Shown piece by piece: positions 1 to 50,372 of a DNA stretch of 50,372 nt. The DNA comes from Desulfobacteraceae bacterium. Lineage in GTDB: Bacteria; Desulfobacterota; Desulfobacteria; Desulfobacterales; SURF-7. The DNA is taken from the NCBI GenBank assembly GCA_003599865.1, contig QZKS01000012.1, positions 69,875-120,246 on the forward strand, in the 5' to 3' direction. Numbering within the stretch: the stretch's first letter is position 1; every line of letters starts with the position of its first letter. The position numbers and the translations under genes are program-made. The notes below the pieces were generated by a model. It searched no databases and was not told the DNA's origin. It worked only from the letters and a program-made list of their open reading frames with translations.

Positions 1-3000
1 CTCCTGTTTTCAGGCGGCGTGGAACGGGAAAATCTGTCCTTTGAAGTGATTCCGGTACCGGAAATGCAAAAGAACGAGATGATCCATGAAATCATATCAG
101 AACAGCGCAGGGAGACGGATGAACCGTCCGGTATCATTGTTTATGCAGCAACCAGAGACAAAACGGAAGAAATCAGGGATTTCCTTCTTCATCAGGGGTT
201 CGTTGCCGAGGCGTTTCACGGCAAACTGGATTCAGGGGTAAAACGGGAGGTCATGGATGCTTTCGTGACCGGAAAAATACCGATAATCTGCGCCACCAAC
301 GCATTCGGCATGGGAATCGACAAGGAAAATATCCGGCTGGTCATTCACCATCAGATGCCCGGCTCTCTGGAAAACTATATCCAGGAAGCCGGACGCGCAG
401 GCCGGGACATGAAACCGGCCCGCTGCATTCTGTTATACTCCCCCCGGGATGCGGATCAGCAGTTCGGACTGGGAGCGCTTTCGGAACTCAAGCAGACTGA
501 AATTGCCCGCATCCTTCGCGCATTGCGGCGCAAGAAACAAAATGCGAACGGTGAAATCGTGGTCACCAGCGATGAACTGCTGCGGGATGAAGACCTGACC
601 GATATGAAACACATGAAGCCGGAATTCCGGGACAACAAGGTCCGGGCTGCGGTCTCCTGGCTGGAGAAGGCCGGCTTTTTGCAACGCAACGAAAATCTGA
701 CCGATGCCTTTCAAGGAAAACCCCTGGTGGAATCCCTGGAACAGGCGGAAAAAATGATCGACCGGCTCGACCTGAGTCTGCATGCAAAAAATCTCTGGCT
801 CAATATCCTGCAATTCATCATCAACAGCGATGAAAACCGGGGCATCCGAGCGGATTCCCTTGCCGAAGCCCTGTATCCGGAAATGGCTGCCCTGCTTGAA
901 ATGGAAAAAACAACCGGACGAACCGCCGCGCAGAACGTGATCATGGCCTTGCATGAAATGGCCGATGCGGGGTTGATCAGCCAGGGCATTACGCTGTCGG
1001 CCATTTTCCGGCTCAAGGGCAGGAACAAGGCCGCGACGGTTTTCCGGAATATTTGTGATCTTGAAAACAGAATGATCGCAATATTGCAGGAAGAAGATCC
1101 GGATGCAGATGATGGAACCTGGGTCAATCTGGATATCCGCCGTCTGAATCAGAAACTTCAGAACGAAGAATACAGCACCGATCCGGATATTCTGCGGCAG
1201 CTGATCAAGGGGATATCCTATGACGGCAAGGGATTTGCAGCCTCTCTGGGCAGTTTTGAAATCCGGCACCTGGACCGAAACCACTACCAGGTCCGGCTGC
1301 AGCGCAGTTGGGAAAATATCCGAAAAACCATTTTCTTAAGACAGAATGTTGCCCATGTCATTCTGCAGGAACTGATCCGAAAAGCCGGTGAACCAAACAC
1401 CGGGACAGATCCGGAATCCGGCGGTGATATCCGGATTCATTTTACCAGTGATGAGCTTTCCGCTGCCATCCGGTCGGATATCACACTGGGTGTGGAAGTG
1501 AAAAAGATGTTACCTGCCATTGAACGGGCACTCATGTTCCTCCACGAACAGAAAGTGATCGCCCTTCAGAACGGACTGGCGATTCTCCGGCAGGCCATGA
1601 ACATCCGCCTGGCCCGGACAGCCAGGGGACGCTATTACAACAAGGGTGATTTCAAACCGCTTGCCATTCACTATCAGGAAAAACGTTTTCAGGTTCATGT
1701 GATGATGCGCTATGCCGCACTGGCGCTGGAAAAAATCACGACCGCCCTCATGCTGGTACTGGACTATTTTTCCCTTGGCCGGATCAAATTCATTAATAAA
1801 TACTTCAGAGAGGACAAAGACCTGCTGGAAAAGGCCGCCACTGCCGAAACCTATCGGCTGATTGTGGAAAACCTCCGGAATCCGGTTCAGATATCCGCAG
1901 TAGGAAAGCCGGAAGGGGACAACATGCTCATCCTCGCCGGTCCCGGTTCCGGTAAAACAACGGTGATTGTTCACCGGTGCGCCTATCTGCTGAATGTGGA
2001 ACGGATACCGGCCCGTCAAATTCTGGTGCTCTGCTTTAACCACAGTTCCGCCATACTGCTGAGAAAAAGACTCGGAAAACTGGCCGGAAAAGCGGCAAAA
2101 GGGGTTACCATTGCCACCTATCATGGAGCGGCCATGCGGCTGGCCGGAATCTCGATCCGGGACATGGCCGAATCCCGAAATAAAAACAGTATTGATTTTG
2201 ATCAGATCATCCGGGAAGCCGTAAAACTGCTGAGGGGTGAAAAGGATATTCCCGGAATCGAACCGGACGAGGCACGGGATCGGCTTCTGGCCGGTTACAG
2301 CCACATCCTGGTAGATGAATACCAGGACATTGACGAAGACCAGTATAACCTGGTATCCGCCATTGCCGGACGATCTCTTGAAGAGGAAGACGGGCAATTG
2401 ACCATACTGGCGGTCGGAGATGACGATCAGAATATTTACACCTTCCGGGGTGCCAATGTCCGTTTCATCCGGCAGTTTCAGAAAGACTACCGCACAAAAG
2501 TCATCTATCTTGTTGAAAACTACCGTTCCACCAGGCACATCATTGCCGCATCCAATGCGCTGATCCGCCACAACCGTGACAGAATGAAAGGAGATCATCC
2601 CATTTGCATCAACCGGGAACGGTCACCCGGCCTGCCGGGAGGAAGATGGGAACAGATCGATCCGGTAGCCAAAGGACGCGTCCGGATCATCACCGTAAAC
2701 AGTCTCATGCATCAGGCTGTTTATGTCAAAAACGAAATTGAACGGATCAAAAACCTGGATCCGGCAGCGGCATGGAATGACTTTTCCGTCCTGTCCAGAA
2801 CCAAAGCCCCGCCGGCTGCCGTACGTTCCGTGCTGGAAAAAGCCGGTTATCCATTACAAATGACTCTTGATAAAGCCTTTCCCCTTAACCGGGTAAGGGA
2901 AATCCGGACAACTTTACAATGGATGAAGGAAAAGGAAAAAAACAATTGCCGGGCCGGCGATATGCAGAAAGAATTACAGGAGATTCAAGGACAAAAAGAA

Positions 3001-3759
3001 ACCAATATCTGGTGGCGCCTGATCCATACCTTTCTGGATGCATACCGGGAAGAAACCGATGACAGCCTGCAACCGGCCACATTTATGATCGATCATTTCT
3101 ACGATTTTCTGACGGAACAGCGAAGGGAAAAAGTAGTGGGAAACGGCATTTTCCTGAGCACCATACACGCTGCCAAAGGAATGGAATTTCCCCATGTGTT
3201 TATCCTGGACGGGGACTGGAGGCAATCCACGGATCAGACGCAACAGGAGGAGGAACGACGGATCATGTATGTCGGCATGACACGGGCTGAGGAAACCCTC
3301 TGCCTGCTCAAAATCCAGGGAAAGTCGAACAATCCGTTTTTAAAAGAGATCAGCGGCGACTTTATGATACCGCTGACATATCGGGGCACAACCGGGACCG
3401 GCAATATGGATGTTCAACAATATGAGCTGACGGATCTCAACGAAATCTACCTGGACTATGCAGGCTGCTTTCCGCCGACCCACCCGATTCATATTCATCT
3501 GGCTGAACTGCAAGCCGGGCAATGCGTTTCTTTCCGTCAAAACAACTCCGGACTTGATGTCTGCGATTCCAGGGGAAATTGTGTAGCCCGGCTGTCCGGC
3601 GAGGGAGCCCGGAAATGGCGTGAGAAATTGAACCGCATCACCGAAGTGAGGGTCCTTGCCATGCTGCAACGCGACCGGAATGACCCGGAAGAAGGTTTTC
3701 AGGAACGAATCCGGTCCGATCAATGGGAGCTGCCCGTTCTTGAAGTGGTTTACGTATAA
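1..3759 (+). CDS. RecQ-UvrD fusion DNA helicase (5' partial)
   Basis: Two superfamily helicases in one chain. The first part carries the second RecA domain of a RecQ helicase: an ATNAFGMGID motif near residue 95 and a QEAGRAGRD motif VI near residue 125, counted from the GTG at 19. A linker of about 450 residues follows, probably a winged-helix/RQC-like region. Then comes a full UvrD/Rep (SF1A) helicase: Walker A GPGSGKTT near residue 640, DEYQD Walker B, GDDDQNIYTFRG motif III, ENYRST motif IV, STIHAAKGMEF motif V and MYVGMTRAEE motif VI. The frame stays open to base 1, so the true start and the first RecQ helicase domain lie outside the window; the GTG at 19 is not a start. The likely role is ATP-driven 3'-5' unwinding in repair or recombination. 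It ends about 500 bases before the cassette array and is unrelated to it in composition. Confidence 0.9.
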   Translation, partial: LLFSGGVERENLSFEVIPVPEMQKNEMIHEIISEQRRETDEPSGIIVYAATRDKTEEIRDFLLHQGFVAEAFHGKLDSGVKREVMDAFVTGKIPIICATNAFGMGIDKENIRLVIHHQMPGSLENYIQEAGRAGRDMKPARCILLYSPRDADQQFGLGALSELKQTEIARILRALRRKKQNANGEIVVTSDELLRDEDLTDMKHMKPEFRDNKVRAAVSWLEKAGFLQRNENLTDAFQGKPLVESLEQAEKMIDRLDLSLHAKNLWLNILQFIINSDENRGIRADSLAEALYPEMAALLEMEKTTGRTAAQNVIMALHEMADAGLISQGITLSAIFRLKGRNKAATVFRNICDLENRMIAILQEEDPDADDGTWVNLDIRRLNQKLQNEEYSTDPDILRQLIKGISYDGKGFAASLGSFEIRHLDRNHYQVRLQRSWENIRKTIFLRQNVAHVILQELIRKAGEPNTGTDPESGGDIRIHFTSDELSAAIRSDITLGVEVKKMLPAIERALMFLHEQKVIALQNGLAILRQAMNIRLARTARGRYYNKGDFKPLAIHYQEKRFQVHVMMRYAALALEKITTALMLVLDYFSLGRIKFINKYFREDKDLLEKAATAETYRLIVENLRNPVQISAVGKPEGDNMLILAGPGSGKTTVIVHRCAYLLNVERIPARQILVLCFNHSSAILLRKRLGKLAGKAAKGVTIATYHGAAMRLAGISIRDMAESRNKNSIDFDQIIREAVKLLRGEKDIPGIEPDEARDRLLAGYSHILVDEYQDIDEDQYNLVSAIAGRSLEEEDGQLTILAVGDDDQNIYTFRGANVRFIRQFQKDYRTKVIYLVENYRSTRHIIAASNALIRHNRDRMKGDHPICINRERSPGLPGGRWEQIDPVAKGRVRIITVNSLMHQAVYVKNEIERIKNLDPAAAWNDFSVLSRTKAPPAAVRSVLEKAGYPLQMTLDKAFPLNRVREIRTTLQWMKEKEKNNCRAGDMQKELQEIQGQKETNIWWRLIHTFLDAYREETDDSLQPATFMIDHFYDFLTEQRREKVVGNGIFLSTIHAAKGMEFPHVFILDGDWRQSTDQTQQEEERRIMYVGMTRAEETLCLLKIQGKSNNPFLKEISGDFMIPLTYRGTTGTGNMDVQQYELTDLNEIYLDYAGCFPPTHPIHIHLAELQAGQCVSFRQNNSGLDVCDSRGNCVARLSGEGARKWREKLNRITEVRVLAMLQRDRNDPEEGFQERIRSDQWELPVLEVVYV

Positions 3760-4265
3760 CCAGGAACGAAAAAATAAATCGTGCCTGAACGAAAACCCGG
3801 CTTTTTCATCTGTCGGTGAAAACCATGATGATTGTATTCCATTGCCTGATCCAGGGTTTATGGAAATATGAAACAATGACCTTGCCGGGTTCCAAATCAT
3901 TGCCGGAACTTATTGTGTAAAAATTGACGTATTTTTTAATCCATTAGCAGCAGGTTCGTTCCCTATCGGTTGAACAATGGTGAAACCGCATGATTTCAAG
4001 GACTTCATCCAGCAATTTTCAATGATTTTGTGTTGACATCCGATCAATAAAATGATTCTGTTGTGAATCTTTATAGTTATATGGATTGAGTTTTTGTGAA
4101 TTGGGCATTGTATTAAAAAAAACATTTCACTTTTTTCACGCGATTTGTTGTGAAAAATTAATCGGCTAATATCAGGGAAAAAGTGCCCGAAAACCCCCTG
4201 ATTTGGCTATTATCAGGGCAAAAGTGCCCGATCTGGTCAGGGAAAATGGACCTGACAATAATATG
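3760..4265. other. AT-rich non-coding region before the cassette array
   Basis: About 500 bases without a convincing gene. GC falls from the helicase side toward the array. The only notable structures are two long direct repeats and a small inverted repeat (GTCAGG at 4236-4241, CCTGAC at 4251-4256) next to the first cassette boundary. No integron integrase gene is visible here. The region may be a decayed attI or platform edge, but that is inference. Confidence 0.6.
4164..4231 (+). repeat. 27-bp imperfect direct repeat pair
   Basis: Two copies, at 4164-4190 and 4205-4231, start 41 bases apart and differ at only two positions. Both contain TATCAGGG followed by AAAAGTGCCCGA. The second copy can fold as GGGCA-AAAG-TGCCC. 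They lie 35 bases upstream of the first cassette boundary. They could be integrase-binding repeats of a relic attI, a regulator site, or a decayed mobile-element end. The function is not established from sequence. Confidence 0.6.
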
Positions 4266-4293
4266 GTTCTGTTTCAAAATATAGAAAACAAAA

Positions 4294-4578
4294 ATGTTAA
4301 CCATAATAAGAAATAATATTGTCTATCTCTCAATTCTTTTTCTGATCACATGCTTTTTTACCGCTGGAATAATATTGCAAAGAAGCAATAAAGGAGATGG
4401 AAAAAAAAGGACAGTAGCAGGTTGGATGATATTTGGTGGTTTATGGCCGCTGATAGATAAAAAAGCCAATAGGAATTTGTCAGCCATTGAGATAATAGGC
4501 GTTTTCGTCGTCCTTGCTTTAATTATTGGTGCTTTAATCTACACTTATTTTAGCACAAACGGTACGTTTGTATGGTAA
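4294..4578 (+). CDS. Small two-TM membrane protein (cassette 1)
   Basis: A 94-residue protein with two predicted hydrophobic segments, at about residues 9-27 and 65-88, joined by a basic, glycine-containing loop. It is the only gene between the cassette boundary at 4266 and attC1, so it is the cargo of cassette 1. No family is recognised. There is no clear Shine-Dalgarno sequence; the ATG follows an A-rich stretch 22 bases after the boundary, and translation may rely on the A-rich leader. It is the first gene in the array and is far more AT-rich than the helicase upstream. Small membrane proteins of unknown role are common integron cargo. Confidence 0.6.
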   Translation: MLTIIRNNIVYLSILFLITCFFTAGIILQRSNKGDGKKRTVAGWMIFGGLWPLIDKKANRNLSAIEIIGVFVVLALIIGALIYTYFSTNGTFVW

Positions 4579-4600
4579 TCGCCTAAATACAAGGTTGAAA

Positions 4601-4668
4601 ACAGAACAATTGGCTTCACTGGATTCGGGCCAAAAAGCGGCCCTCTCCAGTGAGCCAAAACGTTCGGC
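4601..4668 (+). other. attC1 recombination site
   Basis: 68 bases. R'' is ACAGAAC (4601-4607) and R' is GTTCGGC (4662-4668). The inner arms TTGGCTTCACTGGA and TCCAGTGAGCCAA pair except for one extra T, the kind of extrahelical base that orients attC recombination. R'' is complementary to the GTTCTGT boundary at 4266, closing cassette 1. Confidence 0.85.
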
Positions 4669-4686
4669 ATCAAAAGGAGTATTGCA

Positions 4687-5223
4687 TTGGAATCCGAAAC
4701 TAATCGATCCAGTTTTGTAACAGCTCTTGCATGGGTTTTCATTGCTCTTGCCGGGTTTTCCACTTTTATTTCAATAGCCCAGAATATTATGATCGGCCTC
4801 ATGTTCGATTCTTCTCACTTCAATGAAATTTCAAAAGCTCCCGGTGCTGAAGACATGCCCGCATTTTTTAGATTCATGTCGTCGCATGTCCGATTATTCT
4901 TTTTCTCATTCTTGGTCATATCTTCCACGTTGTTAATTTCCTCAATAGGACTTTTGAAACGAAAAAATTGGGGTCGAGTGATATTTATGGTAATAATGTG
5001 GTTCGGTATTGCATGGATTATTTTTGGCGTAATCATGCAATTCACCATGTTTCCGCAGATGATGCACGATTTTCCAGATGGAAATGAAGCTGAGCGATTC
5101 CACATGATGTTTACCGTAATGCAAATTTTAATGCTTGTTTTTTCCGCCGCATTTTGTGGCCTTTTTGGATGGATCATAAAAAGACTATCTTCTGAATCAA
5201 TTAAGCATGAATTCTTAGCGTAA
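4687..5223 (+). CDS. Four-TM hypothetical membrane protein (cassette 2)
   Basis: A 178-residue protein with four hydrophobic segments at about residues 12-35, 67-90, 98-120 and 145-168. A Met- and acid-containing stretch separates segments three and four. The start is a TTG preceded by AGGAG at 4675-4679, a well-spaced ribosome binding site just inside the cassette boundary. No conserved catalytic motif is visible and no family is recognised with confidence. It fills cassette 2, between GTTCGGC (4662) and GCCGAAC (5230). An inner-membrane location is predicted and the function is unknown. Confidence 0.7.
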   Translation: MESETNRSSFVTALAWVFIALAGFSTFISIAQNIMIGLMFDSSHFNEISKAPGAEDMPAFFRFMSSHVRLFFFSFLVISSTLLISSIGLLKRKNWGRVIFMVIMWFGIAWIIFGVIMQFTMFPQMMHDFPDGNEAERFHMMFTVMQILMLVFSAAFCGLFGWIIKRLSSESIKHEFLA

Positions 5224-5229
5224 GATGGG

Positions 5230-5290
5230 GCCGAACCTATCGCTGGTGGGGACGGCGAGGAGCATGCCGCCCCACAGCTCCCCGTTATAC
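5230..5290 (+). other. attC2 recombination site
   Basis: 61 bases. R'' is GCCGAAC (5230-5236) and R' is GTTATAC (5284-5290). The inner arms around GTGGGGACGGC and GCCGCCCCAC form a strong imperfect hairpin. R'' is complementary to the boundary at 4662. Confidence 0.85.
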
Positions 5291-5301
5291 AAAATAAAAA
5301 A

Positions 5302-5760
5302 ATGCTTAAACAATTAATAAGATTAATAAACGATTTAAAATTAGATATGTCGGAGTATGGTGATTTTGATGTTGTAGCATCATATTTCAGAGTATTTGAT
5401 GATTCAAAGAATGAATATAAAAAAATTGATATCCCAGAAGATGACGAAACATTTGAAAAATCAGAGAAAATTGATTCCCCTATATACGAGATTTATAAAG
5501 ATAAAGATGACCCAGAAATATGCTTAATCACAAAATATTTACCCGAGGATGAGGGTTCGCACGAAAAACCTTTAAACTTCTACTCTTTCTACAATCAGCT
5601 TATAGAGTTTCCAAAGAAATATAAGAAATATGAAGTAGTCACTTCTGCTTGGATGCACCTTGACGACCAATATACTGGAAGACGTGATATTCCAGTTAGA
5701 GCTGTATTAGTTGATGAAGAGTTAAAAAGAATTTGTATGGTTGAAGTAGCATCAGATTAA
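5302..5760 (+). CDS. Hypothetical acidic soluble protein (cassette 3)
   Basis: A 152-residue protein, very AT-rich, with no signal peptide or membrane segment and many Asp, Glu and Lys residues. No family is recognised. The ATG lies 12 bases after the GTTATAC boundary, and no strong Shine-Dalgarno is seen beyond an A-rich leader. It is the sole gene of cassette 3, closed by GTATAAC at 5769. Its composition contrasts sharply with the flanking chromosome and supports recent acquisition. The pattern of short acidic blocks with aromatics suggests a folded cytosolic protein, but no role can be assigned. Confidence 0.65.
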   Translation: MLKQLIRLINDLKLDMSEYGDFDVVASYFRVFDDSKNEYKKIDIPEDDETFEKSEKIDSPIYEIYKDKDDPEICLITKYLPEDEGSHEKPLNFYSFYNQLIEFPKKYKKYEVVTSAWMHLDDQYTGRRDIPVRAVLVDEELKRICMVEVASD

Positions 5761-5768
5761 TATTTTTT

Positions 5769-5826
5769 GTATAACCCATCGCGTCACCGGACCCAAAAAG
5801 CGGGCCGGTGCGCTCAATCGTTATGG
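5769..5826 (+). other. attC3 recombination site
   Basis: 58 bases. R'' is GTATAAC (5769-5775) and R' is GTTATGG (5820-5826). The inner arms GCGTCACCGG and CCGGTGCGC pair with one extra T. R'' is complementary to the boundary at 5284. Confidence 0.87.
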
Positions 5827-5848
5827 AGCCTGTTATAAATACTTTAAG

Positions 5849-6298
5849 ATGGTTTACTACCGATCTAAAATAGAATTAATAGTATTACGATATGGCTGGA
5901 TAATCTCATTTATTATTATTTCAGCCATTCTTTTAATTGACTATATTCAAAATACTGACCATGACATTATTTTAACTTCGCAACGTTTTTTAGTGGTCTA
6001 TTTTGTACTTATCTTTTTATTTGAATTACCTAAGAGGTATTTTATTTATAAGATTTTTATAGATATTGAGCAAAGTGAAATTACTTTCTTTTTTTTCAAA
6101 AAAAATAGGATAATAAAATTAAATTTTAAAGATATAAAAAAGATATACGTCAATTTTTACATAACGTTTGAATTAAAAAATAAGAAAGTATTTTTTAAGA
6201 GTACCGATAATCAAGAGTTGTTAAGTTGGATAAATGAACAACCATCCGTCCAATTTGGCTGGTTCCATAGGTGGGATAAATTGAAAGATCGTCCATAA
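5849..6298 (+). CDS. Two-TM hypothetical membrane protein (cassette 4)
   Basis: A 149-residue protein with two N-terminal hydrophobic segments (about residues 16-34 and 46-62) followed by a roughly 85-residue, Lys/Phe/Ile-rich domain with alternating beta-like pattern. The layout resembles small membrane proteins with a PH-like cytosolic domain, but this is only a shape comparison. It has the most biased AT-rich composition in the window. Its stop codon TAA (6296-6298) lies inside the R'' box of attC4, so the gene and its recombination site overlap, an economical cassette layout. The function is unknown. Confidence 0.65.
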   Translation: MVYYRSKIELIVLRYGWIISFIIISAILLIDYIQNTDHDIILTSQRFLVVYFVLIFLFELPKRYFIYKIFIDIEQSEITFFFFKKNRIIKLNFKDIKKIYVNFYITFELKNKKVFFKSTDNQELLSWINEQPSVQFGWFHRWDKLKDRP

Positions 6299-6357
6299 CC
6301 AGCGCCTCTACTCGGATGCGCAAAAAGCGCGCGCGCCGGTAAGGCGCACCGTTCGCC
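6293..6357 (+). other. attC4 recombination site
   Basis: 65 bases. R'' is CCATAAC (6293-6299) and R' is GTTCGCC (6351-6357). The inner arms GCGCCTCTACTCGG and CCGGTAAGGCGC pair imperfectly. R'' is complementary to the boundary at 5820 and overlaps the stop of the cassette 4 gene. Confidence 0.85.
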
Positions 6358-6373
6358 GAAATAAGGAGGCTTA

Positions 6374-8113
6374 ATGTCCAACATAATTGATATACAGCAG
6401 TTTTTAGTCGGAAAAACTTTTCATATTCCTTCCTACCAACGCGATTATGCATGGGCTACAGGCCAGGTGGATGATTTGTTTTGTGACGTCCAAGAAGCCC
6501 TTGAGACTGGTTCGGGGCACTACTTTGGCACTATCGTTCTCGCGAAGAATAGCGGGCAGTCTTATGAAATCGTCGATGGGCAACAACGTCTTTCGACACT
6601 TACGTTGGTTATTCAGGCGCTATTAAAGCAACTGGACCCTGCCGATTCTGATTGTATAGCTAATGGCGCAATACTTTTACGAAATGGCCTATCGCTTAAA
6701 ATGAATTTTGGCAAAAATGCTGCCTTTGTAGAAGACTTATTTGCCGGAAATTCACCGACTCCTAACAGTGGTGGCCAGCGAAAATTGCAGGCGGCCTATG
6801 GGTTTGCCCAAGACCGGGCCAAGGCACTTATTGTAGAAGGTGGAATCAATCTTGTAAAGAAGTGGGTGAAGACGATCAAGTCATTGGAAATAATTCAGTT
6901 TGTCGCCACCGATACAGGCCGTGCTATAAGGATGTTTCAGACCGTTAATGATAGAGGCATCCCCCTGACTTCAATGGACAAAGCGAAAGCCCTGCTGGTC
7001 TACTATTCGAACCGATATTTGGCTGGTGAGCTTGACGGTGATATTAATTCTGCCTTCGGTGACTGTTTTTCTGCGTACGACTCACTACGGGAATTTGTGA
7101 CCTCCCCGGGCTATCGAATTGATAATATCGCAAGGGACACGTTCACTGAAGATGACCTCCTCCGGTATCACTACCTTGCATATAACTATCCATCAGCCTT
7201 AAATGTATCGGACTATAATGGCACGGTTCGGACTGTTTTTGACGGTTTCCTCAAAGGCACGCTCAAGGAACTTTGCAAAAAACCCAATGAGCTAAGATCC
7301 TTCATTAGCGACTATACATCAGACCTTCGTTCATTCTCCATAGCATTTGATCAACTTATTTCGTCTACAGCGACAGACAAACAGCTTTACAAGCTGTTTG
7401 TCATCCTTGGCCTTGCCGCTAGACTCTATCCGCTTACGATCCGACTTCATCAGAGGGGGCTGCTCCGGTCGCAGGTCCCGAACACTTCCGTTGACCTGTT
7501 GCATTGCATAGAAGTTTGTGATGTTCGAGTCTACAAAACCCGTGGTACGGATCCAGCAAAAGACATCGGAGACTTATCTCATGGGTCTCGCACTGCCACA
7601 GTTAAGGATCTTGCAAATGGCCTTAGGAATTTCGTAACGTGGTTTATGCCGGACGGCACATTTCAAACCAGTCTCTCACAGGACATGTACCACAACGGAG
7701 CTCTTACGCTGTTTCTCATCCGAAATGACGAAGACGTTGCTGGCTCGGTTTATGGGCATGCCAAATTGCATCAAATGGTTATAGCCCAGATCACTCGGGA
7801 ACACATCATTTCGCAAACTCCCAACTGGACCATTAGCTCTCAAGGGTTTATCGATGAGGCTGACTTTAGTAACCACCTACATATGTTTGGCAACTTGACC
7901 CTTCTTTCAAAGAGCGACAATTCAAGGTGCCAGAACCAACCTACTCATACGAAAATGACTGATCCTAACTTTTATGCAAAGTCTTCATACGCTGAAACAC
8001 GACAACTTGCTCATCAGTATGGCCCGAATGCAGGCGTGTTCACAAAGGCCGATATACTGAAACGAACGCAAGCCTTTGCAACGGTTGTCATTGGGAAATG
8101 GGCAATTTGGTAA
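6374..8113 (+). CDS. DUF262/DUF1524 GmrSD-type restriction protein (cassette 5)
   Basis: A 579-residue single-chain protein with the layout of GmrSD-family, type IV-like modification-dependent restriction enzymes. The N-terminal DUF262 (GmrS-like) domain shows a HIPSYQRDYAW segment near residue 17 and the hallmark VDGQQRLSTL near residue 68, a ParB-like nucleotide-binding and hydrolysis motif. The C-terminal DUF1524 (GmrD-like) HNH-type nuclease shows EHIISQ near residue 475 and NLTLLSKSDNSRCQNQ near residue 512. GmrSD enzymes cut glucosylated or otherwise modified phage DNA, so antiphage defence is the likely role; the modification recognised cannot be told. The start is set by AGGAGG at 6364-6369, five bases before ATG. 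It is the sole gene of cassette 5, and its base composition is nearer the host than cassettes 3 and 4. Confidence 0.87.
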   Translation: MSNIIDIQQFLVGKTFHIPSYQRDYAWATGQVDDLFCDVQEALETGSGHYFGTIVLAKNSGQSYEIVDGQQRLSTLTLVIQALLKQLDPADSDCIANGAILLRNGLSLKMNFGKNAAFVEDLFAGNSPTPNSGGQRKLQAAYGFAQDRAKALIVEGGINLVKKWVKTIKSLEIIQFVATDTGRAIRMFQTVNDRGIPLTSMDKAKALLVYYSNRYLAGELDGDINSAFGDCFSAYDSLREFVTSPGYRIDNIARDTFTEDDLLRYHYLAYNYPSALNVSDYNGTVRTVFDGFLKGTLKELCKKPNELRSFISDYTSDLRSFSIAFDQLISSTATDKQLYKLFVILGLAARLYPLTIRLHQRGLLRSQVPNTSVDLLHCIEVCDVRVYKTRGTDPAKDIGDLSHGSRTATVKDLANGLRNFVTWFMPDGTFQTSLSQDMYHNGALTLFLIRNDEDVAGSVYGHAKLHQMVIAQITREHIISQTPNWTISSQGFIDEADFSNHLHMFGNLTLLSKSDNSRCQNQPTHTKMTDPNFYAKSSYAETRQLAHQYGPNAGVFTKADILKRTQAFATVVIGKWAIW

Positions 8114-8147
8114 CCGGATAAGGCCCGTGAATCCGGAAAGAGATACC

Positions 8148-8278
8148 GGCGAACCAGGCGCTGCACATTGACCGCCGGAACATAGCAGTTTTTCAAGAGC
8201 TATGGCTTCGACAAGATTTGTCCTGGTTTCATAGTCCGTGGCTAATTATCCGGCGGCAAGTGAGCTTGGTCGTTAAGC
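8148..8278 (+). other. attC5 recombination site (long form)
   Basis: 131 bases. R'' is GGCGAAC (8148-8154) and R' is GTTAAGC (8272-8278). The inner arms contain CCGCCGG and CCGGCGG, and a nested CATAGC/GCTATG hairpin lies in the long variable terminal structure. R'' is complementary to the boundary at 6351. Confidence 0.82.
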
Positions 8279-8308
8279 GCCCCTACTATCAGAATTCAAG
8301 GAGACGTC

Positions 8309-8764
8309 ATGAACAACTATCAATATGCTGGATTCTGGGTGCGCTTCGGTGCAGTTCTAATCGATCTGATCATATTAGCTATAGTTATCGGTGTCCCACT
8401 AAGTTTGATCTACGGAAAGGAATACTGGCTTGGCGAAAAACTCATCTATGGCACTTGGGATTTTTTGCTGAGCTACGCTTTCCCATTTATTGCAACAATT
8501 TGGTTTTGGCGAAGGTCCTTCGGAACACCTGGAAAAATGGCGCTTAAGCTCAAGATTGTTGATGCAGGAACCGGCAACAAACTTACTGTTGCGCAATCGA
8601 TAGGAAGGTACTTCGCCTATATCTTATCAGCCCTCCCCTTATGTCTAGGCTTTATTTGGGTTGGTATCGATAGTAGAAAACAGGGTTGGCATGACAAGTT
8701 GGCTGGCAGCGTCGTGATTAGAGATACAGCTGCTACACCAGTAGAATTCAAAAATGGCGCTTAA
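8309..8764 (+). CDS. RDD family membrane protein (cassette 6)
   Basis: A 151-residue protein of the RDD family. The N-terminal GFWVRFGAVLIDLIIL segment carries the Arg and Asp residues of the family's first helix. Further hydrophobic helices lie near residues 50-70 and 100-120, with a conserved SFGTPGKMALKLKIVD loop between them. Another diagnostic segment, QGWHDKLAG, lies near the C-terminus. RDD proteins are small integral membrane proteins; some are implicated in Na+/H+ or solute transport, but the role here is unknown. The start is chosen by AAGGAG at 8298-8303. The stop overlaps the R'' box GCTTAAT of the interrupted attC6, repeating the compact gene/attC overlap seen in cassette 4. Confidence 0.85.
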   Translation: MNNYQYAGFWVRFGAVLIDLIILAIVIGVPLSLIYGKEYWLGEKLIYGTWDFLLSYAFPFIATIWFWRRSFGTPGKMALKLKIVDAGTGNKLTVAQSIGRYFAYILSALPLCLGFIWVGIDSRKQGWHDKLAGSVVIRDTAATPVEFKNGA

Positions 8765-8775
8765 TCGGGTAGCCT

Positions 8776-8800
8776 GGTAGGATGCGCTTTCAAGCGCATC
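8776..8800 (+). repeat. REP palindrome, left copy
   Basis: GGTAG followed by GATGCGC, a TTTCAA loop and GCGCATC. The GTAG tetranucleotide 5' of the hairpin is the RAYT recognition hallmark. It is an inverted copy of the palindrome at 9385-9409, with two loop differences. Confidence 0.85.
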
Positions 8801-8827
8801 TTTCTGAAAATATGATATTTAAATTTA

Positions 8828-9376
8828 ATGACAAATTATCGCAGAGCACACCACCCGGGCGGAACATTCTTTTTCACTGTGGTAACTTACCGCCGGAGAA
8901 AAATACTTACGTTGCCGGAAAGCCGAACTTTTCTTCGTCAGGCCATTCGGCAGACGCAGGAGAAATATCCGTTTCGAATAGACGCCTGGGTATTGCTTGA
9001 GGATCACTTGCATTGTATCTGGACGTTACCGGAATCACAATTTGATTTTTCCACCAGGTGGCGTTTGATAAAACAACGCTTTTCAAAAGATGTGAAAACA
9101 TTATTCCATAAAAACGAGTGGATGAGTTCTTCAAAGAAAAAAAGGCGAGAATCCACCATATGGCAGAGGCGGTTTTGGGAACATCAGATAATGAATGAGG
9201 ATGATTATCGCAGACATATCGACTACATCCATTTTAACCCAGTGAAACACGGATTGGTGAACGAAGTAAGAACATGGCCATATTCAACATTTCACCGTTA
9301 TGTGAAGATGGGTATTTATCCTGAGGATTGGGGTGGAAGTGTGGGAGCCGGATCAGAAGTTTTTTATGGTGAGTGA
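8828..9376 (+). CDS. REP-associated tyrosine transposase (RAYT)
   Basis: A 182-residue protein of the Y1/HUH-type single-strand DNA transposases. It shows an N-terminal HHPGGTFFFTVVTYRRR strand, the HUH-type metal-binding HLHCIW motif near residue 61, and the catalytic Tyr in IDYIHFNPVKHG near residue 140. These enzymes bind and cut REP hairpins as single strands and are thought to spread REP sequences through a genome. Length and motifs are complete, so the enzyme may be active. No strong ribosome binding site precedes the ATG at 8828, in line with low expression. It is bracketed by two inverted REPs and sits in the middle of an integron attC site, so it is a passenger of the array and not a cassette gene. 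Confidence 0.92.
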   Translation: MTNYRRAHHPGGTFFFTVVTYRRRKILTLPESRTFLRQAIRQTQEKYPFRIDAWVLLEDHLHCIWTLPESQFDFSTRWRLIKQRFSKDVKTLFHKNEWMSSSKKKRRESTIWQRRFWEHQIMNEDDYRRHIDYIHFNPVKHGLVNEVRTWPYSTFHRYVKMGIYPEDWGGSVGAGSEVFYGE

Positions 9377-9384
9377 ACAAGGAA

Positions 9385-9409
9385 GATGCGCTTAAAAGCG
9401 CATCCTACC
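9385..9409 (-). repeat. REP palindrome, right copy
   Basis: GATGCGC, a TTAAAA loop, then GCGCATC and CTACC. Read on the minus strand it begins GGTAG and matches the left copy (8776-8800). Inverted REP pairs around a RAYT gene are typical of this element class. Confidence 0.85.
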
Positions 9410-9471
9410 TGACTCAAGGCAGATGGCCCGATACAAAAAAGTTGGAACAATTTTTCACCCTTGGGAAAGGA

Positions 9472-9505
9472 CACATACCATTGCCATCTAAATTATCGGT
9501 ATGTG
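9472..9505. promoter_or_regulatory. Inverted repeat upstream of the XRE gene
   Basis: CACATACC (9472-9479) and GGTATGTG (9498-9505) form a perfect 8-bp inverted repeat with an 18-base spacer, 47 bases before the chosen XRE start. XRE regulators often bind their own promoters at such palindromes, so this may be an autoregulatory operator. Only the repeat itself is seen. Confidence 0.4.
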
Positions 9506-9551
9506 GCATGTTGGACTTTCCGGAAAGGGGAAATCAAAATTGAGGTGTATT

Positions 9552-9908
9552 ATGTTGGCTCTCGTGAAAAAGCCCCGTATTGAAATCTCTCTTCAAGGTG
9601 AGAATGTTGTAGAACTTATTGAATGGATTAGTAAAAAATATGAAGTAAACATTCTTACATCTGACCTGGATGAGAGTATTTCTATTGAAGAGACTGATTT
9701 TTGGCAAGAAATGCAATCAAACAGGATAGGCAACCTTCTTTCTGCGGCCCGACTCAAGGCGAATTTATCACAATCCCAGCTGGCTGAAAAACTTGGAATT
9801 CGTCAGAATATGGTAAGTGACTATGAAAGGGGCAAGCGTCGGCTTACGCCTGACATGGCAAGACGGATTGCAAAGACTCTTAAAATCAAAGTTGAAAGAA
9901 TTTTTTAA
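9552..9908 (+). CDS. XRE-type helix-turn-helix regulator (cassette 7)
   Basis: 118 residues from the ATG at 9552, which follows GAGGTG at 9542-9547. An earlier in-frame ATG at 9501 lies inside the palindrome and lacks a binding site, so it is not preferred. The N-terminal half is a beta/alpha segment of unknown type with an acidic ILTSDLDESISIEETD stretch. The C-terminal half (about residues 57-113) is a classic Cro/C1 HTH: LKANLSQSQLAEKLGIRQNM, then VSDYERGKR. No toxin gene is visible beside it. It may be a lone antitoxin-like or cassette-borne regulator. It lies between attC6 and attC7, though its own boundary boxes do not match as the others do. Confidence 0.8.
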   Translation: MLALVKKPRIEISLQGENVVELIEWISKKYEVNILTSDLDESISIEETDFWQEMQSNRIGNLLSAARLKANLSQSQLAEKLGIRQNMVSDYERGKRRLTPDMARRIAKTLKIKVERIF

Positions 9909-10000
9909 TGCGAATCGGGTAGCCGACGTCCGGGCATACACGATACACCACGAGCGGTTGACGGACCCGGTTCCCTCGCTGCAAAGCCCCAACGTTCGCA
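9909..10000 (+). other. Possible attC7 at the right end of the array
   Basis: TGCGAAT (9909-9915) and GTTCGCA (9994-10000) are inverted partners 92 bases apart, with a GTCCG/CGGAC pair inside. The left arm shares AATCGGGTAGCC with attC6. The inner arms pair poorly. R'' does not match the GTTGGAA boundary at 9441, so the assignment is tentative. Confidence 0.42.
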
Positions 10001-10062
10001 AGCAAAATAAATCTTAACTTACGGTCTGTATTACGCACCATATGCGGATGATGGGGGCTTTT

Positions 10063-10971
10063 TTAACCGGATGAAAATAGCCGGGCATATTTTCCGTCCT
10101 GTCTTTCCACCAGCCCTGCCCTGATCATTTCCTGCAGGTTTTTTTCCACCATATGGCGTTCAAAAAAGCCATAGATGATCTCAAGGCCTGAAGGGTATTT
10201 CCCGTAAATCGGTTTCAGCGCACAGATTTCGTCCAAGCTTCGCGGCACATCCAGAGCAGATGACACCCGGTCCTGATTGCGGTCAAACTTGGCGTCAAAG
10301 CTTTGCAGTTCTTCGGTAATATCCTCATAAACAGGCAGCCGGTGGGAGCCGGCAATAGCCCGGGGTTGCATGCTGATGATTTTTTTTATCGAGGCCCGAA
10401 ACAGCGGGATGTCGGCCTCGGGATTGCCGTAAAAAGGACCAAACGTGGTCAGGTCAATATCAAATGACAGTAAAAGACCGCTGTCCGGTTCCAGAAAACA
10501 GTAATGATCATCCAGATGGCCGGGGCAATGGATCGTCCGGAATCGGATGCCGCCGAAATCCAGAAGCTCGTTATCACCAAAGGTCTTTGTATGATGGTAA
10601 TCACGGAGCCCGAGCCCTTCCCGGACGAAATTTTTCCAATGATCCATGACAACCGGGTCCGGACCCACGAGCCGTTTGGCCAGACGCTCAACAGCACCGG
10701 TTTCTGCGGCGCGCTCCTCCGGGACCCACAACTCCTTTTCCGCAAACAGATGGTTTCCGGAAACATGGTCCGGATGACAATGGGAGTTGATCACCAGATC
10801 CACCCCGCATGTCTCCATGACAGACCGGCAGACCTTTTCTCCGCACCCGGTATCGATCAGGGCATGGGTATCGCTTCCCATGACCAGAAATGAAAACGCC
10901 ATGGGGAATTTACCCCCGGTGGGGGATGGAACCAGATAAAGTCTTTCCGTAATTGGAAGCAAGCCATCCAT
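10063..10971 (-). CDS. Metallo-beta-lactamase-fold hydrolase
   Basis: A 302-residue cytosolic MBL-fold protein. It carries the HCHPDH metal motif near residue 82, preceded by ALIDTGCG. A second ligand cluster is TIHCPGHLDDHYCFL near residue 160, then SFDIDLTTFGPFYGN near 183 and GSHRLPVYEDI near 226. This is the general layout of glyoxalase II-like hydrolases with a C-terminal winged-helix-like tail (residues about 235-300) containing EICALKPIYGKYPSG. The substrate cannot be named; the family covers thioesters, lactones and others. It is transcribed leftward, toward the cassette array. There is no strong Shine-Dalgarno within the usual spacing. It is alone, with about 120 bases separating it from the minor-pilin operon. 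Confidence 0.85.
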   Translation of the reverse strand: MDGLLPITERLYLVPSPTGGKFPMAFSFLVMGSDTHALIDTGCGEKVCRSVMETCGVDLVINSHCHPDHVSGNHLFAEKELWVPEERAAETGAVERLAKRLVGPDPVVMDHWKNFVREGLGLRDYHHTKTFGDNELLDFGGIRFRTIHCPGHLDDHYCFLEPDSGLLLSFDIDLTTFGPFYGNPEADIPLFRASIKKIISMQPRAIAGSHRLPVYEDITEELQSFDAKFDRNQDRVSSALDVPRSLDEICALKPIYGKYPSGLEIIYGFFERHMVEKNLQEMIRAGLVERQDGKYARLFSSG

Positions 10972-11093
10972 TATCAGCAGGTATCCTTCTGTCTATACAT
11001 TTGTTTTACGGAGTTCCATATCAGCCATTGCAGGATAATGCAAATACCGATCATCCTATTTTTTTCGGCGTATCCTCCCCTATCAACGAACAA

Positions 11094-11414
11094 TCAGTTT
11101 GCAGATGATTCCCTTTGAATCAGCTTGATGCGGATGATCATCTTTTTATCCTCTACCCTTTTATAATAAATCTCAACAAGATCGGACTGGGAAATATTGT
11201 GTTCGGCAATTTGACTGTTTCCCTTTTTTTCAAAAAAATACGCGCTCTCTCCGATCTGAATAGATCCATCATGATGATTCACATAATCGACAATCCCCCG
11301 GTCAATATGGATATCTTCGGCTGCGACAAAGGCGCACGCTGGATTATGAAGCAAGGTAATACTTGCCATAACCATGGTAAACATAATGGTAACCATCCTG
11401 AAATTTCGTTTCAT
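11094..11414 (-). CDS. Small exported protein at the end of the minor-pilin operon
   Basis: A 106-residue protein with an N-terminal signal peptide (basic start, hydrophobic core, probable cleavage near CAFVAAED at residue 28-31). The short mature domain has IVDYVNHHDGSIQIGE and YFFEKKG strands and a basic C-terminal KKMIIRIKLIQR strand, suggesting a small beta-rich periplasmic protein. It starts 12 bases after the pilY1 stop and has a good AGGGAG binding site, so it is very likely co-transcribed. No family is recognised. Its position suggests a periplasmic partner of the minor-pilin/PilY1 complex; that is inference from context only. Confidence 0.7.
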   Translation of the reverse strand: MKRNFRMVTIMFTMVMASITLLHNPACAFVAAEDIHIDRGIVDYVNHHDGSIQIGESAYFFEKKGNSQIAEHNISQSDLVEIYYKRVEDKKMIIRIKLIQRESSAN

Positions 11415-11426
11415 AGCATTTCTCCC

Positions 11427-14400
11427 TTATTCCAATATTTCCTTCCAATACAGCGGTATCATACCCAGGGGCAGGTCTATATCCACCGGTGTAGCAATCT
11501 TTCCGCCGACAGATACGAACAATGAAGCCTCCCCCTCCCTTACAATGATTGATACCCCTGAAGGAATATGCTTGCCGATGACAACGTAGCGGTCGCCTCT
11601 TGTGAATGCGGCTTCCTTCTCGCCGGTTGTGTTTCCTTCCGCATCCACAATATCCGTATCATTGCCTGTATAAAGATTATACGCGGCATTCCCGTCGCAA
11701 TAATCAACGGCCCATAAACGCGCAACACCGTCATACACACATGGGTCATTGTTGCTGGAGGGATTGATCGGCTGATAGGTTGGTACAAATACTTTTTTGG
11801 CAAAAAGCGTAACCGGTGACAAGGCTTTCTCCCCATAATGCTCTGCATTATCCCCTTCATTGATACAGCCGGAAAAATCAGAAAACCGTATAAAATAACC
11901 CTTGGTTTCATTGCGGAGAAATTCATCAATATTGGTTTTTGTCTGCGCATCCTCAGCCGCATTATTGCCCGCCATAATATCCGGTTCCAGTGCGCCGCAG
12001 GTAACATTCAACAGGTCCTTTTCCGAATAACAGTCATTTAAAAACCCGGTATCGGATGGGTCCGTACTGGTGGGGTTGGTATAACTGCTCTGTCCCAGCA
12101 CAACGGTACGGTAGGCATGGGCATCATAGAAGGCATACAGCCCGTTTCTCACATGCTCACCGCTTTCCGGCCCGATAAATGTGGGGTGTTCCCGATCACC
12201 GGTACCCATATACAGCACCGGCACATCCGTATAACAGTTTCCGGCATAGGAAACATCCGGCGTAAAAAAGGTTTTCCGGGGATTGTCGACATTATCCTGG
12301 TTATCCGTAACAAAGGAAATGGTTCCCCGCGGATCGGGATCACCTGCCGACCAGGTTAAGAACTGGCTGCGAAGCGCATAAGCCGAAGCCTGATCGGTTC
12401 TGGGATTGGCTTTAAAAATCAGATACAGGTAAAATTTATATTGACCGGCAGCCGCATCCAGAGCATAGGTCATCTTCCAGACTTGGCCGTAAAGATCGAC
12501 AATATACATCGTCTTCATATACCCGTTGGAATCCGTAATGATGACCGGATCAGCGGCAAAGCAGTACTTCATCTGAGCCAACAGTTCCGTGGGATTGGTG
12601 CTTGCCCAGGCATCACCGGGATAGGCAAACTGCGTCTGCCCGGCAGGCATGGCAACATCCGTATGAAAATAGGTGCTGCTGATGGGCGTTCCCAGATCCA
12701 GATCAAAAATATAAATCGCTCTGCCCATGCTGCTTTTATGCGAAGGTGTTAATTCATAGGACGCTTCCGGAGTGGCCTTGTCTTCATTCGCATCATAGCC
12801 GCCGGGAATAATCAGAATATTCTTAACCACATCCGTTGTTTTCCCTTCCGCATCCGTAACGGTTCCGGTCTTGATACGGGCATGCCCGGGCTGAGCGAAT
12901 GTGAGTGCCAGCTCTCCCATGCCGGCGGTCAGATTGCTGACTGCTCCCAGAACGGTCCAGTTTGCCGGATTGGTGCTGGTAACATTCATGGCATAATACT
13001 CGCGGCCTCCTCTCCTTAGTCCAAAAAATAGGATTTTCTTTCCATTCTTGTCTTCCATCAGCATGGGTGATCCATCCACAGTATAGACCTTGAGGTTATT
13101 GAGTGCAGGATCATACTCTTTCATTTTTGACAACACCCCGGTAGGTACAAAAGCAAATATTTCACGGCCGTTGGTATCGTCAAACACATGCAGCATGCCG
13201 TCATTGGCGCCCACGGCAATATACCGATGGGTTAAGACGCCGCTTGAATCAAAATAATCCAGCAGTTTGGGAGAAGAATGAATGATCGGGCCCAGAGGCC
13301 AGGAATTTTTGATGACCGGCGATCCTTCCACAGCAAGACCGCCTGCGGCCAGAGCAGTAGCGGCCGTATGAGCGTCATAGGTATACCCATACAGGAAATT
13401 GATAATCTTATACCGGTCCGCATCGGTTAACACCTGAAGCTCGGTATTGGTAATGGTGTCTGTGGCCACTCTTTTCAGGGTAACGTCCGCGGCACTGGTA
13501 CATGTAAAAATATTGCGAAACGGTATACCGCCGACAAGTGTGGATTCAACGGCAGAAGCCTCCAGAAGCCCGATGGATGCCGGTACGGAATTATACAGAA
13601 TCTGTCCTGCACCTCCCATCTCGACCTCACCGCCGTCATTCCGGGTTGACCAGAAAGAAGAGGTCTCCTGAAGCATGTTACCATCACAATCGGTTGCAGG
13701 CAGGCCGGATTTGTCGACGACAAACCAGTCTTCCTCCCGTCCGCAATTTGTGACAACGCCGTAACCCAATCCATATTTTTTTAAATTTCCACTCCACTGG
13801 AGATCTTCATTGGGCTTGAACAGGGCCATATACAATTTATCACCGGATTGAACCCGGTTGGCTTCGTCAACAGACACAACCGGTGCCGTGTAAGATGAAT
13901 ATTCCGCAATCATGAGCCCAAGGGAGTAAAACGCATTGACCAGTTGCGATTTGGAAAACGCGGTAAGATAGATGCCGCCGCCCACATCCGATGCATGTTC
14001 AAGCAGTTTCATGTCGTTGCTGAACCCGATATTGTGAACAAGGATATTGTCCGGCGAATTTTTCCGATCGGCCTCGGCAACATCGGAATAATCCACATAG
14101 CTGTGAGTATACATATAATGAGCCACATCGTCATAGTAGTCCGGATTGGGCGATGCATACTGAAAGGGATCCTGTGTGTAATTGTGGGGAGGGTCGTCAT
14201 GCCAGGCGGGGTCCGCAAAATTGATCCCTGGGATTCTGATCCAGTCATCATCCGCATCCGGATAGCCATCGGTCAGGGTAATCACAAAATTTTTATTGCA
14301 GGACCGATGGATCTGATTGACCTTGCTGTGAAATTCATTGAAAACATCCTGCATGGCCTCACCCAGATGGGAATCCCCCGAGGCGACCGCGCTGTCAAGA

Positions 14401-15821
14401 GCATTGATAATGCTCTGTTTCTGCTGATCATCGTTGAAGCTTGGATTGAGAGGTGGTGCGGCCTTGGATTTTCCTCCCTGCCTTGTAAACATCATCACAC
14501 CCCAGTTTACCTTTCCACGGGTGGTCTCCACCACATCGATCATGGCCGCAGAGGCGACTTCCAGTCTGGAGAAAAAATTATAATCGGTTTTGGATTGATA
14601 TTGATAGGCATTGATCTTCCATCCGCTGCTCACTGACGCAGCATCATCATCCGTCACAAAACGGAGGACAAGTCTTCCACCGTCCACCCAGTTTGACCAG
14701 CCGTCAGCGGGAATGCTGGTGATGTCGAATTTGTAATCCCCGCTTTGGTCATAGACCTCGATCTTATCACCGCTGCCAAGAGAAAAATCGGAAAAATGGA
14801 ACCGGATTTTATCGGCCTCTCCATTATAGATGACATAATTCGTTGCGCCATCCTGCATGGAATCATAATTGGAATAATAATCAGCGGGGAAATTCGGTGA
14901 AGTCATGGAAAAATCGACGACCGGAGTGTAATTTGCGGCCGGAAATGTGCAAACCTCCCATGCCCGCTGCCAGTCATTGTTTTTCACCTCAACCTCCAGG
15001 TTGTACACCATCTGCATGTTGATCCAGTTGCCGGTAATGAGGAAGTAATCCTTCTCCTTTCCATCATAGGTGCCGGCTGCTGCAGGATCATCCGTATAGG
15101 AAGAGGACGCGGAAGTGACACTCAGATTCCTGTCTCCGCTCCCTTTATAAAAATACCCGCTGAATGTGTATCCCGGTGCCCGGATCAGGCCGGCAAAGCC
15201 TTTATCGACTCGCGATCCGTCTGGATTTTCCTGCCGGTCATGGAGCTTCCGGTCCTGATTGTTCGGCAGGCGCCGGCCGTCAATGGTGATCATGGTTTCT
15301 CCGGTGGTTGCATCCACTTCCGTACTGACACGGCCTGCATAACCGGTTTCTCCCGGGTTCTTTCCGGTTTCATCCTCCAGTTCTCCGGCAGCGGTGATAT
15401 ATGTTTTCATATCCACCATGGAGGAAATCCACCACACATAATCCGGATCCGCCGCATCCCCGGTAATACCGTTTGCAAAACCGATATTGCCGTAAACCAT
15501 ATAAATTTTCGTTCTGTTCATGGCCCTGGTATAGGGATAAAAATAGGCGGAGGTTCCATATCCGCCGGCGATGGCATCCCTGGAATTGATCCATTTGGTG
15601 CGATCCGTGCTGATATACCGGTAAAAAGCATGATAATCCACATCATTGTCATACACCCCGTATCCCATGCTGTCGGACGTATCGAGGAGTATGATGACAT
15701 TGTGTTTTACTTTTGGTTTATAGATATCGGTATCATCCGCCCAGGTCGATGGGCACCATGCTCCGACAATAAAGATGAACACAATCGAAAACACTATATG
15801 ACACTTCTCTTTGGTCTTCAT
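11427..15821 (-). CDS. pilY1: PilY1-type type IV pilus tip adhesin
   Basis: 1,464 residues from the ATG at 15821, chosen because GGGAGGA lies just before it and a signal peptide (MKTKEKCHIVFSIVF...) follows at once. The N-terminal vWA domain has the MIDAS motif DTSDS about 30 residues into the mature chain; the middle has ITLTDGYPDADDD. The C-terminal PilY1 beta-propeller is marked by RYIAVGANDGMLHVFDDTNG, FVPTGVLSK, TVDGSPML and DLYGQVWKM. PilY1 caps type IVa pili with minor pilins, promotes pilus extension and acts as a surface or calcium-sensing adhesin. It is the longest gene in the operon after fimT/U-, pilW-, pilV- and pilX-like genes, matching the standard order. The protein is secreted, and probably exposed at the pilus tip. 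Confidence 0.93.
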   Translation of the reverse strand: MKTKEKCHIVFSIVFIFIVGAWCPSTWADDTDIYKPKVKHNVIILLDTSDSMGYGVYDNDVDYHAFYRYISTDRTKWINSRDAIAGGYGTSAYFYPYTRAMNRTKIYMVYGNIGFANGITGDAADPDYVWWISSMVDMKTYITAAGELEDETGKNPGETGYAGRVSTEVDATTGETMITIDGRRLPNNQDRKLHDRQENPDGSRVDKGFAGLIRAPGYTFSGYFYKGSGDRNLSVTSASSSYTDDPAAAGTYDGKEKDYFLITGNWINMQMVYNLEVEVKNNDWQRAWEVCTFPAANYTPVVDFSMTSPNFPADYYSNYDSMQDGATNYVIYNGEADKIRFHFSDFSLGSGDKIEVYDQSGDYKFDITSIPADGWSNWVDGGRLVLRFVTDDDAASVSSGWKINAYQYQSKTDYNFFSRLEVASAAMIDVVETTRGKVNWGVMMFTRQGGKSKAAPPLNPSFNDDQQKQSIINALDSAVASGDSHLGEAMQDVFNEFHSKVNQIHRSCNKNFVITLTDGYPDADDDWIRIPGINFADPAWHDDPPHNYTQDPFQYASPNPDYYDDVAHYMYTHSYVDYSDVAEADRKNSPDNILVHNIGFSNDMKLLEHASDVGGGIYLTAFSKSQLVNAFYSLGLMIAEYSSYTAPVVSVDEANRVQSGDKLYMALFKPNEDLQWSGNLKKYGLGYGVVTNCGREEDWFVVDKSGLPATDCDGNMLQETSSFWSTRNDGGEVEMGGAGQILYNSVPASIGLLEASAVESTLVGGIPFRNIFTCTSAADVTLKRVATDTITNTELQVLTDADRYKIINFLYGYTYDAHTAATALAAGGLAVEGSPVIKNSWPLGPIIHSSPKLLDYFDSSGVLTHRYIAVGANDGMLHVFDDTNGREIFAFVPTGVLSKMKEYDPALNNLKVYTVDGSPMLMEDKNGKKILFFGLRRGGREYYAMNVTSTNPANWTVLGAVSNLTAGMGELALTFAQPGHARIKTGTVTDAEGKTTDVVKNILIIPGGYDANEDKATPEASYELTPSHKSSMGRAIYIFDLDLGTPISSTYFHTDVAMPAGQTQFAYPGDAWASTNPTELLAQMKYCFAADPVIITDSNGYMKTMYIVDLYGQVWKMTYALDAAAGQYKFYLYLIFKANPRTDQASAYALRSQFLTWSAGDPDPRGTISFVTDNQDNVDNPRKTFFTPDVSYAGNCYTDVPVLYMGTGDREHPTFIGPESGEHVRNGLYAFYDAHAYRTVVLGQSSYTNPTSTDPSDTGFLNDCYSEKDLLNVTCGALEPDIMAGNNAAEDAQTKTNIDEFLRNETKGYFIRFSDFSGCINEGDNAEHYGEKALSPVTLFAKKVFVPTYQPINPSSNNDPCVYDGVARLWAVDYCDGNAAYNLYTGNDTDIVDAEGNTTGEKEAAFTRGDRYVVIGKHIPSGVSIIVREGEASLFVSVGGKIATPVDIDLPLGMIPLYWKEILE

Positions 15822-15874
15822 ACTGCTTTCCTCCCTGTTCAATGAATAAAACGGAACCAAAATCCCCATGATGG

Positions 15875-16453
15875 TCATGAAGATGCTTTTGGTCCGATCT
15901 TGCGATGACCGGTATCAATAATGGTAGTCGTTCCCGATACATTGCCCGCTCCATCCGACACCTGTTTGCGGGAAACAATGGAATAAACATAAGATGACGA
16001 TCCTTTTTCACCGAAACCTTTGGGCAGTTCCCCCTGTCCCCTGTAATACACACGGTATGCATACTCGCCGGGTTCTGTTGCGTTGTTTATCGGCCAGGCC
16101 GCATCCGTGTAATTGGTCAATATCGCCTCCCACTCTTCATCCGTTACACCAAGGCCTGCCTGAGACAGCGGAGCTGCTCCCTCGGTCACCGCAGATAAAA
16201 TCATTGGCGTGTCGATATCCAGAACAACAAAGCCGCCGGTTCCCTGATCCACGCTTCTAGCAACCGTATAGATACCGCTTTCCGTGAAATAAAAATCCTG
16301 CCTGTCAAGGATGACGTTCCGGACAGTCATCATCTCTGTTGTGCTGGTAGTCCTTGCGGCAATCCCAACCACGGTCAGCAGCGCGACAATCAGCAGTACA
16401 ATGACGATAGCCGACCCTCTTTCATCGTCCGTTATTTTCAAAAAATTTCTCAT
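15875..16453 (-). CDS. pilX: PilX-like minor pilin
   Basis: A 192-residue protein with a PilX_N-type N-terminus: DERGSAIVIVLLIVALLTVV near residue 9, a prepilin peptidase-like Gly|Ser site and one long hydrophobic helix. As in other PilX proteins, the Glu at +5 found in standard pilins is absent. The remainder is a soluble head with YFTESGIYTVARS after the helix. It lies between pilV and pilY1 with short gaps. Minor pilins of this set prime pilus assembly at the inner membrane and sit below PilY1 at the tip. The alternative, a general GspK-like pseudopilin, is less likely given the operon. Confidence 0.88.
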   Translation of the reverse strand: MRNFLKITDDERGSAIVIVLLIVALLTVVGIAARTTSTTEMMTVRNVILDRQDFYFTESGIYTVARSVDQGTGGFVVLDIDTPMILSAVTEGAAPLSQAGLGVTDEEWEAILTNYTDAAWPINNATEPGEYAYRVYYRGQGELPKGFGEKGSSSYVYSIVSRKQVSDGAGNVSGTTTIIDTGHRKIGPKASS

Positions 16454-16498
16454 ACCGTGACATCTCCCTTGAAAACATTCCGTATCCTGAACAACCGG

Positions 16499-16900
16499 TT
16501 AAATCGTCTCATCCCGTATGGTAAAATTCATGGCAATCGATCTTGTCTGCGTTCCCTCCCTCCAGGAGACTATCAGGGCCACGTCCTTGGTATTCATCAC
16601 CGGTGCGGCAACCGTCCAGGAAACATTGTAACGGGTATTCAGGGTAATGGGTCCGGTTGTATTCACATCGGCATAGTGGGAAGTCATCAGGGTTTCCACC
16701 TGCTCCTGGGCTATGGCAACCGCCTCAACGGTTCTTCCCGCCTTTGCATTGCTGTTGATAGTCCCGATCTGGAGCGATGAAATGGCAAGAATTCCGACAG
16801 CGAAAATACTCAGGGATATCATGATTTCAATCAGGCTGAACCCTTTTTCATTTTCTGCCTGATTGACATTGAGCCGATTACACGATTTCCATATGGGCAT
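16499..16900 (-). CDS. pilV: PilV-like minor pilin
   Basis: 133 residues from the ATG at 16900, which has GGGAGG seven bases upstream; upstream in-frame ATGs overlap the pilW stop or the binding site itself. A short basic leader precedes the prepilin cleavage motif KGFSLIEIMISLSIFAVGIL (Gly|Phe with Glu at +5), then a hydrophobic helix and a small beta-rich head ending in MNFTIRDE. This is the type IV pilus modification protein PilV class. It follows pilW directly and the two are probably translationally coupled. It is exported to the inner membrane and assembled into the pilus tip complex. Confidence 0.9.
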   Translation of the reverse strand: MPIWKSCNRLNVNQAENEKGFSLIEIMISLSIFAVGILAISSLQIGTINSNAKAGRTVEAVAIAQEQVETLMTSHYADVNTTGPITLNTRYNVSWTVAAPVMNTKDVALIVSWREGTQTRSIAMNFTIRDETI

Positions 16901-16914
16901 ATGATCCATCCTCC

Positions 16915-17634
16915 CTATTCCAGTCCAAGATTCCTGCATTTGATTCTCGTTGAAAACCTTCGGGATATAGAACCGGCAAGACCTGCGGGCTGCGAAAGAG
17001 TCATGTCAAAATCCACGGTTCGAATCCGGGAAAGATCGGCGGTTGAAACCGGCGTCCCCAGAATCACATGATCTTCATCCAGGTATGCAAAAGTACAAGC
17101 CGTCACATTATCCAGCAGAATCGATCTGTCCACTTCCGAAGCGTCTGCCTTGATCAGAACCTGTTCGATGCGGTTGGCCGCATTATTGTACTCATACGCC
17201 ATCCGTTCAAAATCGGTAATATCAATTCCGTCCGCCGCATTGGGGTCATCAATCGTGCCGTCCCCGTCCATATCAGCCGTAAATTGAATGGATTGTGACG
17301 TCGCTGCGGTAATCCCCGGTTTTCCGTCCGTTGTGATATCCGGATCAACCGCCTCCCCCTTGGGATCATAACCGCCCATGCGAATGTCCTGAATGATCAG
17401 ATCTCCGGCTGCGCGAAGCTGCTGCTGCACCTGAACGTGGGCTTCCTGCGTGGTAAAGGATCGGGTCATGTTGATCATAACGGAATAAATGACTGCGCCC
17501 GCCAAGCTGAAAACAGCAAGCCCGATCATCAGTTCGATCAATGTAAAGCCCTTTTCCTGACTGCCCTTCAAAGGGGGTAAACAAAAATGCCCGTTTTCCC
17601 ATCTTGAACGATTCATTTTGAATCCTTTAATCAT
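16915..17634 (-). CDS. pilW: PilW-like minor pilin
   Basis: 239 residues, or 233 if translation begins at the inner ATG at 17616, which has a better placed AAAGGA. The prepilin signal is KGFTLIELMIGLAVFSLAGA (Gly|Phe, Glu at +5), preceded by an unusually long 28-residue leader. Then come QLRAAGDLIIQDIRMGGYDP, typical of the PilW/GspJ-like family, and a beta-rich head. Position two of the minor-pilin operon fits PilW. It is exported to the inner membrane, processed by prepilin peptidase and incorporated under the PilY1 tip. Confidence 0.9.
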   Translation of the reverse strand: MIKGFKMNRSRWENGHFCLPPLKGSQEKGFTLIELMIGLAVFSLAGAVIYSVMINMTRSFTTQEAHVQVQQQLRAAGDLIIQDIRMGGYDPKGEAVDPDITTDGKPGITAATSQSIQFTADMDGDGTIDDPNAADGIDITDFERMAYEYNNAANRIEQVLIKADASEVDRSILLDNVTACTFAYLDEDHVILGTPVSTADLSRIRTVDFDMTLSQPAGLAGSISRRFSTRIKCRNLGLE

Positions 17635-17694
17635 ATCAAACAGGTCCTTTATCTTTCATGGATGAAATTTAATTCCATCAAATGGCGTAACCAT

Positions 17695-18126
17695 CTATTG
17701 AATGGTAATTCTCCCAAGTCGATTGATGTTGATATTCCTGGACTCTCCGGAACTGTTCTCCAGAACAATGGTGCCGGTATCGTTAATGCTGTTTTTGGGG
17801 AGTCCCTTGCTGCTGAAGGTAAGGTTGTCATTATCTATATTTGTAGCCGTAAGATTAATCCGCACACCGGACGGAAGCTCAACCGGATTCATTGTACCGA
17901 TGGTGTAGCTGCCGGAAGAAAGCTGGACAAGGACATCGGAGCGGCCCCGAACGGCAATGGACCGGGCTCTGCCGAGGTCAGCCTTCAGGGTGAATATTCC
18001 TTCCCTCAACTGGGCACCGGTTCGGTACCGAATATAATAAGGCGTCGAAATGGCAGATATGATTGCGATTACTGCAACGGTAACCACCAATTCAAGCATC
18101 GTTAACCCGCTTTGATTTTTTTCCAT
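17695..18126 (-). CDS. FimT/FimU-GspH-family minor pilin
   Basis: A 143-residue protein with a short leader and prepilin motif SGLTMLELVVTVAVIAIISA (Gly|Leu with Glu at +5). The GspH/FimT domain then shows LKADLGRARSIAVRGRSDV and a C-terminal IVLENSSGESRNININRLGR segment. It opens the minor-pilin operon, matching the usual first position of fimT or fimU; the two cannot be told apart here. The ATG has AAAGGA seven bases upstream. Pseudopilins of this type join PilVWX and PilY1 to nucleate the pilus. The promoter should lie in the upstream gap, but no box is clear. Confidence 0.88.
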   Translation of the reverse strand: MEKNQSGLTMLELVVTVAVIAIISAISTPYYIRYRTGAQLREGIFTLKADLGRARSIAVRGRSDVLVQLSSGSYTIGTMNPVELPSGVRINLTATNIDNDNLTFSSKGLPKNSINDTGTIVLENSSGESRNININRLGRITIQ

Positions 18127-18530
18127 ATTTTTTTCCTTTGCCGAATTGTAACGAATTGTTCAGAAGGCGAGTCCGCGACCGGATGCACAATTGATTCCGG
18201 AAATTTTCATTCAGATTCTTAATCAGAAGTGAAAAATACAACTCCGGATATGGTCGGCTCGATTTAAAACCCGGCATATCATTTTCGCAAAATTATTTCT
18301 ACAACTTTTTACGAAAAATCAACAATTTCATCCGAGTGAAAGCTTTCGGTTTACTGGAATATTACCATGAATCAAGGATAAGGTGACTCGTCATTTCATT
18401 ATGTTTCGCATGAAATGAGACAAGCGGGAGAAAAAATACGGCTCCGCCCGTATTTCCTGCCCTGTCCGGTCCTCTCAAGCCAAACAGGGATTTCAGGAAA
18501 ACGGGAAGAGCCGTAATCTGTTTTACCTCC
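18127..18530. other. Intergenic region between motility and minor-pilin operons
   Basis: About 400 bases between two same-strand operons. It should hold the minor-pilin promoter, but I could not find a convincing sigma-70 or sigma-54 box. It also holds the terminator hairpin at 18434-18455 and a second inverted repeat, TCATTTCAT (18391-18399) with ATGAAATGA (18410-18418). No gene is supported. Confidence 0.6.
18428..18455 (-). terminator. Intrinsic terminator of the Glt-like operon
   Basis: On the minus strand AAATACGG, a six-base loop, CCGTATTT, then more T. It lies about 75 bases after the last gene (stop at 18531), and marks the end of the 12-gene operon. A weaker hairpin follows at 18391-18418. 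Confidence 0.75.
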
Positions 18531-20804
18531 TTATTCCGGTCTGGATTCACCCGGGTGATATACCAGGGTGACCTGAAAATAGTAAGGTGCCGAACCATAT
18601 CCTCCCCAGTCATCATCCGGCAGGGGATTGTTTCCGCCGGCGGGAAGTGTCACAAAGTTAAAATCACTGATGCTGAAGTAGGCCTCTCCGGACCATGCAT
18701 CGCCAATCCAGAATGCGTCGTCATCTACGGAAGGCGTAACAATGCTCACTGGTGATTCCGTGACCGTCGTATCACCTGCGGAGGCGATAAACCCGCTGTA
18801 GCTGCCACGGCTGTTGGAAAGGGTGCCGTCATTGGGGACATCCGGGAAAAACTTCCAGACATACTCCACATCGGTTGCAGGCGCATACAATTCCACCTGG
18901 ATTTCATAGTACCAGTCTTCGGAAGCATCCAGCGGAGACAAATCGATTTTGAACCAGTCCTGATCGCCCTTATAGTCGACATATCCGGCAACCCATGGAA
19001 AGGTCAGGGTCGTCAGCCCGGCTTCCGGGGTATTGGCCTGCTGCATTGCCCCGGCGGTGGCCAGAAGGGCGTTGTCTACATTAAAGGTCCTGGTGGAACT
19101 CGGATTGATATACAACGAAATCGAATCCGCATCCGACTCCAGGGCTTCATTATAATACTGAATCGCCTCTCCGGATGGCGGCGATCCTGCGGCGGCGGCC
19201 GGAAGGGCGGCCGGAATATCCCTGATATCCGTCCGGATGGTATAGGTCACATCATCCCCGTCATCATCCTGAAAGTCATGGACCTTAAAGGAGTAAACAG
19301 CATCCTGGGCATTTGCCGGAATCAGCAGTCCGGTTTTGAGGGAGGTGGCTGTGGTTTCCGAATGGTTGTTGAACAGCCTCTCAATGAGACTATCGTTCAT
19401 GATGCTCAAAGAATATTCCACCAGAGATAGGGGAGCTTCGAAAAACACTTCCAGGATCTGCGGATCGGCATGGGCCGGTACGGTTACGGAATACCAGTCC
19501 GCATCTCCCCGGAATCCGATCTTTCCGGATGTGACGGATGACGGATCGGAAGTCGGCGTCAACGGATCGGCGGTTTCGATGGTATCATTGCTGTTGGGAG
19601 CGACCTCGGCATCATCCATAATGTTCAATGCCCTCACCATCGCCGTGTACGGCATGGCCTGAAATTCAACCTGACCTGCCGCCGGCGTCACCATGAAATA
19701 ACAGGCACTCTCATCCAGCCTGATCAGGGTTCTGTATTCGGGAGAACCTCCGTTAAAAGAATGGGACAGGATTGCTTCTCCATCCTGATCCAGAACATTG
19801 ACAAGATATTCTTTGGCAGCAGTGCCGGTAAATCTCAGGTCCAGAACACGGAATCCGCTTGAAGGGTCCGGCAGGGAAATCCGGTACCAGTCGGCATCCG
19901 TGATGTAATCCAGGGACCCGGTAATATTGTTTTCCGAATCAAATGCAGCCAGAGTAATGGATTCGGCATCTTCCCGACGGTCATTTTGATTGGCTTCTAC
20001 ATTTGCAAGCGCATTCAGGCAAACCGAATAGACGGAGCCCTGGTCAAAATCATCACGGCCGGAATCATTCACCTGCACATAATACACACCGGCAGGCAGG
20101 AAATGGGTCAATTCGAAATTGCGCAGATTGGCGCCGGTCTGCCTGTCGATCCGCTGCCCCAGCGCATTATACAAATCAACGGAAAGCTGTACGCTGCTTC
20201 CGGAGAGGGGAGAAAACGCGACACTCAGATCATAGATGCCACCCTGGGATGCAAAGGCAAAGCAGTCGATATCGCCAATGGATTCGATACTGTCTGTTAG
20301 GCAGGCATCACTGTTGATGGTAAGCTCCCGTGCCTGGGCAAAGCTGTCGTTTCCTTGGGCAACAGCGGAAAAATCCACATAAAGATAATACGGATGATCC
20401 GATGCATCATCATCCATCAGGTCCCGAACCGATATGACAATATCCTTTGGCTGGTCGATGTAGACATTGAGTTTCAGGTCGGCCGGAGCGATACCGTTAT
20501 CCGGCGCATGATCCGCATACAGTCTTGTCCGGTTTCCCTGTTCGTCCTGCTGGAATACCGTCACCAGAAGATCCACATCCGGACGGATGGTTTCGCTGGA
20601 ACACCGGACCTGCATGATGGTATTGGCTTCGGCCGCACGGAAATAATACCAGTCAACCTTACCGACTGTTGAAATAGCTCCTGCCATCCGCTGTCTCAGG
20701 ACAAGCTCGGGAAGTCCTGAACTTGACCCGGCAGGATCATCCGATCCGGAACAGGAGATGAACAAAAGGAATGTCATCAACAAATAGATTTTATATGGTT
20801 TCAT
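18531..20804 (-). CDS. Lipoprotein with PPC-like beta-domain repeats
   Basis: A 757-residue protein with a lipoprotein signal (lipobox LFISC, Cys at about residue 18) followed by a Ser/Gly-rich linker. It contains at least five bacterial pre-peptidase C-terminal (PPC)-like units, each marked by a D-W/C-Y/F strand: KVDWYYFRA, GDIDCFAFAS, ITDADWYRISLP, RGDADWYSVTVP and KGDQDWFKIDLS. There is no protease domain. Such domains are beta-sandwiches found in exported proteins and adhesins. The first-in, last-out operon position suggests a surface lipoprotein that works with the vWA and TSP3 proteins encoded just upstream. It ends at the terminator. Its orientation on the cell surface and its partner are not shown by sequence. 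Confidence 0.8.
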   Translation of the reverse strand: MKPYKIYLLMTFLLFISCSGSDDPAGSSSGLPELVLRQRMAGAISTVGKVDWYYFRAAEANTIMQVRCSSETIRPDVDLLVTVFQQDEQGNRTRLYADHAPDNGIAPADLKLNVYIDQPKDIVISVRDLMDDDASDHPYYLYVDFSAVAQGNDSFAQARELTINSDACLTDSIESIGDIDCFAFASQGGIYDLSVAFSPLSGSSVQLSVDLYNALGQRIDRQTGANLRNFELTHFLPAGVYYVQVNDSGRDDFDQGSVYSVCLNALANVEANQNDRREDAESITLAAFDSENNITGSLDYITDADWYRISLPDPSSGFRVLDLRFTGTAAKEYLVNVLDQDGEAILSHSFNGGSPEYRTLIRLDESACYFMVTPAAGQVEFQAMPYTAMVRALNIMDDAEVAPNSNDTIETADPLTPTSDPSSVTSGKIGFRGDADWYSVTVPAHADPQILEVFFEAPLSLVEYSLSIMNDSLIERLFNNHSETTATSLKTGLLIPANAQDAVYSFKVHDFQDDDGDDVTYTIRTDIRDIPAALPAAAAGSPPSGEAIQYYNEALESDADSISLYINPSSTRTFNVDNALLATAGAMQQANTPEAGLTTLTFPWVAGYVDYKGDQDWFKIDLSPLDASEDWYYEIQVELYAPATDVEYVWKFFPDVPNDGTLSNSRGSYSGFIASAGDTTVTESPVSIVTPSVDDDAFWIGDAWSGEAYFSISDFNFVTLPAGGNNPLPDDDWGGYGSAPYYFQVTLVYHPGESRPE

Positions 20805-20817
20805 GTTTGTTCTCCTT

Positions 20818-22419
20818 TTATTGCAGCAACGTAAAATCTGCGGGAGTCAGAATAATGTCTTTGTTGTCATCGTTGATATTGATCACCGCTTCCGCCATCC
20901 GGAAAACCGGCGGACTGTCCGGAGTGTCCTCCGGAACCTCGGCCAGAAAAAACCGGATCAGGTTATCCCCGTCACGGCGAACCTGGCCATCGGCGGCTGT
21001 ATATCCTGTCGTATCCACAACATCGATATTGGAGATGTTGAAATTGAACCGGCGTACGTAGGATTCCATTTCCGTGCCCTGATTGATCCGGACCAGACCG
21101 GCGTCCGTAATATTGTAGCGATAGCTGTATCGTTCGCGAATTTTCTCGTCATTGGAGGTGACATTGGTATGCCGTTGAACCTCCAGCCAGTCTACAATGC
21201 CGTCAAAATCCGTGTCCATGGTATGCTGCACCTCAAGTGGATTGGTGCCGGTCAGGAATTCAATCCCATCCGGAATGCCGTCAAGATCCGTATCCGGGAC
21301 AAGCCGGTTGGTGCCTTTCACGAGTTCCTCACAGTCCGTAAGCCCGTCCTTGTCCGAATCCACCCCAACGGCCGCTCTGTCACAATTGCTGTCCGTCGGG
21401 TCCAGAGGGTTCAGCACATGGCCGGGAGAACTGACCTTGATTTCAAAAAAATCACTCAATCCATCCCCATCCGTGTCCACCATCTCAGGGTCGGTTCCAT
21501 ACTGCTCCTCCTCATCATCGGACAGGCCGTCCCCGTCGCTGTCTGCATACACCAGCTCAACGCCGGGAATCACATTATAATTATAGGCAACCATGTATTT
21601 CACTTTATATTCGACGGTCAGCCGCATATCCACAATGTTGATGAAGTCGACCGCTTCCGCGCTTTCAAACAGGCTGAACCGGCCGTTTCCCCTTTCCGCC
21701 ATTCCCGCGAGGGTGGTCTCTGCTTCCGCCCGTCTGGCCTGCCCATAAGCATCATTCCCGAAATTTCCCAGCAAAAGGAATGTATGGAAATTGAATGACC
21801 CGACCCCATATTCGGTCACCATGCTGTTGATATCCTCAACACGGCTGAAAATATCCGCATCCGCCTGACTTTGACCCTGGGCATTGGGAACCCCGTCGCT
21901 CAGAAAAATCACAATGTATTTCGAACGCACACGGTTTTCCTCATTGGAATTGATGATATCGTTCCGGAGATCGATAAAAATTTCATCCAGGGTTCCCAGA
22001 TAGTCAGTGGTGGTATCATTCTGGACATCGGTCAGGATGTTGTCCAGGACTGCCGGGTCCTTGGTAAAACCTCCAGTTGTCTCAAATACGGTATTGCTCC
22101 ACAGCATGACGCCAAAGGAAGTGTTCTCATTGCTGTTGTACCGGCTGATAAAATTCCGGACCGCCTCAATCCTTAAAAAATAAGGGTCGGAGCCATCCAC
22201 AATCCCCATTTCCTCATCCCCCATACTCAGGGAACAGTCGATGGCGAACAGTACCTTGACCGGAAAATTGATCTCATCCGGGCTTTCGGTCAAAAAGGAG
22301 CCGTTCAGCGATGCCTGGGTACGAGCCTGCGTTCTTTCCAGAGGAGGACTTTCCGAACAGCCGGTCATGATCAGGAAAACCACTATGATGGAAAACGCTT
22401 TTCTCATTTGATTATTCAT
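20818..22419 (-). CDS. vWA plus thrombospondin type-3 lipoprotein (CglB-like adhesin candidate)
   Basis: 533 residues from the ATG at 22419, which has GAGGAG upstream and overlaps the stop of the preceding gene by eight bases; the longer frame to 22605 is a shadow. A signal with lipobox IMTGC ends near residue 22. Next is a vWA domain with MIDAS motif DCSLS near residue 61 and a VIFLSDGVPNAQG segment. It is followed by about five thrombospondin type-3-like calcium repeats (DSDGDGLSDDEE, DTDGDGLSDFFE, DSDKDGLTDCEE, DTDLDGIPDGIE, DTDFDGIVDWLE). A beta-rich tail of about 110 residues closes it. CglB, the gliding adhesin of Myxococcus, is likewise a vWA outer-membrane lipoprotein. Its place in a Glt-like operon makes this a candidate equivalent; homology is not proven. 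Confidence 0.85.
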   Translation of the reverse strand: MNNQMRKAFSIIVVFLIMTGCSESPPLERTQARTQASLNGSFLTESPDEINFPVKVLFAIDCSLSMGDEEMGIVDGSDPYFLRIEAVRNFISRYNSNENTSFGVMLWSNTVFETTGGFTKDPAVLDNILTDVQNDTTTDYLGTLDEIFIDLRNDIINSNEENRVRSKYIVIFLSDGVPNAQGQSQADADIFSRVEDINSMVTEYGVGSFNFHTFLLLGNFGNDAYGQARRAEAETTLAGMAERGNGRFSLFESAEAVDFINIVDMRLTVEYKVKYMVAYNYNVIPGVELVYADSDGDGLSDDEEEQYGTDPEMVDTDGDGLSDFFEIKVSSPGHVLNPLDPTDSNCDRAAVGVDSDKDGLTDCEELVKGTNRLVPDTDLDGIPDGIEFLTGTNPLEVQHTMDTDFDGIVDWLEVQRHTNVTSNDEKIRERYSYRYNITDAGLVRINQGTEMESYVRRFNFNISNIDVVDTTGYTAADGQVRRDGDNLIRFFLAEVPEDTPDSPPVFRMAEAVININDDNKDIILTPADFTLLQ

Positions 22420-23206
22420 TGCAGGCGTCTCCTCTCCCATTTCGATCGGAATCCGTCTGATCCGGATTGAATGTACGGGGACAGTTATCACATGCATCAC
22501 CGATTCCGTCACCGTCCATATCGGTATTTTCATCTGTCCGGCATCGGGGACACAGATCCATATCATCGGAAAATCCGTCATTGTCCCAGTCATTATCGCA
22601 CTCATTCCCGGCAGCGTCGCCGTTCATATAAAAATCGCTGTTTTCCTGACCGATATTCGGATCACGGGGGCAGTTGTCTACACTGTCCGGAATTCCGTCA
22701 TTGTCATCATCGTCATCACAAAGATCGCCGATGCCGTCTCCGTCCGTATCCGATTGATTGGGATTGGCTGTCATCGGACAGTTATCGGGAGAATTTTCAA
22801 TTCCGTCACCGTCAATGTCGATATCACAGGCATCTCCGATGCCGTCTCCATCCGTATCTGTCTGGTCATTGTTTGCCACACCCGGACAGTTGTCGCAGGC
22901 ATCTCCATAATCATCACCATCCGAATTGGACTGATCATTGGGGAGATAAGGGCAGTTGTCTCTGGTATCCAGAACGCCGTCGGCATCGGCATCTTCCTGA
23001 AGCGACCATAAAGGGCCAAGATCATAACTCACCAGGATCGGGCCTCCGCCTGCACCGCCGCCGCCGACTCCGCCGGCAGGAGGCGCACCGCAGTTCTGAT
23101 CCGGACATTCATCATACCAGTCGTTGGGATCTGTTGCCGCATAACCCGATTGATCCAAAGCCGGAAAAAACAATATGCATATGCTGACTATTATTATCAT
23201 TCTCAT
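22412..23206 (-). CDS. Secreted thrombospondin type-3 repeat protein
   Basis: A 264-residue protein with a cleavable signal peptide (cleavage near GYAATDP, residue 24). A Gly-rich linker GGVGGGGAGGG lies near residue 48. About seven thrombospondin type-3-like repeats follow, built on DTDGDGIGDACDNCP with variations, each rich in Asp and Cys, so disulfide-braced and calcium-loaded. The C-terminal Cys-containing GDACNE tail overlaps the start of the vWA gene, so the pair is translationally coupled. The start has GGAGGG upstream. OmpA-linked and other surface proteins use such repeats as calcium-stiffened rods. A periplasmic or surface spacer partner of the vWA lipoprotein is a fair inference. 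Confidence 0.85.
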   Translation of the reverse strand: MRMIIIVSICILFFPALDQSGYAATDPNDWYDECPDQNCGAPPAGGVGGGGAGGGPILVSYDLGPLWSLQEDADADGVLDTRDNCPYLPNDQSNSDGDDYGDACDNCPGVANNDQTDTDGDGIGDACDIDIDGDGIENSPDNCPMTANPNQSDTDGDGIGDLCDDDDDNDGIPDSVDNCPRDPNIGQENSDFYMNGDAAGNECDNDWDNDGFSDDMDLCPRCRTDENTDMDGDGIGDACDNCPRTFNPDQTDSDRNGRGDACNE

Positions 23207-23220
23207 TTTATTTCCCTCCT

Positions 23221-24597
23221 CTATCGATAGAACAGAAAAATCGTATTCGTTGTTTCAGAGTAGGAGCAGATATACGCCGTTCCGTTCCTGTCAAACCAGA
23301 GTGTATTGTCATGCCCGACATCTCCTTCTGCGGATACGGTTTCGGTCTCCCAAACCGAACCGGTATATTCGGCAAATTTAAGATCCTGCAATGATGTGCT
23401 TCCGCTGTGGTTTTGTACCGCATAATAGGCAATGGCCGGGTATCCTTCCGCATTGAAGGAAAGGCTGCAATACCTTCCGCATTGAACACTTTCATCGACA
23501 ATCATCCGGTTCCAGCCTGAATGGTTCCGGACGGCATATTTTAACAACTTATCATGGGAACCCAGAGAGTCACGGTATTCGCTTTCCACATGATAGGCCA
23601 CGGCAAGGTTTCCATTTGGGTCCAGACCGGCGCTGATATCGCCCACCCGGATTCCGGTTTCGATCCATTCATGGGTCCAGATACCGCTTTTTTTCCGGGC
23701 AACACGAAGTCCTTTTTGACTCATGCCGGAACTGTTGGGGGTAAGGTCCGCATAATAAAAGACGGCCGGATCATCCTCGCTGTCAATAATGATCCCGGCA
23801 TTGGCACCCACATTGTTCTGGGCGCTCGCCGTGCCGTTTGTATTGTAGATATTGCCTTCAACCGTCTCTTCATCGGAATCGGCTTCCGGGTGCGTGCCTG
23901 ACTTGCGGACATACAGCAGATCCGGATAGTTGAAGTTCATGGCATCACAGCCTTCATAAAAAAACTGATAGGCCAGATGGATATTCCCGGAAGAATCCGA
24001 CGCAACCGAAACCCTTTTCCCGGCAAGCCCGTCCTGAAAAACCGGATTCCGTTCCACAAACCCGATACCGGCGACGGCTTCCGTCCAGTTGCTTCCCGAT
24101 CCCAGATTCATCATCACATCGGACTGCTGCTCCGAGCCGCACTCCCGGATCCGGCCTCCCTGATAGGAGACAATCGGGAGTTGAGAAGTTCCCAGGGTCA
24201 GTCCCAGGGTTCTGCAATTGTCGATATCGATGATCTCCCGGTTTGATCCGGCGGCCATATCCTGAACGGAAAAGGTGGAATGATTGACCGTAAATCCGGA
24301 AACCGTGTTCAGACTGTCCGTGAAATAGGCAACATGAATGGTCGACTCGCCATCAAATACGGTCTGGACATTGGGAATCAGCATACCCGAAGCCTGGAGC
24401 CGTCGCAGTTCCACTTTTTCCCATGTGCCGGCAACGGCTTCCTGGCTCTGTCCGGTATCCGTTTCCGGATTCTGAGCAACGGAGCTGCCGTCAGACCCGC
24501 CACCGCCGCAGCCGGACAACCCAATACTCAAACAAAATACAATATAAATGAAACCAATCGATCGCATATCAGCTTTTTGAATTTTGATGTTGAACAT
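23221..24597 (-). CDS. Lipoprotein with possible beta-propeller
   Basis: A 458-residue protein with lipobox LSGC (Cys near residue 30) and a GGGGSDGSS linker. The start at 24597 is chosen for AGGGAG seven bases upstream, although a second ATG at 24567 directly follows the upstream stop. The mature part has repeating strands of the type IHVAYFTDS, LPIVSYQGG, IHLAYQFFYEG, PAVFYYADL, LAVAYHVES and PAIAYYAVQ, spaced roughly 50-70 residues. This pattern, hydrophobic-A-Y at the end of each blade, fits a six- or seven-bladed propeller of the kind seen in exported repeat proteins. No catalytic motif is visible. It is co-transcribed with the TPR proteins and surface lipoproteins, so an outer-membrane or surface scaffold role is inferred. 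Confidence 0.72.
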   Translation of the reverse strand: MFNIKIQKADMRSIGFIYIVFCLSIGLSGCGGGGSDGSSVAQNPETDTGQSQEAVAGTWEKVELRRLQASGMLIPNVQTVFDGESTIHVAYFTDSLNTVSGFTVNHSTFSVQDMAAGSNREIIDIDNCRTLGLTLGTSQLPIVSYQGGRIRECGSEQQSDVMMNLGSGSNWTEAVAGIGFVERNPVFQDGLAGKRVSVASDSSGNIHLAYQFFYEGCDAMNFNYPDLLYVRKSGTHPEADSDEETVEGNIYNTNGTASAQNNVGANAGIIIDSEDDPAVFYYADLTPNSSGMSQKGLRVARKKSGIWTHEWIETGIRVGDISAGLDPNGNLAVAYHVESEYRDSLGSHDKLLKYAVRNHSGWNRMIVDESVQCGRYCSLSFNAEGYPAIAYYAVQNHSGSTSLQDLKFAEYTGSVWETETVSAEGDVGHDNTLWFDRNGTAYICSYSETTNTIFLFYR

Positions 24598-27500
24598 AAT
24601 AAAACTCCCTTGCCCGCGGATGAATTATTTCTTCCGAACTTTCCAGCCTGCCGGATTCCGGAAGGGTATTGTAAATCCGATCCGCCTTGGTTGAGTGGCC
24701 ATAGTAGGAAAACAGACCGGCCAGATTGACTTTTGCACCGGTGCTGCCGGCATTGATATCCAGTGCCTTTTGGAAAGCATCCTTGGCCTGCCGGTCATTT
24801 CCGATATACAGATGCGAAATGCCAAGATTGTTATAGAACCTTGCCGCCATCGGATTTTTCCGATCCTGCATTCCGTTCAAGGTCTGCTGGGTGATCAAAA
24901 GGGCCTGCCGGAAATCTCCTTTCCGGATATAGGCCTCGGAAAGTTCCGCCAGTGTCTGTTTATCATCCGGATATTTGCTAAGCTTCTCATGCAGCTTTTT
25001 TAAAAGCTGATCTGTGAGGGTTTTTGAACTGATTTCCACAGCGGAAACGGTTCCGGAAAAGCTGCGAAAATCCGATTTCCCGGCTTCCGATTCCGGTGAT
25101 CCGGCAAAAAAGGAAGCGAGCTTCGGATCACAGATTTCCCACTTATGGGCCAGTTCGATTCCGGTTTTCCGGTATTCTTCAGCCTTCCGGTTGTATTCCG
25201 CCGCTTTCTGCCGAATCAGAACGGCATATTGCTTTTTATCTTCGGGACTCAGGTCCGGAAGCGGGGATTCGATGAGAAAAGAGGAAAATTCCCGATTGAT
25301 TTCATAACTCCGGTAACATGCTGCAAGAGCCCAATCCGGGGACTTGTATTGCATGACCGCCTGATACCCTTTTTCCAGTTCTTCCAGGAGTTTTGTTTTT
25401 CGGGCAACGATTGCATTGTCTATCTTTTGCTGAAGCTTCAGCGACATGTATTCCTGATTTTTCTGCTGCACCTGATGATACGCCATCTTCGCCATATCGT
25501 TCTTCAACTCATGGTCGCTCTGCCCCAAGGTTTCCGTATACCGGCCCAACGCCATCTTTTGATATGCAGCGGCATTTTTACGGTCACCGATATGGAGATA
25601 CAGGTCAGCGGCCTGTGCATCGGCCCGGACCTTGCCGGTTTCGGTCAGAAGCTTCCGGTTGGCGGTCAGGACCTGAATCGCCTGGTCCGGTTTTCCCATC
25701 TGAACCGCATTATCCGCCATGGCAAAAACAATCTCGTCTTTCCGGGACGCGTCTTTCTGATTCAGCTTCAGCAGATATTCGAAATTCTGGGTGGAACGGT
25801 CAAATTGCCCAAGATGTTTTCGAATCCACCCGGCCTGACTCAGGAAATCCCGATTGTGGGCATGATTCGGCAAACGCTTTGCAAACGATTCAAGATACTC
25901 GGCAACCAGCCTGAATCTTGCGGTCTTTAAGGAAGTATCGATCATGACACCAAGCGTTGTTTCCACCCTGGCGGAAGACGGGTACTGCCGGACCAGATCT
26001 TCGCTGGCGCTTAAAAGTGTATCCAGGTCACCTTTTTCCCTGCTGGAAACAATCAGCGCATTCAGGGCTTCTTCACCCATTCCGGAAGAACCGCTTTTTG
26101 TCGCAAACTCCATCAGATCGCTCTTGCCCTTTTCCCAGTCATCCATCGCGGCAAGGGTAAGGGAAGAAACCATTTTGCTCTCGGTCGCATGGACGATTCC
26201 GGCGACTTCCTTCCGGAACTCCGGATCCTTGATTTCAGGCCGACTCAGGATCTTTTTTCCGTATCGGATCAGATTTTCGTAGTCCTCTTTCAGATGGTAA
26301 GCGTCCAGGATCAGATGAACAGCTGCACGGGCCGGTTTTCCATATGGATAGACGTCCACAAAACCGGTAAACTCGGAAATGGCTTCATCATATTTACCGG
26401 CATCATACGAAATCCAGGCAACATTGAACAATACATCCGGAACATGCCGGGATTTTGGGAAGAAAGACGCATACATCTGTCCGGTGGTTTTCAGACCGGC
26501 TCTGGCATATGCCGTCTGGAAGTAATTCAGCTCTTCTTTCTTTTTCAGGGCCGTGTAATAGGAAATGACGGCACTGTATAAAACTTCTTCCTTTTTCGGA
26601 CTGTCAACCGGAATTTTATTCAGGATCTTTTCATACTGTTTGCCGGCCTCAAAATACTGCCCGGAAGAAAAAAGCGTTTCCGCATAGTTGCCGGCCATTT
26701 CCAGATACACCGGACTGTTCTCAAAAAAGTCCAGATACAGTTTGTAGGAATCGGCCGCCCGTTTGAAATCGGAAACCGATTTTTCCTTTCCGGCTTTCTG
26801 ATGCGCATGGGTCACCAGATCTCTGGCATACAGCTCATAATCATGAAGATTGGTTTTCTTTTTTTCATCCGGAATATGGATGGAATATTTCTGCTTTTTC
26901 AAGGCTTTTACAATAAACTGAATATCCCGGTCCGTGTCCGCGAATGAACCGATGGCCTGTACACACTCAAACAGGCTCCGCGAATAATCCAGAAGTTTCT
27001 CCGCATCATGCTGAAGTCCGGAAAGCTCCCGGTATACGCTTGCCGCATGCTGCCATTTCTTTTTCAACAAATAGCGGTACGCAAGTTTTTCCAGAACCGT
27101 CACGTAAACCTGTCTTGACCATGCATAGCGCCGAAAATATTCAAGGGCCTGATCCGGAGTGTTTGTCTTGTAAACCTCCCCATAGCAAAAGGCCATATCA
27201 ATCAGAGACTCCAGCCGGATGTCGACACGTTTGTATGTATCGACATCCAGATTTTTCCCGGAAGGTGTCCGGGCCACAGCTTCCTCAAAAAGTCCGATCG
27301 CTTCCGGATATTCGGCTTTGTTGATATGGCACCATGCGAGTTTATACCGCGCAATCCCGACTGCCGGACTTTCGGGATAGTTCAGAACCGCATGATAATG
27401 ACGTTTGGCCAGGTCCAGATCTTCCTTGTTGATGAAATAATCACCCAGCAGAAGATAGGCCTCCGGAACATAATCACTCTTCTTATGGTTATTGATAATT

Positions 27501-27994
27501 TCACGGTATTGGACAATCATGTTGTCAAACTGAGAAAGCTCCCGATATTCATGGGCCATAAAAAAATGAACCTTATCCCGGTCCGGATAATCCGGAAAAT
27601 GGGTAATGATTCGCTGGTAGACTTCAATGGCCTGGTTTTTCAGGGAATTGGATTCCAGTTGATCCAGAGGGGAACCCTCTCCTTTGATACTGTTTTTCCG
27701 GATAAAATAAACCATCCTGGACTTTTCGATATACAGCTCCGCCAACCGCAGATACAATTCCGGCAGGTAGGGACGGTTGACGGATTTGTCAATCAGGATC
27801 CTGGTGGCGGCAATTGTTTTTTCCACCTTGGCCTGATCCCGGACCAGCCTCTCCACAACCTTTCGGTGTTCCTCCTCCTTGTCCTGCTTTTGATATCCGG
27901 GAGCCGCATTCCCAAATGCCGTGCCCGAAAATCCGATCAGGAACACGGTCATGACAGCCAAAAATGTGATGTTTATTTTAGTGTATCGTTTCAT
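24569..27994 (-). CDS. Large exported TPR protein (GltD/AgmU-like by architecture)
   Basis: 1,141 residues from the ATG at 27994, which overlaps the upstream stop as ATGA, so the pair is translationally coupled. A signal peptide (MKRYTKINITFLAVM..., cleavage near GTAFGNA) exports it to the periplasm. Tetratricopeptide and related helical repeats run almost end to end, e.g. LYLRLAELYIEKSR, EAYLLLGDYFINKEDL and ARYKLAWCHINKAEYPEAIG. Canonical C-terminal repeats include NNLGISHLYIGNDRQAKDAF and KVNLAGLFSYYGHSTKA. Among Myxococcus gliding proteins GltD (AgmU) is a very large periplasmic TPR protein next to TPR protein GltE. Here the large and the medium TPR genes also sit together beside a TolQR-like motor. 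Orthology is inference from architecture and order. Confidence 0.82.
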   Translation of the reverse strand: MKRYTKINITFLAVMTVFLIGFSGTAFGNAAPGYQKQDKEEEHRKVVERLVRDQAKVEKTIAATRILIDKSVNRPYLPELYLRLAELYIEKSRMVYFIRKNSIKGEGSPLDQLESNSLKNQAIEVYQRIITHFPDYPDRDKVHFFMAHEYRELSQFDNMIVQYREIINNHKKSDYVPEAYLLLGDYFINKEDLDLAKRHYHAVLNYPESPAVGIARYKLAWCHINKAEYPEAIGLFEEAVARTPSGKNLDVDTYKRVDIRLESLIDMAFCYGEVYKTNTPDQALEYFRRYAWSRQVYVTVLEKLAYRYLLKKKWQHAASVYRELSGLQHDAEKLLDYSRSLFECVQAIGSFADTDRDIQFIVKALKKQKYSIHIPDEKKKTNLHDYELYARDLVTHAHQKAGKEKSVSDFKRAADSYKLYLDFFENSPVYLEMAGNYAETLFSSGQYFEAGKQYEKILNKIPVDSPKKEEVLYSAVISYYTALKKKEELNYFQTAYARAGLKTTGQMYASFFPKSRHVPDVLFNVAWISYDAGKYDEAISEFTGFVDVYPYGKPARAAVHLILDAYHLKEDYENLIRYGKKILSRPEIKDPEFRKEVAGIVHATESKMVSSLTLAAMDDWEKGKSDLMEFATKSGSSGMGEEALNALIVSSREKGDLDTLLSASEDLVRQYPSSARVETTLGVMIDTSLKTARFRLVAEYLESFAKRLPNHAHNRDFLSQAGWIRKHLGQFDRSTQNFEYLLKLNQKDASRKDEIVFAMADNAVQMGKPDQAIQVLTANRKLLTETGKVRADAQAADLYLHIGDRKNAAAYQKMALGRYTETLGQSDHELKNDMAKMAYHQVQQKNQEYMSLKLQQKIDNAIVARKTKLLEELEKGYQAVMQYKSPDWALAACYRSYEINREFSSFLIESPLPDLSPEDKKQYAVLIRQKAAEYNRKAEEYRKTGIELAHKWEICDPKLASFFAGSPESEAGKSDFRSFSGTVSAVEISSKTLTDQLLKKLHEKLSKYPDDKQTLAELSEAYIRKGDFRQALLITQQTLNGMQDRKNPMAARFYNNLGISHLYIGNDRQAKDAFQKALDINAGSTGAKVNLAGLFSYYGHSTKADRIYNTLPESGRLESSEEIIHPRAREFYYVQHQNSKS

Positions 27995-29511
27995 TTGAAA
28001 AAGATATCCCATTCTTCCGTGTTGTTGCATTTGTTCGGCAGCCGGACATGGTAGTCTGCCAGCTCATCATTCCAGAATTCACCCTGGAAGGGATAAACAA
28101 CCAGGCCTTCCCCGGATTCCCTTTCTCCTGCCTTTTCATCCTGATAATGGCTTTCACTGACCCGCTGATACATATCCAGCCCGATCTCATATTCCATCAG
28201 ATGGGCCTCTTCTTCATACTGCAGAAGCTGATTGGCCATATTCTCATATTCACCCTGGATATACAGGCGAAGATCGTTGATACTTTCCTGCATTTGAAGA
28301 TCGTATATTTTTTCAAGATATTCCTGAAACGGCCTGTCCTGAATCTTTACGATGTTCTTTTTTTCCATCTCCAGGAGTTCCAGGAATTTCCAGGTTTCAT
28401 TAACCTTCTTCCTGTTCAGGATCACCAGCATCAGCGGATCATTATCTTCCGGATTACCTCTCTGATAGATGCCCTTCAGCGCAACCCCGTAGCGGCTCTT
28501 GAAATCATCGACTACTGCAAGCGCGCTTTGATAATGACATACATCCTTGAAAATGAATGACTTTAAAATATAGTATTCCGGGGTAAAATAATTCTGAAAA
28601 CTCGGCGCTTCAAAAGCGTATAAAAAACCCATGGCCTTTTCCGGATTTCCGATCCGGTAATGAGCCCATGCCCGCTCCATCATGTTCTGGGATTGCGAAA
28701 GGATATTCCGGGTGATTTCACTGTACAGCCTGTCCGCCTCCGGATAGGAACCCTTTTCATACAGCAACCGGGCGATCGTCTTTCGGACATCATTCTTGAA
28801 ATCATCATCCGGAAGAGGACTTTCCAGAATCGATTTCAGGAGGACAATCGCCTCATCGATATGACCATTCTGAATCCGTCTCAAGGCCTTATGATACTGA
28901 AACTGATGAAAATAATAGGTGCCGGGCCGGATCTTGCCGAAATGTTCATCCCCCCAGGAAAGAAAACCGTGCTTCCAGTCATAGACTCCCTGATGATAGT
29001 GGATAAAATCAGCAATCTCCTCTCCGACAAACCCATACTCCTGATCGCAGATTACTTGATTGATCACCAGGTCATGATCAAAAGGAGATGTCCGTACGGT
29101 CTTTTCGAAAAACTCGAGACAATAGGAAACGATCTTCGGATTGGGTTTCCGGGTCACCAGGTGCGCCAGGATATCCACTGCAGCATGTGAGAAGCCGGAT
29201 TTTTTCAGGCTGATGCCCAGAAAGAACTCCGCCCATTCATAATCCGCATCATCCGGAGAACTCATGCTCAGATACCGGTAAAACAGCGGGCAGGCCCCAT
29301 CATAATCCTGATCCTCAAACCGTTCATACCCTTCCTGAAAGGCTTTTTGAGCGGCTTCCCGATCTTTCTCCTGTTCCGGGCCGGCAACGCCGGACTCGTG
29401 TCCGCTGCTCTTCCGGGGATTCGTTTCTTTTCCGGCGGAAAAGGCTTTGCCGCTGAGAGCCAGTACAAAAAGAATGCAAAGTATCGAAAGTATTTTATTG
29501 TTCATTTTCAT
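27991..29511 (-). CDS. Exported TPR protein (GltE/AglT-like by architecture)
   Basis: A 506-residue protein with a signal peptide (core ILSILCILFVLALSG, cleavage near AFSAGKE). A charged linker leads to TPR-like helical pairs: AFQEGYERFEDQDYDGACPL, ISLKKSGFSHAAVDIL, KALRRIQNGHIDEAIVLL and RLLYEKGSYPEADRLY, plus a C-terminal helical, acidic tail. The gene overlaps the beta-barrel gene by 17 bases and the large TPR gene by four (ATGA), so all three are coupled. The paired TPR proteins, one about twice as large, mirror Myxococcus GltD/GltE. The likely place is the periplasm, linking the inner-membrane motor to the outer membrane. Repeats are degenerate, so exact TPR number cannot be given. Confidence 0.8.
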   Translation of the reverse strand: MKMNNKILSILCILFVLALSGKAFSAGKETNPRKSSGHESGVAGPEQEKDREAAQKAFQEGYERFEDQDYDGACPLFYRYLSMSSPDDADYEWAEFFLGISLKKSGFSHAAVDILAHLVTRKPNPKIVSYCLEFFEKTVRTSPFDHDLVINQVICDQEYGFVGEEIADFIHYHQGVYDWKHGFLSWGDEHFGKIRPGTYYFHQFQYHKALRRIQNGHIDEAIVLLKSILESPLPDDDFKNDVRKTIARLLYEKGSYPEADRLYSEITRNILSQSQNMMERAWAHYRIGNPEKAMGFLYAFEAPSFQNYFTPEYYILKSFIFKDVCHYQSALAVVDDFKSRYGVALKGIYQRGNPEDNDPLMLVILNRKKVNETWKFLELLEMEKKNIVKIQDRPFQEYLEKIYDLQMQESINDLRLYIQGEYENMANQLLQYEEEAHLMEYEIGLDMYQRVSESHYQDEKAGERESGEGLVVYPFQGEFWNDELADYHVRLPNKCNNTEEWDIFFK

Positions 29512-30220
29512 TGTTTTTCTGTATATAGGTTTTCAATTTATCAATGGTATGATCTCTTTCCGATTTCCGGGGAGAGAGATTGAAACGAAAACCGACGGTC
29601 AATCCGACAAAGATATTGTTTTCGGTTTTTTCGTCCTTGAATGTGATCATATCCCGAATTTCCAGATTCAGGCACAGGTTATCGGAGATGAAATACCGGC
29701 TTCCGTATCCCAGGCTGACGGACAGTGCATTTTCCGTGGAAGACTCCCCGAAGCTGAATTGCCGCTCATAATTGACCACACCGCCTCCCAGCAGAAAATA
29801 ACTTTCCTTGTTCATGATACCGCTGTTCCAGAGTGCTTCCTTCCCATAGAAGGGTTTCATGACCAGGCTGGAATGGATCATGTATTTCGGCTCACTGAAT
29901 GCGGAAGGCGTCACGCCGAATTCGGTTTCCAGCTTTCCCTTGAGATCCTTTTCCTGATTCAGGAAATACTGGCCCCTTGCCGCTTCCCATGCCCAGTTCT
30001 CATTGAAGTGATAGGTATAGGAAACCCCCACCGGAAAAACCTGGTAAAAGTCATCATCCGGTATATAGCCGATCGGCAATCCCAGTTCATGGCTCTTGTG
30101 AAAAATTCGTTTTTGTATGGCAAAAACCGGATCTTTCGGGTCATTGTCTTCACAGGTTCCCGATACCGGACTGACTAGAAAAATCAGGATCAGGATAAAA
30201 ATCGTTATTCTCTTGTTCAT
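29495..30220 (-). CDS. Outer-membrane beta-barrel protein (GltA/B/H class candidate)
   Basis: A 241-residue protein with a clear signal peptide (cleavage near GTCEDND, about residue 22-24) and alternating amphipathic strands. Examples are VGVSYTYHFNENWAWEAARG, SYFLLGGGVVNYERQF, LSVSLGYGSRYFISDNL and IFVGLTVGFRFNLSP. The final strand is followed by a charged 28-residue C-terminal helix, unlike a standard barrel that ends in an aromatic residue. The SD is GAGGAG. Small outer-membrane barrels with this look occur in Myxococcus Glt sets and in related deltaproteobacterial clusters. It lies between the AgmX-like gene and the TPR genes. The role is probably to anchor the machine in the outer membrane. 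Confidence 0.8.
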   Translation of the reverse strand: MNKRITIFILILIFLVSPVSGTCEDNDPKDPVFAIQKRIFHKSHELGLPIGYIPDDDFYQVFPVGVSYTYHFNENWAWEAARGQYFLNQEKDLKGKLETEFGVTPSAFSEPKYMIHSSLVMKPFYGKEALWNSGIMNKESYFLLGGGVVNYERQFSFGESSTENALSVSLGYGSRYFISDNLCLNLEIRDMITFKDEKTENNIFVGLTVGFRFNLSPRKSERDHTIDKLKTYIQKNNENEQ

Positions 30221-30254
30221 GTCTTTCCGCTCCTCAAAAAAGTATGATCACGGG

Positions 30255-32216
30255 TTAGAACCCGACAATATCAAATACAAATGGATAAGATACAATCACT
30301 TCACTCCCTTTGGGCGCCGGAAACTGCCAGGTTTGAATCGCCGCTTTGATACAGGCGTGAATTTCGTTTGAATTGATGGAAGATGATTTGATCGAGACCA
30401 TTCCCACTTTTCCGGAAGTTAAAATCTTCCATTCAAAAATCACCTTGCCCATGATGGAGGGATTGGCAATCAGAGCGGTTTCATAACAGTAGCTGATCTC
30501 GTCCAGATGCTGATCGATCACCTTTTTCACCGCTTCCCGGCTCATGCCGCCCTGAACGCCGACAGCCTTGGTCAGTTGTGCGGAAACCATCCCCTGAACC
30601 TGCTTCTGCCCGGTCTGCCCCTTTTCCAGTGCGGCAACCGTTCCCTCCCCACCGGCTCCTGCACTGCGCAGAACCTGAGAAGATCCTTTGGTGCTCACAA
30701 AGCAGGCGTGGGGAATTTCAATTCCGGCCTTTCCGAGTTTTCCGACGATTCCGCCCACCTTGAAGCCGGTACTCCCGGAATGTACGGAAGGAACCGCATC
30801 CAGATTGGTAACCGCCGCCATGGCGGTCTGGGGTTTGATGCCCACGCTGTCCCCCAGCATGCTTAACAGACCGGCCTGGTTGATGTTTCGATTCGAAATA
30901 TTTCCTTCTCCAAAACCGCCCCCGGCTTTTGGTAACCGGGAAACCGACGGTTTTCTGTTCTGCCCGGTTTGTTTCAAAGCAACCGCCGATGCTTTTTTCC
31001 CGGTCTTCCGGACTACTTCTTTCGGCACTGCCTTTTGAATCACTTCTTTCGGCGCTGCTTTTTGGACCACTTCTTTTGGCGCTGCTTTGCTTTCCTGTTT
31101 CCGTGGTTTGACGACCGGCGGCAGGACCGGTTGTTTCTTTTTTGCAATCCGGGAAAGCTCGGACGAGTCGATTTTCACAAAATGGGTTTCCGGAGGCAAA
31201 GGCACCGGCTGCTCTGCGGAATGAAAAAACCCGATGAACACCAGAAAGAACAGATGCACGATCGCGGATTTGATCATGTATTGATGAAAAATCTTTTCCT
31301 CTTGTTCCGGCACCGGAATTTCCGGACTTTTTGCCGCATAAACCGATCGAATCATATATTCAAAAATACCGTCCGTAATGGTTACCGTGTCTCCGGATTG
31401 GACGGGATGCTTATAGAACCCTTTTTGTTTACGGTAAACATGCTCCGGTTTTTTCAAACAATCGGTCTTGACGGCTTCGGCGGTTTTTGTCCGGATGGTT
31501 CCCCAGACATGATCGCTGAAATAAAAGAAACCGGCTCCCTTATGGTCATTTTCCGCCAGCAGAAATTTCTGATCCCGTGACCGGATATGATATTGATTTC
31601 CGGGTTTCAGAAAGAAAATATCGACAATCGTATGGTTCCTGAATTTTGTAACTTCCAGATTCACTTCCGGATGGTGATCGGATGAATGAATAGTCTCCGT
31701 CAGGATGAAATCTTTGAGAGCAAACGAAGCTTCCCTGTCCGGTTCCTCATCCTCCTCATCCGCATCCTGATCCTGTTTTTGCATGGCTGATCGGCCTGCC
31801 GGTTCGGCAGGCAGTACCGGTTCCGGAATGCCACCGCCGGAAGAATCTTCCATCGGACGTTCTTCGATCTTTTCAATAGAGGCTTTCGCACCGGCTTTTT
31901 CAAACAAGGCGCAAAGTTTCAGGGCATCCCATTGAGACAATTCCTTTTTCACGACTACCGGAACTTGGAAATCAATCCAGCTGAATTTTCTTCCCTCAGC
32001 GCCCAATATCCTCTTCAGGTTCTCCTTTACCTCCTCTGCCGTATATTGGCCAGACACTTTACCTTGATAAACAACTCGAAATTTTCCGTCTCCAATATTT
32101 TTCCGTTTGTCGGATATTTCACTTTCCGGTATTTTGACGTTTGCGGATGTGTCTTTCGGATGGATTCCGATGATTTCCGATCGCTTTTTCTCTGCATATG
32201 CATTCCGGTAGTTCAT
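30255..32216 (-). CDS. AgmX/GltJ-type TonB-like trans-envelope protein
   Basis: 653 residues from the ATG at 32216 with AGGA upstream; a TTG at 32243 is an alternative. N-terminal cytoplasmic region: a module around residues 45-120 (KFRVVYQGKVSGQY..., LFEKAGAKASIEKI), an acidic linker, then a beta-rich domain around 165-300. A single TM follows at about residues 325-345 (SAIVHLFFLVFIGFF). A Pro/Lys/Ala-rich periplasmic span contains three tandem units KAAPKEVVQ, KAAPKEVIQ and KAVPKEVVR. The C-terminal AgmX/PglI domain is TonB-C-like (VIDQHLDEISYCYETAL, GKVIFEWKI, IHACIKAAIQTWQFP). In Myxococcus, AgmX (GltJ) works with AglRQS for gliding. Energy transfer from TolQR-like motor to the outer membrane is the likely role. 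Confidence 0.87.
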   Translation of the reverse strand: MNYRNAYAEKKRSEIIGIHPKDTSANVKIPESEISDKRKNIGDGKFRVVYQGKVSGQYTAEEVKENLKRILGAEGRKFSWIDFQVPVVVKKELSQWDALKLCALFEKAGAKASIEKIEERPMEDSSGGGIPEPVLPAEPAGRSAMQKQDQDADEEDEEPDREASFALKDFILTETIHSSDHHPEVNLEVTKFRNHTIVDIFFLKPGNQYHIRSRDQKFLLAENDHKGAGFFYFSDHVWGTIRTKTAEAVKTDCLKKPEHVYRKQKGFYKHPVQSGDTVTITDGIFEYMIRSVYAAKSPEIPVPEQEEKIFHQYMIKSAIVHLFFLVFIGFFHSAEQPVPLPPETHFVKIDSSELSRIAKKKQPVLPPVVKPRKQESKAAPKEVVQKAAPKEVIQKAVPKEVVRKTGKKASAVALKQTGQNRKPSVSRLPKAGGGFGEGNISNRNINQAGLLSMLGDSVGIKPQTAMAAVTNLDAVPSVHSGSTGFKVGGIVGKLGKAGIEIPHACFVSTKGSSQVLRSAGAGGEGTVAALEKGQTGQKQVQGMVSAQLTKAVGVQGGMSREAVKKVIDQHLDEISYCYETALIANPSIMGKVIFEWKILTSGKVGMVSIKSSSINSNEIHACIKAAIQTWQFPAPKGSEVIVSYPFVFDIVGF

Positions 32217-32250
32217 ATTTCCTGCCTCAGATCCTTCCGACAATCAAACG

Positions 32251-32580
32251 TTACGGTTTTCCTGTTTCTGCTTTTCGCTCATTTTCCGATTCTTTTACCG
32301 GAAAGTCTTCCAGGATTTCAGAACGGTAATCGGTCCGGCATTTCAGCATGCTGCTGATTTCCGATTTTTTCCTCTGCAATAGGTAGACCGCCCCTGATTT
32401 GATGGACTGACCCATGATATAGGAATTGCCGAAATCGATTCGATTCATCAGGGGAGTCTTCTCCGGATGCCGATCTTCTCTGTTTTCCGCCTGAGAGCCG
32501 CCGGCAAAAACAATCATTAAAAATAATATTGCCGGAAATGCCGCGACGGTTATGCCTGTTTTTTTTCTCATGAGCTCCAT
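32251..32580 (-). CDS. Small exported protein of unknown function
   Basis: A 109-residue protein with a signal peptide (AAFPAILFLMIVFAGGSQAEN, cleavage after QA). The mature part is short and charged with IDFGNSYIMGQSIKSGAVYLL, ending in a Glu/Lys-rich tail. No family is recognised. It is squeezed between the second TolR-like gene and the AgmX-like gene with gaps of about 10 and 35 bases, so it is almost surely part of the operon. The IMGQSIKSGAVYLLQRK segment is a possible partner-binding helix. Periplasmic adaptor is inferred from place only. Confidence 0.65.
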   Translation of the reverse strand: MELMRKKTGITVAAFPAILFLMIVFAGGSQAENREDRHPEKTPLMNRIDFGNSYIMGQSIKSGAVYLLQRKKSEISSMLKCRTDYRSEILEDFPVKESENERKAETGKP

Positions 32581-32589
32581 CCCTGTCTT

Positions 32590-33060
32590 CTACTCCTTTT
32601 TTAATACCCCAAACTGAAAATTGGGGTACCCGGCCATTCCAGCCGTTTTCATGATGTCATTGATCGTTTTGAACGAGAGCCGCCTGTCACACAAAAACAG
32701 GATAGACTCCTTTTTTCCCTCCCGGCGGGCGATTAATTCCCTATAGAGCTTTGAATCCTTGAGACCGGCAGGATCGAGCCCTTCTATCTTTCCATCCTGG
32801 ATCACGGCAATCTGTTCATCACCCAGGTACAGGCTGTTACGGGATAAAACCAGCTTGATGTGATCATGGTAATCCAGTTTTGCATTGGATACCGGAAGTT
32901 CAAGATCCTGCTCCAGCTTCATGGTTTCCGGTTGATCCGAAAATGAAAAGAGCAGGAAAATCAGGATAATCGTAAACATATCCATCATGGACGTAATCTG
33001 CAGTTTGGGCGGAATGAACGCTTTCCGTCTTCTGTCTCGTTTGCCAAGTGCCATATTCAT
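32590..33060 (-). CDS. TolR/ExbD-family motor protein 2 (AglQ/AglS-like)
   Basis: A 156-residue protein with a short basic cytoplasmic tail, one TM (about residues 22-42) bearing the key Asp in LQITSMMDMFTIILIFLLF, and a periplasmic ExbD domain with ILFLCDRRLSFKTINDIMKTA. In TolR/ExbD/MotB-like proteins this Asp is the proton-carrying residue. This is the second of two ExbD-type genes after one TolQ-type gene, the same 1+2 set as Myxococcus AglR-AglQ-AglS. Which of the two matches AglQ or AglS is not decidable here. It is an inner-membrane protein using the proton gradient. Confidence 0.88.
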   Translation of the reverse strand: MNMALGKRDRRRKAFIPPKLQITSMMDMFTIILIFLLFSFSDQPETMKLEQDLELPVSNAKLDYHDHIKLVLSRNSLYLGDEQIAVIQDGKIEGLDPAGLKDSKLYRELIARREGKKESILFLCDRRLSFKTINDIMKTAGMAGYPNFQFGVLKKE

Positions 33061-33085
33061 TACCTCGGATTCAGCTCATCCCGGC

Positions 33086-33598
33086 TCAACCCACTTTTCC
33101 CGAAAGAACCACTTTGGGGAAAAGCGGATTTTCATGATCATATCTTGCAATATCCATTGTCTGAATGATGGTGTCATACACAACATTTTCTTCCGGTATG
33201 ATTATGACCGTATCACTGGCCGGGAAACCGGCCTTGATCTTTTCCAGACAATCCGCAAGTGTTCTCATGGCCTGTTCATCATTTCCCGACCGGTCTATTT
33301 TCTTTTCCAGACCTTTTATTCCCTCTTCATCCAATCCTTCGGAAAGAACCGTCACTTCGATCTGTTGTGCTGCAATCTCCACAACCACCGTCAGTTTGAT
33401 ATTCTTTTTGATTTCCGTTTCCGCGGATTGTTCGTTTTCTGAAAGTACCGGAACGGAAGTGTTAATCGCCTTCAGCTGGAAAAAACCGGCAGACATCAGC
33501 AAAAAGGGAATCAATACGAGAAACATATTCATGATCGGAACCATATCCAGGTCTGTTTCTTCTGCATCCGCTCTTCGTTTTTTTCTCAGGATTGACAT
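33086..33598 (-). CDS. TolR/ExbD-family motor protein 1 (AglQ/AglS-like)
   Basis: A 170-residue protein. The N-terminal basic tail is followed by TDLDMVPIMNMFLVLIPFLL (residues about 15-34), where the Asp before VPIMNMF is the TolR/ExbD proton-relay residue. One TM is followed by a periplasmic domain with VVVEIAAQQIEVTV, LADCLEKIKAGFPASDTVII and ENVVYDTIIQTMDIAR. It overlaps the TolQ-like gene by 13 bases, so the two are translated together. It differs clearly in sequence from the second ExbD-type protein, so the pair is not a recent duplication. Confidence 0.9.
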   Translation of the reverse strand: MSILRKKRRADAEETDLDMVPIMNMFLVLIPFLLMSAGFFQLKAINTSVPVLSENEQSAETEIKKNIKLTVVVEIAAQQIEVTVLSEGLDEEGIKGLEKKIDRSGNDEQAMRTLADCLEKIKAGFPASDTVIIIPEENVVYDTIIQTMDIARYDHENPLFPKVVLSGKVG

Positions 33599-34227
33599 TC
33601 CAGCTCCTTTTCTCTCTTGATGGAAGACAATACATTAAACAGGCTGAGCGCTTTCGCCTCCAGCTGATCGATTATAAATTCCCCCCGGTTATTGAGAAGA
33701 TAAAAACCAACCAGGCACGGAATCGCGACAATCAATCCAAAGGCAGTCGTCAGCATGGCCACCGATATCCCGCTTGCCAGAATCTCCTGCTTCATGGCGC
33801 CTGTCGCACTGCTGACCCCCTGGAAAGCGCCGATCAGGCCGATGATCGTGCCGAGCAGCCCGAGAAGTGTAGAGATGTTGGCAAACATGGTCAGGAGATT
33901 GATGCGGGCTTTTACCATGGGAATTTCTTCCAGTATTTTTTCTTCCAGCGCGCGCTCAATATCCTTATCCCTCTTGTCGGACTTCAAAAGTCCTGCCTTT
34001 AAAATCCTTCCCAGGGGATGCTTTTCAATTTTCGCGCATTCCTCCATCGCCCCCCGGAAATTCATTTCATGAAGTCTTCTCAAAATTTTTTGAAACGGGC
34101 TGTCCATGTTCATTTTCAGACGAAGATACAGAAAACCGGCTCTTTCACAGAACAGAGCAAAAGCCACAATGGAAACCGTCAGAATCACGTACATAAACAT
34201 CCCGCCGCTCTGAAATAACGAAAACAT
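33586..34227 (-). CDS. TolQ/ExbB/MotA-family motor protein (AglR-like)
   Basis: 213 residues from the ATG at 34227, chosen for AAGGAG seven bases upstream. Three TM segments: about residues 8-28, 112-135 and 153-175. The family core LTMFANISTLLGLLGTIIGL followed by IGAFQGVSSATGA and ISVAMLTTAFGLIVAIPC matches the TolQ/ExbB proton-channel region. It forms, with ExbD-type partners, a proton-driven inner-membrane motor. It is the first gene of the 12-gene operon. The family also includes TolQ of the Tol-Pal system, but no tolA, tolB or pal is nearby; AgmX- and TPR-type neighbours point to an AglR-type role. Confidence 0.9.
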   Translation of the reverse strand: MFSLFQSGGMFMYVILTVSIVAFALFCERAGFLYLRLKMNMDSPFQKILRRLHEMNFRGAMEECAKIEKHPLGRILKAGLLKSDKRDKDIERALEEKILEEIPMVKARINLLTMFANISTLLGLLGTIIGLIGAFQGVSSATGAMKQEILASGISVAMLTTAFGLIVAIPCLVGFYLLNNRGEFIIDQLEAKALSLFNVLSSIKREKELECQS

Positions 34228-34619
34228 AGAACTTCTCCTTGATGATGGTTGCATGATCTGAATACATCAGATTTGTGCTCGATAACCTCTGTTTGTTGAC
34301 TGCTCATGATTTCAATTCCTGTGCCGGCACCGGAATCATCTCCATAACCGTTCGAATCCAAAAACCATTTAAAAAATTTTCACCGCCGGATTCCGTTTCG
34401 TTCCCGGCCAAACCCTTCATATTTCGCGATGAATTACGATATTTCATCACAACTTTCATATCCCACCATCCATCCATCCTCTTCATTCAACCGGTAAAAA
34501 CGGAATTCTGCTTGCAAAACCAACTGAGATTGTTTACAAAAATAAAAAAGAATCACCGATATGAAGAATGGACGCGGATCCGATCCTCTTTGCCCAATTG
34601 AAAAAAGGTCAACATCATT
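34228..34619. promoter_or_regulatory. Divergent control region (motor operon and hybrid kinase)
   Basis: About 390 bases between divergent genes. ATCTGA (34256-34261) and TCAGAT (34267-34272) form a perfect inverted repeat just upstream of the tolQ-like start, a possible operator. On the plus strand TTGCAA (34512-34517) and TACAAA (34535-34540), 17 apart, are a weak sigma-70-like pair before the kinase. No gene is supported; short frames here lack binding sites. Confidence 0.4.
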
Positions 34620-37244
34620 ATGCTGAAACGCATGCTGAATATCATTACCGCCCAGACAGTGATCAATGTTGTGCTGCCGGTCGGTCTCACTGTTATTCTG
34701 TTCGTCGGGGCTGTTTTTCTTCTGACTCTTCCTGCCTTTGAAGACAGCCTGATAGCGGAAAAGCGGGAAACCATCAAAGAGCTGACCAATCTGACCTGGG
34801 AATTGCTGAATGACTTTGAACAAAAGGTCCAAAAGGGAGAATTGAGCAGGGACCGGGCAAAACAGCTGGCCTGTGAAACCATCAATCATTTCCGATATGG
34901 TGCGGAAAAAAAAGATTATTTCTGGATTAACGATATGCACCCCCGGATGGTGATGCATCCGTACCGGCCGGATTTAAACGGTTCCGATCTGACCGGTTTT
35001 ACGGATCCGGAAGGAAACCGTCTTTTTGTCGATTTTGTCAAAGCCGTGAAAACAGATGGACAGGGATATGTCCGGTATATGTGGCAATGGAAGGATGATC
35101 CGGACCATATTGTTCCAAAGATTTCCTTTGTAAAGGAATTCAAACCCTGGGGATGGATCATTGGTACGGGAATCTATCTGGAGGATGTACAGGCGAGAAT
35201 CGATCAGCTCAGTAAAAATCTGAAAATCCTTTTTTCCCTGATTCTTTTTATTATCGTCCTGCTTTCCTTCTACACCATCCGGCAGGCCGGACAAAATGAG
35301 AAGAAAAAAGCCCTTGCCGAAAAAGCACTGAAAAGCAGTGAAGACCGATACCGGACCATTTTAAAAATTTTTGAAGATGGTTATTTTGAAGTGGATCTGA
35401 AGGGAAATATGGTTTTCTGCAATGATGCCATGAGCAAAATGATCGGTTATCCGAAAGAAGAACTCATGGGAATGAACAACCGCAGATATATGGATGAAGA
35501 AAACGCCAAGCATGTTTATCAGACGTTCAATGAGGTTTACAGAACCGGGAAACTGCATAAAAGCATAGACTGGAAACTCTCCCGGCCGGATGGGACAAAC
35601 CGGTGGATCGAGACCTCCGTAACCCTGATTCGGGATTCCGAAAACCAGCCGGCAGGTTTTCGGGGTGTTGTCCGGGATATCTCGGAAAGAAAATCCGCGG
35701 AAGAGGCCATGCAGCAGGCCAAAAACCGCTACCAGGCGATTGTGGAGGACATGCCCGCCATGATATGCCGTTTCCGGCCGGATTATACACTGACATTCGC
35801 CAATGAAAATTATTGCCGATACTTCCATACGACAACGGAAGAACTGATCGGCAAAAAGCTGACCCATTTCATTCCCGAGGAGGATTGGCATAAGGTCGAA
35901 AAACATTACCAATCCCTTACGTTTAACAGTCCAATGAAAACCTATGTTCAAAAAGCAGTTTCACAAACCGGAGAGGTCAGATGGAGAGAGTGGACGGACC
36001 GCGCCCTGTTCAACAATCAGGGGAAAATTACGGAATACCAGTCATTGGGCAGAGATATTACGGATCTGAAACTGGCGGCTCTGGAAAAGGAAACCCTTGA
36101 AAAACAACTCCGGCATTCCCGGAAAATGGAATCCATCGGTACACTGACCGGCGGCATTGCACACGATTTCAACAATATCCTGAGCATTATTCTGGGCAAT
36201 ACGGAAATCGCCCTGGACGATCTGTCCGAATGGAGTCCGGCCCGGAGAAATCTCACGGAAATCCGGAATGCCACACTCCGGGCCAAAGATGTGATTCAGC
36301 AGTTGTTGAGCTTCAGCCGGAAAGCGGAACAACTCTTGCAGCCCATCCGGATCGACACGATTATTGATGGCTCCCTCAAGCTTCTGCGATCCTCGATCCC
36401 ATCCAATATTACGATTCAAAAAACCGTAAAGGAACCGATCGGTATCATCATGGCCGACCCGACGCAGATTCACCAGATCATTCTGAATCTTTGCACAAAC
36501 GCATTTCATGCCATGGAAAATGTCAAAGGCCGGATGGATATTGAACTGGCCAACACGTTTATCGATGAATCGGATCTGAAAAACCATCCCGGGCTTTATG
36601 CCGGAAACCACGTTGTCCTGACGGTTCGGGACAATGGAGAAGGCATTGAGGAAGGCATTCTGGAAAAAATTTTCGACCCCTATTTCACCACCAAAGAGGT
36701 AGGGAAGGGGACCGGCATGGGTCTTTCCGTGGTACACGGTATCGTGAAAAATTATGGCGGAATCATCAAGGTCGAAAGCCGGGTCCATGAAGGTGCCTGC
36801 TTCCGTATTTTTTTCCCGGCAGTCAATGTCGAATGTGAGGAAGAAGAAAAATCTTCCGTTGAAATACCCAAAGGAAATGAGAAGATACTGTTTATTGATG
36901 ACGAAGAGTTGATTGCGCAGATTGCACAAAAGCAGCTTGAGAGGCTCGGGTATAGTGTAGTGACGGAAACCGATCCGTTAAACGCTCTGGATACATTCCG
37001 ATCCACTCCTGATCTTTTTGATCTGGTCATCACCGATATGACCATGCCGCAAATGAGCGGAGAAAAACTGGTTCAGGAAATCACAAAGATCAAACCCGGC
37101 ATGCCCATCATCATTTGCACGGGCTATAACGACAAGATAACCGAGGCGGTTTCCCAAAAAATAGGAGCACGCGGTTTGCTGATGAAACCATTTGGTATCA
37201 ACGAGCTTGCCGTAATGATCAAAAATGTAATAAATCCGCCTTGA
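34620..37244 (+). CDS. Hybrid sensor histidine kinase (Cache-PAS-PAS-HK-REC)
   Basis: An 874-residue membrane sensor. TM1 is at about residues 12-38. A periplasmic Cache_2-type domain follows, with GAEKKDYFWINDMHPRMVMH and KEFKPWGWIIGTGIYLEDV. TM2 is at about 195-215. Two PAS domains span about 240-360 and 365-485. The HisKA H-box is LTGGIAHDFNNILS near residue 510. The ATPase N-box is NLCTNAFHAM; G1 is DNGEGI and G2 is GTGMGLSVVHG. A C-terminal receiver domain carries FIDDEE, the phospho-Asp in VITDMTMPQMSG and the Lys in LMKPFG. There is no DNA-binding output, so it must signal through another regulator. It is divergent to the motor operon and convergent with flaG, so it may control motility. 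The ligand, probably a small organic acid, is unknown. Confidence 0.92.
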   Translation: MLKRMLNIITAQTVINVVLPVGLTVILFVGAVFLLTLPAFEDSLIAEKRETIKELTNLTWELLNDFEQKVQKGELSRDRAKQLACETINHFRYGAEKKDYFWINDMHPRMVMHPYRPDLNGSDLTGFTDPEGNRLFVDFVKAVKTDGQGYVRYMWQWKDDPDHIVPKISFVKEFKPWGWIIGTGIYLEDVQARIDQLSKNLKILFSLILFIIVLLSFYTIRQAGQNEKKKALAEKALKSSEDRYRTILKIFEDGYFEVDLKGNMVFCNDAMSKMIGYPKEELMGMNNRRYMDEENAKHVYQTFNEVYRTGKLHKSIDWKLSRPDGTNRWIETSVTLIRDSENQPAGFRGVVRDISERKSAEEAMQQAKNRYQAIVEDMPAMICRFRPDYTLTFANENYCRYFHTTTEELIGKKLTHFIPEEDWHKVEKHYQSLTFNSPMKTYVQKAVSQTGEVRWREWTDRALFNNQGKITEYQSLGRDITDLKLAALEKETLEKQLRHSRKMESIGTLTGGIAHDFNNILSIILGNTEIALDDLSEWSPARRNLTEIRNATLRAKDVIQQLLSFSRKAEQLLQPIRIDTIIDGSLKLLRSSIPSNITIQKTVKEPIGIIMADPTQIHQIILNLCTNAFHAMENVKGRMDIELANTFIDESDLKNHPGLYAGNHVVLTVRDNGEGIEEGILEKIFDPYFTTKEVGKGTGMGLSVVHGIVKNYGGIIKVESRVHEGACFRIFFPAVNVECEEEEKSSVEIPKGNEKILFIDDEELIAQIAQKQLERLGYSVVTETDPLNALDTFRSTPDLFDLVITDMTMPQMSGEKLVQEITKIKPGMPIIICTGYNDKITEAVSQKIGARGLLMKPFGINELAVMIKNVINPP

Positions 37245-37268
37245 AAGTCCGTTTCGGCCGAATCCTGT

Positions 37269-37622
37269 TCACACTGTCTCGGAAAAAATAATACCGGTCA
37301 GTTCTTTCATTCTTTCCCGAAGCGCAACCAGTTCCTCAGGAGGAAGTTGCCGGATAACCTCATTGGTTTCCCGGTTGGTAATGGTAACCACCACCTGATC
37401 CGTATCATTGTTCACGCGAAATCCAAGGCTTGTCTGCAACACATTCATATAGTTTTCCAGCGACTTCACAATTTCCTGAGTTTCGCTGACCGAAATCGAT
37501 TGTGTATTGGTCTTTGCCTCCTGGGTCCCGTTGTTTCTTCTGGCATTTCCATCCATTCCGGAAATGAATTTGCCATCATTTGCCATTGATGCGTTTTTGA
37601 CTTCAGATGCGTTCACATCCAT
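37269..37622 (-). CDS. flaG: FlaG family flagellar protein
   Basis: A 117-residue protein. The C-terminal FlaG domain shows LGFRVNNDTDQVVVTITNRE, then VIRQLPPEELVALRERMKEL, diagnostic for FlaG. The N-terminus is polar and low-complexity, rich in Asn and Ser. FlaG influences filament length in several bacteria. It closes the fliD-fliS-fliT-like operon, and converges with the hybrid kinase gene with only 24 bases between stops. No hairpin terminator is clear in that gap. Confidence 0.92.
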   Translation of the reverse strand: MDVNASEVKNASMANDGKFISGMDGNARRNNGTQEAKTNTQSISVSETQEIVKSLENYMNVLQTSLGFRVNNDTDQVVVTITNRETNEVIRQLPPEELVALRERMKELTGIIFSETV

Positions 37623-37669
37623 ACCTTCCTCCTTTGCATATTACCTGTTTGTTTTCATATCCCGGGAAA

Positions 37670-38035
37670 TCAGGAAATGCAGGCATTTCCATATCCCGTG
37701 AGTGCTTTTTTCCCCTGCCCCATCCGGCCCTTCTGCCGGATAATTGCCTGCCGGTATTCCGCGGTCAGGCATGCAATCACTTTTTCCTTGTTGATGATGT
37801 TCTCCAGCCTGTCCATAAACTCCTGTTTGACGGAATCACGGCTGTCTGTCCGCCGGGTTTCCAAATGACATCTGAGCTGATTTTTAAGGTCTTCAAACGC
37901 CCTGGACCTCTGGAAATTCAAATCTTTCATATCCGGATCATGGTTTCTGAAACCGGATATGGCCTGAAAATGAAGGGATTGCATCTCATCATACTGATTC
38001 AGGGATTGTTCCAGTTCTTGAGATATAACCGTCAT
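37670..38035 (-). CDS. FliT-like flagellar chaperone
   Basis: 121 residues from the ATG at 38035 with AAGGAA upstream; the longer frame to 38266 overlaps fliS and is unsupported. The protein is almost all helical and charged (ELEQSLNQYDEMQSL, KQEFMDRLENIINKEKVIA, LTAEYRQAIIRQKGRM), matching size and look of FliT/FlgN-type export chaperones. No strong motif is found, as usual for this poorly conserved group. The place right after fliS in a fliD operon supports a FliD chaperone. Other helical flagellar accessory proteins remain possible. Confidence 0.7.
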   Translation of the reverse strand: MTVISQELEQSLNQYDEMQSLHFQAISGFRNHDPDMKDLNFQRSRAFEDLKNQLRCHLETRRTDSRDSVKQEFMDRLENIINKEKVIACLTAEYRQAIIRQKGRMGQGKKALTGYGNACIS

Positions 38036-38048
38036 GATGATTTCCTTT

Positions 38049-38558
38049 TTATACCGATATGGATGTGCTTTTTCCGTTATACGCATGATAGCCGGTAACC
38101 GGTCCCGGCGAACTTGCGGGAATGGACGCCGTCTCTGTCCGTTCTCTGTTCTGAGCAGCTGAAGTGTCCGCTTTTTTACCGCCCCTTTCTCCCATGACAT
38201 CCTTTTCCCAGATTGCCCTGAGCTTTTCAATATACCCGTATGATCGATCCAGTATCCTGATGTCATTGCTGATGGATACTTTCGGCAATTCCATCAGGAT
38301 CGCCATATACAGTCCCCTCAAAAAATCAACGGATTCATCCTGAATAGTGGTATCCAGACAGGTGTTCAGTTCCGACACGATGGCGATCACTCTTCCCAGG
38401 TTTTCTCCCCGTTTCCGGATATCTCCCTGGTCCACCCCTTCCCTGGCCAATCGAATATGTTTCAAAGCGCCATCATACAGCATCAGAATCAGCCGTTTCG
38501 GGTCCATACCTTCAAATTGATTGCTTCGATACATATCATACCCGGTGCATGCTGCCAT
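38049..38558 (-). CDS. fliS: Flagellin chaperone FliS
   Basis: A 169-residue protein. The conserved FliS start YRSNQFEGMDPKRLILMLYDGALKHIRLA (residues about 10-38) is clear, then RGENLGRVIAIVSELNTCLD and LRGLYMAILMELPKVSISND. It has a longer, Ser/Thr-rich C-terminal tail (about 35 residues) than typical FliS. FliS binds the C-terminus of flagellin in the cytosol, preventing early polymerisation before type III export. It lies between fliD and the fliT-like gene. Confidence 0.94.
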   Translation of the reverse strand: MAACTGYDMYRSNQFEGMDPKRLILMLYDGALKHIRLAREGVDQGDIRKRGENLGRVIAIVSELNTCLDTTIQDESVDFLRGLYMAILMELPKVSISNDIRILDRSYGYIEKLRAIWEKDVMGERGGKKADTSAAQNRERTETASIPASSPGPVTGYHAYNGKSTSISV

Positions 38559-38596
38559 TTGTTGTCTCCTTTTTTATTTTTCTAGATGATTGTCCA

Positions 38597-40303
38597 TCAG
38601 CTTTTTTGATTGGAAGAATCGTAACTGCTGAAAATACTGGTGAGATAATTTGCCTGAGCATTCATTTGTCCAATATACATATCCAGTTCCACAAACTGAC
38701 GGCCAAGAAGCGCATAGCGCTTATCCAGACGGGCTGTGGCTTCCTCAATATCTTTTTCAAGCCTGGATTGTTCCGTAACGGAAAAATCGGTTTCCGTCCG
38801 AATCATACCCGTGGAACTGGTCAGGTTCCGCAGCTTTTCATTTAAAATATCGCCCAGTCCGGGACGGCCGGTCTCTTCATTGGTAACAAATAATGCGGCC
38901 AGCCCTTCGCGGTTCTGCGCAATCGCCGTATCCAGGATCTCCTCATCAATGGTAATGCTTCCATCCCGGTTGATCGAAACGCCCAGATTGAAAAGACTTT
39001 TAATCCCCGTCCCCGTCTCAACAACGCTAGTCATGAGGCCGTTCAGTTCCGTCGGCAATCCCTTGATGCTATAAGAAGTTGCGAGAATCCCCCATTCTTT
39101 GGTTTCCGTATTATACCGGCTGTGGCTGCGGATCTCCTGGATTGCATCATTGTATGCTTTAATCAGTTCGATGATCTCGGTTCTCACCAGTTCATCATTA
39201 GCCGATGTGGTGATGGTAACCTCGCCCTCTTTCTTCAGAGTCAGTTTCGCTCCCTGAATGATGTCATCAATTTCCGTGTTGGTCTGTCGCTGATAGATGA
39301 TTCCTTCAGCGCTGATCTCCGCATTCAGGGAAGCCCCTTCCGCACCCTGGACCTCGGTCATCTGCATGCCGCTGATGACTATCCGGTTGTCCTCACCGGT
39401 CCCGTTGGCGGTCAGCACCAGCCGGTAGGGATTTTCCTTGCTGCCGTCGTTGATCACCTTTGCCGTAATACCGGCATTTTTTACATCACTGTTGATGGCA
39501 TCCGCCAGCCCGTTAAACGTGGTGTCCGCCTCAACGGAAACGGCAACCGCCTCGCCATCACCCAGCGTATAGGAAAATTGCACAGCCGGTGCCTTGAATT
39601 GAAAATCTTCCGGCTGCACGGTTACCATGACACGGTTCGATTCTACGCTGCCTTCGGCAGTAGAAGCGATTCTGAGATAAAACAGTCCGTCCTCTCCCTG
39701 AAAGGCAGAGGCCGTAACATAGGTTCCGCCGGCACCATCCTGATTGACGGAATCTGCATTGATTGCATCTACGATATCATTCAGTGTTGAACCCTGAGGA
39801 AGGATCATGCTGATCGTTCGAACCGAATCGCCTGAGCCATAAGTAATGCTCATGACTTCCTCTTCATCCGAAATCGATGCTGAATCGGCATTGCCGAATC
39901 CGGTAGTCGACACCTGACTAGTTGGAATATAGGTTGATGTGTCAACACTTGCCACACCCGCGGTCTGCCAGGAACTCTTGGTTGCCATGCGAAGTATCTC
40001 AATGGAGCTCGAAGTCACTGCGGCTCCTGAGAGAACGGTTGCCGTAGCGATCTCTTCATCGGAACTTGCCACGGTCCGTTCCAGAAAATTGGACCCCAGG
40101 GACAGGGTCAGGGCATGCGACTTTACAGCGATCAGCTTTGCCTCGACCTCATCATATTTGGTCATCCGCTCTTCAATAACGGTAATCTCATTTTTCATGT
40201 TCTCGATGGGCTGCTCATCGATCTTCCGGAAATCCTCCAGCATCTGCTGAAGTTCAAATCCCGAACCCACCCCAAGACTTGTCACACTTCCTAATGAAGC
40301 CAT
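38597..40303 (-). CDS. fliD: Flagellar hook-associated protein 2 (filament cap) FliD
   Basis: A 568-residue protein. FliD_N is seen in GVGSGFELQQMLEDFRKIDE (residues about 11-30) and a coiled helical stretch after it. The central beta-rich region holds Ser/Thr- and Ala-rich repeats. FliD_C shows GLAALFVTNEE, LEKDIEEATARLDKRYALLG and FVELDMYIGQMNAQANYLTS near the C-terminus. FliD caps the growing filament and folds incoming flagellin; here it must handle an unusually large flagellin. A sigma-28-like promoter lies directly upstream (40384-40412), just past the fliC terminator, so fliD can be expressed apart from fliC. Confidence 0.94.
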   Translation of the reverse strand: MASLGSVTSLGVGSGFELQQMLEDFRKIDEQPIENMKNEITVIEERMTKYDEVEAKLIAVKSHALTLSLGSNFLERTVASSDEEIATATVLSGAAVTSSSIEILRMATKSSWQTAGVASVDTSTYIPTSQVSTTGFGNADSASISDEEEVMSITYGSGDSVRTISMILPQGSTLNDIVDAINADSVNQDGAGGTYVTASAFQGEDGLFYLRIASTAEGSVESNRVMVTVQPEDFQFKAPAVQFSYTLGDGEAVAVSVEADTTFNGLADAINSDVKNAGITAKVINDGSKENPYRLVLTANGTGEDNRIVISGMQMTEVQGAEGASLNAEISAEGIIYQRQTNTEIDDIIQGAKLTLKKEGEVTITTSANDELVRTEIIELIKAYNDAIQEIRSHSRYNTETKEWGILATSYSIKGLPTELNGLMTSVVETGTGIKSLFNLGVSINRDGSITIDEEILDTAIAQNREGLAALFVTNEETGRPGLGDILNEKLRNLTSSTGMIRTETDFSVTEQSRLEKDIEEATARLDKRYALLGRQFVELDMYIGQMNAQANYLTSIFSSYDSSNQKS

Positions 40304-40383
40304 ACCAATCTCCTGTTTACTCTTTCCCGCATCTCAACCGGCTGACCGGCTAACGGGCAAATCCCCATACTTCCTTTATAATA

Positions 40384-40412
40384 CCATCGGCAGTATCGGA
40401 TATGAACTTGAA
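40384..40412 (-). promoter_or_regulatory. Sigma-28-like promoter of fliD
   Basis: On the minus strand TTCAAG, 15 bases from the end of CAAG, then GCCGATGG (40384-40391). The -10 box is close to the FliA consensus GCCGATAA, and CAAG is shared with the fliC promoter. It lies about 80 bases before the fliD start. Confidence 0.72.
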
Positions 40413-40445
40413 TAAAAAAAGGGCCCTGGAAAATTTCCAGGGCCC
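40411..40445 (-). terminator. Intrinsic terminator of fliC
   Basis: A perfect 12-bp stem, GGGCCCTGGAAA and TTTCCAGGGCCC (40421-40432 with 40434-40445). On the minus strand it is followed by TTTTTTTATT. It lies 27 bases after the fliC stop (40473) and separates it from fliD, so the abundant fliC mRNA is insulated. Confidence 0.93.
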
Positions 40446-40472
40446 TGGTTAGGGTTTCAGCCAATCAGCCGA

Positions 40473-43400
40473 TTATTGAAGAAGACTCAATACCATCTGA
40501 GAGCTTGCATTGGCCTGGGCTAGTGCGAAAGTACTAGCCTGCATCAGAACCTGCATCTTTGTAAAGGTTGATGCTTCATCTGCAAAATCCACCTCACGGA
40601 TACTGGATTCCGCAGCCCTTACATTGACAGCCGTGGTCGTGACGTTGGCGATGGTTGAGTTCAACTGATTCTGAACAGAACCAAGGTCGGATCGGACCTT
40701 ATCCAGGTCTTTCAACGCTGCATCTGCAATAGCTATGGTCTTCTGTGCATCTTCCTGGGTCAGAACGCTGATGTTGGAGAGCCTGTTCAACTCAGTGTCG
40801 GTTACATCGGTCGTGACCGATCCGGAGTTCTCGTTGGCACCCAGAACGCTGCCTGCCGCCAGAACCGAACCTTCCTGCAGACTCATCTCCACGGCAATAT
40901 TATTGACGCCCGCTGTGGTGATCTCGTCGGTCAACACCGTGCCGGTGGTGTATGTCATACCATCTGCGGCAACAATGTTATTGGTCAGGTAGGTGCCTCT
41001 GGCGATTACACTGCCGGCTGCCAGGGAAGACCCCTCAGCCAGATTCATGCCGCCGTCACCGCTTACGGTTTCAGCGTTGGCCAATGTGATGGCACCGCCC
41101 AGAGTCGATCCGTTGACCAGAACCGAACCGCTGCCGATGGTGGAACCGGCCGCCAAATCCAGATCTCCGGTCAGTGTAAGGGCGGATGCCAGGGTGGCCT
41201 CGCCGCCGATCGTCGATCCTGCCGCAATCAATGTGCCGACATTGTTCTGAATCACACTGCCGGATGCCAGATCCATATCGCTGTTCAGGGTCATGGCATT
41301 GACCAGGGTCATGCCGGATGCCAGGGTGGCATCATTGGACAGGATGGAACCGGTCTGCATCACGCTGCCGTCGGCAATGGTCGACCCGGCACTCAGGGTC
41401 ATGTCACCGCCCAAAATGGCGCTGTTCTGCAGGGTGATGGCCGTGCCCACTGTGGTACCGCTTTCCAGGAAGGTGCCGGCGCCAAAGGAATGGCCCGTCA
41501 CCAGTGTGTCTTCGCCGATGGTTGCTGCGGCAATGAGGGTGGCGTCTACACCCAGATATCCGGAACCGCCTGCTGTCGTGGCCGTACCGATGATGGTACC
41601 GCTGCCGAAGCTATGGCCGGTTACGAGGGTTGCAGCACCGTCTGCACTGATGGTGGCATTGGCGATCAGGGTTGCGTCCACACCCAGATACCCGGAACCG
41701 CCTGCTGTCGTGGCAGTACCGATGATGGTACCGCTGCCGAAGCTATGGCCGGACACCAGGGTGACTGCGCCGGCAGAGAGGGTTCCGTTGGCGATGAGTG
41801 TTGCATCTACGCCCAGATATCCGGAACCGCCTGCTGTCGCAGCGGTGTTGATGATGGATCCACTACCAAAACTATGGCCGGAAGCCAGAGTATAGGCCGA
41901 GTCAACAGCAAGAGTCTCCGCCGTCAACAGGGTGGCTGACCCACCGATGGAGGAACCGGCGGTGAATTCACTATCTCTGCCGATTACAGTGCCGGCTTCC
42001 AATACGTATGCCGCTGTGGTGGTGATGGCCGAGGTCAGGGTGATGGCCGTATCCACGGAAGATCCGGCTGCCAGAACCGTGCCGTTGATGAAGCGGCTGC
42101 CGCCTTGAAGCGTAGTAGCGGCCGCCAGGGTCTGGGCACCCGACAGGGTAACCGTTCCTTCAGCAGCCGTACCGGCGGTCAGAACGCCGTTCGTAGTATT
42201 GATATCCTGCGTGAATACCGTGCCTGATCCGATTGTCGTACCGTTGGCCAGGGTGCTGTTGGCGGCCACGGTGCTGGTGCTGGTGGTAGCGGCGGTATCA
42301 CTGATGGTTGTATCGTACTGGGTTGTATGACCGGCAACCAGAGTGGTGCCGACGGCCAGTACGCTGCCGGTCGCACCGGAGGTGGACAGGCTGGTGGTGG
42401 TGGTGTCGATCTGGACCGTCTGGGCCAGACCGCTGGTCAGGGTAGCGCCGGCAGCCAGAACCGTGCCGATGGCCAGGGTAGCGCCGGAACCGACCACGGA
42501 AATGCCTTCAGCTACGCCCGTTGCAGCAATGGTCAGAGCCACACCGGATAGACCGCTGGTGAATCCCTGCCCGGAGGCCAGGACCGTACCCAATGCCAGT
42601 GTCGCGCCGGAACCGAGCACGGATAATCCTTCCGCAACGCCGGTGGTACCGATGGTCAGGGCTACGCCCGAAAGACCGCTGGTAAGTGCCTGACCGGAGG
42701 CCAGAACCGTACCCAAGGCCAGTGTTGCGCCGGAGCCAAGCACGGATGCGCCTGCAGCCACGCCCGTGGCACCGATGGTCAGGGCCACGCCGGAAAGACC
42801 GCTGGTAAGTGCCTGACCGGAAGCCAAAACCGTGCCGACGGCCAGAGTCGAGCCGCTGACCAGGGTACTCGCGGAAGTTGCCGTATTGGAGGCTGCGATG
42901 GTCATGTCGGATTGGAGCTGTTCCGTGGAGGAAAGATTCAGCACTGTCCCGGCCTGGAGGGTGGAACCGGTGATGATGGAACTGGCACCGGTAGTGTTGG
43001 CCACTTCCTCAACACGGCCGTTGCCGCCAAAAGCTGAGTTGCCGCCGATAAGCGTTCCTGCGCCCAGAACCGAATTCTGACCAAGGGCCGAACCGCTGGT
43101 CAGGGTGGATGCCTCGGTGGTGGTGACAGCGGAAGACAATTGTCCTCCAGTGATATTCTGATCGGCAGTCCAACCTGCTCCCAGAATGGAGTTCTGGGCC
43201 AGTGTGGAACCGGCTCCCAGGGTGGAGTCAATGGTGGTGGTGGTGTCGCCGGAGGTTTCCAGATCGCTGGAAATGGCCACAACTCCGCCGTCTCCCACGT
43301 CAAGGACCTGAATTTCAGCAGAGCCTTCCTGATTGAGGGTTATATAACCAAGGGTACTCATGTCAGTGCCCCTCATGATGGCATCTGTGCCCAGCCCGCT

Positions 43401-44357
43401 GCCGACCGCACTACCGTAGCTGACTTCGAGAGCTCTCTGGTCGGTGGACGACAGGGTCATATAGCCGGCATTGTCCACGCTGGCGACGACACCGTGCTGA
43501 GAGGTTTTCTGGTTGATGGCCTTGACCAGAGCGCCGTCAGAGTCATTGGCCACGACATTCAACTGTCCGATACTGACGCCGTTGATGGCAAAATCCGAAT
43601 CCGTTGTGCCGGCGGCAATGTTGAGAGCAGTCTTGCTTTCCACCTTGGCCGATGCGGAAATACCGAGGACATCGCTCAATTTATTAATGGAGTCGGCCAC
43701 CGCGCCCAGGCTGTTTTCCCGGGAGTTGTTGTACTGAATGTTGGTGGACTCCACCACAAAGCTTTTGTTTTGCAGGTTGCTGTAAATAGCCAGCTCTACC
43801 GAACCGGGCTGGTCGCCGGTCACCGTCATTTTACCGGTGGTGACATGACCGATTTTGGTGGACTGGGCAGAGGCAACGGAAATATTGACTGTCTCTCCGG
43901 AATAGGCGCCCACCTGAAATTTCTTGTTGGTAAAATTACCGTTCAACAGTTTCTGGTTGTTAAAAGCCGTCGTCTTGGCAATAATATCAAGTTCTTCCAT
44001 GAGTTTGGTGATATCCGCCTGGATGGCTTTCCGTGAATCGGTCGTCTGACCGTCCTGGGCTGCCTGGATGGCCTTGGTTTTAATCGTGTTAACAATATTA
44101 ATTGATTCTTCCAGGGCTGCATCAGCGGTCTGCACAATGTTAATTCCGTCATTGGCGTTCCGGATGGCCTGGCCCAGACTCATTGCCTGGGATTTAAGGG
44201 AATCAGCGATAGCCATGCCCGAAGCATCATCGGCTGCTTTGTTGATGCGCAGACCGGAAGACAGTTTCTCCAGTGAAGATGACAGCAAGCCATCATTCTT
44301 AACCATGTTTTTGTGGGCGTTTAACGCTGATACGTTGGTATTGATTCGTAATGCCAT
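40473..44357 (-). CDS. fliC: Giant flagellin with repetitive middle domain
   Basis: A 1,294-residue protein, against about 270-500 for usual flagellins. The first about 170 residues are standard D0/D1 (MALRINTNVSALNAHKN, LSSGLRINKAADDASGMAIA, AIRNANDGINIVQTADAALE). The last about 110 are standard C-terminal D1/D0 (LDKVRSDLGSVQNQLNSTI, ESSIREVDFADE, VLMQASTFALAQANASSQM). Between lies about 1,000 residues rich in Gly, Ser, Thr, Ala, Leu and Val, with short strands such as GSTLAVGTVLASG and DLDLAAGSTIGSGSVL, suggesting a beta-solenoid surface domain. Two stretches are tandem repeats. GGAGGT lies seven bases before the ATG. It is exported by the flagellar type III system with FliS; the Ser/Thr-rich insert is a likely glycan target of the adjacent operon. 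Confidence 0.95.
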   Translation of the reverse strand: MALRINTNVSALNAHKNMVKNDGLLSSSLEKLSSGLRINKAADDASGMAIADSLKSQAMSLGQAIRNANDGINIVQTADAALEESINIVNTIKTKAIQAAQDGQTTDSRKAIQADITKLMEELDIIAKTTAFNNQKLLNGNFTNKKFQVGAYSGETVNISVASAQSTKIGHVTTGKMTVTGDQPGSVELAIYSNLQNKSFVVESTNIQYNNSRENSLGAVADSINKLSDVLGISASAKVESKTALNIAAGTTDSDFAINGVSIGQLNVVANDSDGALVKAINQKTSQHGVVASVDNAGYMTLSSTDQRALEVSYGSAVGSGLGTDAIMRGTDMSTLGYITLNQEGSAEIQVLDVGDGGVVAISSDLETSGDTTTTIDSTLGAGSTLAQNSILGAGWTADQNITGGQLSSAVTTTEASTLTSGSALGQNSVLGAGTLIGGNSAFGGNGRVEEVANTTGASSIITGSTLQAGTVLNLSSTEQLQSDMTIAASNTATSASTLVSGSTLAVGTVLASGQALTSGLSGVALTIGATGVAAGASVLGSGATLALGTVLASGQALTSGLSGVALTIGTTGVAEGLSVLGSGATLALGTVLASGQGFTSGLSGVALTIAATGVAEGISVVGSGATLAIGTVLAAGATLTSGLAQTVQIDTTTTSLSTSGATGSVLAVGTTLVAGHTTQYDTTISDTAATTSTSTVAANSTLANGTTIGSGTVFTQDINTTNGVLTAGTAAEGTVTLSGAQTLAAATTLQGGSRFINGTVLAAGSSVDTAITLTSAITTTAAYVLEAGTVIGRDSEFTAGSSIGGSATLLTAETLAVDSAYTLASGHSFGSGSIINTAATAGGSGYLGVDATLIANGTLSAGAVTLVSGHSFGSGTIIGTATTAGGSGYLGVDATLIANATISADGAATLVTGHSFGSGTIIGTATTAGGSGYLGVDATLIAAATIGEDTLVTGHSFGAGTFLESGTTVGTAITLQNSAILGGDMTLSAGSTIADGSVMQTGSILSNDATLASGMTLVNAMTLNSDMDLASGSVIQNNVGTLIAAGSTIGGEATLASALTLTGDLDLAAGSTIGSGSVLVNGSTLGGAITLANAETVSGDGGMNLAEGSSLAAGSVIARGTYLTNNIVAADGMTYTTGTVLTDEITTAGVNNIAVEMSLQEGSVLAAGSVLGANENSGSVTTDVTDTELNRLSNISVLTQEDAQKTIAIADAALKDLDKVRSDLGSVQNQLNSTIANVTTTAVNVRAAESSIREVDFADEASTFTKMQVLMQASTFALAQANASSQMVLSLLQ
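41483..41900 (-). repeat. Flagellin repeat set A (129-132 base units)
   Basis: Tandem imperfect units within fliC. The shared segment CCCAGATATCCGGAACCGCC recurs at about 41551, 41683 and 41812, so spacing is 132 and 129 bases. Each unit encodes HSFGSGTIIGTATTAGGSGY then LGVDATLIAN and a variable link. Differences between units lie mainly in the link. Confidence 0.85.
42428..42870 (-). repeat. Flagellin repeat set B (exact 123-base units)
   Basis: The segment GACCGCTGGT recurs at 42428, 42551, 42674 and 42797, exactly 123 bases apart each time, so each unit is 41 codons. Units encode SGLSGVALTIG, VLGSGATLALGTVLASGQ with few changes; the outer ones are more diverged. The exact period suggests in-frame duplication by unequal crossover or slippage. 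Confidence 0.9.
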
Positions 44358-44465
44358 GATCTAACCTCCATGTGTGGGTGACGGGGATTCCTTTCCCCAT
44401 TTTTGTGAAATTCGTAAATGAAAGGATAACTACTTTTGTTTTAATATAAAATGTTAATTGATTTC

Positions 44466-44478
44466 GATCACCTCCTTA
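44466..44478 (-). promoter_or_regulatory. Extended Shine-Dalgarno-like box in the fliC leader
   Basis: On the minus strand TAAGGAGGTGATC, a perfect 13-base complement of the 16S rRNA 3' end. It lies 109 bases before the fliC start and about 40 after the predicted transcript start, with no suitable start codon next to it. The true fliC site is ACCTCC on the plus strand at 44364-44369. Possible roles are ribosome standby or transcript stabilisation. Confidence 0.6.
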
Positions 44479-44526
44479 TAAATTTTGATACAGGATTTTC
44501 GAACGGAATTTTTAGCTACAGAAGAT

Positions 44527-44553
44527 ATATCGACAAATGAAAAAAATTCTTGA
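44527..44553 (-). promoter_or_regulatory. Sigma-28-like promoter of fliC
   Basis: On the minus strand TCAAGAAT (44546-44553), an 11-base T-rich spacer, and GTCGATAT (44527-44534). The spacing equals the FliA consensus TAAAGTTT-N11-GCCGATAA, and the -10 box matches in six of eight positions. The predicted start near 44520 gives a leader of about 160 bases. Confidence 0.75.
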
Positions 44554-44584
44554 GGGTTTTTCAGAATAAATCATAAGGAAAAAA

Positions 44585-45829
44585 TCAGTAAGAGGCGCGG
44601 TATTGAAAGAGGTCGATGATGCGCTGGGCCCGGTGGCAATAGGTGTGCTCGGCAAGCACCCGCTGCCTGCCGCGGGCTGCAATTTCCAGCCGCAGGTCCG
44701 GAAGGCCCCGGTAATAATCCGTCAACTGTTTCAATTCATTCAGGTTGCGATAGCAGGCCACGTCCCGGCCCACGTCAAACAGTTCATCCAGGGCGGTTCG
44801 ATAATCCGTCAGCAGGAACGCCCCGCAGGCGGCCACATCAAATACCCGCTGATTCACGGCTGCGGACAGCTGGCTGCCGGTGACATTCAGATTGATCCGG
44901 GCCGAGTTATATACCAGGGGCGCCATCCGATGATAATCGACCGGGCCTTTCAGATGCAAGCCGGGTTTGCTCAGCCGGTTCCAGCCGGGACCGCCGTAGA
45001 CATGCACCCGCAGGTCATCCGGCAGCAGGCGGATGGCATCCATGCGGTCACGGGCACCGATTTCATCATATAAGGAAAGAAGAAAAGAGGTGTAATCATC
45101 CTGCCTGGAAAAATCGTCCAGGGCCTTTCGGGTTTCATCCGGGAAACCATCCCGAAAGGCATGAATGATTTCCGTCACGGTAACGCCCGGGTGCCGGCGG
45201 ACCGCGTCCACGATATTCCGGGCAAAACCCACGAGCCATTCGTGCCAGCCGTTCTGAATCCGCTCCAGATCATAATCCGCTGTCGTGCTGACCGACCCGA
45301 TAAAACTGACATCCGCCTCAAATTCCGGTTCCGGGGCAAGCGGCCGGAATACCTTGGGATTGGTGGCCAGGGGCAGATAAAAGGCTTCCTTTTTGTGCTG
45401 TCTTCGGAATTCGGCAAGATGGTTCCGGTCCCAGATAAAAACCGTATACCGGGGGGAATGCAGGGTCAGCATGGAACTGATAAAACCGGTCAGGAGCGGA
45501 TTGTCAAAAAACAGGGAAATATAATTAATTTCCATTTCCTCAAAAAAATGGCGTTCCGGATCATTGGGGGGCAGGGAAATAAACACGCTGTTGCCGTACC
45601 CGACGGCAAAATCCGGCTCGAAATGTTTTAATTCTTTACGGATATTTTCAAAATAGGCGATTTTTTCCTCATCCGATGCCATGGTTTCCAGAAGACGGAA
45701 ATCAATCAGGAACACCGGATGGCCAAGCTCTTCAAACGCTGCCGCAAAATCCAGCATGATGTTGGGGGCGGCAATACCCTTTTCCACCACCACCACTACC
45801 CGGTATGTTGATTTTCGACAATTCGGCAT
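44585..45829 (-). CDS. CgeB-like glycosyltransferase
   Basis: A 414-residue cytosolic protein. The N-terminal half resembles DUF3880 (VVVVVEKGIAAPNIMLDFAA, LFFDNPLLTG, YTVFIWDRNHLAEFR, YLPLATNPKVFRPL, VSFIGSVS). The C-terminal half is a GT-B-like Glyco_trans_1_2 domain (HVYGGPGWNRL, LHLKGPVDYHRMAPLVYNSA, INLNVTGSQLSAAVNQRVFDVAA, GAFLLTDYRTALDELF). CgeB-type enzymes are often near flagellin genes and transfer sugars onto surface proteins or sugars. It is the last gene of a four-gene operon next to fliC, so flagellin modification is likely. Donor sugar and acceptor are unknown. The gap to the methyltransferase gene is five bases. Confidence 0.85.
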   Translation of the reverse strand: MPNCRKSTYRVVVVVEKGIAAPNIMLDFAAAFEELGHPVFLIDFRLLETMASDEEKIAYFENIRKELKHFEPDFAVGYGNSVFISLPPNDPERHFFEEMEINYISLFFDNPLLTGFISSMLTLHSPRYTVFIWDRNHLAEFRRQHKKEAFYLPLATNPKVFRPLAPEPEFEADVSFIGSVSTTADYDLERIQNGWHEWLVGFARNIVDAVRRHPGVTVTEIIHAFRDGFPDETRKALDDFSRQDDYTSFLLSLYDEIGARDRMDAIRLLPDDLRVHVYGGPGWNRLSKPGLHLKGPVDYHRMAPLVYNSARINLNVTGSQLSAAVNQRVFDVAACGAFLLTDYRTALDELFDVGRDVACYRNLNELKQLTDYYRGLPDLRLEIAARGRQRVLAEHTYCHRAQRIIDLFQYRASY

Positions 45830-45834
45830 GGTTT

Positions 45835-46620
45835 TCAGGCTCCCGGTTTCCGGAACAGCAAATGATATTGAGCAGTCAGCAGATCGGCAGTTGCATCCGG
45901 CGTAAAGGAGAACAGTCCAAAACAGCCGTGCAGATCTGCGGAACAGTCCTCCCCATTGAGGTGTTTCCGGTAAACATGATCATAAAATTCCAGGATACGG
46001 GGTTCAATGATTTGCTCCGGATTCAAATCCTTATGCCATGCAGCATCCCGTATGGACTTGGAAAATCGAACCAGCTCATAGCCCGCATTGGTAAACATCT
46101 CCACTGCCGTGTCTGCGGTAAAAAAACGAAGATGGGTTCGATCCAGCAGACCCAGTTCCGTGTAGTCGAAACGCCCTGCCAGGAGCCTCAGGATGACAAA
46201 CAGATTCCGGAGGTTCGGGATGCTGGCCAGAACATAACCGCCTTTTTGAAGATAGGCCTGGTGCTTGCCGACAACAGCCCATGGATCATAGAGATGCTCC
46301 AGAACATCGGCATACACAATGAGATCAAAATAGCTGTCATATGCCGGGGGCAGTTCGATCCGGCAGGCATCGCCGGTAAACACCCTGTCCAGAAAACGGG
46401 CTGCCTTCTCCGAGGCTACCTGCGAATATTCAATGCCGACCACCTCCTCGTAACCGAGCTGGTTTTTCAGATAATATCCCAGAGCGCCGCCTGAACAGCC
46501 CACGTCCAGGGCTCGTTTCAGCCCATTCGGCGCCATGGCGGCCACTCCCGGTACCGTGAAATCATATTCCTTTTCCTGGGGAACCGGAGAATTTTTCTCT
46601 GTTGGAACAATAGGGTTCAT
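45835..46620 (-). CDS. Class I SAM-dependent methyltransferase
   Basis: A 261-residue protein. Motif I is ALDVGCSGGALGYYLKNQ near residue 37; then VVGIEYSQVASEKA, FDLIVYADVLEHLYDP near residue 105 and GGYVLASIPNLRN. The HLYDPW context is typical of Methyltransf_11/23-type enzymes in polysaccharide and glycoprotein clusters. The start overlaps the stop of the TPR-glycosyltransferase gene as ATGA. It may methylate a flagellar glycan; the substrate is not visible from sequence. Confidence 0.88.
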   Translation of the reverse strand: MNPIVPTEKNSPVPQEKEYDFTVPGVAAMAPNGLKRALDVGCSGGALGYYLKNQLGYEEVVGIEYSQVASEKAARFLDRVFTGDACRIELPPAYDSYFDLIVYADVLEHLYDPWAVVGKHQAYLQKGGYVLASIPNLRNLFVILRLLAGRFDYTELGLLDRTHLRFFTADTAVEMFTNAGYELVRFSKSIRDAAWHKDLNPEQIIEPRILEFYDHVYRKHLNGEDCSADLHGCFGLFSFTPDATADLLTAQYHLLFRKPGA

Positions 46621-48347
46621 GACAAAACATCCTCTTTCAGTTGATGTTGAACCCAGCGGAAAACCGTCTCCCAGTCACCGGGTCTGTGCTGCCGGAAAAT
46701 CCTCATGGATGGATACCAGGCCGATGTTTCGCCGGTGGTCCCCCACACCCAGTAAGGCTGATGATAGCGCAGGGTCCAGACAGGTTTTCCCAAAGCGCCG
46801 GCCAGATGCACCAGCGCCGTATCCACGGAAATGACCAGGTCCAGATTCATGATAACGGCGGCCGTGTCGGAAAAATCATGGAGTTCCGGTCCGAGATCCA
46901 CAATACCGGCGAAGCCGGGTGTTTCCCGCAGCCTGTCCGCGGCCGGACCTTTCTGCAGGCTGTACAGGTTCACGGACGGCAGGGATAACAGGGAAACAAA
47001 ATGACCCGGGTCACAGGAACGCATGGAATTTTCCGGATGAGCCGGATTACCGGACCAAACCACGCCGATGTTGAACCCGTTTTCGGAAATCCGGCTGTGC
47101 CATTTCCCTGTTTTTTCAGCCGGGGCATGCAGATAGGGAACTGCCATGGGAATCGTCTCCACGGTGGTCTGAAAGATCCCGGGAAGGCTCAGCAGGTGTA
47201 CACCGGCATCGGCCCTTTGGGCGTTTTCCGGAGCAGGTGCCGCCATCTCATCCATGGCGGACAGGGATTTCAACAGGGGGTGCAGGACCGGAGGTGCTTC
47301 CAGGATAACCCGCCCGCAGCGATTTTTAACCAGGGAAAGATAGCGGACAAACTGAATCGTGTCGCCAAAGCCTTGCTCCGCCTGCACCAGAATGCATTTG
47401 CCGGGCAGCGGGCTTCCGTCCCAGGACGGCAGATCCGGATAAACCGGATTGGCCGAAAGCCAGTCCGAACGCCTCTGCCGCCATTCATATTCCGGCCAGG
47501 CTTCCCGGAACCGGCCGGTCAGCAGCAGAAGAAGCGAACGGTTCACACGGGCTTCCGCATATCCCGGATCACCATGGACAGCATCCGCATACCGCTGGAT
47601 GGCATCATCATATTGGCCGAGTTCCTGCAAGGCCAGGGCCCAGTTATAAAAAATCCGGGAAGATGAACCACGGGCCGTCCGGATGGCCCGGCGGTATTCT
47701 TCGATGGCGTTTTCCGAATCCCCCTGAAGCTGGTACATGCGGCCCAGATTATACCGGGCCTCGGAAAAATCAGGGCTCAGATTCACCGCACGGATATAGC
47801 AATGACCGGCTTCCCGGATTTTACCCATTTCCTGAAGGGTCAGCCCCAGATTGTTGAGCGCAATGACGTTTTCGGGCTCGAGCCGGACCGCCGCCCGGTA
47901 ATGCTCAATAGCTGACCCGTTGTTTCCCTGCCGGTGGAGGATGCACGCCAGATTGAAGCGGATTTCCGCCACATCCGGGCGCAGACGAGCCAGATTGACG
48001 TAGGCGTCTCTGAAGTCCGGACGGTTTTCGATAGCCTTTACATAGCTGCGGATGGATGAAACCGTATCGCCCAATGCTTCCTGAACCGCGCCCAGGCTGT
48101 TATGGAATTCCGGTGAACCGGGGTTGACGGCAATGGCCCTTTGGATCAGCCGGACCGCATCTTCAAAACGCCCGGACTGGTAGGCGATGAGTCCTTTCAG
48201 GTGCCATGCATCGGCATGATCCGGCTCCTCCTCCAAAATGGCCGAATAACTCCGGTCCGCTTCGGAAAGCTTCCCATCCTGATGGCATTTCACAGCCGCT
48301 TTCAGCATGGCGCCGGTTTCCATTGAATCAGCCGCAGGGTTGCTCAT
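46617..48347 (-). CDS. TPR plus GT9-like glycosyltransferase
   Basis: 576 residues from the ATG at 48347, which overlaps the end of the upstream gene by 20 bases; the longer frame to 48395 is unsupported. About the first 270 residues are canonical TPR units (EEPDHADAWHLKGLIAYQSG, PEFHNSLGAVQEALGDT, ARYNLGRMYQLQGDSENAIE, IFYNWALALQELGQYDDAIQ). A GT-B domain follows, ADP-heptosyltransferase-like (LVQAEQGFGDTIQFVRYLS, NIGVVWSGNPAHPENSMR, LVISVDTALVHLAGALGKPVW). This fusion type is common in bacterial surface and protein glycosylation loci. Flagellin is the likely target from context. Cytosolic. Confidence 0.87.
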   Translation of the reverse strand: MSNPAADSMETGAMLKAAVKCHQDGKLSEADRSYSAILEEEPDHADAWHLKGLIAYQSGRFEDAVRLIQRAIAVNPGSPEFHNSLGAVQEALGDTVSSIRSYVKAIENRPDFRDAYVNLARLRPDVAEIRFNLACILHRQGNNGSAIEHYRAAVRLEPENVIALNNLGLTLQEMGKIREAGHCYIRAVNLSPDFSEARYNLGRMYQLQGDSENAIEEYRRAIRTARGSSSRIFYNWALALQELGQYDDAIQRYADAVHGDPGYAEARVNRSLLLLLTGRFREAWPEYEWRQRRSDWLSANPVYPDLPSWDGSPLPGKCILVQAEQGFGDTIQFVRYLSLVKNRCGRVILEAPPVLHPLLKSLSAMDEMAAPAPENAQRADAGVHLLSLPGIFQTTVETIPMAVPYLHAPAEKTGKWHSRISENGFNIGVVWSGNPAHPENSMRSCDPGHFVSLLSLPSVNLYSLQKGPAADRLRETPGFAGIVDLGPELHDFSDTAAVIMNLDLVISVDTALVHLAGALGKPVWTLRYHQPYWVWGTTGETSAWYPSMRIFRQHRPGDWETVFRWVQHQLKEDVLS

Positions 48348-50372
48348 GTTCCCGTTCTTTCTGCGGACCGATCTCGGAACATCCGCCGACCGCAATTCCG
48401 GATTTTACCTTGAATTGTTGATACGCTTCCAGAGCAGCCGGAAGCTGATCTGCCGCCTTGTAGCAATCCCCGATTTTTTTCAGGATCAGGACATGCTCCG
48501 GCAGTGCCAGGATGCAGCGCTCGTAGGCAGCGACGGCATCCAGCGGCTGCCCGGCCGCTGACAGGTTATCACCGATGTTCTCCCAGTACCGGGCGTAATT
48601 CCGGTCCAATGCCACGGCTCTGTCCAGACCGGCAATACCCCTGGTAAAATCCTTTGCGGCAAAATGGACATCGGCCAGGAGCAGATGAAGCTCCGGATCA
48701 TCCGCTGAAAAATCAAGTGCCCTCTCATAACTCTCAGCCGCTTCTTCCGGATGGTTTTTCCGGACATGCAAAAGGCCGTTCAGGCAGCACAACCGTTTTT
48801 TGACATCGTCGGTCAGCAGGGCGGCAAAAGATTTGTTCTGCTGCAGGGCATCATACCAGAAGCGGATCTCGCGGTCGGCAGGAAGCGGATTTCCATCACC
48901 GGTTTTCGCTTCCATACGCTTCATCTCCTCTTCAAAAAGGGTTTTCAGCGAAGTCCGGATGGTGTCGCTGGATTCACAGTATTGCAGCCCTCTCAGCAGG
49001 ATGGCGCCGATATCATAACCTTCGGATCGGAGGCGCTCCGCATACCGGATATAGGTGTCTCCCATTTTTTTCCGGAAGGTTGTAATTTGTTCATGGCAGG
49101 AGGAGTCTTTTTGACATGCTTCCCGGAAATGGAATTCCGCCTTGTCAAATTCGGTCTGGCAGGCAGCGATCATCCCCAGAAGCAGAGAAATCTCAGCCTG
49201 TCCGCCGGAAGCGCCGTCAAGGGGCTTCAACACGGATTGGGCCAGCACAATATCGTCTGATTCCATATACAGCCTTGCCAGTTTAATGCGGGAGGCGGTG
49301 CTGTCGCCCTGTTTTTCCATTTCCCCGCGTATCTTGGCTTCCTGTGAAAAATGAGAGAGCGCCTTTGAAAGGTGCTGATGGAAAAAGTCCAGAACATTTT
49401 TTCTGACCCCGTTGATCTCATCAAGCCGCTCCATGCTTTTCAGCAGCCACTCGATATATCTGTCCGGTTTTCCCTCCAGCATTTTAATGACATGCAGATG
49501 ACGCTCGCTCCGACGGACACCTTCCAGGGTGATTTCATCCAGGTACTCCCATATCTGATTGGCTGCATCCGCTTCGTCATGAAGGTTGTTGAGTTCCGCA
49601 ATCATCTGCTGAAGATTTTTGGGCAGGGTCTTCAGGGAAGTATACATGCCGCCGCGCTGCTGAAGCCTTACAAGCTCCCGGGTAATGGTAATCGATCGGG
49701 CATCGGCTTTTTTGATCAGCTTCCGGAGATGATTGACTTTGGAAAGCATGGTTCGCAAACTGAAAGCCGGCTCCCTTCCCAAATTCCGATCAACAGAGGC
49801 GGTTCGGGCAGTGATGGCGGCAATGTCCTGATCCGCGGTGCAAAATTGATCAAGGGCTTTTTGCAGCGTGAAAATTTCCGTGCCGTCAATATGGGCGCCT
49901 CCTTCGGTAGCATTGATATAATGCCCCGGCGTTCCGGCGATAAATTGTTCAAAATAGGCTTTCATGCTGAAAAAGCCGCGGTTGGTCGGCACTTTATTTC
50001 CCAGAATGCCGTCCACCCAGATGACATCGCTGGACTGGAGAAAGGTGTCAATGGCGGTCTGGTTGGTCAGGACCGTTTCATCGGCATGGTCTTTGTCGTC
50101 CGAAAAAGCCAGATCCTGCCCCATAAAGATAATCGGCGAGCAGCCCATGACCACGGCCGCCTGCAAGCTTAAATGGGCCACGGTTTTAGCCCCCGGCATG
50201 GAAACGGAACCGCCCAGGAGTATGTTGAGGCGGTTTTCCAGAGGCCGGCCTGTAAAGGTCCAGTACACCTGGGACGCAGGAAAGGTTTTGGGCACCCGGG
50301 GGGTCACCCAGGAGGAACAGATCAGCCCGATATGGTCCGTATGGTTCAGCATCGGAATGGCACCGGCAATCT
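48328..50372 (-). CDS. Maf/DUF115 flagellin glycosyltransferase with TPR tail (5' partial)
   Basis: The frame is open through the right edge, so the start is outside the window; the ATG at 50352 is internal. The visible N-part is the end of the DUF115/MptE-like Maf domain (GGSVSMPGAKTVAHLSLQAA then VVMGCSPIIFMGQDLAFSDD). A long helical region follows (about residues 200-400). The last about 250 residues are TPR units (AEISLLLGMIAACQTEFDKA, LHLLLADVHFAAKDFTRG, LKKIGDCYKAADQLPAALEA). Maf proteins load nonulosonic acids such as pseudaminic acid onto flagellin. It heads the four-gene glycosylation operon upstream of fliC. No sugar-synthesis genes are inside the window. Confidence 0.87.
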   Translation of the reverse strand, partial: IAGAIPMLNHTDHIGLICSSWVTPRVPKTFPASQVYWTFTGRPLENRLNILLGGSVSMPGAKTVAHLSLQAAVVMGCSPIIFMGQDLAFSDDKDHADETVLTNQTAIDTFLQSSDVIWVDGILGNKVPTNRGFFSMKAYFEQFIAGTPGHYINATEGGAHIDGTEIFTLQKALDQFCTADQDIAAITARTASVDRNLGREPAFSLRTMLSKVNHLRKLIKKADARSITITRELVRLQQRGGMYTSLKTLPKNLQQMIAELNNLHDEADAANQIWEYLDEITLEGVRRSERHLHVIKMLEGKPDRYIEWLLKSMERLDEINGVRKNVLDFFHQHLSKALSHFSQEAKIRGEMEKQGDSTASRIKLARLYMESDDIVLAQSVLKPLDGASGGQAEISLLLGMIAACQTEFDKAEFHFREACQKDSSCHEQITTFRKKMGDTYIRYAERLRSEGYDIGAILLRGLQYCESSDTIRTSLKTLFEEEMKRMEAKTGDGNPLPADREIRFWYDALQQNKSFAALLTDDVKKRLCCLNGLLHVRKNHPEEAAESYERALDFSADDPELHLLLADVHFAAKDFTRGIAGLDRAVALDRNYARYWENIGDNLSAAGQPLDAVAAYERCILALPEHVLILKKIGDCYKAADQLPAALEAYQQFKVKSGIAVGGCSEIGPQKEREHEQPCG

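Follow-up and report, generated by a model that had tools for sequence, protein, structure and literature searches.

The giant flagellin gene is located at 40473..44357 of the window (the whole stretch of 50,372 nucleotides that was analysed), on the minus strand, as are all the other features for which coordinates are given here. It is an open reading frame of 1,294 aa with an ATG start. Starting at the N terminus, residues 1-143 (43929..44357) comprise the D0/D1 region, matched by the Pfam family Flagellin_N at residues 5-143 with E = 1.2e-43 and 148.9 bits against a cut-off of 26.6. The chain then continues as a middle part of the Helicobacter/Campylobacter type (residues 144-365; 43263..43928), assigned by alignment with 9ygu, 9yh1 and 6x80. 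From there it passes into an insert with a six-residue pattern resembling that of hexapeptide, left-handed beta-helix (LbH) proteins (residues 366-1195; 40773..43262), whose approximate boundaries were drawn from composition, the hexad pattern and matches in the PDB. The protein terminates with Flagellin_C at residues 1209-1293 (40479..40733; E = 1.2e-25, 90.1 bits against a cut-off of 23). With both terminal families over their cut-offs, and a length greater than the 1,000 aa taken to define giant flagellins in PMC6248924, the description of a giant flagellin in the first-pass annotation is borne out.

The FlaA and FlaB of H. pylori and the FlaA of C. jejuni (9ygu, 9yh1 and 6x80) match the C-terminal end and the N-terminal stretch up to about residue 365 with 40-42% identity and Z of 21.7-30.5 over 356-360 residues. 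These flagellins have 508-576 aa and are without the insert. Since residues 144 to about 365 align with them, the insert comprises about 830 aa and not about 1,000. Thus the first-pass annotation correctly recognized an odd insert, while its size and extent (about 1,000 residues, 170-1180) require revision to about 830 aa beginning near residue 366.

Three other identities of the frame were rejected. The FlgL model scores 66.1 bits, below its cut-off of 127.2, and there is a separate FlgL gene downstream of flgK. A flagellinolysin (proteolytic flagellin) is not indicated, as the seven Pfam matches with E <= 1 include no peptidase family. That the gene is a pseudogene or the product of a frameshift error is contradicted by the open frame, by the two intact ends and by a relative (L055, 1,295 aa) that is 92% identical and built alike.

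The insert is dominated by six kinds of residue, with T, G, A, S, L and V together making up 645 of the 830 residues; S or T account for 243. The rare residues are W (1), Y (8), F (10), R (5) and H (5), and K, C and P do not occur. This agrees with the original description of a Gly/Ser/Thr/Ala/Leu/Val sequence with few aromatic or charged residues. The self-identity of the insert peaks at a lag of 6 residues, with a value of 0.221 compared with about 0.09. Repeats of five or nine residues were rejected, the identity being 0.096 at both of those lags. There are 77 hexad matches, against a mean of 24.6 in shuffled sequences (2,000 shuffles, sd 4.3, none above 41). The longest run of hydrophobic residues at an exact spacing of 6 is 15, and shuffled sequences reach 10 at most, so chance does not account for the pattern. 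The insert has L, I or V at one position of a six-residue repeat, which is the criterion for a hexapeptide sequence. Hexad runs of four or more cover only 471 of the 830 residues, and this counts against the LbH reading. Two tandem repeats lie within the insert: one of 123 bp (41 residues) with 3.3 copies at 42454..42855, and one of 132 bp with 2.7 copies at 41529..41882.

The insert is not a one-off. The hexad pattern is present in all 22 related frames of at least 700 aa found in one genome scan, with z of 6.2-17.6, and the complete frames among them span 803-1,392 aa. The length of the insert differs freely from relative to relative. Its last part was found in 11 of 297 genomes of the phylum.

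At E <= 10 the insert matches 20 PDB sequences, all of which belong to LbH families; the best has E = 1.2e-4, and is the only one below 0.001. Among the 21 members of an alignment that includes the window protein, 18 match the Pfam family Hexapep and 16 match LbH_EIF2B at E <= 0.01. The window protein itself falls below both Pfam cut-offs (Hexapep 21.5, cut-off 27; LbH_EIF2B 23.5, cut-off 54), and for this reason the insert is termed LbH-like and not a member. When five relatives were scanned singly, four passed the Hexapep cut-off and one that of LbH_EIF2B; one of the five matches neither family. The hexad letters of the insert fit the LbH pattern. An LbH-type fold is therefore supported by sequence, and the 'solenoid-like' character first assigned to the insert can be refined to the hexapeptide/LbH type, which does not by itself establish the three-dimensional fold. 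The LbH proteins LpxA, GlmU, LpxD and the sugar acetyltransferases share with the insert the six-residue repeat, L, I or V at one position, small residues elsewhere and matches in sequence. They are cytoplasmic enzymes, whereas the insert is part of a secreted filament protein, is far longer and is poor in charged residues.

Both AlphaFold2 models contain short strands at six-residue spacing in the insert, mostly at low confidence. The first-pass annotation had asked whether the insert is predicted to be disordered, and the answer is divided: strands recur every six residues, yet the pLDDT is mostly 35-65. Values of 78-88 are reached only at residues 1111-1170 of the window protein, and the low confidence in the rest of the insert counts against the LbH reading. 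In Foldseek and VIA-align searches with both models, the 50 matches listed are all flagellins; the absence of LbH structures among them counts against the LbH reading but excludes nothing.

The flagellin gene is accompanied by fliD (38597..40303; 568 aa, an ordinary size), fliS, the flagellin chaperone gene (38049..38558), and flaG (37269..37622). As originally noted, the window contains no other flagellin gene; the genome encodes a second flagellin, of 279 aa and insert-free, on another contig. The 1,294-aa protein is thus the only large flagellin in the genome, and from this and from the neighbouring fliD, fliS and flaG it is likely to be the main filament protein. Genes on the same strand extend upstream over 44585..50352. 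They encode a glycosyltransferase-like protein (44585-45829), a methyltransferase (45835-46620), a TPR protein with Glyco_transf_9 (46617-48395) and an MptE-like protein with TPR (48328-50352), the last probably cut by the end of the window. These are possibly glycosylation genes, and may be tied to the giant flagellin.

The leader contains a sigma28-like box, TCAAGAAT-N11-GTCGATAT (44527..44553), spotted by eye and then recovered with a loosened pattern. The loosened pattern matches 19 of 25 leaders, a count that has no chance control and uses a pattern set after the box had been spotted. Scanned strictly for sigma28, the window yields 13 matches, with 11.0 expected by chance, and none upstream of the giant flagellin gene; a regular expression for sigma28 and sigma54 gave zero matches in 14 leaders. 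Closer to the start codon there is a hairpin with AAGGA in its loop (44383..44398), which is CsrA-site-like, and a second ANGGA (ATGGA; 44367..44371) at the ribosome-binding site. In flagellins controlled by CsrA and FliW, of which B. subtilis hag is the type, GGA occurs both in a hairpin of the leader and at the ribosome-binding site, and csrA and fliW are present in the genome. Here both GGA sites are present, csrA and fliW are located after flgL, and CsrA may bind the leader. An Rfam search of 40000-45000 at gathering scores gave zero matches.

Taken together, the protein probably forms most of the flagellar filament in a sulfate reducer similar to Desulfosudis, with an ordinary core and an 830-residue insert folded as LbH arms that coat the filament. 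The flagellin ends would polymerise into an ordinary filament core made of D0/D1 and the epsilon-type middle domain, from which the insert would project as hexapeptide LbH arms. As both ends of the insert are attached to the same domain, one straight stack is unlikely and an out-and-back path of the arms is the most likely. Each coil of an LbH takes up about 18 residues and adds 0.48 nm, so that 830 residues would make no more than 46 coils, with a contour length of up to 22 nm, and the extra radius would therefore be roughly 11 nm or less. Lying side by side, the arms would give a thick, nearly uncharged, Ser/Thr-rich coat, which may be glycosylated. The insert would change in length as short units are duplicated in a single lineage of flagellins. 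The benefit could be stiffness or drag in viscous sediment, or contact with surfaces.

Other structures of the insert have to be weighed against LbH arms. It could be mostly unstructured, a Ser/Thr-rich O-glycosylated brush in which the hexads are a by-product of repeat duplication. The low pLDDT over most of its length, the abundance of S and T, the glycosyltransferase-like genes upstream and the young tandem repeats would all suit a brush, yet a brush does not need the fixed spacing of L, I or V that is kept in every related frame despite their wide span of lengths, and the insert matches LbH proteins in sequence; this explanation is unlikely. Rather less likely still is a folded insert other than LbH arms within one subunit, either a beta-roll of a different type or an outer sheath whose strands pair solely across adjacent subunits. 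In its favour, AlphaFold2 on a single chain is unsure, and sheaths of outer domains between subunits are described for other flagellins in PMC8931119. Against it, the PDB matches are specifically to LbH families, and the hexad letters agree with the LbH pattern. By analogy with proteolytic flagellins the insert might even have enzymatic activity, as an LbH domain of the acyltransferase kind exposed on the filament, and LbH enzymes are indeed its nearest matches in sequence. Those matches are weak, however, the insert has very few histidines and its length varies freely among relatives, making an enzyme highly improbable.

The filament is not the only large part of the axis. In the same genome the hook protein FlgE has a frame of 1,147 aa, and the junction proteins FlgK and FlgL have 1,501 and 1,268 aa. 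Within the Desulfobacterales a giant flagellin tends to occur with giant FlgK and FlgL, and in most cases with a giant FlgE as well (contrast r about 0.84), while the size of the cap protein FliD is not coupled to it. Flagellin size was also compared in 98 phylum genomes from a second draw, giving Spearman coefficients of 0.32 with FlgK (n = 40, p 0.04), 0.32 with FlgL (n = 39, p 0.04) and 0.12 with FlgE (n = 35, p 0.49). That count excludes the genome studied here and two members of the order. It also excludes G124 and G166, whose flagellin frames (200 and 131 aa) are likely truncated, and genomes without FlgK or without a flagellin match of at least 100 bits; G127, with FlgL on another contig, contributes no FlgL value. 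The four genomes of this draw whose flagellins measure 832-1,024 aa encode FlgL proteins of 300-529 aa. A general rule that junction size must match filament size was rejected, the coupling being strong in the order and weak or absent across the phylum, and the coupling is thus no mechanical rule. It is conceivable, though doubtful, that some flagella of the Desulfobacterales form a class of their own, with every part of the extracellular axis (FlgE, FlgK, FlgL and a filament coated with LbH arms) enlarged and the size of FliD kept, the coat being a modular solenoid whose number of repeats tunes its length and so gives an adjustable filament thickness.

Giant flagellins are already known, in this phylum too: Desulfotalea psychrophila is named among them in the available part of PMC6248924. 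Also described there are flagellins of the Oceanospirillales, from Bermanella marisrubri and Oleibacter marinus, which likewise are more than 1,000 aa long and combine ordinary D0/D1 regions with an outer insert of very large size. Their inserts are set apart by description, being duplicated DE regions and a DX insert, found among flagellins only in those authors' searches; that part of the text does not mention a hexapeptide or LbH insert, and the words 'hexapeptide', 'solenoid' and 'helix' are absent from it. The flagella of E. coli H7/H6 and Achromobacter also carry outer domains around a normal core, which form a coat affecting motility according to PMC8931119; these flagellins are smaller (PDB chains of 546-570 aa) and their outer domains are different. 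A flagellin of 793 aa from Geovibrio is present in the PDB. Literature searches, judged by title and abstract and with many journals and preprints outside their reach, found no report of an LbH, hexapeptide or beta-solenoid insert in a flagellin, nor, under giant flagellin, FlgK/FlgL and filament diameter, thick flagella and outer domains, of an enlarged axis.

Flagellins differ widely in their outer domains, most of which still lack an explanation. A coat of hexapeptide solenoids, if true, would put the left-handed beta-helix to a new use, and the natural series of lengths from 803 to 1,392 aa would allow thickness, stiffness and swimming to be compared. Because hook, junction and filament proteins are large together across the order and the cap is unchanged, it can be tested whether the junction has to match the filament, and the data from the phylum indicate that the two need not always match.

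The giant flagellin is encoded on the minus strand at 40473-44357 as an ORF of 1,294 aa (ORF analysis). Its ends are those of an ordinary flagellin, in agreement with the first-pass annotation, with Flagellin_N at residues 5-143 and Flagellin_C at residues 1209-1293, both far above the Pfam cut-off. The top NCBIfam model, flagellin B, covers residues 1-365 with a score under its own cut-off, and the top three PDB matches, 9yh1 (H. pylori FlaB), 6x80 (C. jejuni) and 9ygu (H. pylori FlaA filament; names as in the fold-search results), cover roughly the first 320-410 residues. Against 9ygu, the AF2 model built from residues 51-1245 scores a Z of 30.5 across 360 residues. Residues 1 to about 365 are therefore an ordinary epsilon-type flagellin, and the insert spans about residues 366-1195. 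The large insert proposed earlier is thus present, but starts at about residue 366 and not at 170.

The insert is a hexapeptide repeat. Its self-identity is 0.221, 0.185 and 0.161 at lags of 6, 12 and 18 respectively, and 0.075-0.127 at the remaining lags to 20. It contains 77 hexads, while 2,000 shuffles average 24.6 (sd 4.3); hydrophobic residues keep the exact spacing in a run of up to 15 (shuffle maximum 10), and 471 of the 830 residues lie inside hexad runs of at least four. A second, PROSITE-like hexad core performs worse (50 in the insert against 35.7 in shuffles; sd 5.0, maximum 52). The insert also holds tandem repeats with units of 123 bp and 132 bp, which point to a way in which it may grow.

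A PDB search with the insert alone gave matches to 20 distinct sequences at E <= 10, every one a member of a left-handed beta-helix (LbH) family. The best is LpxA (1.2e-4), the sole match below 0.001, and the others include GlmU, LpxD, sugar acetyltransferases, gamma-carbonic-anhydrase-like subunits and eIF2B gamma. Pfam Hexapep and LbH_EIF2B are both under the cut-off in the window flagellin; at E <= 0.01 they match 18 and 16 respectively of the 21 alignment members (window included). When five relatives were scanned singly, four exceeded the Hexapep cut-off and one that of LbH_EIF2B, while one (L059) matched neither. The AF2 models of window residues 51-1245 (mean pLDDT 58.9, pTM 0.37) and of L064, a complete relative of 805 aa (57.5 and 0.43), both place short strands, two or three residues each, at intervals of about six residues along much of the insert. 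Most of it is modelled with low confidence, the better parts being residues 1111-1170 of the window flagellin (78-88) and 601-680 of L064 (70-87), and fold searches with both models gave flagellins alone among the matches listed. The LbH-type fold is therefore supported by sequence, as is the solenoid-like repeat of the first-pass annotation; on the predicted disorder that would refute that annotation, the models combine strands at six-residue spacing with low confidence.

A genome_contigs scan with the first 434 residues as query gave 33 loci. The window flagellin has a 92% identical relative in a Desulfosudis oleivorans MAG (L055). Motif search of the scan loci found 22 flagellin frames of at least 700 aa in 21 loci, all but two complete; five more loci have cut frames only (330-616 aa), while none was obtained from L075 and L077. 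These loci are recorded as Desulfobacterales, Desulfobulbaceae, Deltaproteobacteria, Proteobacteria and similar names. Complete related frames are 803-1,392 aa long. All 22 large frames have an excess of hexads over shuffles (z 6.2-17.6), and the flagellins of Campylobacterota and Magnetococcales loci (L082-L087; 276-521 aa) lack the pattern. With a profile built from the final 104 residues of the insert, 11 genomes out of 297 in the phylum are matched at E <= 1e-5, own genome included. Flagellin_N was matched in 47 of 96 genomes (own plus 95 relatives), from which 18 stretches with large frames were fetched. These reveal the hexapeptide insert in ten relatives (G001, G002, G006, G024, G037, G045, G050, G054, G062 and G088). 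It is lacking from the giant flagellins of G020 and G031 and from three large flagellins of G045 (724-1,083 aa); L035 (G054) gave no frame from the motif and lies outside the insert comparison. In a tree of 57 flagellins, where the window is represented through its relatives, the 27 hexapeptide rows all fall within a single 39-row lineage (support 100/100, with many weak inner forks) and require 5 label changes, where shuffles need 19.2. On this tree the insert may have arisen once or more than once.

Flagellin_N is matched three times in the genome, by the giant flagellin, by FlgL and by an insert-free flagellin of 279 aa on a different contig (L023 8140-8979, minus strand). An insert-free 279-aa flagellin is also found in G001, a genome of the window's genus (L054 1903-2742, minus strand), with the same gene neighbours, and flagellin frames of 282-318 aa occur in G003, G006, G024, G037, G054 and G088. 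As the genome has just one FlgK and one FlgL, the giant and 279-aa flagellins may share one hook. FlgL has 1,268 aa (L024 2835-6641, minus strand) and FlgK 1,501 aa (L024 6690-11195, minus strand), with a FlgE frame of 1,147 aa and a FliD of 568 aa; for scale, the E. coli proteins have about 317, 547, 402 and 468 aa respectively. Neither FlgL nor FlgK matches a hexapeptide family (Pfam, E <= 0.01). By eye, a unit of roughly 100 aa recurs within FlgL, unlike the flagellin hexapeptides. Elsewhere in the window a gene of the MotA/ExbB family stands with two ExbD genes (32590-34254, minus strand), beside TPR proteins upstream; nothing links it to the flagellum here.

Within Desulfobacterales a giant flagellin occurs together with large FlgK and FlgL, and usually FlgE, termed here the enlarged axis. 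Sizes are the longest frame per genome, read stop to stop, and contig ends may cut some; FlgL was identified by a Flagellin_N match lying downstream of FlgK. Flagellin, FlgK and FlgL are all present in 27 of the 96 genomes. Spearman correlations with flagellin are 0.81 for FlgK and 0.87 for FlgL (0.78 and 0.84 on 23 family means), and -0.42 for FliD (n=26, p 0.03). Wherever the flagellin frame is at least 1,000 (11 genomes), FlgK is at least 1,129 and FlgL at least 720. Among the remaining 16, which include G046 with a flagellin frame of merely 206 close to a contig end, FlgK is at most 936 in 15 (the exception, G012, has 1,533) and FlgL at most 706 in all. FlgE frames are 916-1,179 in nine of the 11 giant-flagellin genomes, 724 in G062, and 517 and 367 in G002. 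Independent contrasts computed with an rpoB tree for 25 genomes, whose midpoint root depends on one long branch (G077), gave r of 0.84 each for FlgK (24 genomes), FlgL (23) and FlgE (21, without G002), a value reached in none of 10,000 permutations, whereas FliD gave -0.36 (p 0.10; 22 genomes, G013 with a 268 frame excluded); five of the 30 genomes queried, including G012, had no rpoB match and were excluded. The enlarged axis is also present with the hexapeptide-free giant flagellins of G020 and G031.

The coupling does not generalise beyond the order. Across 98 phylum genomes the correlations with flagellin are weak or absent, 0.32 for FlgK (n=40), 0.32 for FlgL (n=39) and 0.12 for FlgE (n=35). 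G160 and G194 have hexapeptide-type flagellins of 811-835 aa with FlgL of 300 and 311 and FlgK of 1,417 and 1,083, and G129 has a FlgK of 1,132 beside a small flagellin of 284. The enlarged axis is therefore a feature of Desulfobacterales and not a mechanical need. FlgK frames reach 968-1,132 aa in G129, G123, G159 and G193, where flagellin has 284-536 aa and FlgL 313-317 aa.

Upstream of the giant flagellin is a box resembling the sigma28 promoter consensus, TCAAGAAT-N11-GTCGATAT; a loosened pattern, built after seeing this box, fits 19 of 25 leaders. Some 25 nt separate the ATG from the end of a leader hairpin with an ANGGA loop (44383-44398), and a further ANGGA overlaps the ribosome-binding site. 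In 25/25 leaders (the window plus 24 loci of the 434-residue-query scan) the best GGA hairpin reaches 4 or more pairs, compared with 1.7% of shuffled leaders, and GC, CG, TA and AT are all seen at pair (-7,+6), though pair counts lean towards pairing because the best GGA was chosen per leader. Among relatives the loop is kept and the stems change. In another leader set, just six of 13 hexapeptide flagellins have at least 4 pairs (in one of the misses, L029, the start is misplaced), the hairpin is found with at least four ordinary flagellins, and the three flagellins of 279-280 aa lack it; the hairpin is thus a flagellin-leader feature of the group rather than of the insert. Contig C19 of the genome carries flgK, flgL (ending at 64834), csrA (64652-64804) and fliW (64138-64503) in this order on one strand. 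Together with the leader hairpin this looks like a main flagellin controlled by CsrA/FliW, the pattern of B. subtilis hag, and the GGA-loop hairpin is a candidate CsrA/FliW control site in Desulfobacterales. At 44468-44476 the sequence AGGAGGTGA resembles a strong ribosome-binding site; it lies some 119 nt ahead of the flagellin start, and most related leaders have such a site at a distance of 91-150 nt. The giant flagellin gene is followed by fliD, fliS and flaG and preceded on the same strand by glycosyltransferase-like and MptE-like genes; by eye, similar genes are divergently oriented in L056, and none were seen in L060.

Giant flagellins, the thick filaments formed from them and their scatter over phyla are described in PMC6248924, which names Desulfotalea psychrophila among the bearers; PMC8306008 puts the flagellin of that species at 115 kDa, and outer-domain sheaths of other flagellins are described in PMC8931119. 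Passages of PMC7018530 and PMC12221982 do not mention an insert of this type, and among the papers listed by the literature searches none is on a hexapeptide or LbH insert in flagellin, nor on the enlarged axis. Giant flagellins as such are therefore not new. If structure bears it out, the predicted LbH-like fold of the hexapeptide insert would be unexpected for a filament coat, and the enlarged axis is a testable observation.
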